Source: Closterium sp. NIES-65 (Eukaryota; Streptophyta; Zygnematophyceae; Desmidiales; Closteriaceae). Taken from it: 64,000 nucleotides of DNA. The notes beneath the pieces were generated by a model. That model saw only the letters and a list, made by a program, of their open reading frames with translations, was not told the DNA's origin and ran no database searches. Below are positions 1 through 64,000 of the stretch, one piece after another. Location: assembly GCA_948144175.1 (NCBI GenBank), contig CANXME010002453.1, forward strand, positions 738,001-802,000. Reading direction: 5' to 3'. The position numbers and the translations under genes were made by a program. Every line of letters begins with the position of its first letter. Within the stretch, counting starts at the first letter, position 1.

Positions 1-357
1 ACGTGTGTAAAGCAGTGAGCCTAGCGTTTCTATAGACACAAAACCGCATGCATGGTGCCGGTACCATGTAGGGGTTCAGTTTAGATGGCTGTACAGTGCA
101 TTCACACAATCTAGATGACATGACAAGGAGTGTGGTACTACCGGTAAATGAGGGCCACTGCGCTGCACTGCAGCAGTACTGTTGTGCATCCTGAGGAACG
201 ACCCGCATGGTTTCGAAATTCTTCGCCAGCCCGAATGCACTCCTGTCAAGATTATCAAACTTGTTCAACTCGAGCTACAGGCTTTAAAGTGCTGGACTAC
301 AAAGCGGGTACCCCTATTCATCTCCAAATAACTGGAGTGCCATATTGTCAGACCCTG
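1..357. other. Flanking DNA left of element 1, no gene seen
   Basis: No coding region, RNA gene or clear repeat could be supported here. The last five bases before the retrotransposon (358-362, GATAT) are the left copy of its target-site duplication. Before the insertion this stretch was continuous with the sequence that now starts at 23021. Confidence 0.6.
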
Positions 358-362
358 GATAT

Positions 363-488
363 TGTCAGAACATTATAGCTTATATATTTGTGTAGGCTAT
401 AGTGGGGTATCCCATAGGGGGTACAACCCAATCAGGGTTTCCTATATGTACTCACTTCATTCATAGTTGATTCATTCTCATTCTCACA
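363..488 (+). repeat. 5' LTR of element 1 (126 bp)
   Basis: It begins TGTCAGAACATTATAGC and ends CTCACA, directly followed by the primer-binding site. The same LTR family, with small changes, occurs at 7646-7707 plus 22952-23015, and in elements 5 and 6. For a Copia element it is very short. Confidence 0.93.
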
Positions 489-500
489 TGGTATCAGAGC
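489..500 (+). other. Primer-binding site of element 1
   Basis: TGGTATCAGAGC lies directly after the LTR. This is the usual plant Copia site complementary to the 3' end of initiator tRNA-Met. The other short-LTR elements carry variants: TGGTATAGAGC in elements 2 and 4, TGGTATCGAGC in element 6 and TGGAATCAGAGC in element 5. Confidence 0.92.
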
Positions 501-639
501 AGGTCCCCTCCTAGGGACTGTTCCTTGGGCCCACCGAAGCGCGCCTTGATGCGCGCGTCCCTTTTTTTTTAGCGACCCGTCGGGTCGCACCTAGCGGCTC
601 GTCGCGCCACCCTTACGGCCGCGTCGAGCCGCCTTAGCG

Positions 640-1560
640 GCTGTGGCGCGCCGCCCTTCTCCCGGCCCGTCGCCGCCCTTACCTGCGACTTCGCGCCGCC
701 CCGGCCCGTCGCCGCCCTTACCTGCGGCCTCGCGCCACCCCGGCCCGTCGCCGCCCTTACCTGCGGCCTCGCGCCACCCCGGCCCGTCGCCGCCCTTACC
801 TGCGGCCTCGCGCCACCCCGGCCCGTCGCCGCCCTTACCTGCGGCATCACGCCGCCCTTACCTGCGACTTCGCGCCGCCCCGGCCCGTCGCCACCCTTCC
901 CGCGACGTCGCGCCGCCCTTACCTGCGGCCTCGCGCCACCCCGGCCCGTCGCCGCCCTTACCTACGGCTTCACGCCGCCCTTACCTGCGGCCTCGCGCCG
1001 CCCCAGCCCGTCGCCGCCCTTATCTGCGGCTTTGCGCCGCCCTTTACTGCGGCCTGACCGCCGCCCTTCCTCCCGGCCCCCCACGCCGCCGTCCCGGCCG
1101 CACGCCGCCGTCCCGGCCGCACGCTGCCGTACTGGCCGCACGCCGCCGTCCCGGCCCCCCCACGCCGCCGTCCCGGCCGCACGTCGCCGTCCGAGCCGCA
1201 CGCCGCCTACCCGACCGCACGCCGCCGTCTCGGCCCCCACGCCGCCGTCTCGGCCCCCACGCCGCCCGTACGCCGCTGTGACACGCAGCCGCCCGAGCCG
1301 CCCGTGACACCTGCGCCACCCGAGCCGCCCTGACTCCTGTGCCGCTGAGGAGCCGAGCCGCGCGTGCCGCTGAGGAGCCGGCCGCCTGTGCCGCTGAGGA
1401 CCCGAGCCGCCTGCGCCACGAAGGAGCCGAGCCGCCCGAGCCGCCTGCGCCGCTGAGTGCCCGAGCCGCCCGAGCCGCCTGCGCCGCCCGGGTCACCTGA
1501 GGAGCCGAGCCGCTGGTCCCGCGGAGCTGCTGTTGCTGCTGGGCCGGCCGAGCTGCAGTG
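640..1560 (+). repeat. GC-rich minisatellite leader of element 1
   Basis: Between the LTR and gag lies about 1.1 kb of very GC-rich sequence. From about 660 to 1000 a unit of about 39 bp (containing CGCGCCACCCCGGCCCGTCG) is repeated; further on, shorter CCGAGCCGCC and CGCCGTCCCGGCCGCA units take over. Open frames on both strands here come from base composition, not from a gene. Every short-LTR element in the window has such a leader, each with a different unit. Confidence 0.8.
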
Positions 1561-1626
1561 TTGCCGTGTTGCTGTGCTGCTGAGCTGCCCGACCCGTCTT
1601 GTCTGGTGAGACCGTCGACTGCTGTC

Positions 1627-4600
1627 ATAGCTACCCCTAGTGTCCTAGCTTTTGACGCTGTAGGTCGTGCCATTGACTTTGAGGTCTGGGTCGATGACCT
1701 GCAGCTGTTCTTGCAGTGCGATAGGGTAGACGACATTTCTCTCTTTGACCTTACCTCTGGCGACGTCCCTGCCCCTGCTGCTGATGCTGACCCCACTGTT
1801 CGCTCCAAGTGGGCCACACACGATGCTGCTGCACGTCTTGCTGTGCGTCGCCACCTCCCTACCTCTGAGCGTGCACACTTTAGTCAGTACAAGAGTGCTC
1901 AGACCTTGTACGACGCTGTAGTTGCGCGCTACTCCTCCCCTGCCACTGCTGCACTGAGCCGTCTCATGCTACCGTACCTCTTCCCTGACCTTGCTGCCTT
2001 TCCCACAGTCGCTGACCTCATTACGCACCTCCGCAATAGTGACACTCGCTACCGCGCTGCGCTTCCTGCTGACTTCTGTGCCAAGAACCCCCCCCCCCCA
2101 TGTACATCACTCTCTACTTCATAGTCATTCGTCTCCCTGACTCCCTTCGTGTAGTTAGGGACCACTTTCTCTCGGTCTGTCCCACCACTCTTACTGTAGA
2201 CCTCCTCGAGAAGTCCCTCCTAGAGGCCGAGAAGAGCATAGTCGCTGTAGGGGCCTCTCGTGGTGACCCTCGCACCCCCATCTTTGAGGGGTGTTCTCCT
2301 TCCCCCCTGTTGCCCTCTGTCGCCTCTACTGCTGCGGCCGACCTCGTTGGTCTTGAGTCGGACGGTGCGGCGTCTGCCCCTAGCGGGAGACGCCGTCCTG
2401 GCAAGGGCAAGGGGGGCAAGGGCGCGGGTGGAACTAGCGGGGGCGGTTGCGGTGGAGGTGAGGGCGGCGGGGGGAGTGGGGGTGGCGGTGGAGGTGGTGG
2501 CGGGGGTGGGGGTACTAGTGGCGCCAGTGGAGGCGGAGGTGGCGGCGGCGGTGGCGGTGGGAGCGGAGGTGGCGGAGGTGGCGGCGGTGGAGGCAGAGGC
2601 GGAGGTGGCGGTGGTGGAGGTGGTCGGAGCGGCGCTTCGCAACGGAGCAGCACTGGGGGTGGTCAGCGCCAGCAGCAACAGCAGCAGCAGCGTTCTCGCG
2701 ACGTCCCCACCCCTCAGCAGCTCCGTGAGTGGTACACGCAGCGTCAGCGTGGTGGGGGTTTTGGTCCCTGCACCTACGTCCTTCGCACTGGCGACCGCGC
2801 TGGAGAGCAGTGTGGGGGTACCCACACCACCCAGCGCTGCTTTGGCCGCCTGACGGACGCTTGGCGCCAGCAGTTCCCGGAGGCCGCGGAGATCCCCCGC
2901 TGGGAAGAGATGTCTAGGGCTGGTGTAGCTATCTTTGATCTTGACTTTGATGCTATCCTTGCTGCCATGTATGCTGTGACTATTAGTGATGAGGGTGACT
3001 GTTACCGGTGTTTCCCGCCTGACCCGGGCATTGGTACTGCTGCTCTAGGTGCTAGTGAGGCTACTGCTCTAGGTGCCAGTGCGTCTGTGCTCTCAGGTAC
3101 TGGTGAGTCTGCGCTCTCAGGTACTAGTGAGTCTGCGCTCTCAGGTACTGCGTCGGCTTCAGCCTCCCACACCTTCACCCTTGACTCTGGGGCGTCTCGC
3201 TCCTTCTTTCGGGACCGCACCACACTCACGCCGCTTAGTCGGCCGGTTGCGGTGTCCCTGGCTGACCCCTCTGGGGGTCCTGTCCTGTCTCGCTTCTCCA
3301 CAGTCCTCCCGTGTCCTGCGGCTCCCTCTGGCACCCTGTCTAGTCTCTACCTCCCCTCGTTCTCTACGAACCTGGTGAGTGGTGCTGACCTACAGGATGC
3401 GGGTGTCCACCAGTTCACTCCTGCTCGTCAGCGGGTGACGCACTGCACAGAGGCTAGCACAGGTCGCCACCTGGCTACGTTTACACGTCAGCCAGGGTCG
3501 AGCCTGTACACACTTACCACTGCTTCTCCTCCCGTTGCTGAGTCTGGTAGGGTCCCTGCGTCTGGTCAGGTGTTTGCTGCAGCGTCCAGGTCTGGTCCTG
3601 AGTCTGCCCCCTGTTCGTGTCGTCGCCTGTCTCACGAGACTCTCCTCTGGCACCACCGCCTTGGTCACCCCTCTCTGCTTCGGCTCAGAGGCATGGCCTC
3701 CTGTCTTCTTGTGTCTGGTCTCCCCCGGTCCCTCCCTCCCCTTCCTCAGGGCCCTGGCCCTGCCTGTGTCTCCTGTGTCGAGGGGCGCCAGCGTGCTGCC
3801 CCTCACTCCTCCCAGTTTCCTCCGACAGAGGCCCCGTTGCAGACTCTTCACATGGACGTGAAGGGCCCTGCCCGCGTCCGTGGACTAGGTCACGAGCGCT
3901 ACTTCCTGTTGGTGGTTGACGACTACTCGCGTTACACCACAGTCTTCCCCTTGCGCAGCAAGGGTGATGTCACTGAGGTGCTGATCGACTGGATCCGCGC
4001 AGCTCGTCTCCAGCTCAGGCAGAGCTTTGGCTCGGACTTTCCTGTTCTGCGTCTGCACTCGGACAGAGGCGGAGAGTTCTCCTTTGGCCTTCTGCGTGCC
4101 TACTGTCGTGCGCGAGGCATCCGTCAGACCTTCACGCTTCCGGACTCACCGCAGCAAAATGGGATTGCAGAGCGCCGCTTTGGCATGGTCATGGACGTCG
4201 CTCGTACGTCTATGATGCATGCGGCTGCCCCTCATTTTCTATGGCCGTTTGCGGTCAGGTACGCGGCGCATCAGATCAACCTTCACCCCAGGGTCTCCAG
4301 GCCGGAGACCTCCCCAGCCCTGCTGTGGACGGGGAAGGTTGGCGATGCGTCGGCGTTCCGGGTCTGGGGATCTCGGGCGTTTGTCCGCGACTTGTCTGCG
4401 GACAAGCTGTCCCCTCGCGCTGCTCCCTGCGTCTTCCTGGGGTTCCCCCCCGACGCCCCTGGGTGGCAGTTCTACCACCCCACCTCTCGCCGTGTTCTGT
4501 CCTCCCAGGACGTCACGTTCGACGAGTCGGTACCCTACTACCGCCTCTTCCCCTACCGCACTCCGTCCATTCCCCCGCCCCCGCTCTTCCTTGTACCAGG

Positions 4601-7429
4601 TCCCCCCCCGGTAGACCCCCTCCCCCCTCAGGGTCCTGCCCCTTCAGGTGTATCCCAGGTAGACGCAGTTGAGCCTGTCGAGGTCACTGGTGACTCTGGT
4701 GCTGCTGAGGGTACTGAGCCTAGGGGTGCTGAGACTGGGGGTGCTGAGCCTGGGGGTGCTGGGCCTGGGGGTGCGGAGCCTGGGGGTGCTGAGCTTGGGG
4801 GTGCTGAGCCTGGGGGTGCTGAGCCTGGGGGTGCTGGGCCTGGGGGTGCGGAGCCTGGGGGTGCTGGGTCTGGGGGTGCTGAGCCTGGGGGTGCTACGCC
4901 TGGAGGTGCCTTGCCTGGGGGTGCTCGGTCTGGGGGTGCTGAGCCTGGAGGTGCTCCGCCTGGAGGTTCTCCGGGTGCTTAGTCTCGCCGGGAGCCACTC
5001 TCTCCACAGGAGCTGCGCCAGTTGTTTGCCCAACGCTGGAGCCGTGCTCCTGGTGCTGCTGGAGGTTCTGGAGCTGCTGGAGGTATTGCTGGAGGTGCTG
5101 CTGGAGCGTGTACTCCTGATGGGGGTCCTGGTACTGTCCCTGCTGTTTCTGGCGTCGCCACGCGGCCTCGACCGTACTTCGTTCCACTCCTGCAGCAGGT
5201 TCTTGGTCTTACACCTTCTACTGGTCCTCCTCCCCCTCCCTTAGAGGGTCCACAGCCTGTCCAGTCACAGTCACAGCTACAGCCTGCCTCCCCTTTGCCT
5301 GATCCTTCTCCCTACGCTGGTCCTACTGGAGGTCTTACTGAGCGTCGTGAGCCTGCGTCTCGTCCTGCGTCGCCTGTTCGTGCTGCGCGCGCTAGTGGTC
5401 GCGGTTCGCGTCAGCGTCCTCCTCCTGTCCCTGGCACGCACCGGATGTCTCTGCGTCCGTCTACTGCTCCTCTGCGTGCCCCTTTGCCTTCTCCTCCTGC
5501 GTCCTCTCTTCCTACTCTTGCCGACCCGGAGTCGGACTCTCTTCGTGCTGACAGTCCTACTGTCACGCGTCTCCTTGCTACTGCCGTCACTGACCTTCTT
5601 TCGAGTCTTCTGCTGCGTCTGCCCTTGTTACTGAGCTCGTCGACTTTGCTGCTCGCTGTCGTCTAGACTACGCTGCTAGTCTTGTCGCTGAGTTTGAGTC
5701 TGTCTGTCCTCCGTCCGTCGGGGGTGAGTGTGCCCTTGGCACGGACGTCCTTGAGGACAGGCAGGAGGAGTTCCAGTGTCTGGCAGCCGCTTCACCTCAT
5801 CTCGTGTCTGTACTGCTCACCCCTGAGGGAGACCCGGATACACTTGACATCCCGACTCCGCGCTCTTACGCGGAGACAATAGAGGGTCCCTACTCCTCTC
5901 AGTGGCAGGCAGCTATGGATGCAGAGATGGCTTCCTGGAAGTCCACAGGCACCTACGTTGACGCTGTCCCCCCTCCTGGGGCGAACATTGTCAGTGGCAT
6001 GTGGATCTTCAGGGTGAAGCGGCCACCGGGTTCTCCGCCTGTCTTCAAGGCGCGTTACGTGGCTCGTGGCTTCAGTCAGCGGCAGGGAGTTGACTACTTT
6101 CAGACCTTCTTCCCCACCCCGAAGATGACCACTCTTCGAGTACTGCTGCACGTTGCTGCTCACCGTGACTACGAGCTGCACTCTCTCGACTTCAGCACTG
6201 CTTTCTTGCAGGGCAGCCTGCACGAGGAGATCTGGCTGCGCCGCCCACCTGGCTTCACTGGGACTTTCCCTCCTGGTACCCAGTGGAGTCTCCGGCGTCC
6301 AGTCTACGGTCTTCGCCAGGCGCCACGTGAGTGGCACGACACATTGAGGACTACGCTGGCGGCACTTGGGTTTGCTCCTTCTACTGCCGACCCGTCGTTG
6401 TTTCTGCGCACCGACACCTCTCTGCCGCCGTTCTACATCCTCGTGTACGTCGACGACTTGGTCTTTGCCACAGCTGACACTGCTGGACTCGCCTACGTGA
6501 AGTCCGAGCTGCAGAAGAGACACACGTGCACAGACCTGGGTGAACTGCGCAGCTACCTTGGCTTGCAGATCACCCGGGACAGAGCACGCCGCACCATTAC
6601 CCTAACTTAGTCACACATGGTGCAGCAGGTCCTTCAGCGCTTCGGCTTCACGTACTCCTCGCCTCAGGCCACTCCTCTGCCTACTCGCCACTCACTCTCA
6701 GCTCTGCCTTCGGATGAGTCCGTAGAGTCGAGTGGCCCGTATCCAGAGCTTGTCGGTTGCCTCATGTACCTGATGACCTGCACACGACCTGACCTTGCAT
6801 ACCCTCTTAGCATTCTCGCACGCTATGTTGCTGCTGGGAGACATCGACCAGAGCACATGGCTGCAGCGAAGAGGGTGTTGCGCTACTTGTGCAGTACGTC
6901 GGGCATGGGGCTAGTGCTTGGAGGGCGGAGTCCAATCGTCCTCACTGGGCACGCGGACGCTTCTTGGGCTGACGACCAGGCTACACAGCGGTCGTCACAG
7001 GGTTACACCTTCAGTCTTGGTTCCGGCTCTGTTTCGTGGCGGGCTACCCGCTCGTCTTCTGTTCTCGGCTCCAGTTGTGAGGCTGAGATCTACGCCGGGG
7101 CTATGGCTGCCCAGGAGCTTCGCTGGCTCACCTACCTGCTGATCGACCTTGGAGAGCCGCCTCGTTCTCCTCCAGTCCTGTAAGTAGACAACAAGGCCAT
7201 GCTGGCCTTGTGTCGAGAGCAGCGTCTGGAGCACAGGACAAAGCACATTGCTCTCTGCTACTTTCTTGCTCGTGAGCTACAGCAGCGTGGACAGTTGCGG
7301 CTTGCGTACGTGGCCTCTGAGGCCAACACTGCTGATGTCTTCACCAAGGCACTTGCGCCTTGTGATCATCAGCGCTTCTGCACTCAGCTGGGTCTTGTGC
7401 CTGTCTTGCCTCACTTGCTCTCTTCTTGA
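1627..7429 (+). pseudogene. Copia gag-pol polyprotein of element 1, degenerate
   Basis: Translation follows the intact polyprotein of element 2 throughout. The expected start codon is ATA (1627-1629). The gag frame shifts at a run of 12 C (2088-2099; element 2 has 10) just before an internal ATG at 2100. The second frame holds the Gly-rich tract, a Cys/His motif, protease (LDSGAS), the HHCC region and the integrase core, then meets TAG at 4980. A lost C near 5597 shifts the frame again. RT with YVDD follows; TAG near 6608 replaces Gln and TAA near 7181 replaces Tyr in RNase H. The homologous frame ends at 7429. With two frameshifts, three stops and no ATG it cannot encode an active polyprotein, although its RNA might still be packaged in trans. 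Confidence 0.92.
4730..4980 (+). repeat. Coding 15-bp minisatellite between integrase and RT (element 1)
   Basis: Units close to GAGCCTGGGGGTGCT repeat about 16 times and encode a Gly-Gly-Ala-Glu-Pro linker. The same linker, with different copy number and order, occurs at the same place in elements 2 (about 19790-20050), 5 (about 40290-40530, minus strand) and 6 (about 47000-47210). Element 4 has a related tract. Confidence 0.85.
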
Positions 7430-7645
7430 CCTTGCTTGTACTTTCACATATATATACTCTTGCTCTTGCTTGCTTAGCCTCTTATCTATATATATATATG
7501 TGATCTTGCATGTGAAATGGCCCTTTTGGCCTTTGAACTTGTGCTCGGAATGTGTGGTGACTTTGTGATCCACCCTGAGCTTTGCTTTGCTTTGCTTGAC
7601 TGGTCTTGTGACCCCTTGTTCTCCCCCACTTTGCCTATGGGGGTG

Positions 7646-7707
7646 TGTCAGAACATTATAGCTTATATATTTATGTAGGCTATAGTGGGGTATCCCATAG
7701 GGGGTAC
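7646..7707 (+). repeat. 3' LTR of element 1, first half
   Basis: Sixty-two bases match the first half of the LTR at 363-424, with one difference seen. A short purine stretch (TATGGGGGTG) lies just before it. The match stops exactly where element 2 begins; its last five bases GGTAC (7703-7707) are the left copy of the duplication made by element 2. Confidence 0.94.
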
Positions 7708-7839
7708 TGTCAAACATTATATATGTTATGCTTGTGTAGGCTACAGTGGGTTAGCCTATAGGGGGTACACAATTCTAGGGTTTACTACTTGTACTCATTT
7801 CACTTCTAGTTCATTCATTCCTGTTCGCTTATTCTCACA
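7708..7839 (+). repeat. 5' LTR of element 2 (132 bp)
   Basis: It starts TGTCAAACATTATATATG, ends CTTATTCTCACA and is followed by the primer-binding site TGGTATAGAGC (7840-7850). That site differs from the usual Copia one by a missing C after TGGTAT. Confidence 0.94.
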
Positions 7840-7850
7840 TGGTATAGAGC

Positions 7851-8570
7851 GGGTCCTTCTAAGGACCATTTTTTTTTTTGGGCCCACCGAAGCGCCCCCC
7901 GAGGCGCGATTTTTTTTTAGCGACCCCTCGGGTCGCCATTTCCCTTGCGGCCCCGCCGCCTTCACTGACGCGGCCCCGCCGCCCTCTCTGACGGGGCCCC
8001 GCCGCCGGCCCTTACGCGGCCCCGTCGCCGGCTCTCACGCGGCCCCGCCGCCGGCTCTGTCGCGGCCCCGCCCCGGCCTTTACGCGGCCCCGCCGCCTGC
8101 TCTCACGCGGCCCCGCCCCGGCTCCTTCGCGGCCCCGCCGCCTGCTCTCGCGCGGCCCCGCCCCGGCTTCTACGCGGCCCCGCCTCGGCTTTCACGCGGC
8201 CCCGCCAACGGCTTTGTCGCGGCCCCGCCCATGCCCTTACGCGGCCCCGCCGCCTGCTCTCACGCGGCCCCGCCCCGGCTCCTTCGCGGCCCCGCCACCT
8301 GCTCTCGCGCGGCCCCGCCCCGGCTTCTACGCGGCCCCGCCCCGGCTTTCACGCGGCCCCGCCGACGGCTCTATCGCGGCCCCGCCCAGGCCCTTACGCG
8401 GCCCCGCCGCCTGCTCTCACGCGGCCCCGCCCCGGCTCCTTCGCGGCCCCGCCGCCTACTCTCCCGCGGCCCAGCCGCCTGCTCTCTTACGGCCCCACAG
8501 CCGGCCCTGACGCGGCCCCTGCCCCGGCTCTCACGCGGCCCCGCCCCGGCTCTCTTACGGCCCCTCCGCC
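7851..8570 (+). repeat. GC-rich minisatellite leader of element 2, left part
   Basis: Repeats of CGCGGCCCCGCCCCGGCT and CGCGGCCCCGCCGCCTGCTC type fill this stretch. After the insertion of element 3 the same repeat resumes at 16142 and runs to about 16640. CCGCC at 8566-8570 is the left copy of the duplication made by element 3. Confidence 0.82.
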
Positions 8571-9678
8571 TGCGGAGATAACTGCAGCAACGGGAGCTAG
8601 GCTACCGGCTAGGCACGTGTGCTCGTGTGATCTCTGCGTTCTCTGTTCCTTAGTCGTTTTCCTTGTGCACACACTACTTGCTAGTTCACGGGGAAAATTG
8701 GCAAGAGTTTCACTAGGAAAGTTCAGAACAATGGTACAATGAAGTTGGCAATGCAAGACTACATCAGGGCTAGCATTCAGGTCGGCCAACTGGCAGCGCA
8801 GCTTGGTCGACCGCGTTCCAGCACGGCTTGGTCGACCGAACTCCAGCAAGGCAAGGTCGACGGCGTGCCAGCGTTGCTCACGCAGGACAGCAGTGCACCC
8901 GCTTCGCAGGTGTGCGTAGCCGATTGGCGTGCAGAGTCCCGTTACCTGCACAGCGCACACTCCACGTCAACCTTGAGCTGACGACTGCCTCTGGCCCGCC
9001 ACGACGACCTCGGGATACCACCACTGAGGTCGTGCTCGCCAACTTCGCCTGGGCGACCGTCGCACTCCTTCGCAGCACTTCGTCACCCAGGTAACCTGGT
9101 CGACCAGGCTACCACGTCGACCAGCAGCTCCCGTACGTGCCCGTCGACCTCCCAAGTCGACGACCACCTCCACGTCGACCTCACTAGGTCGACGACACCA
9201 TCGGTCGACCTCCTCCAGGTCGACATCCCCTCTGGTCGACCAACTCCACGTCGACCAGCACTCCTGGTCGACCTGCTCCTCGTCGACCAGCACAGTCGTC
9301 GGCCGACCACCCACGTCGGCCACCCGAAGCTGGCGTCACAAAGTTGACGCCCAGCTACTCGATGCCCAACTGCTCGGCGTCCTGAGTCGAGGTCGACGTC
9401 GGCCCCTCCTTCGTCGACCACCAGGTCCAGTCGACCACTAACAGGTCGACTAGCAGTCCGTTAGCCGATTGCCGAAGTCGGCTTCAACGTCCTCTGCAGG
9501 TCGACTCCCAAGTCGGCGCCACCCTAAAGTTGGCGCCCGTGCAGTGATCCCCCGTGCAGGTCGACCTCCTCGTCGACCAGCTCACCCACTGCTGCAGGTC
9601 GGCTGCTCCCCTCACACCCGACCATACAGTCGGCTCCGCCCAAGCGAGGACGGGGCCAACACCCAACTCCCGTTGACA
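8571..9678 (-). repeat. 3' LTR of element 3
   Basis: Nearly identical to 15028-16136. It contains about twenty GTCGAC hexamers, often extended to the palindrome CTGGTCGACCAG. Small frames here have no family support. Confidence 0.92.
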
Positions 9679-9767
9679 CTCCCCTGCCGCGTTCACGCTT
9701 GGGCACCCAGCCCACACGGCAGTACAGCTTGGAGACTAGCTCGTCGACGTGCAAGAGGGCATGGCAC

Positions 9768-12700
9768 CTACTGCTGCACGTCGTTGCCGCCGTCGCCCAC
9801 GTCGGCCAAGCGCACTTGGCCGATTGCGACGGAGCACCGGTTGAAAGCCGGATAGTGCAGCGCCTTCGTCAAGAAGTCGGCCGGCTGCTCGGCGGTTGGG
9901 ATGTACTGCAGCGAGAACTTCCCGCGCCTCACCATGTGCTGCAGCCAGGCCTGTCGCCGCTCCATGTGCTTGAGGTTTCCCATCAACCCCATGCCCTCGG
10001 CGACCGTGATGGCCGACTTGTTGTCCACGCGCAGGACAGTCGGCTTCCCGGCGTCCAGTTGCCGGAATTCTGCGAGGAGGAAGCGAAGGCGACGTCCCTC
10101 CTTGCCAGCTTCAGTGGCCGCAACGTACTCCGACTCGGTCGACGACAACGTCGCGCACTTGATGCGCTGGCTCGACCAAGAGACAGCAGCCCCTCCGTAG
10201 ACGAACACGTAGCCACCCGTGCTCGTCCTATTCTGCTTGTCACCGGCGTCGTCGGCGTCCACGTAGCCGACCAGCTCCAGTGAATCAGGTCCACCGCCAA
10301 ACTCCAGGGCGGTGTCACGTGTGTTGGCGAGATAAGCGAGGCAGCGGTCGACCTCGCGCCAGTGCTGGTCGCTCCTCACTGTGAGGCCGCTCCCCAGCTT
10401 GCTGCAGGCGAAGGCGACGTCCGGCCTCGTCGTTGTCGCCGCGAACTGCAGCGAGCCGACCTTCTGCCGGTACTCCTCCTCCTGCCGTTCCTGCGCCTCC
10501 TCGTCATCGAAGGTGAGTTCGGCGTAGGCACCGACCGAGACCGGCGTCTTCGGGGTGCGCCCGGTCTGCTCCTCGTCGAGGAAGCGCCTACGCAGCTTGT
10601 CGACGTAGCCCTGCTGGTGCAACCACAGCTTCCCCGCCGACCTGTCGCGCACGATCTCCAGCCCGAGGTACTTCTGCACCGGCGAGATCGTGCGCAGCTC
10701 GAAGGCGGCTTCCAGCAGCTCCTTCAACTCCTTTAGCAACGCAGCGCTGCTGCTGGCGGCAAGCAGGTCGTCGACGTAGACCAGCACCCAGCAGGCTACT
10801 TCACCCTCGCCGACTTTGTAGTAAAGGGCCTCGTCGACCTGGCTCTTCTTCCACCCGGCGCCGACCAGCACATCGTTGAGCGCCAAGTACCACAACAGCG
10901 GCGACTGCTTCAGCCCGTACAGGCTCTTCAGCAGCTTACACACCCGGCCGGTTCCGTCGTTGAAGTAGTCCGGCTGAGACATGTACAGCACCCGATCGAG
11001 CTTGCTCTGCAGGAAGGCGTTCTTCATGTCGAGCTGCATCAGGTTAAGGTTGAGGACGGCGACGATGCTGAGGAAGATCCTCAGCGTGACGTAGCTGCTC
11101 ACCGGCGCGAACGTCTCGTCGTAGTCGGCACCGTACACCTGTGTGAAGCCCTTCACGACCAGCCTCGCCTTCTCTCGCTCGACGGTGTCGTCGATGTGGT
11201 ACTTCGTCGTCAACACCCACCGGTTCTTCATGACGTTCACCCCCGGCGGGCGTTCGACCAGCTCCCAAGTGCCCATGTTGATGAGGCTCCGAATCTCCTC
11301 CTCCATGGCAGCCTTCACCGCCGGGCCCTTCCAGCTCGCCAGCGCCTCTTTCACCGTCATCGTCGAGATGTCCCAACGGTGCTCGGGGTCAGCTAGCATG
11401 TCGGGGTCGAGCTCCGGAAACTCCTCATCCTCCTCGGCGTCGTCGTACAGCAGGTCGTCGTCATCGTCCACGTCATACACCGTGGTGAAGGCAGCGGGGA
11501 CGAAGAAGTTAGGCGGCCTCCGAAGTCGGCCTGAACGCCGTGGTCCTTGCTGGACCTCCTCGGCGTCTCCTCGATCGTCACTTTTGTCACTGCCCTCGGC
11601 GTCCTGCTGCTCCTCAGCCGGCGTCCCAGCCGACTGCTCCACTGTGGTCGGCTTCCCAGCCGACTTCTCCCCTGTGGTCGGCTCCCCTGCCGACGTCCCG
11701 GTCGCCGACTGCTCCGTGGTCGGCTTCACGACAGCCTGCTCCCTTGTCGGCTGCTGCTCCCCGACCTGCTCCTCCCCTGTCGACTTCAATCCCTCGTCGA
11801 TTCGCCGCTCGTCACGTCGGCCACCGGCGATGCACTTGGCCGGCGCCGAAGGCGGCGTCCCACTACTCCCCTCATCGCCGGAGGCCGACACCGAGGTCAG
11901 CCCACGCAGGTCGGCCACGAGGGGAGGGGCAGGGGCCAGAGGGAGAGGGGTAAAGGGGCGGACGTCCTCAGTAGCAAGCTCACCGACCTCGGCAAGCAGC
12001 GGCAGCGTCGCCGACGAGGTGTCAGAGGGCGGCAAGCGGCCGGACATCGGCCCATGCTCCGTCTTCCACTCGGCCAGCGACAGCTCCTCGTAGAACACCA
12101 CGTCCGACGTGGTGACCACCCGGTCAGTGGCGACGTCAAGGAGCTCCCAGCCCTTGCTCGCCTCTGACACACCAAGGTGTAGGCCCCACTTGGCCTTCGG
12201 CTGCAGCTTCCCACCACGCTGCTGCTCAGGGACAAGGAACTGCGCCATGCAGCCCCACACCCGTGCCAGCGACAAGTCGGGCTTCTTCCCTGTCAGCAGC
12301 TGGTACGGCGTCGTCCCCGGCGGCAGCGTCGACCTCTCAAGGCAGTTGCGGACCCAGACGGCCTGCCGCAGAGCGAGGTGCCACCAGTGGTGCTGCACGC
12401 CCATGTGCAGCAGCATTGTCCGCACCGACTCCACCACCGTCCTCATCTCCCGCTCCGCCATGCCGTTCTGCTGCGGGGTGTATGGGCAGGTCAGGTCGTG
12501 GACGATCCCCTTGCCGTTCACGAAGTCGGTGAACTGCTTCCCGAGGAACTCCCCTCCCCGGTCAGAGCGCAGCATCAGCACCGACTTCTTCGTCCGCCGC
12601 TCAGCCACCGCAAGCCACTGTACGAACGCCTGCAACGCATCGGACTTCTTGGCGACCGGCTTCACCCACACGTAGCGGGTCTTGCGGTCCTTCAGCAGCA

Positions 12701-14951
12701 AGAAGTACAGGCTACCATCCTTGGCAGCCACGCGAAACGGCCCGCACAGGTCGATGTGCACGACAGCCAGCACGTCGTCGGCGTCGGAGCCTCGGTCGGG
12801 GAAGGTGTGCTGCGCCAGTTTCCCGCCGACGCACGAGACACATGGGGAGTCGGCGTCCGCCGCCGACTTGAGGTCCAGCCCAATGGCGACCTCGTTCTTC
12901 GCCGAGCTCCGTATGGTGTCCATGCCGACATGCGCAAGCCTCGCATGCATCCGGTCCGGCGTCGACTTCGTCTTCGAGACGATCGCCCGCAGAGCCACCA
13001 CCTCCGTCGTGGGCGGCGTCGACCTCGTCGTGCAGGGACGCAGGTCGGTGCAGAGGACTCGTCCAGAGTACGTCGCCCGCCCGAGCACCTCCCCTGCTGC
13101 CGAGACGAGCAACATGCCGTCTCCGTCCTCCTGCAGCTTCACGCCATGCTCGTTCAGCTGGCCGGCCGACAGCAGGTTGGCTCGCACACCCGGGACGTAC
13201 AACACGTCGGGGATGAGCACCTCCTTCCCGGCCTCTCCTTGCAGGGCGATGGTGCCGCAGCCCTGGACATCCTGCAGCGCCCCATTGAAGCCGCGCACAT
13301 GCCTGATGACGCCGCTCGGCTGCAAGTCGACGAAGGCTTCCTTCGTCCCCATCAGGTGGTGGGAGCAACCGCTGTCGAGCAGGACCACTGCCGGGTTCGC
13401 CTGCACAGCCGCCGCCACCGCCTGGAAGTCCTCTCCGGCCTCCGGCGCCAGAGAGATGGTCGGCTCCACGACGCCGACCAGCGAGCACGACGCCGTCTTG
13501 TCGTCTCGCCCCTTGCCGCCTGCAACGGAGTCGGCGTCCTTTGCCGAAGTCGATGTCTTGGTCGACTGCTTCTCCTTGCGCGGTTGGTTGCCTCCACGAC
13601 GTGGACGACGGCTGCCAGACCTCCCGTGGCCACCCTTGTCGTCGTCGTCGGAGTCACTGCGGTCGGGACACTCAAAGGAGAGGTGATCGGGGCTGCGGCA
13701 GATCCAGCACTCCCGTCGTCGACCTCCTCCGCCTCGACCGCCGTCCTTGGCCGACTTCTTCTTGTCGACCTCCTTGGCCGGCTTCCAGCCACTGCTACCA
13801 CCACCGCCAGACTGCCCGCTCTGTCCCGGTCGGCCTCCTTGCTTCGCTGAGGTGACCAAGTTCGCCTGCGCCAAGAGCTCCTGCGACCGCTCAGCCTCCT
13901 GCATCGCCTCGTCCTGCAGGATATACGAGGTCAGGTTGTCCTCGTTGAGCGTCGCCCTTGTGCTCGGCGCCATAGACAGCCGCTTCAACAGGTTGTAGCT
14001 GCTAGACAGTCCCTGCATGACATGGGTGATGTACGACGCTGTGGAGTACTGCGCGCCGGCCATCCTGATGGTGGCGAGAATTCGCCTGGCTCGGTTGCAG
14101 TAGTCGGTCGCACTCTCCTCGTCGCCCATACGCAGGTGTGTCAGCTGTCCCTCCAGCTGGGCGATGAATAGGTCGTCAGTGACCTGGTACGTCGACTCAA
14201 TGAAGTGCCACGCCCGGTGGCCGGCGTCGAGGTACTCCCGGCACCACTTCAAGGCGATCTGCACGCCCGGCGAGCAGCACCGCGAGATGACCGTGAAGGT
14301 CAACAGCTGCACGACGCGAAACTCCGCACGCAGGTTGGAGTGGTGCTCCCCCAGCGTCGCCACGGTCCCTCGGGCGAAGCCAATCAGCCCGGCCATCTCC
14401 AGCTGGGGCTCGATGGCTTCCTTCCAGGTGAGAATGTCGGGTCGACCGACCAGCGGAGGGGTGACCGAGATCCTGTCCGGCGTAAACTTGAAGTAGCCGT
14501 AGCTCGGTGCAATCCCACATGCCGTCACCTGGGACGCCGACATAGGCGACAGCCCACTTCGACGCCCACCAGCGTCGCCATGCGAGGAGCCTGCAGCCGC
14601 CGACGACTGCATCCCTCGTGCCTGAACGCCGCCGTTTTCACCGGCGTGTATCACACCTCTCTGTTTCGACGTGCCTCCAGCACTGCTGCCGACTTGACCA
14701 CCACCGGCGTTGACGCCCACGTCGACGCCGCCTTCGTTGTTCACCGGACGAGGAGAGGCAGGTCGAGACGGGTGCTCCGTCGCCCACATGGAGCGGAGTC
14801 CAGCCTCGACGACCGGCCAGGACAAGTCGCCATACTCGTTGGCCTCGTGCTTCCTCCTCGCGTTCTCCAACCGTGCCTCTAGGGTGTCCACCACCCCCGC
14901 GTCACCTACGGCTCCTACCATAGTGACTACCGCACAGTTGCCGGCCTGCAA
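9768..14951 (-). CDS. Copia gag-pol polyprotein of element 3, complete (1727 aa)
   Basis: One uninterrupted frame encodes all Copia activities. Gag comes first, with a canonical CCHC zinc knuckle (C-x2-C-x4-H-x4-C, about residues 414-427). The protease motif LLDSGCS has its Asp near 526. A pre-integrase region is followed by the integrase core with Asp 734, Asp 797 and Glu 833 (35 residues between the last two, as expected). The reverse transcriptase carries YVDD near 1392. RNase H follows with VDADDAG and VDNKSA, and the frame ends just inside the 3' LTR. The first Met is at 14951; a second at 14921 (MVGAVGD) is an equally possible start. No stop or frameshift was seen, so it may be functional. 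It belongs to a lineage clearly different from the other elements: conventional zinc knuckle, no poly-Gly gag tract, no Gly-Gly-Ala linker. Confidence 0.94.
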   Translation of the reverse strand: MQAGNCAVVTMVGAVGDAGVVDTLEARLENARRKHEANEYGDLSWPVVEAGLRSMWATEHPSRPASPRPVNNEGGVDVGVNAGGGQVGSSAGGTSKQRGVIHAGENGGVQARGMQSSAAAGSSHGDAGGRRSGLSPMSASQVTACGIAPSYGYFKFTPDRISVTPPLVGRPDILTWKEAIEPQLEMAGLIGFARGTVATLGEHHSNLRAEFRVVQLLTFTVISRCCSPGVQIALKWCREYLDAGHRAWHFIESTYQVTDDLFIAQLEGQLTHLRMGDEESATDYCNRARRILATIRMAGAQYSTASYITHVMQGLSSSYNLLKRLSMAPSTRATLNEDNLTSYILQDEAMQEAERSQELLAQANLVTSAKQGGRPGQSGQSGGGGSSGWKPAKEVDKKKSAKDGGRGGGGRRRECWICRSPDHLSFECPDRSDSDDDDKGGHGRSGSRRPRRGGNQPRKEKQSTKTSTSAKDADSVAGGKGRDDKTASCSLVGVVEPTISLAPEAGEDFQAVAAAVQANPAVVLLDSGCSHHLMGTKEAFVDLQPSGVIRHVRGFNGALQDVQGCGTIALQGEAGKEVLIPDVLYVPGVRANLLSAGQLNEHGVKLQEDGDGMLLVSAAGEVLGRATYSGRVLCTDLRPCTTRSTPPTTEVVALRAIVSKTKSTPDRMHARLAHVGMDTIRSSAKNEVAIGLDLKSAADADSPCVSCVGGKLAQHTFPDRGSDADDVLAVVHIDLCGPFRVAAKDGSLYFLLLKDRKTRYVWVKPVAKKSDALQAFVQWLAVAERRTKKSVLMLRSDRGGEFLGKQFTDFVNGKGIVHDLTCPYTPQQNGMAEREMRTVVESVRTMLLHMGVQHHWWHLALRQAVWVRNCLERSTLPPGTTPYQLLTGKKPDLSLARVWGCMAQFLVPEQQRGGKLQPKAKWGLHLGVSEASKGWELLDVATDRVVTTSDVVFYEELSLAEWKTEHGPMSGRLPPSDTSSATLPLLAEVGELATEDVRPFTPLPLAPAPPLVADLRGLTSVSASGDEGSSGTPPSAPAKCIAGGRRDERRIDEGLKSTGEEQVGEQQPTREQAVVKPTTEQSATGTSAGEPTTGEKSAGKPTTVEQSAGTPAEEQQDAEGSDKSDDRGDAEEVQQGPRRSGRLRRPPNFFVPAAFTTVYDVDDDDDLLYDDAEEDEEFPELDPDMLADPEHRWDISTMTVKEALASWKGPAVKAAMEEEIRSLINMGTWELVERPPGVNVMKNRWVLTTKYHIDDTVEREKARLVVKGFTQVYGADYDETFAPVSSYVTLRIFLSIVAVLNLNLMQLDMKNAFLQSKLDRVLYMSQPDYFNDGTGRVCKLLKSLYGLKQSPLLWYLALNDVLVGAGWKKSQVDEALYYKVGEGEVACWVLVYVDDLLAASSSAALLKELKELLEAAFELRTISPVQKYLGLEIVRDRSAGKLWLHQQGYVDKLRRRFLDEEQTGRTPKTPVSVGAYAELTFDDEEAQERQEEEYRQKVGSLQFAATTTRPDVAFACSKLGSGLTVRSDQHWREVDRCLAYLANTRDTALEFGGGPDSLELVGYVDADDAGDKQNRTSTGGYVFVYGGAAVSWSSQRIKCATLSSTESEYVAATEAGKEGRRLRFLLAEFRQLDAGKPTVLRVDNKSAITVAEGMGLMGNLKHMERRQAWLQHMVRRGKFSLQYIPTAEQPADFLTKALHYPAFNRCSVAIGQVRLADVGDGGNDVQQ

Positions 14952-15027
14952 CTACGAAATAGGTAAGTGGTGTCTACGTCGACCTGACTGAAAGGTAAGT
15001 CGTGTGCCGTCCACGCTCACCGCACCA

Positions 15028-16136
15028 TGCGGAGATAACTGCAGCAACGGGAGCTAGGCTACGGGCTAGGCACGTGTGCTCGTGTGATCTCTGCGTTCTC
15101 TGTTCCTTAGTCGTTTTCCTTGTGCACACACTACTTGCTAGTTCACGGGGAAAATTGGCAAGAGTTTCACTAGGAAAAGTTCAGAACAATGGTACAATGA
15201 AGTTGGCAATGCAAGACTACATCAGGGCTAGCATTCAGGTCAGCCAACTGGCAGCGCAGCTTGGTCGACCGCGTTCCAGCACGGCTTGGTCGACCGAACT
15301 CCAGCAAGGCAAGGTCGACGGCGTGCCAGCGTTGCTCACGCAGGACAGCAGTGCACCCGCTTCGCAGGTGTGCGTAGCCGATTGGCGTGCAGAGTCCCGT
15401 CACCTGCACAGCGCACACTCCACGTCAACCTTGAGCTGACGACTGCCTCTGGCCCGCCACGACGACCTCGGGATACCACCACTGAGGTCGTGCTCGCCAA
15501 CTTCGCCTGGGCGACCGTCGCACTCCTTCGCAGCACTTCGTCACCCAGGTAACCTGGTCGACCAGGCTACCACGTCGACCAGCAGCTCCCGTACGTGCCC
15601 GTCGACCTCCCAAGTCGACGACCACCTCCACGTCGACCTCACTAGGTCCACGACACCATCGGTCGACCTCCTCCAGGTCGACATCCCCTCTGGTCGACCA
15701 GCTCCACGTCGACCAGCACTCCTGGTCGACCTGCTCCTCGTCGACCAGCACAGTCGTCGGCCGACCACCCACGTCGGCCACCCGAAGCTGGCGTCACAAA
15801 GTTGACGCCCAGCTACTCGATGCCCAACTGCTCGGCGTCCTGAGTCGAGGTCGACGTCGGCCCCTCCTTCGACGACCACCTGGTCCAGTCGACCACTAAC
15901 AGGTCGACTAGCAGTCCGTTAGCCGATTGCCGAAGTCGGCTTCAACGTCCTCTGCAGGTCGACTCCCAAGTCGGCGCCACCCTAAAGTTGGCGCCCGTGC
16001 AGTGATCCCCCGTGCAGGTCGACCTCCTCGTCGACCAGCTCACCCACTGCTGCAGGTCGGCTGCTCCCCTCACACCCGACCATACAGTCGGCTCCGCCCA
16101 AGCGAGGACGGGGCCAACACCCAACTCCCGTTGACA
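15028..16136 (-). repeat. 5' LTR of element 3
   Basis: This LTR lies upstream of the minus-strand polyprotein and should hold its promoter. It differs from 8571-9678 by single-base changes and one 1-bp indel. The polyprotein start lies about 80-110 bp inside its inner edge, so the untranslated leader is short, unlike in the other elements. Confidence 0.92.
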
Positions 16137-16141
16137 CCGCC

Positions 16142-16690
16142 GGCCCTGACGCGGCCCCTGCCCCGGCTCTCTTGCGGCCCCGCAGCCGGCCCTGACGCGG
16201 CCCCTGCCCCGGCTCTCAAGCGGCCCCGCCGCCGGCTCTGTTGCGGCCCCGCCGCCAGCTCTGTAGCGGCCCCGCCCCGGCTCTCACGCGGCCCCGCCGC
16301 CGGCCCTCACGCGGCCCTCCCGCCGGCTCTGACGCGGCCCCGCCCCGGTTCTCTCACGCGGCCTCGCCGCCCCACCTGCAGCAGTCGGGCAGCAGTGCAG
16401 CCGAGCCGCCCAGGAGCCGAGCCGCCCTGCGCCCGAGCCGCCCTGTCGCCGAGCCGCCCGGGAGCCGAGCCGCCCTGCACCCGAGCCGCCCTGCCGCTGA
16501 GCCGCCCGGGAGCCGTGCCGCCCTGCACCCAAGCCGCCCTGCCGCCGAGCCGCCCGGGAGCCGAGCCGCTGTGCACCCGAGCCGCCCGGTCGCCGAGCCG
16601 CCTTTCTGCAGAGCTGCACGACCTGTCCCGCCTGGTGAGCACAGTCCCACTGTCACTGCGTGCCCTTCCCCTACTGCTTGCACTGCCTAG
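16142..16690 (+). repeat. GC-rich leader of element 2, right part
   Basis: The CGCGGCCCC repeats of 7851-8570 continue here after the CCGCC duplication, then change to GAGCCGCCC-type units up to the start of gag. Frames on either strand are compositional. Confidence 0.8.
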
Positions 16691-16701
16691 CTATCGTCGC
16701 C

Positions 16702-19700
16702 ATGGCTACCCCTAGTGTCCTCGCTTTTGACGCCGAGGGTCGCGCCATTGATTTTGAGGTCTGGTTAGACGACCTGCAGCTGTTTTTACAGTGCGACAGA
16801 GCAGACGGCCTTTCTATCTTTGACCTCACCTCTGGCGCCTCTCCTGCTCCTGCTGCTGATGCTGATCCCACTGTCCGCTCTCAGTGGGCCACCCGCGATG
16901 CTGCTGCACGTCTTGCTGTGCGTCGCCACCTCCCTACCACTGAGCGTGCGCACTTTAGTCAGTACAAGAGTGCTCACACCTTGTACGACGCTGTAGTTGC
17001 GCGCTACTCCTCCCCTGCCACTGCTGCACTGAGCCGTCTCATGCTTCCCTACCTCTTTCCTGACCTCTCTGCCTTTCCCACTGTCGCTGACCTCATTACG
17101 CACCTCCGCACTAGTGACACTCGCTACCGCGCCGCCCTTCCTGCTGAGTTCTGCGCTAAGAACCCCCCCCCCATGTACATCACTCTCTACTACGTAGTCG
17201 CGCGCCTCCCTGACTCCCTTCGCGTAGTCAGGGACCACTTTCTCGCAGTCTGTCCCACCACCCTCACCGTCGACCTCCTCGAGAAGGCCCTCCTCGCAGC
17301 GGAGAAGAGTATAGTCGCTGTAGGTGCCTCTCGTGGTGACCCTCGCACCCCCATCTTTGAGGGGTGCTCTCCTTCCCCCTTGCTGCCCTCTGTTGCCTCT
17401 GCTACTGCTGCCGACCTGCTTGGTCTTGAGTCGGTCGGCGCGGCGTCTGCCCCTAGTGGGAGACGTCGCTCTAGCAAGGGCAAGGGGGGCAAGGGCGCGG
17501 GTGGAGCTGGAGGGGGCGGTGGCGGTGGCGGAGGAGGCGGCGGAGGGAGTGGGGGTGGCGGCGGAAGTAGTGGTGGTGGTGGTGGTGGTGGTGGTGGCAA
17601 CTGCGGCGGAGACGGTGGTGGTGGTGGCGGCGGTGGTGGAGGTGGCAGCGGCGGAGGTGGAGGCGGCGGAGGTGGAGGCGGTGGCGGCGGCAGCGGAGGA
17701 GGCGGTGGTGGTGGAGGGGGCGGAGCTGGTCGGGGTGGTACCCAGCAGCGTAGCGGCGGTGGTGGTGGCCAGCGCTCGCAGCGGCAGCAGCAGCAGCGCT
17801 CGCGGGACATCCCTCCGCCTCAGCAGCTTCGTGAGTGGTACGCTGGGCGTCAGAGAGGTGGGGGTACTGGTCCCTGCACCTACGTTCTTTGTTCCGGCGA
17901 CCGCGCGGGTGAGCAGTGTGGGGGTGCCCACTCCACTCAGCGCTGCTTTGGCCGCCTGACTGACGCTTGGCGTCAGCAGTTCCCCGGGGCTAGTGAGATC
18001 CCTCGCTGGGATGAGCTTCTTAGGACTGGTGTAGCGATCTTTGATCTTGATTTTGATGCTATCCTTGCTGCTATGTATGCTGTGTCTTATAGTGAGGAGA
18101 ATGAGGGTTACCGGTGTTTCCCGCCCGACCCGGGCATTGGTACTGCTGCGCTAGGTGCTTGTGAGGCTGCTGCTCTAGGTGCCAGTGCGTCTGCGCTCTC
18201 AGGTACTGGTGAGACTGCGCTCTCAGGTACTGCGTCGCCCTCGTCCTCCCTCACTTTCACACTTGACTCAGGGGCTTCTCGCTCCTTCTTTCGAGACCGC
18301 ACTACCCTTACGCCGCTTGGCCGGCCGGTTGCGGTCTCCCTTGCTGACCCCTCTGGGGGTCCTGTCCTGTCTCACTTCTCCACTGTCCTCCCGTGTCCGG
18401 CTGCCCCTTCGGGCACCCTGTCTGGTCTGTACCTTCCCTTGTTCTCTACGAACTTGGTGAGTGGTGCAGCCCTGCAGGATGCGGGGGTTCACCAGTTCAC
18501 TCCTGCGAGTCAGCGGGTGACCCACTGCACGGACGCACGCACAGGCCGACACCTGGCCACCTTCTCGCGTCGGCCGGGGTCGAGTCTCTACACCCTGACC
18601 ACTTCGTCTCCTCCTGTCCCTGCGTCCGGTCAGGTAGCTGCGTCAGGTCAGGTGTTTGCTGCTGCGTCCCGGTCAGGTCCTGAGTCTGCCCCCTGTTCCT
18701 GTCGTCTCAGGTCTCACGAGACTCTCCTGTGGCACCACCGTCTTGGCCACCCCTCCTTGCCCCGTCTTCGGAGCATGGCTTCCCGTGTCCTTGTCTCTGG
18801 TCTTCCCCAGTCTCTCCCTCCTCTCCCCTCCGGGCCAGGACCTTCCTGTGTCCCCTGTGTCGAGGGTCGCCTCCGGGCTACTCCTCACTCCTCCCACTTC
18901 CCCCCGACAGAGGCTCACCTGCAGACGCTTCACATGGATGTGTGGGGCCCAGCCCCCGTCCGTGGGCAGGGCTACGAGCGCTACTTCCTGTTGGTGGTTG
19001 ACGACTACTCGCGTTACACCACAGTCCTCCCCTTGCGCAGCAAGGGTGCGGTCACTGAGGTGCTGATCGACTGGATCCGCGAGGCTCGTCTCCAGCTCAG
19101 GAAGAGCTTCGGCTCGGACTTTCCTGTTCTGCGTCTGCACTCGGACAGAGGCGGAGAGTTCTCCTCTCGCCTTCTGCGAGACTACTGTCGTGCACGGGGG
19201 ATCCGCCAGACCTTCACGCTTCCGGACTCACCACAGCAACATGGGATTGCTGAGCGCCGCATTGGCATGGTCATGGATGTCGCTCGTACGTCCATGATGC
19301 ATGCGGCTGCCCCCCATTTTCTGTGGCCGTTTGCGGTGAGGTACGCGGCGCATCAGCTCAACCTTCACCCCCGGGTCTCTAGGCCTGCTATGTCCCCAGC
19401 CTTGCTGTGGACGGGGAAGGTTGGCGATGCGTCTGCGTTCCGTGTCTGGGGATCTCGGGCGTTTGTCCGCGACTTGTCTGCGGACAAGCTGTCCCCTCGT
19501 GCTGCTCCCTGTGTCTTCCTTGGCTTCCCCACTGACGCCCCAGGGTGGCAGTTTTACCACCCCTCCTCTCGTCGTGTTCTGTCCTCCCAGGACGTCACGT
19601 TCGACGAGTCAGTCCCCTTCTACCGTCTCTTCCCCTACCGCACTCCTTCCCTCCCCCCTCCCCCGGACTTCCTTGTGCCGGTTCCCCCCCCGGTAGACCC

Positions 19701-22608
19701 CCTCCCCCCTCAGGTTCCTGCCGCCTCAGGTGTGTCCCAGGTAGACGCCGTTGACCCGGTCGAGGTTACTGGTGACTCTGGTGCTGCTGCGGGTGCTGAG
19801 CCTGGGGGTGCTGACTCTGGGGGTGCTGTGCGCGGGGGTGCTGAGCCTGGGGGTGCTACTACTGGGGGTGCTGGGCCTGGGGGTGCTACTGCGGAGGGTA
19901 CGGATCCTTGGGGTGCTGAGCAGGGGGGTGCTGTGCCTGGAGGTGCTGGGTCTGGGGGTGCTGGGTCGGGAGCTGCTGAGCCTGGGGGTGCTGAGCTGGG
20001 AGCTGCTGGGCCTGGGGATGCTGCGTCTGGAGCTGCTGAGCCTGGGGTTTCTCCTGCTACTGCGCCTCGCCGGGAGCCCCTCTCTCCACAGGAGCTGCGC
20101 GAGTGGTTCGCTCGCCGCTGGAGGCGTGCTGCTGAGTCTGGGGGTGCTGCTGGAGCTGGAGCTGGAGCTTCTTCGACCGTCGAGGGTGCTGGTGCTGCCG
20201 GACCCGGAGCTGCTGGGCCTGCGGGTCCTCCTGGAGCTGGAGCTACTGAGGGTGTTGGTGCTGAGACTACTGCTGTTGGTCCTGCCACTGGAGGTGTTGG
20301 TGGTGCTGGTGCTGTCGCTGAGGGTGCTGCTGCTGTCCCTGCTGCGTCTGGAGCTGCCGCGCAGCCTCGGCCGTACTTCGTTCCGCTCCTGCAGCAGGTT
20401 CTTGGTCTTTCTCCTCCAGTAGAGGGTCCACCGCCTGTCCAGTCGCAGTCCCTGTTGGAGCCGTCCTCTCCACTACCTGCTCCCTCTCCTTACACTGGTC
20501 CTACTGGAGGTCTTGCTGAGCGTCGTGAGCCTGCGTCCCGTCCCGCGTCGCCTGTTCGTGCTGCTCGTGCTAGTGGTCGCAGTTCGCGTCAGCGTCCTCC
20601 TCCTGTCCCTGGCACGCACCGGATGTCTTTGCGTCCGTCCACAGCTCCTCTGCGTGCCCCTTTGCCTTCTCCTCCTGAGTCCTCTCTTCCTGCGCTTGCC
20701 GACCCTGAGTCGGACTCTCTTCGCGCTGCCAGTCCTACTGTCACGCGTCTGCTTGCTACTGTCGTCACTGACCCCTCTTTTGAGTCCACTGCTGCGTCTG
20801 CTCTAGTCGCTGAGCTCGTCGACTTTGCTGCTCGCTGTCGTCTCGACTACGGTGCTAGTCTTGTTGCTGAGTCTGCGCCTGTCTGTCCTCCGTCCGTCAG
20901 GGGTGAGTGTGCTCTTGGCACGGACGTCCTAGAGGACAGGCAGGAGGAGTTACAGTGTCTAGCGGCTGCTTCACCTCATCTCGCGTCTGTACTGCTTGCC
21001 CCTGAGGGAGACCCGGATGCACTAGACATCCCGACTCCGCGTTCTTACGCGGAGGCCGTAGAGGGTCCCTACTCCTCTCAGTGGCAGGCAGCTATGGATG
21101 CAGAGATGGCTTCCTGGAAGTCCACAGGCACCTACGTTGACGCGGTTCCCCCTCCTGGGGCGAACATCGTCAGTGGCATGTGGATCTTCAGGGTGAAGCG
21201 GCCGCCGGGCTCTCCACCTGTCTTCAAGGCGCGGTACGTTGCTCGTGGCTTCAGTCAGCGGCAGGGAGTTGACTACTTTCAGACCTTCTCTCCCACCCCG
21301 AAGATGACCACTCTTCGGGTGCTGCTGCACATAGCCGCTCAGCGCGACTACGAGCTTCACTCTCTCGACTTCAGCACTGCGTTCCTGCAGGGTAGCCTGC
21401 ACGAGGAGATCTGGCTGCGCCGTCCACCTGGCTTCACTGGGACTTTCCCTCCTGGCACCCAGTGGAGCCTCCGACGGCCAGTCTACGGTCTCCGCCAGGC
21501 ACCGCGTGAGTGGCACGACACACTGAGGACTACGCTTGCGGCTCTTGGGTTTGCTCCTTCTACTGCTGACCCGTCGCTGTTTCTGCGCACCGACACTTCA
21601 CTGCCGCCGTTCTACATCCTCGTGTACGTCGACGACTTGGTCTTTGCCACAGCGGACACTGCTGGACTCGCCTACGTGAAGTCCGAGCTGCTGAAGAGAC
21701 ACACGTGCACAGACCTGGGTGAACTGCGCAGCTACCTTGGCTTGCAGATCACTCGGGACAGAGCACGCCGCACCATTACCTTGACTCAGTCACACATGGT
21801 GCAGCAGGTCCTTCAGCGCTTCGGCTTCACGTACTCCTCGCCTCAGGCCACTCCTCTGCCTACTCGCCACTCACTCTCAGCTCTGCCTTCGGATGAGTCC
21901 GTAGAGTCGAGTGGTCCGTATGCAGAGCTTGTTGGCTGCCTCATGTACCTGATGACCTGCACTCGACCTGACCTTGCATACCCTCTGAGCATCCTTGCAC
22001 GCTATGTTGCTCCTGGGAGACACCGACCAGAGCACATGGCTGCAGCGAAGAGGGTATTGCGCTACCTGTGCAGTACGTCGGGCATGGGGCTAGTGCTTGG
22101 AGGGCGGAGTCCAGTGGTCCTTACAGGCCACGCGGACGCTTCTTGGGCTGACGACCAGGCTACGCAGCGGTCGTCACAGGGTTACACCTTCAGCCTTGGT
22201 TCCGGCTCTGTCTCGTGGCGGTCTACTCGCTCGTCTTCAGTTCTCGGCTCCAGTTGTGAGGCTGAGATCTACGCCGGGGCCATGGCTGCACAGGAGCTTC
22301 GCTGGCTCACCTACCTGCTGACTGACCTTGGAGAGCCGCCTCGTTCTCCTCCAGTGCTGTACGTAGACAACAAGGCCATGCTGGCCTTGTGTCGAGAGCA
22401 GCGCTTGGAGCACAGAACGAAGCACATTGCTCTCCGCTACTTCCTTGCTCGTGAGCTGCAGCAGCGTGGTCAGTTGCGACTTGCGTACGTGGCCTCTGAG
22501 GCCAACACTGCTGATGTGTTCACCAAGGCACTCGCGCCTTGTGACCATCAGCGCTTTTGCACCCAGCTGGGTCTTGTGCCTGTCTTGCCTCACTTGCTCT
22601 CCTCTTGA
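16702..22608 (+). CDS. Copia gag-pol polyprotein of element 2, complete (about 1968 aa)
   Basis: The start is placed at the ATG of MATPSVLAFD (16702) because elements 4 and 5 start there too; the frame is open from 16660. Order: gag (UBN2-like, 1 to about 250), a long Gly-rich tract (about 265-350), a Gln/Arg stretch, a non-canonical C-x13-C-x3-H-x4-C motif (about 393-416), protease LDSGAS (Asp 522), HHCC pre-integrase region (from about 675), integrase core with Asp 746, Asp 815 and Glu 851, a Gly/Ala/Glu/Pro repeat linker, reverse transcriptase with YVDD at 1642-1645, and RNase H to the end. One oddity is QQHG in the integrase, where elements 1, 4, 5 and 6 have QQNG, the usual form. A run of ten C at 17163-17172 precedes an internal ATG. 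No stop or frameshift was seen, so activity is possible but unproven. Confidence 0.94.
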   Translation: MATPSVLAFDAEGRAIDFEVWLDDLQLFLQCDRADGLSIFDLTSGASPAPAADADPTVRSQWATRDAAARLAVRRHLPTTERAHFSQYKSAHTLYDAVVARYSSPATAALSRLMLPYLFPDLSAFPTVADLITHLRTSDTRYRAALPAEFCAKNPPPMYITLYYVVARLPDSLRVVRDHFLAVCPTTLTVDLLEKALLAAEKSIVAVGASRGDPRTPIFEGCSPSPLLPSVASATAADLLGLESVGAASAPSGRRRSSKGKGGKGAGGAGGGGGGGGGGGGGSGGGGGSSGGGGGGGGGNCGGDGGGGGGGGGGGSGGGGGGGGGGGGGGSGGGGGGGGGGAGRGGTQQRSGGGGGQRSQRQQQQRSRDIPPPQQLREWYAGRQRGGGTGPCTYVLCSGDRAGEQCGGAHSTQRCFGRLTDAWRQQFPGASEIPRWDELLRTGVAIFDLDFDAILAAMYAVSYSEENEGYRCFPPDPGIGTAALGACEAAALGASASALSGTGETALSGTASPSSSLTFTLDSGASRSFFRDRTTLTPLGRPVAVSLADPSGGPVLSHFSTVLPCPAAPSGTLSGLYLPLFSTNLVSGAALQDAGVHQFTPASQRVTHCTDARTGRHLATFSRRPGSSLYTLTTSSPPVPASGQVAASGQVFAAASRSGPESAPCSCRLRSHETLLWHHRLGHPSLPRLRSMASRVLVSGLPQSLPPLPSGPGPSCVPCVEGRLRATPHSSHFPPTEAHLQTLHMDVWGPAPVRGQGYERYFLLVVDDYSRYTTVLPLRSKGAVTEVLIDWIREARLQLRKSFGSDFPVLRLHSDRGGEFSSRLLRDYCRARGIRQTFTLPDSPQQHGIAERRIGMVMDVARTSMMHAAAPHFLWPFAVRYAAHQLNLHPRVSRPAMSPALLWTGKVGDASAFRVWGSRAFVRDLSADKLSPRAAPCVFLGFPTDAPGWQFYHPSSRRVLSSQDVTFDESVPFYRLFPYRTPSLPPPPDFLVPVPPPVDPLPPQVPAASGVSQVDAVDPVEVTGDSGAAAGAEPGGADSGGAVRGGAEPGGATTGGAGPGGATAEGTDPWGAEQGGAVPGGAGSGGAGSGAAEPGGAELGAAGPGDAASGAAEPGVSPATAPRREPLSPQELREWFARRWRRAAESGGAAGAGAGASSTVEGAGAAGPGAAGPAGPPGAGATEGVGAETTAVGPATGGVGGAGAVAEGAAAVPAASGAAAQPRPYFVPLLQQVLGLSPPVEGPPPVQSQSLLEPSSPLPAPSPYTGPTGGLAERREPASRPASPVRAARASGRSSRQRPPPVPGTHRMSLRPSTAPLRAPLPSPPESSLPALADPESDSLRAASPTVTRLLATVVTDPSFESTAASALVAELVDFAARCRLDYGASLVAESAPVCPPSVRGECALGTDVLEDRQEELQCLAAASPHLASVLLAPEGDPDALDIPTPRSYAEAVEGPYSSQWQAAMDAEMASWKSTGTYVDAVPPPGANIVSGMWIFRVKRPPGSPPVFKARYVARGFSQRQGVDYFQTFSPTPKMTTLRVLLHIAAQRDYELHSLDFSTAFLQGSLHEEIWLRRPPGFTGTFPPGTQWSLRRPVYGLRQAPREWHDTLRTTLAALGFAPSTADPSLFLRTDTSLPPFYILVYVDDLVFATADTAGLAYVKSELLKRHTCTDLGELRSYLGLQITRDRARRTITLTQSHMVQQVLQRFGFTYSSPQATPLPTRHSLSALPSDESVESSGPYAELVGCLMYLMTCTRPDLAYPLSILARYVAPGRHRPEHMAAAKRVLRYLCSTSGMGLVLGGRSPVVLTGHADASWADDQATQRSSQGYTFSLGSGSVSWRSTRSSSVLGSSCEAEIYAGAMAAQELRWLTYLLTDLGEPPRSPPVLYVDNKAMLALCREQRLEHRTKHIALRYFLARELQQRGQLRLAYVASEANTADVFTKALAPCDHQRFCTQLGLVPVLPHLLSS

Positions 22609-22814
22609 CTTTACTTGTACTGTGACATATATATATACCTGCTCTTGATTGTCTAGTTTTATATATATGTCTGTACTCCTGCATGTGAACTGGCCTCTGG
22701 CCCTGCTCTTGTGCTCGGACTGTGTGGTGACTTTGTGATCCACCCTGAGCTTGCTTTGCTTTGCTTGACTGGTCTTGTGACCCCTTGTTCTCCCCCACTT
22801 TGCCTATGGGGGTG
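22609..22814 (+). other. 3' untranslated region and purine tract of element 2
   Basis: AT-rich sequence with TATATATA runs follows the stop codon and ends with CCTATGGGGGTG directly before the LTR. The same arrangement follows the polyprotein in elements 1, 4 and 6; in element 5 it is cut off. Confidence 0.75.
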
Positions 22815-22946
22815 TGTCAAACATTATATATGTTATGCTTGTGTAGGCTACAGTGGGTTAGCCTATAGGGGGTACACAATTCTAGGGTTTACTACTTGTA
22901 CTCATTTCACTTCTAGTTCATTCATTCCTGTTCGCTTATTCTCACA
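22815..22946 (+). repeat. 3' LTR of element 2
   Basis: All 132 bases match 7708-7839 by eye. It is followed by GGTAC (22947-22951), the right copy of the duplication. Confidence 0.94.
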
Positions 22947-22951
22947 GGTAC

Positions 22952-23015
22952 AACCCAATCAGGGTTTCCTATATGTACTCACTTCATTCATAGTTGATTC
23001 TTTCTCATTCTCACA
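22952..23015 (+). repeat. 3' LTR of element 1, second half
   Basis: These 64 bases match 425-488, with one difference seen (TTCTTTC for TTCATTC), and complete the LTR begun at 7646. GATAT follows at 23016-23020. Confidence 0.94.
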
Positions 23016-23020
23016 GATAT

Positions 23021-24387
23021 AAGACGAGGTCTAGTGAAGTTAACCAGATTCAAATCAACCTGCTTGTTCGAGATCGAGAGTTTGCTTGTATGGGGTGAGC
23101 TTCGTTCCACACCACATTCCTCATCACCTCCCTCCGCCGCGCAATTATGCACACTAGTCGGACCATGCAGCCTACCGAAGGCCCCACCGCGCAATAATGC
23201 ACTAGCCCCTCTCTCTCACAGTAGAAGCAGCTCAGCCCTTCCCTTTCCCAAAACATACAGCAAAATCGCCAACCCTGCATTATACCAATAATTCTCTAGC
23301 TTGTCCTCCCGTGGGCTCCAATCCTGTTGCTTCATTCGACCTCCCGCCATCGTTCACCAGCTAGAGCGACAAATGCAGGCGACTGTTGAGCCGGTCGCGC
23401 CCTGTTTCTGGCAGGCGCGCGACGTCACAATGCGACACGCCACGGGATCGCAATCGGGCTCGCTCGTTGACGCGAAACCCCCAGATGCAGCAATAATGCC
23501 ACTGCGATTCCAAGCCACCCGAATGCGCTATTAGCGCCTCGCACTTAACTACCCGCGGGCGAGACTCCTAGCGACTCCGAGCTCTGTCGATATAGTATAA
23601 GCCACGCGCCGTAGCAGTCATGGAAGCATCTCCTCCGTCGCTTCCATCGGAACCTATACCTGGGTGTCAAACAGCATGCCATCCAGTGGCTTGATGTTTG
23701 ATAGGCATCGCTGGGAGTTTTTTCGCGATGCCTGGGATTGGCGTGTTGCAATACACACTTACAGCGTGTCACCTGCAGGTTGATTTCGACATTCCACGTG
23801 GCATCATTCCCAACCCCAGGTTTCACTCCACAATCGAACTCGGCATTTCCCAAAGCGCGCAACTACTGTACATAGCCGATTGCGTGATAAGAGTTCGGTA
23901 CGTTTTTTTTCCAGGTCGAGATTTTCGGGTTGTTCTAAAACAATTGTGAATGATTCGAGGTGTGACTATTCTTCATAGAGGGACTCGTCATTGTAGCATA
24001 GCACCCCACTTAACAGATTTTGACTTAACATCGCTAAAACATTGTGCTGTTACGCAAACCGAAGTTTGTTCACAACGGATCACTTCGCGCCCGAAGCGGC
24101 GATACTATAGCTCAGGGGTTACTCATTTCTTGTTACTGTTACATCCGTAACCCGTGTTACCAAGGTACAGTTCAATGTATGTTTCAAAATCGAAGTTACC
24201 TTCAACTTGTAACCCTAGTTACTAGAGTACACTCAAAACCAGTAACATGTAGAATTATAAATTCTAGGGCGTACAATTTTAAATGCGTTCTGGGGACCTA
24301 CATAGCGGAATATGGATATTTTCGTAATAAAACCAGTAATTATAAAAACACGCATAAATAAAAATGCAATGCATACAAAATCCATTT
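23021..24387. other. Intergenic DNA between element 1 and the unknown gene
   Basis: No gene could be supported. Base composition is ordinary and clearly less GC-rich than the retrotransposons. At 24118-24246 nine GTTAC/GTAAC pentamers lie within about 130 bp. The stretch 23590-23650 (TATAAG followed by an ATG) vaguely resembles the region upstream of the EGF gene at 54650-54710. Confidence 0.5.
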
Positions 24388-26530
24388 TCAGGATTCATCT
24401 TCAGAATCTTCGTCTACCACCTCATCTTCATCTAACTCATCCTCTGCATCCTCATCCCCCAGGACATCAGCATCCAGAGCCTCCTGGGGGGTGGTCACCC
24501 AATGCGCCAAACAGATGCGCCCTATGCCTATGAAGTCACCCTCAGTCCGGCCCATGCTGTTGATATAGCGCTGCACAATGCGCGCTTGTCTGGAGATGGC
24601 GAGAGTGTCACCAGAGCGACCAAGCTGAAGCTTGTTGCAAGTGGGGTGACGTAGCTTAAAACGGACCTGCACACATTCAACAACACAACGAGTCTGTAAG
24701 ACAGAACATAGAGAAGAAACTTTTGCATTACAGATGCAATTAGACTCACAACTGCCAGAATCAATAGGAGTTGTGCCGCATAGATCCCAAGTGGGCGGTC
24801 TGGGTCTTCCTCTGTCACAAACAGGCGCGCACACGCCATGAACGCTGGGCTGGAAAAAGGGTGGCCATTAAGCAGGTGCCACTCTATGCCCTTCAGCCCT
24901 GTGACAAGCCACAAAGCAAAGAACGGGCAATAATGACAGAGTAAGTACAGGCTGCTTTATTATGTCACTGTTTAAACAACTCAACATTTATGTTGAGTTG
25001 CTGAAAACAAGACGAAAGAGAGTTTACAAAGGTAAATACGGGTAAAGACTTACTGCCGCCATACACAGCCACGTAAGCATGGCATCAGGCGGCGAAATCG
25101 TCTGGCTCCACAGCTCGGATGGTGCCATTCGGAGCACGCTTAATCACGAACAGCCGCGCGCCCCGTACCAACCGCAAGCTCCTCCTGCAACCTCCGTAGA
25201 TCTTGCCAATGCGGTTGTTGAACCGCTTCTCTGTCTTTTTTACGATGTCTTTGTCTTTCATGTGCGCCACCAGCCTCGAAGCCTCATCGCTGCCCCATGT
25301 GAAACCTGCATGTGCTGTGCGAAGTAAAAGAACGGGCGGCAGTCAGAAACATAAATAGGAGCAATAGCAGAAGAAACACGACTCGTTTGCTTACTGACTA
25401 AACGTTCAACAACATCACTCCTCTTCGGCGCCATGTTCATGTGGTCGCCGTCGAAGAGGAAATCGTCGACGGTTTCCGACATCATTCTCTGCAATAGCAA
25501 CAGAAAGCACCCGTCAGGGTATAAACCGGAGTGAACAGAAGACACCCATCAGTTTAAAACGAAAGCGTATGAAAGAAACTCACCTCGAAATCTAGGCTGA
25601 CAATCTTCTGCAGGAGCACAGCATCAGCGAGAGATCCGGCGATGCCAAGAGCCTTCAGGATCTGCACGTCCTTGGTCTTGCAGTCGGTCTGCAGCAACTC
25701 GACATGCTCGCGAGCAATGGCGGCCTGCGCACGAAGGCTCTGATTGACCTTGTTTGGGCGCGATTCGGGATGAAACTCATCGGCCTCATGGCGATTAACG
25801 CCCGCCTGCTTCATGGTACGGGCATAGAGGGTGAGGCCTGCATGGCACGGAGGAACGGAGGTAAGTATACGAAATAGTTGGGCACACGACCAGAATGCGC
25901 GTCAAAGCTTACCACGTTGGCCATTCCCCTGAAGCGGTTGCGCGATTACGTCCCCGAAGAGCTCGCCCTCTTCTTCCTCCTCAGCATCCGCAGTGGCAGT
26001 AGCTACACCCACCGCGGCAGGATCAGGGTCGGCATCGACAGAAGCAGGATCGGCAGCGGCAGGAGCAGGATCGGCAGCGGCAGGAGCAGGATCGGCAGCG
26101 GCAGGAGCAGGATCGGCAGCGGCAGGCGCATGATAGGCAGCGGCATGAGTAGAAATGGCAGCGCCTGGAGCAGGATCGGCAGTGGTAGTCGGTGATGCGG
26201 CGGCAGCACTTGACTTTCCCAAGACCGCAGCACATTTGACACCGTGGGCTCGCTCGCCTTGACGGTTGGAGCCGCGTTTGCGAGATCGAGCGCCAGTCAT
26301 GGCTGCGTCGAGAGTATCACCGTCTGGGAAAGAAGAAGAACAAGGTAGTTAAAACACAGCAGTTGATACAAGGTGACCATAAAAAAAAAAGGCACAAACC
26401 ACAGAGAGCGCTTACCTTTGTTAGCTGGAAAAAAAGCATGATTGTCCTTGCTCTTGCGCGGAATGGAAGTCCGTAACGGTTCCGCCATCTGCATACTAGC
26501 GGGAACGCTGAACGAACGAGCACGGCCCAT
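24388..26530 (-). CDS. Multi-exon gene of unknown function, in-frame TGA in exon 5
   Basis: I do not recognise the family. Exons with GT-AG borders and matching phases, on the minus strand: 26530-26416, 26323-25913, 25837-25584, 25488-25395, 25305-25054, 24898-24750 and 24666-24388. They sum to 1554 bp, 518 codons including the final stop. Codon 365 (25085-25087) is TGA, so the gene either ends there (364 aa) or carries a nonsense mutation or readthrough stop. The protein has a basic patch (TGARSRKRGSNR), an Ala/Asp/Pro repeat on a 21-bp minisatellite (about 26035-26130), an acidic EEEEEGE stretch, a helix-rich part (exon 3) and, after the TGA, a short region rich in Trp, Cys and Leu and a very acidic C-terminus (DEDEVVDEDSEDES). 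Basic and acidic patches suggest a nuclear protein. Upstream exons cannot be excluded. Confidence 0.55.
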
Positions 26531-27099
26531 TATTAGCTACTGAAAGCTATAAGTACTAAATCGCTAGAGATGGAGTACCTGATAGCAACACTCCAGCAAC
26601 AAAGGCTATTTATATGAAAAGCTCTTAGGAGAGACGCCTGGAACATCATCTCTTACCTTGCCTACGCATCGCGACGAGATACGGTGGGGGCCTGCTTGAT
26701 GCCCCGATTGATGCCAATAACGATGTGTGGCTGTAACGAGGGGGATGGGTGAGGGAGATTGAAGTGGTGGAAGGAGGGTGGGGTTTGAAGTTTGAAATTT
26801 CAAACTTCAGTTTGAATTGTCGAGGGGGATCGCAGAGGGGGCGTTGAGGAGGATGAGAAGGGGGGATTGGAGGGGAAGAAACCGAACGTGCACCACTTTG
26901 TGGGTACTGGGTGGTTTGGTGCACGTCCGGTCAACGTCCCCGCCGTGCTGCCTGCCAGGTTCGGCAGATTTACATGTAGGAGTCACAGCTGATTCGGGCG
27001 CCGTGAACAACCATTCTTTCTGCCGCATCAGCGTGGTCGATGACAACCATGCCTCGTGAAGTTGCGACAGCGAGGCACAGCTGCGGAAATGAGCAGGAC
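26531..27099. other. Non-coding DNA upstream of the unknown gene, with two inverted repeats
   Basis: No convincing gene. A perfect 22-bp palindrome (half-site GAAGTTTGAAA) lies at 26787-26808. At 26881-26895 and 26917-26931 two 15-bp arms (ACCGAACGTGCACCA against ACCGGACGTGCACCA when reversed) could fold into a hairpin with a 21-nt loop and one mismatch. The stretch may contain the promoter of the minus-strand gene. Confidence 0.45.
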
Positions 27100-27102
27100 T
27101 TA

Positions 27103-27249
27103 GGGCGCGTGTGATCTTTGGTTTCTGGTCTAAGTTTGAACTCAAACCGTTTTGCACTGTGGCGAAAAGTCTCTTAATAGTATTTTACCGTGTAGAACGT
27201 TTCTAAAAGTTCGAACTTTGGGAAGTTCGAAAAAAGATCACACGCGCCC
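27103..27249. mobile_element. 147-bp MITE, Tourist/PIF-Harbinger type
   Basis: Perfect 17-bp terminal inverted repeats, GGGCGCGTGTGATCTTT at 27103-27119 and its complement at 27233-27249, are flanked by TTA on both sides (27100-27102 and 27250-27252). A TTA target duplication with TIRs starting GG is typical of PIF/Harbinger-derived MITEs. The interior is AT-rich, has TTCGAACTT-like inverted motifs and no coding capacity. Confidence 0.85.
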
Positions 27250-27252
27250 TTA

Positions 27253-27477
27253 GCGTGTTGTGTAGGTGTAACCCGGGACGCGATATTAAGTCCTGACTAC
27301 ATTGAGTAACGACCCATGTTGAACAGTAACTGCAAATTCCACTAACAATAAACCACCTTCTCTCACTATTGAATCAAGCTCCTGAATACCGGTGTCTATT
27401 AATTAAGAAACTGGCACTTGAAGTTGGGATTAAGTTAGCCTAAATGGACGTGGAGAACATTTGAGTTTGAACGCAAA
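27253..27477. other. Short non-coding stretch
   Basis: Nothing recognisable was found between the MITE and the tandem repeat. Confidence 0.4.
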
Positions 27478-28160
27478 ACATGTTGCAACCGGACCTATCC
27501 GTGCTTAAAGTTCAACGATCCAACGCACAATCAAGCATCGCAAGCTGCGAAGTTGGGCGTATGAGCCCAAATCAGGTTTCATTTGCAAGGTACTGGGTCC
27601 TACTATAGGAGTGTGAGAATACATAGGGCTAAAAAATACGACCATCCATTGAAAAGGTGACATGTTCCGCACCGGCCCATCCTTGCACAGATTCCAGGCA
27701 TGCAACGTACAAACAAGCGTCAACGGCGGCGTAGTTGGGCGAACGAGGTCAAACAAGTTCCTATGGCTTGGTAATTGTCCTACTAGGAAACAGTGCAAAG
27801 AAGCGGAGCTAAAAGCAGCAACCAAACGACGTAACGGTGACATGTTTCGCACCGGCCCATCCTTGCACAGATTCCAGGCATGCAACGCACAAACAAGCGT
27901 CAACGGCGGCGTAGTTGGGCGAACGAGGTCAAACAAGTTCCTATGGCTTGGTAATTGGTCCTACTAGGAATCAGTGTGAAGAAACGGAGCTAAAAGCAGC
28001 AAACAAACGACGAAACGGTGACATGTTTCGCACCAGCCCATCATTGCACAGATTCCAGGCATGCAACGCACAAACAAGCGTCAACGGCGGCGTAGTTGGG
28101 AGAAAGAGGTCAAAACAGTTTCCGTTGAAACGGACTGTGATGTAGTACCTAAATTTGTGA
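27478..28160. repeat. Tandem repeat of about 180 bp, three close copies and one diverged copy
   Basis: Copies start with GTGACATGTT at about 27657, 27837 and 28018 (periods 180 and 181 bp) and share core motifs such as CAGATTCCAGGCATGCAACG and GCGTAGTTGGG. A more diverged copy precedes them from about 27478. The third copy fades near 28130. Short frames crossing the copies on both strands are by-products. Confidence 0.85.
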
Positions 28161-28380
28161 AGAAGCAGTTCTAATACAAACGGTATATACACAAACTATG
28201 ATACAACAACCATAAACAGGTATGTACAGTAAATTCACCACCTAAACTCATTCCAAATGAATTTCTGGACCGTTGATGGGGTCAACGGGACATAAGGTAC
28301 CACATGCAGAACCCTCAGCAAGCTTTCAACATTCACCAATCCATATCCCCTACCACCTTCCCACCATTGCATGAGGGTCA

Positions 28381-28506
28381 TGTTGAACAAGAACGAATGA
28401 AATAACAGTGAAATGAGCACAAGTATGAAAACCTAGAAATGTGTACCCCCTATAGGCTAACCCACTGTAGCCTAAACAACTACAACAACATATATAATGT
28501 TTGACA
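28381..28506 (-). repeat. 3' LTR of element 4
   Basis: It matches 35579-35704 with about four substitutions. On the minus strand CCTATGGGGGTG, a purine-rich tract, lies directly before it. Confidence 0.93.
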
Positions 28507-28709
28507 CACCCCCATAGGTGAAGTGGGGGAGAACTAGGGGTCACAAGACCAGTCAAGTAAAGCAAAGCAAGCTCAGGGTGGATCACAACGTCACCACACA
28601 ATCCGAGCACAAGTTCAAGGCCACAAGGCCAGTTCACATGCAGGAGTACATATATATAAGACTAAACAAGCAAGAGCAACAATATATATATGGAACAGTA
28701 CAAAGAGGG

Positions 28710-31700
28710 TCAAGAGGAGAGCAAGTGAGGCAAGACATACACAAGACCCAGCTGGGTACAGCAACGCTGATGATCACAAGGCGCAAGTGCCTTGGTGAAG
28801 ACATCAGCAGTGTTGGCCTCAGAGGCCACGTACGCAAGTCTCAACTGACCACGCTGCTGTAGCTCACGAGCAAGGAAGTAGCAGAGAGCAATGTGCTTTG
28901 TTCTGTGCTCCAGTCTCTGCTCTCGACACAAGGCCAGCATGGCCTTGTTGTCGACGTACAGGACTGGAGGAGAACGAGGCTGCTCTCCAAGGTCGGTCAG
29001 CAGGTAGGTGAGCCAGCGAAGCTCCTGAGCAGCCATGGCCCCTGCGTAGATCTCAGCCTCACAACTGGAGCCGAGAACAGAAGACGAGCGAGTAGCCCGC
29101 CACGAAACAGAGCCGGAACCAAGGCTGAAGGTGTAACCCTGTGACAACCGCTGCGTAGCCTGGTCGTCAGCCCAAGAAGCGTCTGCGTGTCCAGTGAGGA
29201 CCACTGGACCCCGCCCTCCAAGCACTAGCCCCATGCCCGACGTACTGCACAAGTAGCGCAACACCCTCTTCGCTGCAGCCATGTGCTCTGGTCGGTGTCT
29301 CCCAGGAGCAACATAGCGTGCAAGAATGCTAAGAGGGTATGCAAGGTCAGGTCGTGTGCAGGTCATCAGGTACATGAGACAGCCAAAAAGCTCTGGGTAC
29401 GGGCCACTCGACTCTACGGACTCATCCGAAGGCAGAGCTGAGAGCGAGTGGCGAGTAGACAGAGGAGTGGCCTGAGGCGAGGAGTACGTGAAGCCGAAGC
29501 GCTGAATGACCTGCTGCACCATGTGTGACTGAGTCAGGGTGATGGTGCGGCGTGCTCTGTCCCGGGTGATCTGCAAGCCAAGGTAGCTTCGCAGTTCACC
29601 CAGGTCAGTGCACGTGTGTCTCTTCTGCAGCTCCGACTTCACGTAGGCGAGTCCAGTAGTGTCAGCTGTGGCAAAGACCAAATCGTCGACGTACACGAGG
29701 ATGTAGAACGGCGGCAGAGAGGTGTCGGTGCGCAGAAACAGCGACGGGTCGGCATTAGAAGGAGCGAACCCAAGAGCCGCAAGCGTAGTCCTCAGTGTGT
29801 CGTGCCACTCACGTGGCGCCTGGCGGAGACCGTAGACGGGACGCCGGAGACTCCACTGGGTACCACGAGGGAAAGACCCAGTGAAGCCAGGTGGGCGGCG
29901 CAGCCAGATCTCCTCGTGCAGGCTGCCCTGCAAGAAAGCAGTGCTGAAGTCGAGAGAGTGCAGCTTGTAGTCCCGGTGAGCAGCAACGTGCAGCAGTACC
30001 CGAACAGTGGTCATCTTCGGGGTGGGGGAGAAGGTCTGAAAGTAGTCAGCTCCCTGCCGCTGACTGAAGCCACGAGCCATGTAACGCGCCTTGAAGACAG
30101 GCGGAGAACCCGGTGGCCGCTTCACCCTGAAGATCCACATGCCACTGACGATGTTCGCCCCAGGAGGGGGGACAGCGTCAACGTAGGTGCCTCTGGACTT
30201 CCAGGAAGCCATCTCTGCATCCATAGCTGCCTGCCACTGAGAGGAGTAGGGACCCTCTATCGCCTCCGCGTAAGAGCGCGGAGTTGGGATGTCAAGTGCA
30301 TCCGGGTCTCCCTCAGGGGTAAGCAGTACGGACACGAGATGAGGTGAAGCAGCGGCCAAGCAGTGGAACTCCTCCTGCCTGTCCTCAAGGACGTCCGTGC
30401 CAAGGGCACACGCACCCCCGACGGACGGAGGACAGACAGACTCAGACTCAGCGACAAGACTAGCAGCGTAGTCTAGGCGGCAGCGAGCAGCAAAGTCGAC
30501 GAGCTCAGCAACTAGGGAAGACGCAGCAGAAGACTCGAAAGAAGGGTCAGTGACGGCAGTAGCAAGGAGACGCGTGACAGTAGGACTGGCAGCACGAAGA
30601 GAGGACGACGCAGGGTCGGCGAGAGCAGGAAGAGAGGACGCAGGAGGAGAAGGCAAAGGGGCACGCAGAGGAGCAGTAGACGGACGCAGAGACATCCGGT
30701 GCGTGCCAGGGGCAGGCGGAGGACGCTGACGCGAACCACGAGCACTAGCGCTAGCAGGACGGACAGGCGACGCAGGACGAGACGCAGACTCACGACGCTC
30801 AGTAAGACCGCCAGTAGGACCAGTGTAAAGAGAAGGAGCAGGTAGTGGGGAGGCCGGCTGCAACTGTAACTGTGACGGGACAGGCTGTGAACACGCTAAG
30901 GGAGGAGGACCAGGAGGAGGCGAGAGACCAAGAACCTGCTGAAGGAGCGGAACGAAGTACGGCTGAGGGCGCCCGGCGACTCCAGACACAGCAGGGATAG
31001 CACCAGTACCCCAAGCGGCAGTACCAGAACCAGCAGCAGCTCCAACGCCCAGGTCCTCAGGACTAGCCTCAGCACCAACGCCCGAGTCCTCAGCACCAGC
31101 AGGGACTCCAACACCAGGGTCCACAGCACCAGCCGCAGCTCCAACGCCCGGCTCCTCAGCACCAGTAGCACCTCCAACTCCCGGGTCCGCATCACCAGCA
31201 GCACCTCCAGTGCCCGGGTCCGCCGCACCAGCAGTAGCTCCAACGCCAGGGGCCGCAGCACCAGCAGCAGCTCCAACGCCAGGGTCCGCAGCACCAGCAG
31301 GAGCTCCAACGCCAGGGTCCGCAGCACCAGCAGCAGCTCCAACACCCGGGTCCGTAGCACCAGCAGCAGCCGGGTCCATGAGACGAGGCACGCCACTAAG
31401 AAGTGCGCAACGGCGCTCGTACCAATCACGGATCCGCTCACGGGAGGGGAGCTCCCGACTGGGAGGAGAAGCACCAGCACTAGTCCCCGTAGTGCGCCTG
31501 GTCCCAGACGTACCTCTCCGAAGGCTGCAGTACTGTAATTACCACTCACGCAACTGCTCCGAGGAGAGGTCTCGTCCAGGTGTAGCACCCTCAGGTCCAG
31601 CACCACCAGAGGTAGTACCCCCAGACCCAGCACCCCCAGGCTCAGCACCCCCAGTCACTGCACCCCCAGGCTCAGCACCCCCAGGCACCGCACCCCCAGG

Positions 31701-34700
31701 CTCAGCAACCCCAGAGTCCGCACTCCCAGGCTCAGCACCCCCAGGCTCAGCACCCCCAGGCTCAGCACCCCCAGGCTCCGCACCCCCAGGCTCAGCACCC
31801 CCAGCAGGACGAGAGTCGACAGCAACCTCAACAGGCTCGACCGAGTCTACCTGAGACACACCTGAGGGAGCGGCACCCTGAGGGGGGAGGGGGTCTACGA
31901 CAGCAGCACCTGGCGCGAGGAAGAGAGGCGGGGGAGGGAGCGGGGCAGTGCGGTAGGGGAAGAGGCGGTAGTAGGGGACAGACTCGTCAAAATTGACGTC
32001 CTGAGAGGGCAAGACCCGGCGCGAGGTGGCGTGGTAAAACTGCCAACCAGGCGCGTCCGGAACAAAGCCGAGGAAGACGCAGGGAACAGCACAAGAGGAG
32101 AGCTTGTCCGCAGACGAATCGCGGACAAAAGCTCGAGATCCCCAGACCCGGAAACGCGACGCATCGCCAACCTCCCCCGTCCACCGCTGTGTGGGCGAAG
32201 TCTCCGGCAAGGAGACACGGGGCCAGAGGTTGAGCTGATGCGCAGCGTACCGGACCGCAAACGGCCACAGAAAGTGGGGGGCAGCTGCATGGATCAAGGA
32301 GGTACGAGCGACCTCCATGACCAGGCCAATGCGGCGCTCCGCAACCCCATTCTGCTGTGGAGAGGCCGGAAGCGTGAACGACTGCTCAATGCCGTGCTCA
32401 GCACAGTAGGCTGCCAAGAGGTCGGAGGAGAACTCACCACCTCTGTCAGAGTGCAAGCGCAGGACAGGAAAGTCCGAACTGAAACGCTCGCTGAGCTGGA
32501 GACGAGCTCTGCGGATCCAAGGGATCAAAACATCAGGGACCTCACCCTTGGTGCGCAAGGGGAAGACCGTGGTGTAGCGCGAGTAGTCGTCAACAACGAT
32601 CAGGAAGAACCTCTCCTGACCCTGACCATGGACGCGGGCTGGGCCCCACACGTCCATGTGGAGCGTCTGCAAAGGAGCAGTCGTCACGGGAAACGAGGAG
32701 GAGTGAGGAGCGGCGCGCTGCCGCCCCTCGACACAGGGAAGACAGGGAGGAGCAGGCGAGGGGGGGAGGGGAGGGAGGACCCTGGGCAGGCCAGAGACAA
32801 GGTACCGGGAGTGCATGGCACGAAGGCGCTGCACAGACGGGTGGCCCAGTCGGTGGTGCCAGAGGACAGTCTCGTGCGCTAGAGAGCGACACGAGCAGGG
32901 GGCGGACAGCTGACCTGGCGCGGACGCAGACGCAGACGCAGCGACCTGAGGGGGGGCAGTAGTCAGTGTGTACAGGTCCGACCCCGGCTGCCGGGTGAAG
33001 GTAGCCAAGTGGCGGCCTGTACGAGCACACGTGCAGTGTGTGACACGCTCGTAGGCAGGGGTGAACTGGTGAACACCCGCGTCCTGTAGTGCACAACCCG
33101 CCACCAAGTTCGTAGAGTACGAGGGGAGGTGGAGACCTGACAGCGTGCCCGACGGGACCGCAGGACAGGGAAGGACAGTGGAGGAGGTCGCAAGGACCGG
33201 ACCCCCAGAGGGTTCAGCAAGGGAGACAGCAACTGGCCGAGCGAGGGGCTCAAGGGCAGTGCGGTCACGAAAGAAACAGCGAGAGGCACCTGAATCCAGC
33301 GTGAAGGTGTGCAGTGCTGCAGGCGACACAGTACCAGGGGGGGCAGACGTACACGCACCTAGAGCAGCAGCCTCACAAGCACCTGGGGTAGCAGACACGT
33401 GAGTACCGGGAGCGGCAGACGCACTAGTCCTAATGCCCGGGTCGGGCGGGACACTCAGGTACTCAGAACCCTCTCCACTAGTAGACATCACATACATGGC
33501 AGAGAGAATAGCATCAAAGTCTAGAGCATAGATATCAATCCCCTTCTTCAGGAGATCAAGCCAGCGGGGCAGCTCTGTGGCCTGAGGGAACTGAACCCGC
33601 CAAGCGTCGCTCAGACGAGCGAAGCAACGCTGTGTGGCGTGCGGTCCCCCACACGGCTGGCCAGTGCGGTCACCAGTGCGAATGACGTACGTGCAACTAA
33701 GGCCACCCCCCCCCCCCCCCCCGTGCTGAGAGTACCACTCACGAACCTCCTGGGGCGAGGGAGTGTGCTGCTGGCCCTGGCCACCGCCAGTGCCTCCACG
33801 ACCACCACCGCCGCTACCACCTCCTCAACCACCCCAACCCCGGCTGCCGCCTCGTCCCCCGCCACCCCCACTACCTCCTCCGCCCCGGCCCCCTCCCCCG
33901 CCGCTGCCGCCTCCCCCTCCACTGCTGCCACCTCCCCCACCCGCGCCACCCCCCCCGCCACCACCTCCCCCACCACCGCCACCCCCGCTGTCACCACCAC
34001 CGCCCTTGGCCCCCTTGCCCTTGCCGCTGCGGCGCCCGCTCGAAGCAGACGCAGTCCCGACCTTCTCGGCACCAAGGAGGTCGACAGCAGCAGCAGAGGC
34101 GACAGAGGGAAGAAGGGGGGAGGGAGAACACCCCTCAAAGAACGGGGTACGGGGGTCGCCACGAGAGGCACCTACAGCGACTATGCTAGCCTCAGCTACA
34201 AGGAGTTCCTTCTCGAGGAGGGCAATGGTGAGCTCGGTGGGGGAGCGAGCTAGGAAGTGGTCCCTGACTGAGCGCAGAGTGTCAGGGAGGCGCGTGACTA
34301 GGTGGTAGAGAGTGAGCCAGAGCGGGGGTGGGTTCTTGGCAAGAAACTCATCAGGCATAGCGGCGCGGAAGCGAGCCTCACTAGTGCGGAGGTGAGTAAT
34401 GAGATCAGCGACAGTGTGGAAGGAAGCTAAGTCGGGGAACAGGTAGGGAAGAGAGAGACGGCCTAGAGCGGCAGAGGCCGGTGAGGAGTAGCCGGCAACG
34501 ACAGCTGTGTACAGTGCCTGCGCAGTCTTGTGCTGCCCAAAGTGCTCGCGCTCATCTATCGGCAGAGAGTTGCGAATAGCGAAGCGAGCATGGGCATCAC
34601 GAGTCTGCCACTGTGAGCGAGCAGTGCTGTCAGCAGTAGCAGCAGGAGCAGTAGCGTGGCCTAAGGCGTGATCGTACAGCGAGATGTCTTCTTTGGCAGT

Positions 34701-34793
34701 GAGCTGTAGGAAGAGGTGTAGGTCATCAAGCCAGGTGTCGAACTTCACCGGGCGACACTCAGCGTCGAAGGCTAGCACAGGGGGGCTAGCCAT
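28710..34793 (-). pseudogene. Copia gag-pol polyprotein of element 4, two in-frame stops
   Basis: All three open segments lie in one frame: 34793-33825 (gag and Gly-rich tract), 33824-31539 (Cys/His motif, protease LDSGAS, integrase) and 31538-28710 (linker, RT, RNase H). They are separated only by TGA at 33825-33827, where a Gly codon is expected, and TAA at 31539-31541 in the linker. A run of 17 G (plus-strand C, 33706-33722) keeps the frame. Start is MASPPVLAF at 34793. Gag and integrase are clearly diverged from elements 1, 2, 5 and 6, whereas RT and RNase H are nearly the same as in elements 1, 5 and 6. The linker is a GAADPGVGA repeat. RT with YVDD and RNase H are complete. Confidence 0.92.
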
Positions 34794-35049
34794 GGTAGCA
34801 GCAGTAGGTAGAGCAGTAGGAGCAGTAGGGTAGGTAGGGCGGCGCGGCTCGGTACTAGTATGGCGGCGCGGCTCAGTATAGGTAGGGCGGTGCGGCTCGG
34901 GTCGGGCGGCGCGGCTCGGTTCGGGCGGCTCGGTTCGGGCGGCTCGGTTCGGGCTGGTGGCTCGGTTCGGGCGGCTCGTGCTGGATGGGGCCGTTCGAGG
35001 CCGCTAAGGGCGAGCGCGGGGAGCGGGTGGGGTAAGTGCGGGGCCGACG

Positions 35050-35440
35050 CGAGCCTCTAGGGGTAGGGACGGGGCCGACGCGGGCCTCTAGGGGTAGGGA
35101 CGGGGCCGACGCGGGCCTCTAGGGGTAGGGACGGGGCCGACGCGGGCCTCTAGGGGTAGGGACGGGGCCGACGCGGGCCTCTAGGGGTAGGGACGGGGCC
35201 GACGCGGGCCTCTAGGGGTAAGCGCGGGGCCGTCGCGGGCCTCTAGGGGTAGGCTCGGGGCCGATGCGGGCCTCTAGGGGTAGGCGCGGGGCCGTCGCGG
35301 GCCTCTAGGGGTAGGCTCGGGGCCGACGCGGGCCTCTAGGGGTAAGCGCGGGGCCGACGCGGGCCTGGAAGGGACGAGCTCGGGGCGGGCGCGGGCCTCT
35401 AGGGTTAGGCGCGGGGCCGATTCGGGGCCTCTAGGTGCGA
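35050..35440 (-). repeat. 31-bp minisatellite in the leader of element 4
   Basis: Units of about 31 bp, GGCCTCTAGGGGTAGGGACG followed by GGGCCGACGCG, repeat roughly eleven times with small changes. Shorter GGTAGGTAGGCA repeats follow at about 35500-35530. The leader has no coding potential. Confidence 0.85.
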
Positions 35441-35578
35441 GAGCACGGGGCCTACAGGGCCTCTAGGGGCGTGAACGCCGAGGCGCCCTAGGGCTTAGGT
35501 AGGTAGGTAGGCAGGTAGGCAGGTAGGTAGTGGTGGGCCCTAAGAAAAACGGTCCTAGGAAGGACCTGCTCTATACCA

Positions 35579-35704
35579 TGTTGAATAAGAATGAATGAAC
35601 TAACAGTGAAATGAGTACAAGTATGAAAACCTAGAAATGTGTACCCCCTATAGGCTAACCCACTGTAGCCTAAACAACTACAACAACATATATAATGTTT
35701 GACA
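35579..35704 (-). repeat. 5' LTR of element 4
   Basis: TG...CA ends; the inner edge abuts the primer-binding site and the outer edge abuts GGTCA at 35705. Confidence 0.93.
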
Positions 35705-36223
35705 GGTCAACGCCGCTGTGTAGCTAGGGGGATACTTCCTGTAGTAGCGAACAAACGCCACCTGATCGGCATAGTGTTGCTCGGATGTGACCCGTTTCTC
35801 TGTGGTTGGGTTCACCCTTGTCGTGTTGACTGTACGATGCAGCGTAAAAATCATGAGCAGCTTAGCAGGCCATACCATTTTCTCCCCGTCATCATCCACG
35901 CCGTCAACTGAGACGTCTGAGAACCATGGAGCCCTGTAGTAGCTCGGGGTTGCACGCGCGTACGACGGATATTTGCTGTACCGTGTGAAATCGTCATCTG
36001 GAGGAATCGCCACACCCTTGTGCACATCAATACCAACTTCCCATTTAATTGTTGCACGCGGTGGGTGCTTCTGTTGGCGCTGGAATGCCTTGATTGCGTC
36101 TTCAAGGCAATCAAAATCCCCTGGAGCAGCGGCGGCGTAAGACCGCCAGAAGGTGCTGAGCTTATCCGTGTAGTCCAGCTTCGCGCAAGACCCGGTGACT
36201 GCAGGAGATCCGGTCTCCAATGC

Positions 36224-36909
36224 CTGTGCAAAGATAAGGGTGCAAAGAATTGTGGTATACATTAGTGTATTATTTAACGATTTCATAGTCTGAACATCAC
36301 CCTTGAACACCCCCACATTTATCGTGCACACGCCCGGATTTACTGTTCGCGCTGACGAGGGCACGGGGTATAGTTTGTCAATCTAGGCAGGTGTCGTTTC
36401 CGAAAAAAAACAACATCGCGCGATTTTAAACGGAGCATGTCTACGTACATCAGCGCAAACGCCAAAACGCAGAAGGCACACGATCGTGCACTTTTGTCGG
36501 TGGAGTAGATTGTTCCAACGCTGTTGGATGTCTTTTTCGTATCATCGAGACAGTGTCACAGTGTTCGGGCGAGTCCAATCTCGACTCGTTGGTGTGGAAC
36601 CGTCAACGTGTTTGCAAAATCGTGCACCCGAAAAGTGCACGATGACAAAGTAGAACTACAGTACTCGTGAACATACACGTGTAATTAGGGAAACGACACG
36701 ACCAATTTGACAACGTGCCATTCCAAACCCAACGTAAATACAAAACGGGCTGAGCGAACCAAATGAAGGCACGCGATGAGATTTAACGCAACAAGAATTC
36801 ACACACGTGTCAAGCCGACGGGAAACATCTCGAACACACACTGCGACGCATCCCAAAAAATTATCCTCAATCCCAAGTGGGAAACAAAAATAGGTTACAA
36901 ACACAATTA
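36224..36909. other. Non-coding DNA with a degenerate inverted repeat
   Basis: It lies upstream of the transposase-like exon and left of element 6. An imperfect inverted repeat of about 26 bp (36375-36401 against 36689-36713, core TGTCGTTTCC) could mark an old 340-bp MITE, but no target duplication was found. GTGCAC motifs recur at 36480-36645. Confidence 0.4.
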
Positions 36910-37041
36910 TGTCATAACATTATAGCTTACTTACTTGTGTAGGCTATAGTGGGGTATCCCATAGGGGGTACAACACAATTAGGGTTTCCTATTTGTACTC
37001 ACTTCGTTCATAGTCATTTCATCCTCGTTCACTTCTTCTCA
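36910..37041 (+). repeat. 5' LTR of element 6 (132 bp)
   Basis: It starts TGTCATAACATTATAGC and ends CACTTCTTCTCA, followed by TGGTATCGAGC (37042-37052), a one-base variant of the initiator-Met primer site. Confidence 0.9.
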
Positions 37042-37149
37042 TGGTATCGAGCAGGTTCCCCTGTGGGAACTGTGCTTAGGGCCCACCACCACTACCTCCA
37101 ACTTTTTTTTTCTGCCCGGAGCGCGCTCCGGGCTCTCTCTCTTCCTTCT

Positions 37150-37737
37150 CTTGACCGGCCCTTTGCCGCCAGCGCGCCGCCCTAGCCCCCAGCGCGCCGC
37201 CCGCCCTAGAGCCGGAGCGCCGCCATTAGCAGCCCGCGAGCCGCCCTTAGCAGCCCGCGCGCCGCCCTAGCGCCCGCGCTCCGCTCGCCGCCCTAGCGCC
37301 CTAGCGCCCGCGCGCTGCCCTGCGCAGCCCGCGCGCAGCTCGCGTGAGCCGCCCGTGCGCCACCCAGAGCCGCCCGTCAGCCGCCCTCAGCCGCCCGACG
37401 CGCCGCCCGTGCGCCGCCCTCGGCTGCCCGTGAGCTGCACGTGCGCTGCACGCGCGCCACCCGTCAGCCGCCCGTCAGCCGCCCGTGGCTGCTCGACGCG
37501 CCGCCCGTGCAGCCGCCCGTGAGCTGCCCGTGCGCCGCCCGTCAGCCGCCCTCAGCCGCCCGACGCGCCGCCCGTGCGCCGCCCTCAGCCGCCCGTGAGC
37601 CGCCCGTGCAGCCGCCCTCAGCCGCCCGTGAGTCGCCCGTGCAGCCGCCCGTACAGCCGCCCGTGCAGCCGCCCGTGCAGCCGCCCGTGCAGCCGCCCGT
37701 GCAGCCGCCCATGCAGCCGCCCGACGTGCCGCCCGTA
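37150..37737 (+). repeat. GC-rich leader repeats of element 6
   Basis: CAGCCGCCCGTG-type units fill the stretch, most regular at 37610-37710. The leader breaks off at about 37737, where sequence from the 3' untranslated region of element 5 begins on the other strand. Confidence 0.8.
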
Positions 37738-37792
37738 CAAAATGCTAAGCAAGCAAGAGCAGGAGTATATATATGTGACAGTACAAGCAAGG

Positions 37793-40700
37793 TCAAGAAG
37801 TGAGCAAGTGAGGCAAGACAGGCACAAGACCCAACTGAGTGCATAAACGCTGATGATCACAAGGCGCAAGTGCCTTAGTGAAGACATCAGCAGTGTTGGC
37901 CTCAAAGGCCACGTACGCAAGCCGCAACTGTCCACGCTGCTGCAGCTCACGCGCAAGAAAGTAGCGGAGAGCAATGTGCTTTGTCCTGTGCTCCAGTCGC
38001 TGCTCTCGACACAAGGCCAGCATGGCCTTGTTGTCTACGTACAAGACTGGAGGAGAACGAGGCGGCTCTCCAAGGTCGGTCAGCAGGTAGGTGAGCCAGC
38101 GAAGCTCCTGGGCAGCCATAGCCCCGCGTAGATCTCAGCCTCACAACTGGAGCCGAGAACAGAAGACGAGCGGGTAGCCCGCCACGAAACAGAGCCGGAA
38201 CCAAGACTGAAAGTGTAACCCTGTGACGACCGCTGCGTAGCCTGGTCGTCAGCCCAAGAAGCGTCTGCGTGCCCAGTGAGGACCACTGGACTGCGCCCTC
38301 CAAGCACTAGCCCCATGCCCGACATACTGCACAAGTAGCGCAACACCCTCTTCGCTGCAGCCATGTGCTCTGGTCGGTGTCTCCCAGGAGCAACATAGCG
38401 TGCAAGAATGCTAAGAGGGTATGCAAGGTCAGGTCGTGTGCAGGTCATCAGGTACATGAGGCAGCCGACAAGCTCTGCATACGGGCCACTCGACTCTACG
38501 GACTCATCCAAAGGCAGAGCTGAGAGTGAGTGGCGAGTAGGCAGAGGAGTGGCCTGAGGCGAGGAGTACGTGAAGCCGAAGCGCTGAAGGACCTGCTGCA
38601 CCATGTGTGACTGAGTCAGGGTGATGGTGCGGCGTGCTCTGTCCCGGGTGATCTGCAAGCCAAGGTAGCTGCGCAGCTCACCCAAGTCAGTACACATGTG
38701 TCTCTTCTGCAGCTCGGACTTCACGTAGGCGAGTCCAGCAGTGTCAGCAGTGGCAAAGACCAAGTCGTCGACGTACACGAGGATGTAGAACGGCGGCAGA
38801 GAAGTGTCGGTGCGCAGAAACAGCGACGGGTCTACAGTAGAAGGAGCAAACCCAAGTGCCGCCAGCGTAGTCCTCAGTGTGTCGTGCCACTCACGTGGCG
38901 CCTGGCGGAGACCGTAGACTGGACGCCGGAGACTCCACTGGGTACCAGGAGGGAAAGACCCAGTGAAGCCAGGAGGGCGGCGCAGCCAGATCTCCTCGTG
39001 CAGGCTGCCCTGCAAGAAAGCAGTGCTGAAGTCGAGAGAGTGCAGCTCGTAGTCACGGTGAGCAGCGACGTGCAGTAGTACCCGAAGAGTGGTCATCTTC
39101 GGGGTCGGGGAGAAGGTCTGAAAGAAGTCAACTCCCTGCCGCTGACTGAAACCACGAGCCACGTAACGCGCCTTGAAGACAGGCGGAGAACCCGGCGGCC
39201 GCTTCACCCTGAAGATCCACATGCCACTGACGATGTTCGCCCCAGGAGGGGGAACAGCGTCAACGTAGGTGCCTGTGGACTTCCAGGAAGCCATCTCAGC
39301 ATCCATAGCTGCCTGCCACTGAGAGGAGTAGGGACCCTCTATCGCCTCCGCGTAAGAGCGCGGATTCGGGATGTCAAGTGCATCCGGGTCTCCCTCAGGG
39401 GTGAGCAGTACGGACACGAGATGAGGTGAAGCGGCTGCCAGGCACTCGAACTCCTTCTGCCTGTCCTCAAGGACGTCCGTGCCAAGGGCACACTCACCCC
39501 CGACGGACGGAGGACAGGCGGACTCAGACTCAGCGACAAGACTAGCAGCGTAGTCTAGACGACAGCGAGCAGCAAAGTCGACGAGCTCAGTGACAAGGGC
39601 AGACGCGGCAGTGGACTCGAAAGAAGGGTCAGTGACGGCAGTAGCAAGGAGACGCGTGACAGTAGGACTGGCAGCACGAAGAGAGTCCGACGCAGGGTCG
39701 GCGACAGCAGGGAGAGAGGACGCAGGAGGAGAAGGCAAAGGGGCACGCAGAGGAGCACTGGTCGGACGCAGGGACATCCGGTGCGTGCCAGGGACAGGAG
39801 GAGGACGCTGACGCGAACCGCGACCACTAGCGCGCGCAAGACGAACAGGCAACGCAGGACGAGACGCAGGCTCACGACGCTCAGTAAGACCTCCAGTAGG
39901 ACCAGCGTAGGGAGACGGAGCAGGCAAAGGGAAGGCAGGCTGTAGCTGTGACTATGACTGGACAGGCTGTGGACCCGCTAAGGAAGGAAGAGGAGGAGGA
40001 CCAGGAGAGGGTGTAAGACCAAGAACATGCTGCAGGAGCAGAACGAAATACGGTCGGGGCCGCGTGGCGACGCCAGAAACAGCAGGGACAGGACCAGTAC
40101 CCCCAGCAGGAGCACCCGCTCCAGCAGCACCTCCAGCAGCACCTCCAGCAGCTCCAGAACCCCCAGCAGCACCTCCAGCAGCCTCAGAACCTCCAGCAGC
40201 ACCAGAAGCACGGCTCCAGCGCCGGGCAAACCACTCGCGCAGCTCCTGTGGAGAGAGTGGCTCCCGGCGAGACGAAGTACCGAGAGAGCCCCCAGGCTCA
40301 GCACCCCCAGGCTCAGCACTCCCAGGCGCAGCACCCCCAGGCTCCGCACCCCCAGGCTCAGCGCCCCCAGGCTCAGCACCCTCAGGCTCCGCACCCCAAG
40401 GCTCAGCACCCCCAGGCTCAGCACCCCCAGACGTAGCACCCCCAGGCTCAGCACCCCCAGACGTAGCACCCCCAGGCTCAGCACCCCCAGGCTCAGCACC
40501 CCCAGACGTAGCACCCCCAGGCTCAGCACCTCCAGCAGCACCAGAGTCACCAGTGACCTCAACAGGCTCGACTGCGTCTACCTGGGACACACCTGACGGG
40601 GCAGGACCCTGAGGGGGAAGGGGGTCTACCCGGGGGGGACCTGGGACAAGAAAGAGTGGGGGCGGTGGGAGGGACGGAGTGCGGTAGGGGAAGAGGCGGT

Positions 40701-42563
40701 AGTAGGGTACCGACTCGTCGAACGTGACGTCCTGGGAGGACAGAACACGGCGAGAGGTGGGGTGGTAGAACTGCCACCCAGGGGCGTCGGGGGGGAACCC
40801 CAGGAAGACGCAGGGAGCAGCGCGAGGGGACAGCTTGTCCGCAGACAAGTCGCGAACAAACGCCCGAGATCCCCAGACCCGGAACGCCGACGCATCGCCA
40901 ACTTTCCTCGTCCACAGCAGGGCTGGGGAGGTCTCCGGCCTGGAGACCCTGGGGTGGAGGTTGATCTGATGCGCCGCGTACCTGACCGCAAACGGCCACA
41001 GAAAATGGGGAGCTGCCGCATGCATCATAGACGTACGAGCGACGTCCATGACCATGCCAATGCGGCGCTCTGCAATCCCATTTTGCTGCGGTGAGTCCGG
41101 AAGCGTGAAGGTCTGACGGATGCCTCGCGCACGACAGTAGGCACGCAGAAGGCCGGAGGAGAACTCTCCGCCTTTGTCCGAGTGCAGACGCAAAACAGGA
41201 AAGTCCGAGCCAAAGCGCTGCCTGAGCTGGAGACGAGCTGCGCGGATCCAGTCGATCAGCACCTCAGTGACATCACCCTTGCTGCGCAAGGGGAAGACTG
41301 TGGTGTAACGCGAGTAGTCGTCAACAACGAGCAGGAAGTAGCGCTCCTGACCCTGTCCACGGACGCGGGCTGGGCCCCACACGTCCATGTGAAGCGTCAG
41401 CAACGGGGCCTCTGTCGGGGGAAACTGGGAGGAGTGAGGGGCAGCACGCTGGCGCCCCTCGACACAGGGGACACAGGCAGGGCTAGGGCCCTGAGGAAGG
41501 GGAGGGAGGGACCGGGGGAGACCTGACACAAGAAGACGGGAGGCCATGCCTCTGAGCCGAAGCAGAGAGGGGTGGCCAAGGCGGTGGTGCCAGAGGAGGG
41601 TCTCGTGAGACAGACGGCGACACGAACAGGGGGCAGACTCAGGACCAGACCTGGACGCTGCAGCAAACACCTGACTAGACGAAGGGATCCGAGGAGAGTC
41701 AGCACCTGGAGGAGAAGCAGTGGTCAGTGTGTACAGGCTCGACCTTGGCTGACGTGTAAACGTAGCCAGGTGGCGACCTGTGCTAGCCTCTGTGCAGTGG
41801 GTCACCCGCTGACGAGCAGGAGTGAACTGGTGGACACCCGCATCCTGTAGGTCAGCACCACTCACCAGGTTCGTAGAGAACAAGGGGAGGTAGAGACCAG
41901 ACAGGGTGCCAGAGGGGGCCGCCGGACACGGGAGGACTGTGGAGAAGCGAGACAGGACAGGACCCCTAGAGGGGTCAGCCAGGGACACCGCAACCGGCCG
42001 ACTAAGCGGCGTGAGAGTGGTGCGGTCCCTAAAGAAGGAGCGAGAGGCCCCAGAGTCCAGGGTGAAGGTGTGAGAGGCTGAAGCCGACACAGTACCTGAG
42101 AGAGCAGACTCACCAGTACCTGAGAGTACAGACGCACTGGCACCTAGAGCAGCAGCCTCACTGGCACCTAGAGCAGCAGCCTCACTGGAACCTAGAGCAG
42201 CAGTACCAATGCCCGGGTCCGGCGGGAAACACCGGTAACAGTCACCCTCATCACTAACAGTCACAGCATACATGGCAGCAAGGATAGCATCAAAGTCAAG
42301 ATCAAAAATAGCTACCCTAGCCCTAGACAGCTCTCCCCAGCGGGGGATCTCAGAGACCTCCGGAAACTGCTGGCGCCAGGCGTCTGTCAGGCGGCCAAAG
42401 CAGCGGCGGGCGGTGTGGGTGCCCCCACACTGCTCACCCGCGCGGTCGCCGGTGCGGAGAACGTAGGTGCAGGGACCAAACGCCCCACCACGCTGACGCT
42501 GCGAGTACCACTCACGGAGCTGCTGAGGGGCGGGGACGTCGCGAGAGCGCTGCTGCTGCTGCG

Positions 42564-42594
<31 letters not shown>

Positions 42595-43632
42595 CTGACC
42601 ACCCCCAGTGCTGCTCCGCTGGGACGAGCCACTCCGACCAACTCCACCACCTCCGCCCCCGCCACCGCCACCCTCGCCCCCGCCGCTCCCACCGCCACCT
42701 CCGCCACCACCTCCGCCACCACCTCCGCCTCCACTGCCGCCACTAGTACCTCCACTCCCGCCACCACCTCCACCGCCACCCCCACTCCCCCCGCCGCCCC
42801 CACCTCCTCCGCCACCGCCCCCGCTAGCTCCACCCGCTCCCTTGCCCCCCTTGCCCCTGCCAGAGCGGCGTCTACCGCTGGGGGCAGACGCCGCACCGAC
42901 CGACTCCAAACCAACGAGGTCGGCCGCAGCAGCAGAGGCGACAGAGGGCAGCAGGGGGGAAGGAGAACACCCCTCAAAGATGGGGGTGCGAGGGTCACCA
43001 CGAGAGGCCCCTACAGCGACGATACTCTTCTCGGCCGCTAGCAGGGACTTCTCAAGGAGGTCGACAGTGAGGGTGGTGGGACAGACAGAGAGAAACTGGT
43101 CCCTAACGACACGAAGGGACTCAGGGAGACGGGTGACTAGGAAGTAGAGAGTGATGTACATGGGAGGAGGGTTTGCGGCGCAGAAGTCAGCAGGAAGCGC
43201 AGCGCGGTAGCGAGTGTCACTAGCGCGGAGGTGGGTAAAGAGGTCAGCGACTGTGGGAAAGGCAGCGAGGTCAGGGAAGAGGTACGGTAGCATGAGGCGG
43301 CTCAGCTTAGCGGAGGAAGGGGAGGAGTAGCGCGCAACTACAGCGTCGTACAAGGCCTGAGCGGTCTTGCACTGACTAAAGTGTGCACGCTCGGAGGAAG
43401 GGAGGTGCCGTCGCACAGCAAGACGTGCAGCAGCATCGCGTGTGGCCCACTTGGAGCGAACAGCGGGGTCAGCATCAGCAGGAGGGGCAGGGACAGCGCC
43501 AGAGACAAAGTCAAAGAGAGAAACCTCATCTATCGCATCGCACAGTAAGTACAGCTGCAGGTCCTCAACCCAGACTGCAAAGTCAATGGCGCGACCCTCA
43601 GCGTCAAAAGCCAGGACACTGGGGGTGGCCAT
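37793..43632 (-). pseudogene. Copia gag-pol polyprotein of element 5, one stop and one frameshift
   Basis: The start is MATPSVLAF at 43632. Gag, a long Gly-rich tract, Gln repeats (about 42545-42590), protease LDSGAS, integrase core (HMDVWGP, LHSDKGGEF, QQNGIAERR) and the repeat linker are open to TAG at 39952-39954, where Gln is expected. The same frame then runs through RT (YVDD) into RNase H. A lost base near 38127 shifts the frame; the C-terminal part ends at 37793. In the integrase, LHSDKGG replaces the LHSDRGG of the other copies. With only two lesions, this is a fairly young copy. Confidence 0.92.
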
Positions 43633-43699
43633 TATAGCAGCTGACAGTCTCACCGGGCAGGAAGAGTCGGGTAGCTCAGCGGCACAGCAACACGGCAGC

Positions 43700-44640
43700 A
43701 CAGCAGCTGCGCCGGCCCAGGAGGAGCAGCAGCACCATAGGAGCAGGAGCTCGGCTCCTCGGACGGCTCAGGCGGCTCGGGCGGCTCGGGCGGCTCGGGC
43801 GGCTCGGGCGGCTCGGGTGACGCGGGGGGGGCTCACGGGCGGCGCGGGCGGCTGCACGGGCGGCTCACGGGCGGCTCGGGCGGCTCACGGGCTGCACGGT
43901 GGGCGGCTGCACGGGCGGCTGTACGGGCGGCTGCACGGGCGGTTGCACGGGCGGTTGCACGGGCGGCGCACGGGCGGCTGCACGGGTGGCGCGTCGGGCT
44001 GCAGCACGGGCGACGGGGCCGCAGTAAGAGAGGCGGCGGGGCCGCAATGGGGGCCGTAGCGGGGCCGCAGCGGGGCCTAAGCGGGGCCGAAGCGGGGCCG
44101 TAGCGGGGCCGACGAGGGGCTGTAGCGGGGCCGTAGCGGGGTCGGCGGGGCCTAGGCGGGGCCGACGGGGCCGACGGGGCCGTAGCGGGGCCGTAGCGGG
44201 GCCATAGTGGGGCCTAGGCGGGGCCGACGAGGCCTAAGCGGGGCCGTAGCGGGGCCTAGGCGGGGCCGACGGGGCCGTAGTGGGGCCTAGGCGGGGCCGA
44301 CGGGGCCTAAGCGAGGCCGTAGCGGGGCCGAGGCGGGGCCGACGGGGCCGTAGCGAGGCCGTAGCGGGGCCGTAGCGGGGCCTAAGCGGGGCCGACGGGG
44401 CCTAAGCGGGGCCGACGGGGCCGTAGCGAAGCCGACGCGGGGCCGTGGCGGGGCCTTAGTGGGGCCGACGGGGCCTAAGCGGGGCCGTAGCAAGGCCTAA
44501 GAGGGGCCGTAGTGGGGCCGACGGGGTAAAGCGGGGCCGCGACCAAAGGGCGGCGGGGCCGCGACTAAAGGGCGACGGGATCGCGTAGGTAAGGGCGACA
44601 CGAAGGGTCGCTAAAAAAAAAACGCGCGCCTCGGGGCGCG
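43700..44640 (-). repeat. GC-rich leader repeats of element 5
   Basis: On the plus strand, GGGGCCGTAGCGGGGCC and GGGGCCTAAGC units are repeated dozens of times at 44040-44530; GGCTGCACGGGCGG units lie at 43840-43990. There is no coding potential. Confidence 0.82.
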
Positions 44641-44691
44641 CTTCGGTGGGCCCTATGAACAGTCCCTAGGAGGGGACCTGCTCTGATTCCA

Positions 44692-44823
44692 TGAGAAGAA
44701 TTGAACGAGAATGAAATGACTATGAACGAAGTGAGTACAAATAGGAAACCCTAGTTGGGTTGTACCCCCTATGGGATACCCCACTATAGCCTACACAAGC
44801 AAGTAAGCTATAATGTTCTGACA
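44692..44823 (-). repeat. 5' LTR of element 5
   Basis: Read on the minus strand it begins TGTCAGAACATTATAGC and ends CAATTCTTCTCA. The same subfamily as elements 1 and 6, but with ACCCAACTAGGG where element 6 has ACACAATTAGGG. Confidence 0.92.
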
Positions 44824-45027
44824 GGGGGGAGTGGGGGTGGCGGTGGAGGTGGTGGCGGGGGTGGAGGTACTAGTGGCGGCAGTGGAGGCGGAGGTGGCGG
44901 CGGAGGTGGCGGTGGGAGCGGCGGGGGCGAGGGTGGCGGTGGCGGCGGTGGCGGCGGAGGCGGGGGTGGCGGTGGTGGAGGTGGTCGGAGTGGCTCGTCC
45001 CAGCGGAGCAGCACTGGGGGTGGTCAG

Positions 45028-45062
<35 letters not shown>

Positions 45063-48000
45063 CTCCCGCGACGTCCCCGCCCCTCAGCAGCTCCGTGAGT
45101 GGTACTCGCAGCGTCAGCGTGGTGGGGCGTTCGGTCCCTGCACCTACGTCCTTCGCACCGGCGACCGCGCGAGTGAGCAGTGTGGGGGCACCCACACCGC
45201 CCGGCGCTGCTTTGGCCGCCTGACCGACGCTTGGCGCCAGCAGTTTCCGGAGGCCTCTGAGATCCCCCGCTGGGGAGAGCTGTCTAGGGCTGGTGTAGCT
45301 ATCTTTGATCTTGACTTTGATGCTATCCTTGCTGCCATGTATGCTGTGACTGTTAGTGATGAGGGTGACTGTTACCGGTGTTTCCCGCCCGACCCGGGCA
45401 TTGGTACTGCTGCGCTAGGTGCCAGTGAGGCTGCTGCTCTAGGTGCCAGTGCGTCTGTGCTCTCAGGTACTGGTGAGTCTCCCCTCTCAGGTACTAGTGA
45501 GTCTGCACTCTCAGGTACTGTGTCGGCTTCGGCCTCTCACACCTTCACCCTTGACTCTGGGGCGTCTCGCTCCTTCTTTCGAGACCGCACCACTCTCACG
45601 CCGCTTAGTCGGCCGGTTGCGGTGTCCCTGGCTGACCCCTCTGGGGGTCCTGTCCTGTCTCGTTTCTCCACAGTCCTCCCGTGTCCGGAGGCTCCCTCTG
45701 GCACCCTGTCTGGTCTCTACCTCCCCTCGTTCTCTACGAATCTGGTGAGTGGTGCTGACCTACAGGATGCGGGTGTCCACCAGTTCACTCCTGCTCGTCA
45801 GCGGGTGACACACTGCACAGAGGCTCGCACAGGTCGCCACCTGGCTACGTTTACACGTCAGCCAGGGTCGAGCCTGTACACACTGACCACTGCTTCTCCT
45901 CCAGGTGCTGAGTCTGGTAGAGTCCCTTCGTCTGGACAGGTGTTTGCTGCGGCGTCCAGGTCTGGTCCTGAGTCTGCCCCCTGTTCGTATCGCCGTCTGT
46001 CTCACAAGACCCTCCTCTGGCACCACCGCCTTGGCCACCCCTCTCTGCTTCGGCTCAGAGGTATGGCCTCCCGTCTTCTTGTGTCTGGTCTCCCCCGGTC
46101 CCTCCCTCCCCTTCCTCAGGGCCCTGGCCCTGCCTGTGTTCCCTGTGTCGAGGGGCGCCAGCGTGCTGCCCCTCACTCCTCCCAGTTTCCTCCGACAGAG
46201 GCCCCGCTACTCGCGTTACACCACAGTCTTCCCCTTGCGCAGCAAGGGTGATGTCACTGAGGTGCTGATCGGCTGGATCCGCGCAGCTCGTCTCCAGCTC
46301 AGGCAGAGCTTTGGCTCGGACCTTCCTGTTTTACGTCTGCACTCGGACAGAGGCGGAGAGTTCTCCTCCGGCCTTCTGCGTGCCTACTGTCGTGCGCGAG
46401 GCATCCGTCAGACCTTCACGCTTCCGGACTCACCGCAGCAAAATGGGATTGCAGAGCGCCGCATTGGCATGGTCATGGACGTCGCTCGTACGTCCATGAT
46501 GCATGCGGCAGCCCCCCCATTTTCTGTGGCCGTTTGCGGTCAGGTACGCGGCGCCGAAGATCAACCTCCACCCCAGGGTCTCCAGGCCGGAGACCTCCCC
46601 AGCCCTACTATGGACGGGGAAGGTTGGCGATGCGTCGGCGTTCCGGGTCTGGGGATATCGGGCGTTTGTCCGCGACTTGGCTGCGGACAAGCTGTCCCCT
46701 CGCGTTTCTCCCTGCGTCTTCCTGGGGTTCCCCCCCGACGCCCCTGGGTGGCAGTTCTACCACCCCACCTCTCGCCGTGTTCTGTCCTCCCAGGACGTCA
46801 CGTTCGACGAGTCGGTGCCCTACTACCGTCTCTTCCCCTACCGCACTCCGTCCCTCCCCCCGCCCCCGCTCTTTCATGTCCCAGGTCCCCCCCCGGTAGA
46901 CCCCCTCCCCCCTCAGGGTCCTGCCCCTTCAGGTGTGTCCCAGGTAGACGCAGTCGAGCCTGTTGAGGTCACTAGTGACTCTGGTGCTGCGGGTGGTGGT
47001 GAGCCTGGGGGTGCTACGTCTGGGGGTGCTGAGCCTGGGGGTGCTGACCCTGGGGGTGCTGAGTCTGGGGGTGGTGGGTCTGGGGGTGCTGAGCCTGGGG
47101 GTGCTGAGCCTGGGGGTGCTGAGCCTGGGGGTGCTGAGCCTGGGGGTGCTACGCCTGGAGGTGCCTTGCCTGGGGGTGCTGGGTCTGGGGGTGCTGAGCC
47201 TGGAGGCTCTCTCGGTACTTCGTCTCGCCGGGAGCCACTCTCTCCACAGGAGCTGCGCGAGTGGTTTGCCCGGCGCTGGAGCTGTACTGCTGGTGCTGGA
47301 GGTTCGTCGGCTACTGAGGGTGCTGTCGTCGCGGGTCCCGGAGGTGCTCGTCCTGGGAGTACTGGAGCTGCTGAACCTGCGAGGGTGTTGGCGCTGAGAC
47401 TACCACTGGCGGTCCGGCTGGCGGTGCTTCTGGTGCTGCTGGAGGTTCTGTAGCTGCTGGAGGTGCTATTGGAGGTGCTGCTGGCGCGGGTACTCCTGCT
47501 GGGGGTACTGGTACAGTCCCTGCTGTTTCTGGCGTCGCCACGCGGCCCCGACCGTACTTCGTTCCACTCCTGCAGCAGTTTCTTGGTCTTACACCTTCTC
47601 CTGGTCCTCCTCCTCATCCCTTAGAGGGTCCACAGCCTGTCCAGTCACAGTCACAGCTACAGCCTGCCTCCCCTTTGCCTGCTCCTTCTCCCTACGCTGG
47701 TCCTACGAGAGGTCTTACTGAGCGTCGTGAGCCTGCGTCTCGTCCTGCGTCGCTTGTTCGTACTGCTCGCGTTAGTGGTCGCGATTCGCGTCAGCGTCCT
47801 CCTCCTGTCCCTGGCACGCACCGGATGTCTCTGCGTCCGTCCACTGCTCCTCTGCGTGCCCCTTTGCCTTCTCCTCCTGCGTCCTCTCTTCCTGCTCTCG
47901 CCGACCCTGCGTCAGACTCCCTTCGTGCTGCCAGTCCTACTGTCATGCGTCTCCTTGCTACTGCCGTCACTGACCCTTCTTTCGAGTCCACTGCTGCGTC

Positions 48001-49810
48001 TGCCCTTGTCACTGAGCTCGTCGACTTTGCTGCTCGCTGTCGTCTAGACTACGCTGCTAGTCTTGTCACTGAGTCTGAGTCTGCCTGTCCTCCGTCCGTC
48101 GGGGGTGAGTGTGCCCTTGGCACGGACGTCCTTGAGGACAGGCAGGAGGAGTTCGAGTGCCTGGCAGCCGCTTCACCTCATCTCGTGTCCGTACTGCTCA
48201 CCCCTGAGGGAGACCCGGATGCACTTGACATCCCGACTCCGCGCTCTTACGCGGAGGCGATAGAGGGTCCCTACTCCTCTCAGTGGCAGGCAGCTATGGA
48301 TGCTGAGATGGCTTCCTGGAAGTCCACAGGCACCTACGTTGACGCTGTCCCCCCTCCTGGGGTGAACATCGTCAGTGGCATGTGGATCTTCAGGGTGAAG
48401 CGGCCGCCTGGTTCTCCGCCTGTCTTCAAGGCGCGTTACGTGGCTCGTGGTTTCAGTCAGGGGCAGGGAGTTGACTACTTTCAGACCTTCTCCCCGACCC
48501 CGAAGATGACCACTCTTCGGGTACTACTGCACGTCGCTGCTCACCGTGACTACGAGCTGCAATCTCTCGACTTCAGCACTGCTTTCTTGCAGGGCAGCCT
48601 GCACGAGGAGATCTGGCTGCGGCGCCCTCCTGGCTTCACTGGGTCTTTCCCTCCTGGTACCCAGTGGAGTCTCCGGCGTCCAGTCTACGGTCTCCGCCAG
48701 GCACCGCGTGAGTGGCACGACACACTGAGGACTACGCTGGCGGCACTTGGGTTTGCTCCTTCTACTGCTGACCCGTCGTTGTTTCTACGCACCGACACTT
48801 CTCTGCCGCCGTTCTACATCCTCGTGTACGTCGACGACTTGGTCTTTGCCACTGCTGACACTGCTGGACTCGCCTACGTGAAGTCCGAGCTGCAGAAGAG
48901 ACACACGTGCACTGACCTGGGTGAGCTGCGCAGCTACCTTGGCTTGCAGATCACCCGGGACAGAGCACGCCGCACCATCACCCTGACTCAGTCACACATG
49001 GTGCAGCAGGTCCTTCAGCGCTTCGGCTTCACGTACTCCTCGCCTCAGGCCACTCCTCTGCCTACTCGCCACTCGCTCTCAGCTCTGTCTTCGGATGAGT
49101 CCGTAGAGTCGAGTGGCCCGTATCCAGAGCTTGTCGGCTGCCTCATGTACCTGATGACCTGCACACGACCTGACCTTGCATACCCTCTTAGCATTCTTGC
49201 ACGCTATGTTGCTCCTGGGAGACACCGACCAGAGCACATGGCTGCAGTGAAGAGGGTGTTGCGCTACTTGTGCAGTACGTCGGGCATGGGGCTAGTGCTT
49301 GGAGGGCGCAGTCCAGTGGTCCTCACTGGGCACGCAGACGCTTCTTGGGCTGACGACCAGGCTACGCAGCGGTCGTCACAGGGTTACACTTTCAGTCATG
49401 GTTCCGGCTTTGTTTCGTGGCGGGCTACCCGCTCGTCTTCTGTTCTTGGCTCCAGTTGTGAGGCTGAGATCTACGCCGGGGCTATGGCTGCACAGGAGCT
49501 TCGCTGGCTCACCTACCTGCTGACCGACCTTGGAGAGCCGCCTCGTTCTCCTCCAGTCTTGTACTTAGACAACAAGGCCATGCTGGCCTTGTGTCGAGAG
49601 CAGCGACTGGAGCACAGGACAAAGCACATTGCTCTCCGCTACTTTCTTGCGCGTGAGCTGCAACAGCGTGGACAGTTGTGGCTTACGTACGTGGCCTCTG
49701 AGGCCAACACTGCTGATGTCTTCACGAAGGCACTTGCGCCTTGTGATCATCAGCGCCTCTGCACTCAGTTGGGCCTTGTGCATGTCTTGCCTCACTTGCT
49801 TACTTCTTAA
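44824..49810 (+). pseudogene. Copia gag-pol polyprotein of element 6, 5'-truncated and frameshifted
   Basis: The sequence starts inside the Gly-rich gag tract. The first frame covers the Cys/His motif and protease (LDSGAS) to about 46206. There, compared with element 1, 86 bp are missing (equivalent to 3837-3922), which removes the first catalytic Asp of the integrase and shifts the frame. An extra C in a run at about 46512-46518 shifts it again, and a lost base near 47375 a third time. From there RT (YVDD) and RNase H are open to 49810, ending LPHLLTS. An open frame entering from the antisense LTR of element 5 (from 44755) is a chance fusion, not a start. Confidence 0.9.
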
Positions 49811-50021
49811 CCTTGCTTGTACTGTCACATTTATATACTCTTGCTCTTGCTTGCTTAGCCTTTTGTATACCTATATGTGATCTTGCATGTGAACTGGCCT
49901 TCTGGCCTTTGAACTTGTGCTCGGAATGTGTGGTGACTTTGTGATCCACCCTGAGCTTTGCCTTGCTTTGCTTGACTGGTCTTGTGACCCCTTGTTCTCC
50001 CCCACTTTGCCTATGGGGGTG

Positions 50022-50129
50022 TGTCAGAACATTATAGCTTACTTACTTGTGTAGGCTATAGTGGGGTATCCCATAGGGGGTACAACACAATTAGGGTTTC
50101 CTATTTGTACTCACTTCGTTCATAGTCAT
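50022..50129 (+). repeat. 3' LTR of element 6, truncated
   Basis: It begins TGTCAGAACATTATAGC after the purine tract CCTATGGGGGTG and matches 36910-37041 up to CATAGTCAT, then breaks off. The sequence after the break belongs to the EGF-repeat gene region. Confidence 0.9.
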
Positions 50130-50142
50130 GGCCACAGAGAGC

Positions 50143-50216
50143 CTGTTCTTGTTGGCTCGTGTTCTTGTTGGCTCGTGTTCTTGTTGGCTCGTGTTCTTGT
50201 TGGCTCGTGTTCTTGT
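50143..50216 (+). repeat. 16-bp minisatellite
   Basis: GTTCTTGTTGGCTCGT is repeated four to five times directly after the truncated LTR, in what looks like an intron of the left EGF gene. Confidence 0.8.
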
Positions 50217-50345
50217 TTCCGAAATTTATCTCAACACAGCGTTTTTCATGTTGCTTGCGTACGGTGTTCTATTTCTGTTGTCTCGCTTTCCCATTCCCAA
50301 TCGTATCTCAAAGCAATGCACGTTCTTGTATTGCATGTGTCACAG

Positions 50346-53300
50346 TGGGGAGTGTTTTCGTGGCACATGCAGCAAGGATGGGTCAGGGGTTACATCATGT
50401 CCCCTGGGATGTATAAAGGGCTACAGGTTACTTACCAACGAAATTGGTGTTGGTGAGGCGAGGCCCTCTGAAACCCAAAAGCAGGCCTGCAGCGTTTTGT
50501 TTTTGTCTCCTCGTTTTCCTGTCCCCAAAATCTATCTTGATATATCAATTCTCATGTTGCTAGCATGCAGTGTTTTGTTGCTGTTGGCCCGTTTTGCAAC
50601 GCACCTTTTCTCGTGTCGCTTGCATCACAGAATATTGTCCGAGGGACTGTGGGGCCAACGCTGTTTGCGGCAACCAGGGGAGCGGAGAATTCTGTTTTTG
50701 TAACAAGGGCTTCGAAATGCTTCCCGATACCACTTGTGCTGGTGAGGCGCGGTGCTCTGAAATGAAGAAGCAAGCTTGCTTGGTTTAGTGAAGGCGCGGT
50801 GACCCTAAACCCTTACCCTAAACTTTTTTTCTCTCTCCCTTGTTTTGCCATTCCCAAAATCCATCTCAACAGATCGTTTTTCATGTTTCTCACTTGCAGT
50901 GTTTCGTTGTTGTTGACTCATCGTCCTATTCTCAAACTTGTCTCAACTCATCACACCCTTTCCCATTGCGCTTGGGTCACAGACAAATGCGCTTCGATGA
51001 AGTGTGGGGCCAACGCCACGTGCAGTATTAATAAGGTAGGGAATGCAACCTGTTCCTGTGACAATGGATTTGAAATGCTTGCCGATGGCACTTGTGCTGG
51101 TGAGGCATGGCATGTCTGCTTTGAAGCCCAACCTTGTTCTTGTTCCCTTGTTATCCCGTTCACATAATTGATCTCAACACATCGTTTCTCATGTTGCTCT
51201 CTTGCGCTGTTTTGTTGCTGCTGACTCGTTTTTCTCAAACATGTCTCAACTCAACACGCGTTTTCTCATGGCACTTGCGTGACAGACACATGCGCTAAGT
51301 GCGGGGCCAACGCCAAGTGCAGCAAGGATGGGTCAGGGGTTGCATCCTGCTCCTGTAACGATGGATTCGACATGCTTGCCAATGGCACTTGTTCTGGTAA
51401 CTCATGGTGCTTCGAAACCCAAAAGCAGGCCTGCAGTGTTTTGTTCTTGTTGCCTCAGTTCTCCTGTCCAAAATCTATCTCAGCACAACGTTCGCATGTT
51501 GCTTGATTGCATTCTTTTTGTTGCTGTTGACTCGTTTTCATTCCTCAATGCAACAGATCATTTCTTGTGACGCTTGCATCAGAAACAATTGCTCTCCTGT
51601 TTTCAAAGGTGCTCCTGTGTTCAAAGGTGATTTTGTGTTCATACCGATTCCCATCCTATCTTCACACCAATCCTTCCTTGGCTGCACACGTCACATCTGC
51701 TGTGCTTATGTTTCAGATGTTGTCTGCTTGGCTTTGGGTTGCTCGCCGGGTGGGACTTGTCTGAAGCAGATGGGCACGAACGTGCGCTACTGCAAATAGG
51801 GTGAGCAGCCATCATGGGAGGGGGCATGTGACTTTTGAGTTGACACCTGAGTCACCGGGTGGGACTTGTCTGAAGCAGATGGGCATGAATGTGCGCTACT
51901 ACAAATGGGGTGAGCAGCCATCATGGGAGGGGGCATGTGCTACCATGGTGTGGCTGGCCTGTCACGGACTGGTGTTAATGTCATGCTTTTTTCCACGGCA
52001 TTGAGTCTTACTACTTGTCATGCTGGGCAGCAACGCTTCACCTTTCAGTTTTTTCCCATACTTGCCCATCTTCAACGAGTCTATTGTGACTCTGCACTGC
52101 CCTACCACACTCTGCTCTGAGTCGACTCAATGCACGACTCATTTTGAGTCAACCCAAAACACCTTTCAGGTTTTCCCATCCTTGCGCATCTTCAACGAAC
52201 CTATTGTAACTCTGCACTGCCCTATCGCACTCTCTATTGCCCTATCACAGGTGCAAGACCACACTTGCTCGTGACAAAACAAACCTTGTCCCCAACCTAA
52301 CCCAGTGTGTCTTTTTACTGCCCTGCCGCACCTTCTCTTGCCTATGCTGCCACTTTTAGACTCGCCGTGTGGCAATTGCCCCATGGGAGCCACCTGCAAG
52401 ACCACACCTTCCAAGGCAGGCAACCCGATTCCATACTGCGTGTGTCCTGACGGCTATGGCATGACCCAAGATGCCTGCATTGAAGGTGTGACACCACTTC
52501 CCTGAGACATGGTGCCTTAATTCACGTGCCTTACTGCATCATGTGGTTTACTCCATGTGCCTTACTCGATGTGCCTTACTGCATGCGCCTCACTGCATGT
52601 ATCCCACTGCATATGTAAACTAAACATGCGCCTCACAAGTGGGCCTGCATGGGGCGGCTTGAGTGCACTGCCACCTTTGCTGCAGTGGTTGCATCCGGGC
52701 AGCATCCACAGTTGACTGGTTCACATTCCTACCGAAGGCCAGCCATCCAGAGGCATCCAGAGGTATCCAGAGGCATCCAGAGGCATCCAGAAGCATCCAG
52801 AGGCATCCAGAGGCATCCAGAGGCATCCAGAGGCATCCAGAGGCATCCAGAGGCATCCAGAAGCATCCAGAGGCATCCAGAAGCATCCACAGGCATCCAG
52901 AGGCATCCAGAGGCATCCAGAGGCATCCAGAGGCATCCAGAGGCATCCAGAAGCATCCAGAGGCATCCAGAGGCATCCAGAGGCATCCAGAAGCATCCAG
53001 AGGCATCCAGAGGCATCCAGAGGCATCCAGAGGCATCCAGAGGCATCCAGAGGCATCCAGAGACATCCAGAGTCAGCGCATTCACAACCCTCTCCTTACT
53101 TAGCGACTACTCCACATGTGCTCCACTTCCACCTTGTATTCCCAGGCGGCAAGTCTACAGTGGGAGCAGCGAGCATAACGCTCATCCAGGATCCCAAGGC
53201 TCTGGACAAGGCATCCCGGCCGTACACCGTGCGCGCCAACCTGGATGGGTGCACGGATCTTCCCAAGGAGGTGGCTGGAAACTACAAGACACGATACGGC

Positions 53301-53692
53301 GTGTACAATATGAATGGCACGCTGCGGTGCAACACTTTCCGGCTCTGGGCGGGCAGCAACAGTTCTGGGAAACTTGTGTCTGCGGGGCCTCTTTCAACCG
53401 TTTCTTACTGTACAGTCTTCACCAAGTGAGTCACCTAAGTCATTCTGGAAAGACAACAATGCCCCAGATGTTCTGTTGACGTATCCCTCACCTGCGTTCC
53501 TCCTTTCCCACTGTTTGCTTTCTGTGCACCAATCGCCATTCACTTCTTTCCCTCCTCTTTCCCACTGTTTCATCCCCTCCCCTTTTTACTCTTCCTTTCC
53601 CTCCTTTTCACTCCCTTCCCTCCCCTTCTGGTTCACTGCTAAGCAGTGGTGAGATTAGTGGCAATATCAGTTCCATCTGGTGCGGGAATTAG
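50346..53692 (+). pseudogene. EGF-repeat protein gene, left paralogue: 5'-truncated and broken
   Basis: The exons parallel the 3' half of the right-hand gene. Exon 50346-50452 is a poor EGF relic with a disturbed phase. EGF-like exons are 50631-50741, 50983-51099 and 51286-51396 (CGANA...CSC types, phase 1-1). Exon 51717-51800 (84 bp) encodes CSPGGTC but has TAG where the paralogue has TGG. Exon 52360-52485 encodes CPMGATC...CVCPDGYGM. The small exon equivalent to 63166-63204 is decayed near 52635, its donor lost. Exon 53146-53425 (280 bp, the same length as its partner) encodes the C-terminal domain, and 53647-53692 the end. No signal-peptide exon exists; the left edge is the truncated LTR of element 6. 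If transcribed, the product would stop after three EGF modules. Confidence 0.75.
52747..53070 (+). repeat. 10-bp minisatellite (GGCATCCAGA)n
   Basis: About 32 copies with occasional AAGCATCCAG variants, in the intron before the C-terminal exon of the left EGF gene. Because the unit is 10 bp, long frames appear on both strands; these are not genes. Confidence 0.93.
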
Positions 53693-54977
53693 CTGCAGGG
53701 ACAGGTACAGGCAGTATTTGCAGGGACTGGTGCAGGCAGTCACAACACGAGGTGTTCTAGGCACGACACGAGGAGTTGACTTATGTAGTGGAGAAATTGC
53801 TATGTTTAGGAGGTTGGAAGCAGGGCTGATATAACAGCGTATTTGATCTGGTTACCATAATTCCTCGAATAAAAAACAGTCCCGTCCCGGGCCTCACTAA
53901 AGTCTTTCATTAGAACAGGATGGCACAAACCAAGGGTTATGTTTGCGAAGCTTGTTCAGACAGTTGCAGTACTACTAGTAGTGTACTCAGAACCACTGAA
54001 TGGTTAGCATGGAAGCTTCTAATAAGCCTGACAAGATCCATGGCTGGAGAGCTAGAGAACATGTTTGAGAACATATTGTGTGTCAGTCAGTATGTTATTG
54101 TTGTATTTAGTGATTTTTATGTTCTCTCTACTTGAAGCAACTTCTGCAAGCGAGCTGGCCAGTAAGCAAGATGCCCGTAACTAGGAAGATGTCGCAAATC
54201 TATCGCGACCTGCCTTTGTCGCCTGCCGAGTACCCACTGCATTTCGTCAAAACTGAAGTTGTCCCCTGATTGCATATCGCACTAGAGTTCTCTGCGAATA
54301 TCGCCGAGGGAGGGCTGATCGCAGGAAGCGCGATCATGCGGGAGAAAAGGCCGTGCGAGCGGCGAATTTGTTACAGCAGCGAAGCTTGCGGGCAGAGTCA
54401 GACTCGCAATAATTCAGCTGCTTGCGCTGTGATAGGCTGCGACGCTGTTACCTCAGTTATGTCAAGCTCTACCAACATTCATCAGCTGCCGCCGCGTTCC
54501 TCGCTTCATCGAGTCAGCGCCAACTTGTTTTTCAGCACAAAGCCTCCGAACCAACAAGTCACAACTATGCGACCCATTCCAGCCACACGATCGCGTTCCT
54601 AGTACTAGCGCCTCCTGCGGGGACTGTCAACCTTGAGCGTTAGGCTCCCGGATTCATCTATAAACCACCCGCCAGAGCAGCCATGGCAACATCTCTTCCG
54701 CCGCATCTGTCGTGCTGTATGATAGCAACGTCAGCAGGCTACTTACCAACACATTTTAAGAAGTTCTTACTGTTATGTACCTGTATGCTACTATTATCTA
54801 CCACTAGCCTCGTGTTGTACCATCTCAACAATATTGTATCACGACCATCTTTTCCTAGCATTGCGCTAGTCATTGCCCGTGCGTACGAGGCGTGCGACAA
54901 GCGGTCGCGTCACCCAGAGCTTGTCGGTTGTCGACGAACGCGCGACACTCGTGACTCGGTTGTGGGTGCTACCCATC
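53693..54977. other. Intergenic DNA between the two EGF-repeat genes
   Basis: About 53700-53830 resembles 63827-63930 (shared GGAGAAATTGCT and CAGGGACTGGTGC-like stretches), so it is probably the paralogous 3' untranslated region. TCTATAAACC near 54656 could be a TATA box of the right-hand gene, about 320 bp before its start codon. No other gene could be supported. Confidence 0.45.
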
Positions 54978-57900
54978 ATGGCCTCCAATCCCGCCGCGCT
55001 TCTTCTGCTCCTCGTCCTTGCCGTCATCTGCGGTGAGCTTCGAGTCGCCATGTCCACTCTCTCCTGCTTCTTCCTCGTCCTTGCCGTTATCTGCGGAAAG
55101 CCATTCCATCCTTGTCTAACTTCGGCTCGATTCCGTTTTCTCTCATGTTGAGAGGCGCGAAAATCTGCCCCTCCTAGCACCCTTCCGCTCCCTCCCGCTC
55201 ACCTCCCACCCTAAACCGCCCCTCTGCATCCAGCGATCGTCACGGCTCACGCGGCGGCAGGCGAACGCGCGGATCGCCTTACTAATATCGCGCGCGCGCG
55301 AGTGCGCGGCGTCGGCGGCGCAGCCGATGCTATGTCTGCCAGAAGCCTCAGAATCGAAAGCACAGTGGGAAGCAGAAACGGGAGCACGCGGGTGGGGGTG
55401 GGCGTGGGGATTGGCAGCGGCGGCGGGGCGGTGGAGGCGAGCGTGGCGGTGGGCACGCAGATCACGGTGTCGGGCGTCAGCCTCAACGTCACCTTCGACG
55501 CCCTCCGCTGCTTCAGCTTTCCCAAGGCCGCGCTCAGGGCTCTCAAGGCGGGGCGGGACGTGCAGGTGTGGTGGAACGGCCTTGCGGGCGGCAACAAAGG
55601 CCGCAGTAGCAAGGGCGGTAGCAAGGGCGGAGGGGGTTCGCGAGAGAAGGAGGCAGGCACGGATGGGCAGGCGGGGGCGGCGTGCAAGCAACTCAAGTTC
55701 TTTGCCAACCCCGCCTGCAAGGGCAAGGCGCTGGATGAGGTGCTCAAGCCGCAATACGCCGGCCTGCGCAGATTCTTCAACGTGCCCAGGTGGGTCGTGG
55801 GGCCACGTGGATCGTTGGGGCACGTGGGTCATGGGGGCACGTGGGTTAGGGGGCACGTGGGTCATGGGGGCACGTGGGTCAGAGCCACGTGGATGGGCGC
55901 AGGTGGATGAGGGCAGGCGGGTGATGGCTGTTGGCTGGTGGGTGATTGGGGCTAGTGGGTGATTGGGGCTGGTGGGTGATTGGGGCTGGTGGGTGATTGG
56001 GGCTGGTGGGTGATTGGGGCTAGTGGGTGATTGGGGCTGGTGGGTGATTGGGGCTGGTGGGTGATTGGGGCTAGTGGGTGATTGGGGCTGGTGGGTGATT
56101 GGGGCTGGTGGGTGATTGGGGCTGGTGGGTGATTGGGGCTGGTGGGTGATTGGGGCTGGTGGGTGATTGGGGCTGGTGGGTGATTGGGGCTGGTGGGTGA
56201 TTGGGGCTGGTGGGTGATTGGGGCTGGTGGGTGATTGGGGCTAGTGGGTGATTGGGGCTGGTGGGTGATTGGGGCTGGTGGGTGAGTGTTCTCTACCAAT
56301 GCCACTGTCAAGCCTCGGGTTTTGCCAGCCCAACGTTTTTCTAACATCCTCTCTGATAGTGTTCCTAATGCCTGATCTAGACGTGTTTCGCAACGTCTGA
56401 TCTGAATGTGCTCCTGACGTCCTTGCAGCACAAAGACGGTCTCTCGCTGGACTTCTGTTTCCTGCAAGTCTGGTGCGTGCCACTGTGCCTCTTCGCCTCC
56501 TAGTCTCCTTGTCACCTTGCCTCCTTGCCTCCTTGTCACCTTGCTTCCTTGCCTCCTTTTCCACCATCTCACCTTGCCACCTTGCCGCACACAGCATCTG
56601 CAAACGAGTGTTTTGCGTTAATAACTCCATGCCCATGGTTTTACCTTCCTCGCTGCACGCATCCCTGCTGCTGCTGCTCCCCATGACATGGCAGACGTCA
56701 CCTGCCAGCACGCCACGTGTCCGAGCAACTCCACGTGCATGCCAACGAGTGACAGCAAGGGCGTCACCTGTGCATGCAACCCGGGCTTTGCTGCAAGGAA
56801 TGGCACTTGCCATGGTATGCTGCTAGAGATACATCGTCTCTCCTTTTGCCTTCTGAGTCGACTCAAAAGTCACCTGTGCATGCAATTCGGGCTTTGTTGC
56901 AAGGAATGGCACTTGCCAAGGTACTTTTGAGGCGCCTCAAAAGTGCAACCCGGGCTTTGCTGCGTTGAATGGCACCTGCCAATCCAAGGTACGCTGCTGA
57001 GATACCTCGTGTGGCAAAATGTGCACAAGAGTGTTGGAGACGAAGAACCTGTCTGAACCCGGAAGCGAACCGGAGACCTCCAGTTTGTGAGACTGGCGTG
57101 ATAACCAACCATCCAGACACGTTGTGAGGGAAAGAGGGAAGAATAATAGGTGGGGGAATCAGGGAGGGAGGGAGGGACGGACGGAGCGAGCGAGGGGCGA
57201 AGGGAGGGAGGGAGGGGCGAAGGGAGGGAGGGAGGGAGGGAGGGAGGGAGGGAGGGAGGGAGGGAGGGAGGGAGGGAGGGAGGGAGGGAGGGAGGGAGGG
57301 AGGGAGGGACGGAGGGAGGGAGGGAGGGAGGGACGGAGGGAGGGACGGAGGGAGCGAGCGAGGGACGAAGGGAGGGAGGGAGGGATGAAGGGAGGGAGGG
57401 AGGGAGGGAGGGAGGGAGGGAGGGAGGGAGGGAGGGAGGGAGGGAGGGAGGGACGGAGGGAGGGAGGGAGGGAGGGAGGGACGGAGGGAGGGACGGAGGG
57501 AGCGAGCGAGGGACGAAGGGAGGGAGGGAGGGAGGGAGGGAGGGAGGGAGGGAGGGAGGGAGGGAGGGAGGGAGGGAGGGAGGGAGGGAGGGAGGGAGGG
57601 AGGGAGGGAGTGAGGGAGTGAGGGAGTGAGGGAGTGAGGGAGTGAGGGAGTGAGGGAGTGAGGGAGTGAGGGAGTGAGGGAGTGAGGGAGTGAGGGAGTG
57701 AGGGAGTGAGGGAGTGAGGGAGTGAGGGAGTGAGGGAGTGAGGGAGTGAGGGAGTGAGGGAGTGAGGGAGTGAGGGAGTGAGGGAGTGAGGGAGTGAGGG
57801 AGTGAGGGAGTGAGGGAGTGAGGGAGTGAGGGAGTGAGGGAGTGAGGGAGTGAGGGAGTGAGGGAGTGAGGGAGTGAGGGAGTGAGGGAGTGAGGGAGTG

Positions 57901-60900
57901 AGGGAGTGAGGGAGTGAGGGAGTGAGGGAGTGAGGGAGTGAGGGAGTGAGGGAGTGAGGGAGTGAGGGAGTGAGGGAGTGAGGGAGGGAGGGAGGGAGGG
58001 AGGGAGGGAGGGAGGGAGGGAGGGAGTTATTAGTTGCGCAATGCTTTGCAAATCTGGTATAGGAGTTATTAGTTGCGCAATTTCGTTTGTTCTAACCCCC
58101 ATGGACGTTGACCCTTTTCATCATTTACAGTGCCAACTGGTAAGAAACATCTAGACAGCCATACCTGTGTGTTACAGGGGGGGTGAGACGCACTATCGAT
58201 CGCACGATATCTTATTACCCAACTCCATTTGTGATATCTTTGTATAGGTCAACACACAGGCTTCTGACGCTCAGCATAATTCTCATCGTCTCATTGTCAA
58301 GATTTGGTAATGACTGTCTTTTTTATATTACAATATCCTACCACCTGCCCGGGTTGCTTCTTTGCAGACAATTGTGATGCCGTGAAGTGTGGGCCTGGCG
58401 GCAACTGCGAGAGGGATGCAAACGGAGATCCATCCTGTAGTTGCAGCGCTGGCTTCACGTCGTCTTCTGACAAGCTCTCTTGCATTGGTGAGTTGGAGGA
58501 GTGCAACACAGAGGGCGTGCGCTGCGTTTCAAATCCAGTCCTTGAAACTTGGCCTTTCTAGAACTTGATTTTGTGGCGAATGTTATTGAATTGCGTGCAT
58601 ACTTGATGTTGTGACCCTTGATCCTTCCATTTTCATTGTCGTTTTCTTCTGCAGACAACTGTGATGCGGTGAAGTGTGGGCCTGGCGGCAACTGCACGAG
58701 GGATGCGAGCGGAGATCCATCCTGTAGTTGCAGCGCTGGCTTCACGCCGTCTTCTGACATGCTCTCTTGCATTGGTGAGTTGGAGGAGTGCAACACGGAT
58801 GACGTAACTTTTGCGTATCGACCCCAATCCTTAAAACTTTCCTCCCTTCAGCTCATATTTCATGCAAGACTTTCTGAGTTGAAAGTGTATTCAACTCTTT
58901 GAACCTTGACAAGCTCTCTTGCACTGGTGAGTTGGAGGAGTGCAAAACAGAGAGAGAGGGTGCCTTGCATTTATAATCCAGTCATATAAACCTGACTACT
59001 TTTATGATATTACAACCTTCTACCACCTGTCCGGGTTGCTTCTTTGCAGACAACTGTGATGCCGTGAAGTGTGGGCCTGGCGGCAACTGCGAGAGGGATG
59101 CGAACGGAGATCCATCCTGTAGTTGCAGCGCTGGCTTCATGCCATCTTCTGACAAGCTCTCTTGCATTGGTGAGTTGGAGGAGTGCAAGACAAGAAAAGA
59201 GGGTGCCTTGCATTTCAAACCCAGTCATATTAACCTCGCTTATTTTCAGGTCATGGGCTTTCCAGATATTAGTGAATGCCTTCAAATATTTGACCCTTGA
59301 TTGTCAAGATTTGGTAATGACTGTGTTTGTGATATCACAATATCCTACCATCTGCGTGGGTTGCTTCTTTGCAGACAATTGTGATGCCGTGAAGTGTGGG
59401 CCTGGCGGCAACTGCACGAGGGATGCGAGCGGAGATCCATCCTGTAGTTGCAGCGCTGGCTTCACGCCGTCTTCTGACAAGCTCTCTTGCATTGGTGAGT
59501 TGGAGGAGTGCAACACAGAGAGAGAGGGTGCATTGCATATATAATCCAATCATATAAATCTGACTACTTTGATGATATTACAATCTCCTACCACGTGTCT
59601 GGGTTGCTTCTTTGCAGACAATTGTGATGCCGTGAAGTGTGGGCCTGGCGGCAACTGCGAGAGGGATGCGAATGGAGATCCATCTTGTAGTTGCAGCGCT
59701 GGCTTCACGCTGTCTTCTGACAAGCTCTCTTGCATTGGTGAGTTGGAGGAGTGCAAGACAAGAAAAGAGGGTGCTTTGCATTTGAAACCCAGTCATATTA
59801 ACCTCGTTTATTTTCAGGTCATGGGTTTTCCAGATGTTACTGAATTTCTTCCAATCTTTGACCCTTGATTGTCAAGATTTTGTGATGGCTGTGTTTTTAT
59901 ATCACAATATCCTACCATTTGTCTGGGTTGCTTCTCTGCAGACAACTGTGATGCCGTGAATTGTGGGCCTGGCGGCAATTGCGAGAGGGATGCGAACGGA
60001 GATCCATCCTGTAGTTGCAGCGCTGGCTTCACACCATCTTCTGACAAGCTCTCTTGCATTGGTGAGTTGGAGGAGTGCAAGACAAGAAAAGAGGGTGCCT
60101 TGCATTTCAAACCCAGTCATATTAACCTCGCTTATTTTCAGGTCATGGGCTTTCCAGATGTTAGTGAATGCCTTCAAATATTTGACCCTTGATTGTCAAG
60201 ATCTGGTAATGACTGTGTTTGTGATATCACAATATCCTACCATCTGCGTGGGTTGCTTCTTTGCAGACAATTGTGATGCCGTGAAGTGTGGGCCTGGCGG
60301 CAACTGCATGAGGGATGCGAGCGGAGATCCATCCTGTAGTTGCAGCGCTGGCTTCACGCCGTCTTCTGACAAGCTCTCTTGCATTGGTGAGTTGGAGGAG
60401 TGCAACACAGAGAGAGAGGGTGCATTGCATATATAATCCAATCATATAAATCTGACTACTTTGATGATATTACAATCTCCTACCACGTGTCTGGGTTGCT
60501 TCTTTGCAGACAATTGTGATGCCGTGAAGTGTGGGCCTGGCGGCAACTGCGAGAGGGATGCGAATGGAGATCCAACTTGTAGTTGCAGCGCTGGCTTCAC
60601 GCTGTCTTCTGACAAGCTCTCTTGCATTGGTGAGTTGGAGGAGTGCAAGACAAGAAAAGAGGGTGCTTTGCATTTGAAACCCAGTCATATTAACCTCGTT
60701 TATTTTCAGGTCATGGGTTTTCCAGATGTTACTGAATTTCTTCCAATCTTTGACCCTTGATTGTCAAGATTTTGTGATGGCTGTGTTTTTTATATCACAA
60801 CATCCTACCATTTGTCTGGGTTGCTTCTCTGCAGACAACTGTGATGCCGTGAATTGTGGGCCTGGCGGCAATTGCGAGAGGGATGCGAACGGAGATCCAT

Positions 60901-63826
60901 TCTGTAGTTGCAGCGCTGGCTTCACGCCGTCTTCTGACAAGCTCTCTTGCATTGGTGAGTTGGTGGAGTGCAACTTGGCAACTGTAAAACTTGGCCTCCC
61001 TACAACTTGATTTCCTTACGATTGTTACTAAATTGCATGCACACTTGACTTTGTAACCCTTGATTGTCCATATCTGGGTATTGAAGTTTTTTTTTATAAT
61101 ATGATATTCTTGAAATTGCATGTGTTTCCTTTTCTGCAGACAACTGTGATGCCGTGAAGTGTGGGCCTGGCGGCAACTGCACGAGGGATGCGAACGGAGA
61201 TCCATCCTGTATTTGCAGCGCTGGCTTCATGCCGTCTTCTGACAAGCTCTCTTGCATTGGTGAGTTGAAGATTGTGCAACACAGGGGGCGTGCCTTGCGT
61301 CTCAAACAATGTTCTTGAATCTTGTCCCTCCCACAACTCAATTTCCTTGCAAGTGATACCCATATGAGACATTTTTTAACTTGTGACCTTGTATTGTTAA
61401 GGTTCGAGTATTATAATTTTTGTGATATCATAATATCCTTCCATCTGCATTGTTTTTGTATTCTGCAGACAACTGTGATGGAGTGAAGTGTGGGCCTGGC
61501 GGCAACTGCACGAGGGATGCAGAAGGAAATCCATCCTGTAGTTGCAACACAGGCTTCAAGCAGTCTTCTGACAAGCTTTCTTGCATTGGTGAGTTTGAGA
61601 GTGTGCAACACAGAGGGCGTGTGATGTGTCGTCTTGCGTGTCAAAACCAGTCCTTGAAACTTGGCCTCCCTCAGCCCAAAATTTTTGCAAGAGTTACTGA
61701 ATTGCGTGCATACTTGACTTTGTCGCTCGGTTGTCAAAATCAGGGTATTCGTTGCATCATGGTATTCGTCCATTTGCATGGGTCTCTTTTTTCTGCAGAC
61801 AACTGTGATGCGGTGAAATGTGGGCCTGGTGGCAACTGCACGAGGGATGCGAACGGAAATCCATCCTGTAGTTGCAGCACTGGCTTTAAGCTGTCTTTTG
61901 ACAAGCTCTCTTGCATTGGTGAGTCAGAGGGGTGCAACACAGAGGGCATGCCTTGCTTTTGAAACTCAGTCCTTCAAATGGCTCTTGTGATCAAAGGTGA
62001 TCCTGTGTTTAGGTGAGCTCTTGTGTTGAGAGGTACTCCTGTGCTGCAATTCTTTTCGCTTCCATTCTCCTCGTAGCCTTTTCTGTCGTATCTTCTTATC
62101 TCTCCTTCCTTCTCTGCACTCGTCACACACCTGCTATACTCCCATCTCTGTGTTTCAGATTCTAAATGCTTTGCTCTAGGCTGCTCGCCGGGTGGGACTT
62201 GTGCAAAGGATAACAGCACTGGATTGCTCTATTGTAAATGGGGTAAGTAGCACTGGACGAGGCATGTGCTAGTATGGTGTGACGCACATGGGCCTGTTGT
62301 TTTTGAGGCGCCTCAAGAACGACCTCGACGCACATGGGCCTGTCATGGGACGGTGTGATTTCATGCTGATTTACCACTGCATTGATACTTACTGCTTGCC
62401 TTTGTTTTAAAAACAAAGGCGCTTCCTATTCTTGCCCACCTTTAATGAAACTGCCCTGCTGCACCCTCTCTTGCCTCTACTGCGTTTCTCAGACACGCCA
62501 TGTGGCAGGTGCCCCACTGGAGCCACCTGCAATACCACACTCGAAATAATGGAAAATTCCCTTGCTCCGTACTGCGTGTGTCCTGCTGGCTATGGCATGA
62601 CTCAAGACGCTTGCATCAAAGGTGAGGTACCACTACCCTGAGGCTGGATGAAACACAGTGCTGTACTGCATGTGCCTTTCTGCATGTGCCATGTGCCTTA
62701 CTGCATGTGCCTTACTGCATGTCCCTTACTGCATGTACCTTACTGCATGTCCCTTACTGCATGTACCTTACTGCATGTGCCATGTGCCTTACTGCATGTG
62801 CCTTATTGCATGTGCCTTATTGCATGTGCCTTACTGCATGTGCCCTACTGCATGTGAATTACTGCATGTGAATTACTGCATGTGAATTACTGCATGTGAA
62901 TTACTGCATGTGAATTACTGCATGTGAATTACTGCATGTGAATTACTGCATGTGAATTACTGCATGTGAATTACTGCATGTGAATTACTGCATGTGAATT
63001 ACTGCATGTGAATTACTGCATGTGAATTACTGCATGTGAATTACTGCATGTGAATTACTGCATGTGAATTACTGCATGTGCTTTACTGCATGTGAATTAC
63101 TGCATGTGAATTACTGCATGTGAGTTACTGCATGTGAATTACTGCATGTGAATTACTGCATGTAGTCTGCCGCCAACTGGATGGCCCATACGTGCGCCTG
63201 ACAGGTGGGCCTGCATTCGGCGGCATGAGTGTGCTACAGTGGTTCCAGCAATACAGCATCCGCACTTCACTGCTTCACATTTTTGCTAGAGATCGGGCAA
63301 CCAGGCCAAGCGCATGAACAGTCCACTTTTTTGTGCCCCGCTTGCCGCTTCCACCACACATTATCCAGGTGGCGTGTCTACGGTGGGAGCAGCTAGTATG
63401 ACGTTCGATAGCGACCGAGTAAGAGACGGTGGATCCCGCCCGTACACTGTGCGTGCCAACATCAATACATGCACGCCAGTTCCCAAGGAGAGGGTTGGCA
63501 ACTTCACGAGACGATACTTAGTGTTCAATACAAACGACGGCACGCCGCTCTTCAGGTCACGCGAATACTGGACCGGCAACAACTGTACGGGGGAGCTTCT
63601 GCTTGACAGGGGAATGCCAATCACTCCTTTATTTGCACAACTCATCAGGTGAGTGGCTTCTTACCGTACTTTGTGTGCACCAATCGCCTTTCACGTCTTT
63701 CCCTCCCCTTTTCACTCTTGCTTTCCTTCCTTCCACTCCCCTCCCTCCCTTTCTGACTTCGTCATTACCAGAGCATCCCAAAACGATTTCTGGCTCAGGA
63801 TGAGATCCATGAGGTTCACGACGTAG
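54978..63826 (+). CDS. Secreted EGF-repeat protein, 21 exons, 924 aa, thirteen 120-bp EGF exons
   Basis: Exons: 54978-55032, 55261-55789, 56429-56472, 56695-56814, the array of twelve 120-bp exons at 58368-61918, 62159-62242, 62493-62621, 63166-63204, 63369-63648 and 63772-63826 (TAG). All have GT-AG introns, and the 2775 bp stay in phase. The protein opens with a signal peptide (MASNPAALLLLLVLAVICG), then about 190 residues with a Gly/Ser/Lys-rich insert and paired Cys (CKQLKFF...CKG...VSC). Thirteen EGF-like modules follow (C-x4-C-x5-C-x9-C-x-C-x12-C), with no clear calcium-binding signature. Then come CSPGGTC and CPTGATC modules and a C-terminal domain (STVGAAS, RPYTVRAN). No membrane segment was seen after the signal peptide, so it is probably secreted. 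Partners and function are unknown. Start and exon 3 are the least certain parts. Confidence 0.8.
55010..55098 (+). repeat. Duplicated signal-peptide segment
   Basis: CTCGTCCTTGCCGTCATCTGCGG (first 20 bases CTCGTCCTTGCCGTCATCTG) at 55010-55034 recurs with one change at 55075-55098. The second copy follows another ATG (55051) and would encode a second signal-peptide-like stretch (MSTLSCFFLVLAVICG), but it lacks a GT donor, so it is probably a vestigial first exon inside intron 1. Confidence 0.65.
55931..56284 (+). repeat. 17-bp minisatellite in intron 2 of the EGF gene
   Basis: GGGTGATTGGGGCTGGT is repeated about 20 times, with CTAGT variants every few units. CACGTGGGTCATGGGGG-like repeats precede it at 55795-55900. 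Minus-strand frames through it are by-products. Confidence 0.93.
56866..56990 (+). pseudogene. Two EGF-exon fragments inside intron 4
   Basis: Two pieces repeat the second half of exon 56695-56814 (CACCTGTGCATGCAA...GGAATGGCACTTGCC and CAACCCGGGCTTTGCTGC...GGCACCTGCC). They lack an acceptor and the first cysteines, so they are relics of module duplication. The palindrome CTTTTGAGGCGCCTCAAAAG lies between them (56924-56943). Confidence 0.7.
57050..57118 (-). tRNA. tRNA-Val(CAC)-like gene with shortened D arm, probably a pseudogene
   Basis: The minus strand has an acceptor stem (GTCTGGA pairing with TTCAGAC, one G-T pair), an anticodon arm CCAGT-CTCACAA-ACTGG with anticodon CAC, and a T arm CCGG-TTCGCTT-CCGG. 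From memory, plant tRNA-Val(CAC) has about five more bases in the D region; here only TGGTTGGTTATCAC remains. The B-box consensus GGTTCGAATCC is changed to GGTTCGCTTCC. Both internal promoter boxes are thus damaged, and a pseudogene is most likely. It lies antisense in intron 4 of the EGF gene. Confidence 0.75.
57160..58022 (+). repeat. Purine-only microsatellite: (GGGA)n then (GGGAGTGA)n
   Basis: From 57160 to about 57600 the sequence is GGGA repeats with CGGA and CGAAGGGA interruptions. From about 57604 to 57985 an 8-bp unit AGTGAGGG repeats about 48 times, then GGGA returns to 58022. The plus strand is almost free of pyrimidines over about 850 bp. The long Pro-Ser-Leu frame on the other strand (to 58102) is a by-product. 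Confidence 0.97.
58023..58082 (+). repeat. Short direct repeat next to the microsatellite
   Basis: GAGTTATTAGTTGCGCAAT occurs twice, about 40 bp apart, directly after the purine tract. Confidence 0.8.
58368..61918 (+). repeat. Array of twelve 120-bp EGF-like exons
   Basis: Exons 58368-58487, 58655-58774, 59050-59169, 59375-59494, 59618-59737, 59942-60061, 60267-60386, 60510-60629, 60835-60954, 61140-61259, 61469-61588 and 61799-61918 are each exactly 120 bp. They begin after TGCAG with ACAA(T/C)TGTGATG and end ATTG before GTGAGT. All are phase 1-1, so any can be gained or lost without shifting the frame. Exons three apart in the middle (59050, 59942, 60835) are about 892 bp apart, and their introns match as well. 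A remnant of another exon end lies at 58906-58926. Confidence 0.93.
62650..63165 (+). repeat. 14-bp minisatellite in the EGF gene
   Basis: Starting as TGCCTTACTGCATG-type units, it becomes a regular TGAATTACTGCATG array of about 22 copies and runs right up to the acceptor of the 39-bp exon at 63166. The acceptor TGCATGTAG seems to derive from the repeat unit itself. Confidence 0.92.
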
Positions 63827-64000
63827 GTGCAGAGACTGGTGCGGTGTCTAGTTGCTTTAGCACAACAGGGGGAGGGTTGGATAGGGAGTGGAGAAATTGC
63901 TTTGGTAAGGCATTTGGAAGTTTGACAGTGTAGAGACTTGACAAAATGCATCAAGGATGTAATGCATTCAAATGTCACTGTATTCACTCAAACTGCGCCA
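63827..64000 (+). other. Probable 3' untranslated region of the EGF gene
   Basis: The sequence after the stop resembles the corresponding part of the left paralogue (about 53700-53830). No AATAAA signal was seen before the window ends. Confidence 0.5.

Follow-up and report, generated by a model that had tools for sequence, protein, structure and literature searches.

The window, that is, the whole stretch of 64,000 nucleotides of Closterium sp. NIES-65 DNA that was analysed, harbors at 54978-63826 (+ strand) a gene for which we built a model of 21 exons by reading the window and splicing it by consensus. All 20 introns start with GT and end with AG, and the exons join into a single open frame of 2802 nt, coding for 933 amino acids and ending with a TAG stop codon at 63824-63826. 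The position and the number of introns are those given in the preliminary description of this DNA; the protein length given there, 924 residues, fell short by nine. A tandem paralogue upstream, within the approximate limits 50620-53480 (+ strand), comprises three EGF exons, a C-terminal-type EGF module and a C-terminal domain. It has an in-frame TAG (51797-51799) in the equivalent of exon 17 and contains a tandem repeat with a 10-bp unit (52744-53072). An N-terminal domain was found nowhere in the window except in the main gene. The paralogue is directly preceded by a copia-type element, which has a reverse transcriptase frame. Domains of copia-type integrase or reverse transcriptase are also encoded by five other long open frames, which are distributed over both strands (2100-4979, 9771-14951, 16660-22605, 28713-31391 and 39955-43701). 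The GC content at these five frames is 53-69%, compared with 46-61% in the last 10 kb of the window.

All exons of the main gene are on the + strand. Exon 1 (54978-55032) contains the start codon and a predicted hydrophobic signal sequence, the most hydrophobic stretch of the protein. Its GT donor is kept in two paralogues, C2155:541k (100% identity) and C841:552k (85%). Exon 2 (55234-55789) encodes a low-complexity stretch and an N-terminal Cys-containing domain, assigned from the model, the paralogues, a sequence alignment (A2) and dN/dS values. The domain ends in exon 3 (56429-56472), whose aligned ends in two paralogues carry AG and GT. Exon 4 (56695-56814), identified in the model and by Pfam and present as the same exon in paralogues, encodes a first, divergent EGF module. 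Exons 5-16 (58368-61918) encode twelve tandem EGF modules, defined by the model and by comparison of the modules with each other; they start at 58368, 58655, 59050, 59375, 59618, 59942, 60267, 60510, 60835, 61140, 61469 and 61799. Exon 17 (62159-62242) is a shortened EGF-like exon of 84 bp with four cysteines, its AG and GT being kept in C2155:541k, while exon 18 (62493-62621; 129 bp) encodes a six-cysteine EGF module of the C-terminal type that is common to many family members. A 39-bp linker exon (exon 19, 63166-63204) is followed by the C-terminal domain in exon 20 (63369-63648), supported by genome matches and a second alignment (A1), and by exon 21 (63772-63826) with the end of this domain and the stop codon.

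Exon 4 and the twelve tandem exons are exactly 120 bp long, in agreement with the thirteen such exons proposed earlier. Module exons had also been described as identical in length and phase. This holds for the phase, as each of the 15 EGF-type exons (exons 4-18) is entered and left in phase 1, but not for the length, because of the two EGF-like exons of 84 and 129 bp. The gene thus has one module per symmetrical phase 1-1 exon, the arrangement that defines exon-shuffled proteins. With each unit beginning and ending in phase 1, modules may be gained or lost as a whole with the frame intact. Three introns contain long tandem repeats: intron 2 a repeat with a 17-bp unit (55933-56285), intron 4 a AGGGAGGG-type repeat with an 8-bp unit (57161-58026, + strand) and intron 18 a repeat with a 14-bp unit (62690-63163).

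The exon boundaries are kept in paralogue C2155:541k, in which exons 1-5, 16-18 and 20 were tested: AG and GT are found at the aligned ends (for exon 1, GT only). Exon 21 aligns there only partially and has no match in the C841 paralogue. Exon 19 is doubtful, because its counterpart in paralogue C2155:547k is an aligned stretch without an AG acceptor and because its acceptor in the window directly adjoins the end of the 14-bp repeat. However, exon 19 is also in phase 1-1, and therefore the frame survives its omission.

The 19-residue Kyte-Doolittle mean of the predicted protein is highest at the N-terminus (2.82) and does not exceed 1.22 beyond residue 40; by this measure there is no second hydrophobic segment in the 933-residue model. 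Judged by hydropathy, the protein is likely secreted, as had been suggested on first reading. A receptor kinase or other membrane protein was rejected given the lack of a second hydrophobic segment and of a Pfam kinase match in the three pieces scanned. The protein contains 96 cysteines and 13 N-X-S/T sequons, five of which are N-C-T within the tandem modules.

Assignment of the modules to the EGF superfamily is supported by six cysteines, a C-x-C motif and GF or GY before the last cysteine. A PROSITE-type EGF_2 pattern fits 14 stretches of the protein. The Pfam scan covered three protein pieces and left out tandem modules 4-11. In the piece consisting of exon 4 and the first three tandem modules, the families cEGF, EGF, FOLN and EGF_MSP1_1 exceed their curated cut-offs (57.1 bits for cEGF, with a cut-off of 26.6), while in the piece consisting of the last tandem module and the C-terminal part cEGF reaches 19.8 bits and stays below the cut-off. 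When the N-terminal part was searched together with the first modules against PDB sequences, the EGF matches were only weak, the best being factor VII (E 0.019). The calcium-binding EGF consensus, defined by an acidic N-terminal motif together with the hydroxylation-type C-x-[DN]-x4-[FY]-x-C-x-C, has no match in the 933 residues, which rules out the calcium-binding class by this consensus. As the consensus is missing from the 933 residues, rigidity of the type that fibrillin and Notch have is unsupported for the algal protein.

Several features argue for coding use of the EGF exons. We compared 16 module pairs with introns of similar length. In the nine older pairs, those with module 10 or 11, identity is 85.0-96.7% for exons and 58.2-67.8% for the following introns; recent pairs, such as modules 4 and 7, have 99-100% identity in exon and intron alike. 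The pooled dN/dS of the twelve modules is 0.39, calculated over 66 non-independent pairs. Between paralogues, five comparisons of the N-terminal domain gave dN/dS of 0.30-0.46, except for one with a value of 1.37, which contains only ten changes. For the C-terminal domain, three of seven comparisons gave 0.34, 0.64 and 0.66, the other four being saturated. Overall, seven of the eight comparisons of the two domains that yielded a value fall within 0.30-0.66.

The twelve tandem exons are equal in length because they descend by duplication. The informative cases are the divergent module at 56695 and the modules of paralogues, which keep the phase and mostly the length. We scanned 77 loci and the window for EGF exons of 84-174 bp, allowing all three entry phases. 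These 78 sequences gave 65 candidates, 61 of them in phase 1-1 and 42 of these 61 exactly 120 bp long; the same sequences reversed gave none. The candidates are distinct at the DNA level, with alternative boundaries unpruned, and the loci are relatives, many of them overlapping.

We then turned to the whole assembly (874,075,685 bases), where many loci have a near-identical second copy that enters into all counts. At E <=10, matches number 53 for the C-terminal domain (34 at E <=0.001) and 74 for the N-terminal domain (24 at E <=0.001). For the tandem-type EGF module we considered the 150 scored ones of 462 candidates (E <=0.0134), 128 of which are at E <=0.001, and for the C-terminal-type EGF 137 matches at E <=0.1. 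The 150 tandem-type modules form 44 clusters, of which 26 contain at least two modules, and the window array of 12 modules is the largest among the clusters listed. In 23 of the 40 N-domain matches examined, corresponding to 18 places, a C-terminal domain follows on the same strand within 16 kb. Both domain matches are at E <=0.001 in 11 of these places; in five others the C-domain match has E >0.001 and in two the N-domain match has E of about 4. A cluster of tandem-type modules lies between the two domains at 12 of the 18 places, and a C-terminal-type EGF at the other six. The order N-terminal domain, EGF, C-terminal domain is therefore a repeated design, and the gene is a member of a large family. 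The earlier reading was too narrow in this respect, the gene being one of many related ones. Animal contamination is unlikely, as module matches form 44 clusters over many contigs and the window lies among copia-type elements.

Some places in the assembly deserve separate mention. The paralogue at C841:557411-557902 (L038, L020, L044) has two C-terminal-type domains in tandem in one open frame of 203 residues. Eight EGF module matches at C1154:615037-617280 have a very regular spacing of 302-304 bp. Many weak matches to the C-terminal-type EGF (E 0.0004-0.06) are spread over about 300-380 kb at C1154:727971-1023901 and C676:876135-1259997, which suggests that these stretches are tandem gene clusters. 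On seven contigs, rbcL is accompanied by a matK_N match; matK occurs in streptophyte plastids, and the modest score (60 bits) points to an alga more than to a land plant. Of two CpRLP1 target sites published for NIES-68, target A has no match in the assembly, while the 27 sites that fit target B with two mismatches are unconvincing, 26 of them being a single repeated site on two contigs.

Contig C1929 carries a second copy of the locus, which outside repeats aligns over long stretches with 98.6-99.6% identity. In NIES-65, studied as haploid-phase material, duplication affects over half of the shared ortholog groups (PMC10407611), and such widespread duplication would explain the paired contigs. 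The C1929 gene has 19 exons and an open frame of 853 amino acids with ten tandem modules, compared with 12 in the window. Its modules correspond, in order, to modules 1, 2 and 5-12 of the window; over 1200 exon bases, the two sets differ at 4. Modules 3 and 4 are therefore the simplest missing pair, and in the simplest alignment a stretch of 568 bp (59050-59617, + strand; breakpoints approximate) comprising these modules with their introns is absent from the C1929 copy. The match is not unique, since C1929 modules 5 and 6 equal modules 4 and 5 of the window and are one base off its modules 7 and 8. A block of three modules seems to have been duplicated recently in the window, giving units 3-5 and 6-8. 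The modules had been called exchangeable before, and the second copy, with two whole modules fewer and the frame intact, bears this out.

It might be argued that 12 versus 10 modules reflects an error of repeat assembly, as tandem units up to 99-100% identical are hard to assemble. However, the units (243-395 bp) and the arrays (3551 and 2982 bp) are short compared with long reads, if such reads were used, and long reads are mentioned for the Closterium assemblies in PMC10407611. The ordered correspondence of the ten C1929 modules, with so few differences, likewise speaks against an artefact, which we regard as very unlikely. We inferred six sets of near-identical copies from matching spacing, and this set is the only one whose copies clearly differ in module number; the others agree (3/3, 6/6, 5/5/5, 3/3 and 6/6/6 modules). 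A further relative of the 6/6/6 set, C841:485k, has eight modules.

The two copies of the locus also align across the copia-type element in front of the upstream paralogue (44564-50185, 99.0% identity; 44564 is the end of the fetched stretch and not the left end of the element). Because both copies align through it, the element predates their split. Some family members are decaying, given that exon 2 of C2155:541k is apparently frameshifted and the upstream paralogue has an in-frame stop. The main gene itself could then be unexpressed or decaying, its open frame being a leftover of a repeat-rich locus. Such a fate would fit the stop codon in the neighbor, the mobile element present in both copies, the long intronic repeats, the frameshifted relative and the doubtful exon 19. 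It is harder to reconcile with the window gene and the C1929 copy both being open from start to stop, and with constraint visible among modules as well as among paralogues. On balance, we find decay decidedly improbable.

The flanking domains were initially described as unfamiliar, and they still are: profile searches against Pfam, NCBIfam and PDB returned no convincing relative for either of them. In the C-terminal domain, C35, P39 and C73 are invariant in alignment A1. The best Pfam match of its window sequence is Phage_spike_2 (18.0 bits, cut-off 25), a family matched at E <=1 by four of 18 members, at best with 1.4e-05, and the domain profile reaches tail spikes in PDB at E 0.049. We treated this phage-spike kinship as chance, the window sequence scoring below the cut-off, in spite of the matches of some members and of those in PDB. 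As to a bacterial origin of this domain, a genome_contigs scan produced 77 pattern stretches and no relative, a single-protein query of this kind finding close relatives only. The window sequence of the N-terminal domain has no Pfam match. Its relatives match Harpin (E 0.11) and CFAP143 (E 0.33), in one of 12 members each, and these matches were treated as chance as well. The domain has no match in NCBIfam and none in PDB at E <=10. Compared with each other by hhalign as candidates for a single duplicated domain, the two terminal domains gave E 0.022 and a probability of 2.2% over 27 columns. Structure predictions for both have low confidence (mean pLDDT 42.8 and 37.0). Binding by the flanking domains is thus a guess, as there is no relative in these libraries and the predicted structures are unusable.

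One such guess is defence, in which a diversified repertoire of secreted EGF proteins would bind bacterial or fungal surfaces. The large clustered family would suit this role, and so would the fast divergence of the C-terminal domain, with dN/dS of 0.64-0.66 against the upstream and C2155:547k paralogues. Combinations of EGF with lectin domains are described for chlorophytes and/or bryophytes (PMC6362431). On the other hand, the terminal domains match no Pfam lectin family, and dN/dS above 1 is confined to a single comparison with ten changes. Defence therefore appears distinctly unlikely to us.

Taken together, we favor a different interpretation, to which we give a probability of roughly 0.55: the gene would encode a secreted EGF rod of the wall, mucilage or cell surface, with two capping domains, and would evolve by unequal recombination. 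Its product would be a probably N-glycosylated, disulphide-rich rod of 13 to 15 EGF-type modules between two Cys-containing domains. The rod would most likely serve as an extracellular spacer that separates two putative binding domains in the cell wall, in mucilage or at the cell surface, where these may bind wall polymers or a partner protein. It may work in the wall or in adhesion, both of which the preliminary description had considered. The length of the array would change when exon-intron units recombine unequally.

Long rows of EGF modules are typical of animal extracellular proteins, represented by those of the fibrillin, Notch and fibulin type. The algal protein shares with them tandem six-cysteine modules, one per symmetrical phase 1-1 exon, and probably also a secreted or extracellular nature. 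It differs in having no calcium-binding consensus, in its unrelated flanking domains and in its streptophyte host; even the closest solved EGF by sequence, that of factor VII, is a weak match. In plants, wall-associated kinases (WAK) expose extracellular EGF modules near the wall, and vacuolar sorting receptors provide another green-lineage case of EGF besides receptor kinases. In contrast to WAK, the algal model has neither a second hydrophobic segment nor a kinase match in the pieces scanned, and its array is far longer. Wall-associated kinases are also named in PMC5371791, which in addition describes ExAD glycosyltransferases with two EGF-like domains. The likeness to ExAD consists in green-lineage EGF-like modules linked to wall glycoproteins; according to the same text, ExAD differs as a Golgi enzyme with exostosin-type domains and two modules only. 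The EGF-lectin combinations (PMC6362431) share with the algal protein the joining of EGF to other domains in the green lineage, but the algal protein matched no lectin family. ExAD and the EGF-lectin proteins also make the statement in the preliminary description that green-lineage EGF modules are mostly known from receptor kinases too narrow. Neither a review on the extracellular matrix of green algae (PMC10762512) nor the paper describing the Zygnema genomes (PMC11096116) uses the term EGF in its main text, and we found no description of this EGF-array family among titles and abstract openings in the literature.

The proposed surface location raises the question of mating. Surface glycoproteins at the pairing site could take part in mating or in the recognition of mating groups, variants in array length or in the terminal domains helping cells to recognize partners. 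In Closterium, gamete release requires unknown molecules of the conjugation papillae, to which Concanavalin A binds, blocking the release (PMC4942458). The 13 N-glycosylation sequons and an array that differs between the two copies would be in line with a mating role, as would the report, in PMC10407611, that about 30% of genes vary in copy number between Closterium strains able to mate. Yet nothing found here ties the gene to the Con A-binding papilla molecules or to the mating locus, and only one of the six near-identical copy sets clearly varies in module number. We consequently hold a mating role to be unlikely.

This streptophyte alga possesses a large family of EGF-array genes that are built in the animal style and have terminal domains without a convincing relative in the libraries searched. 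Since two near-identical copies differ by two modules, the locus offers a direct view of array growth and shrinkage. The family also provides a gene set for studying how cells of a lineage near the land plants build walls, adhere or mate. A bolder idea combines a large secreted EGF-rod repertoire, two new terminal domains and recombination that continually alters module number, all used in cell-cell or mating-group recognition. We think that this idea is probably wrong, with odds well against it. If it were true, a recognition repertoire of EGF rods at the algal surface would be a counterpart to animal adhesion proteins in a unicellular relative of land plants.
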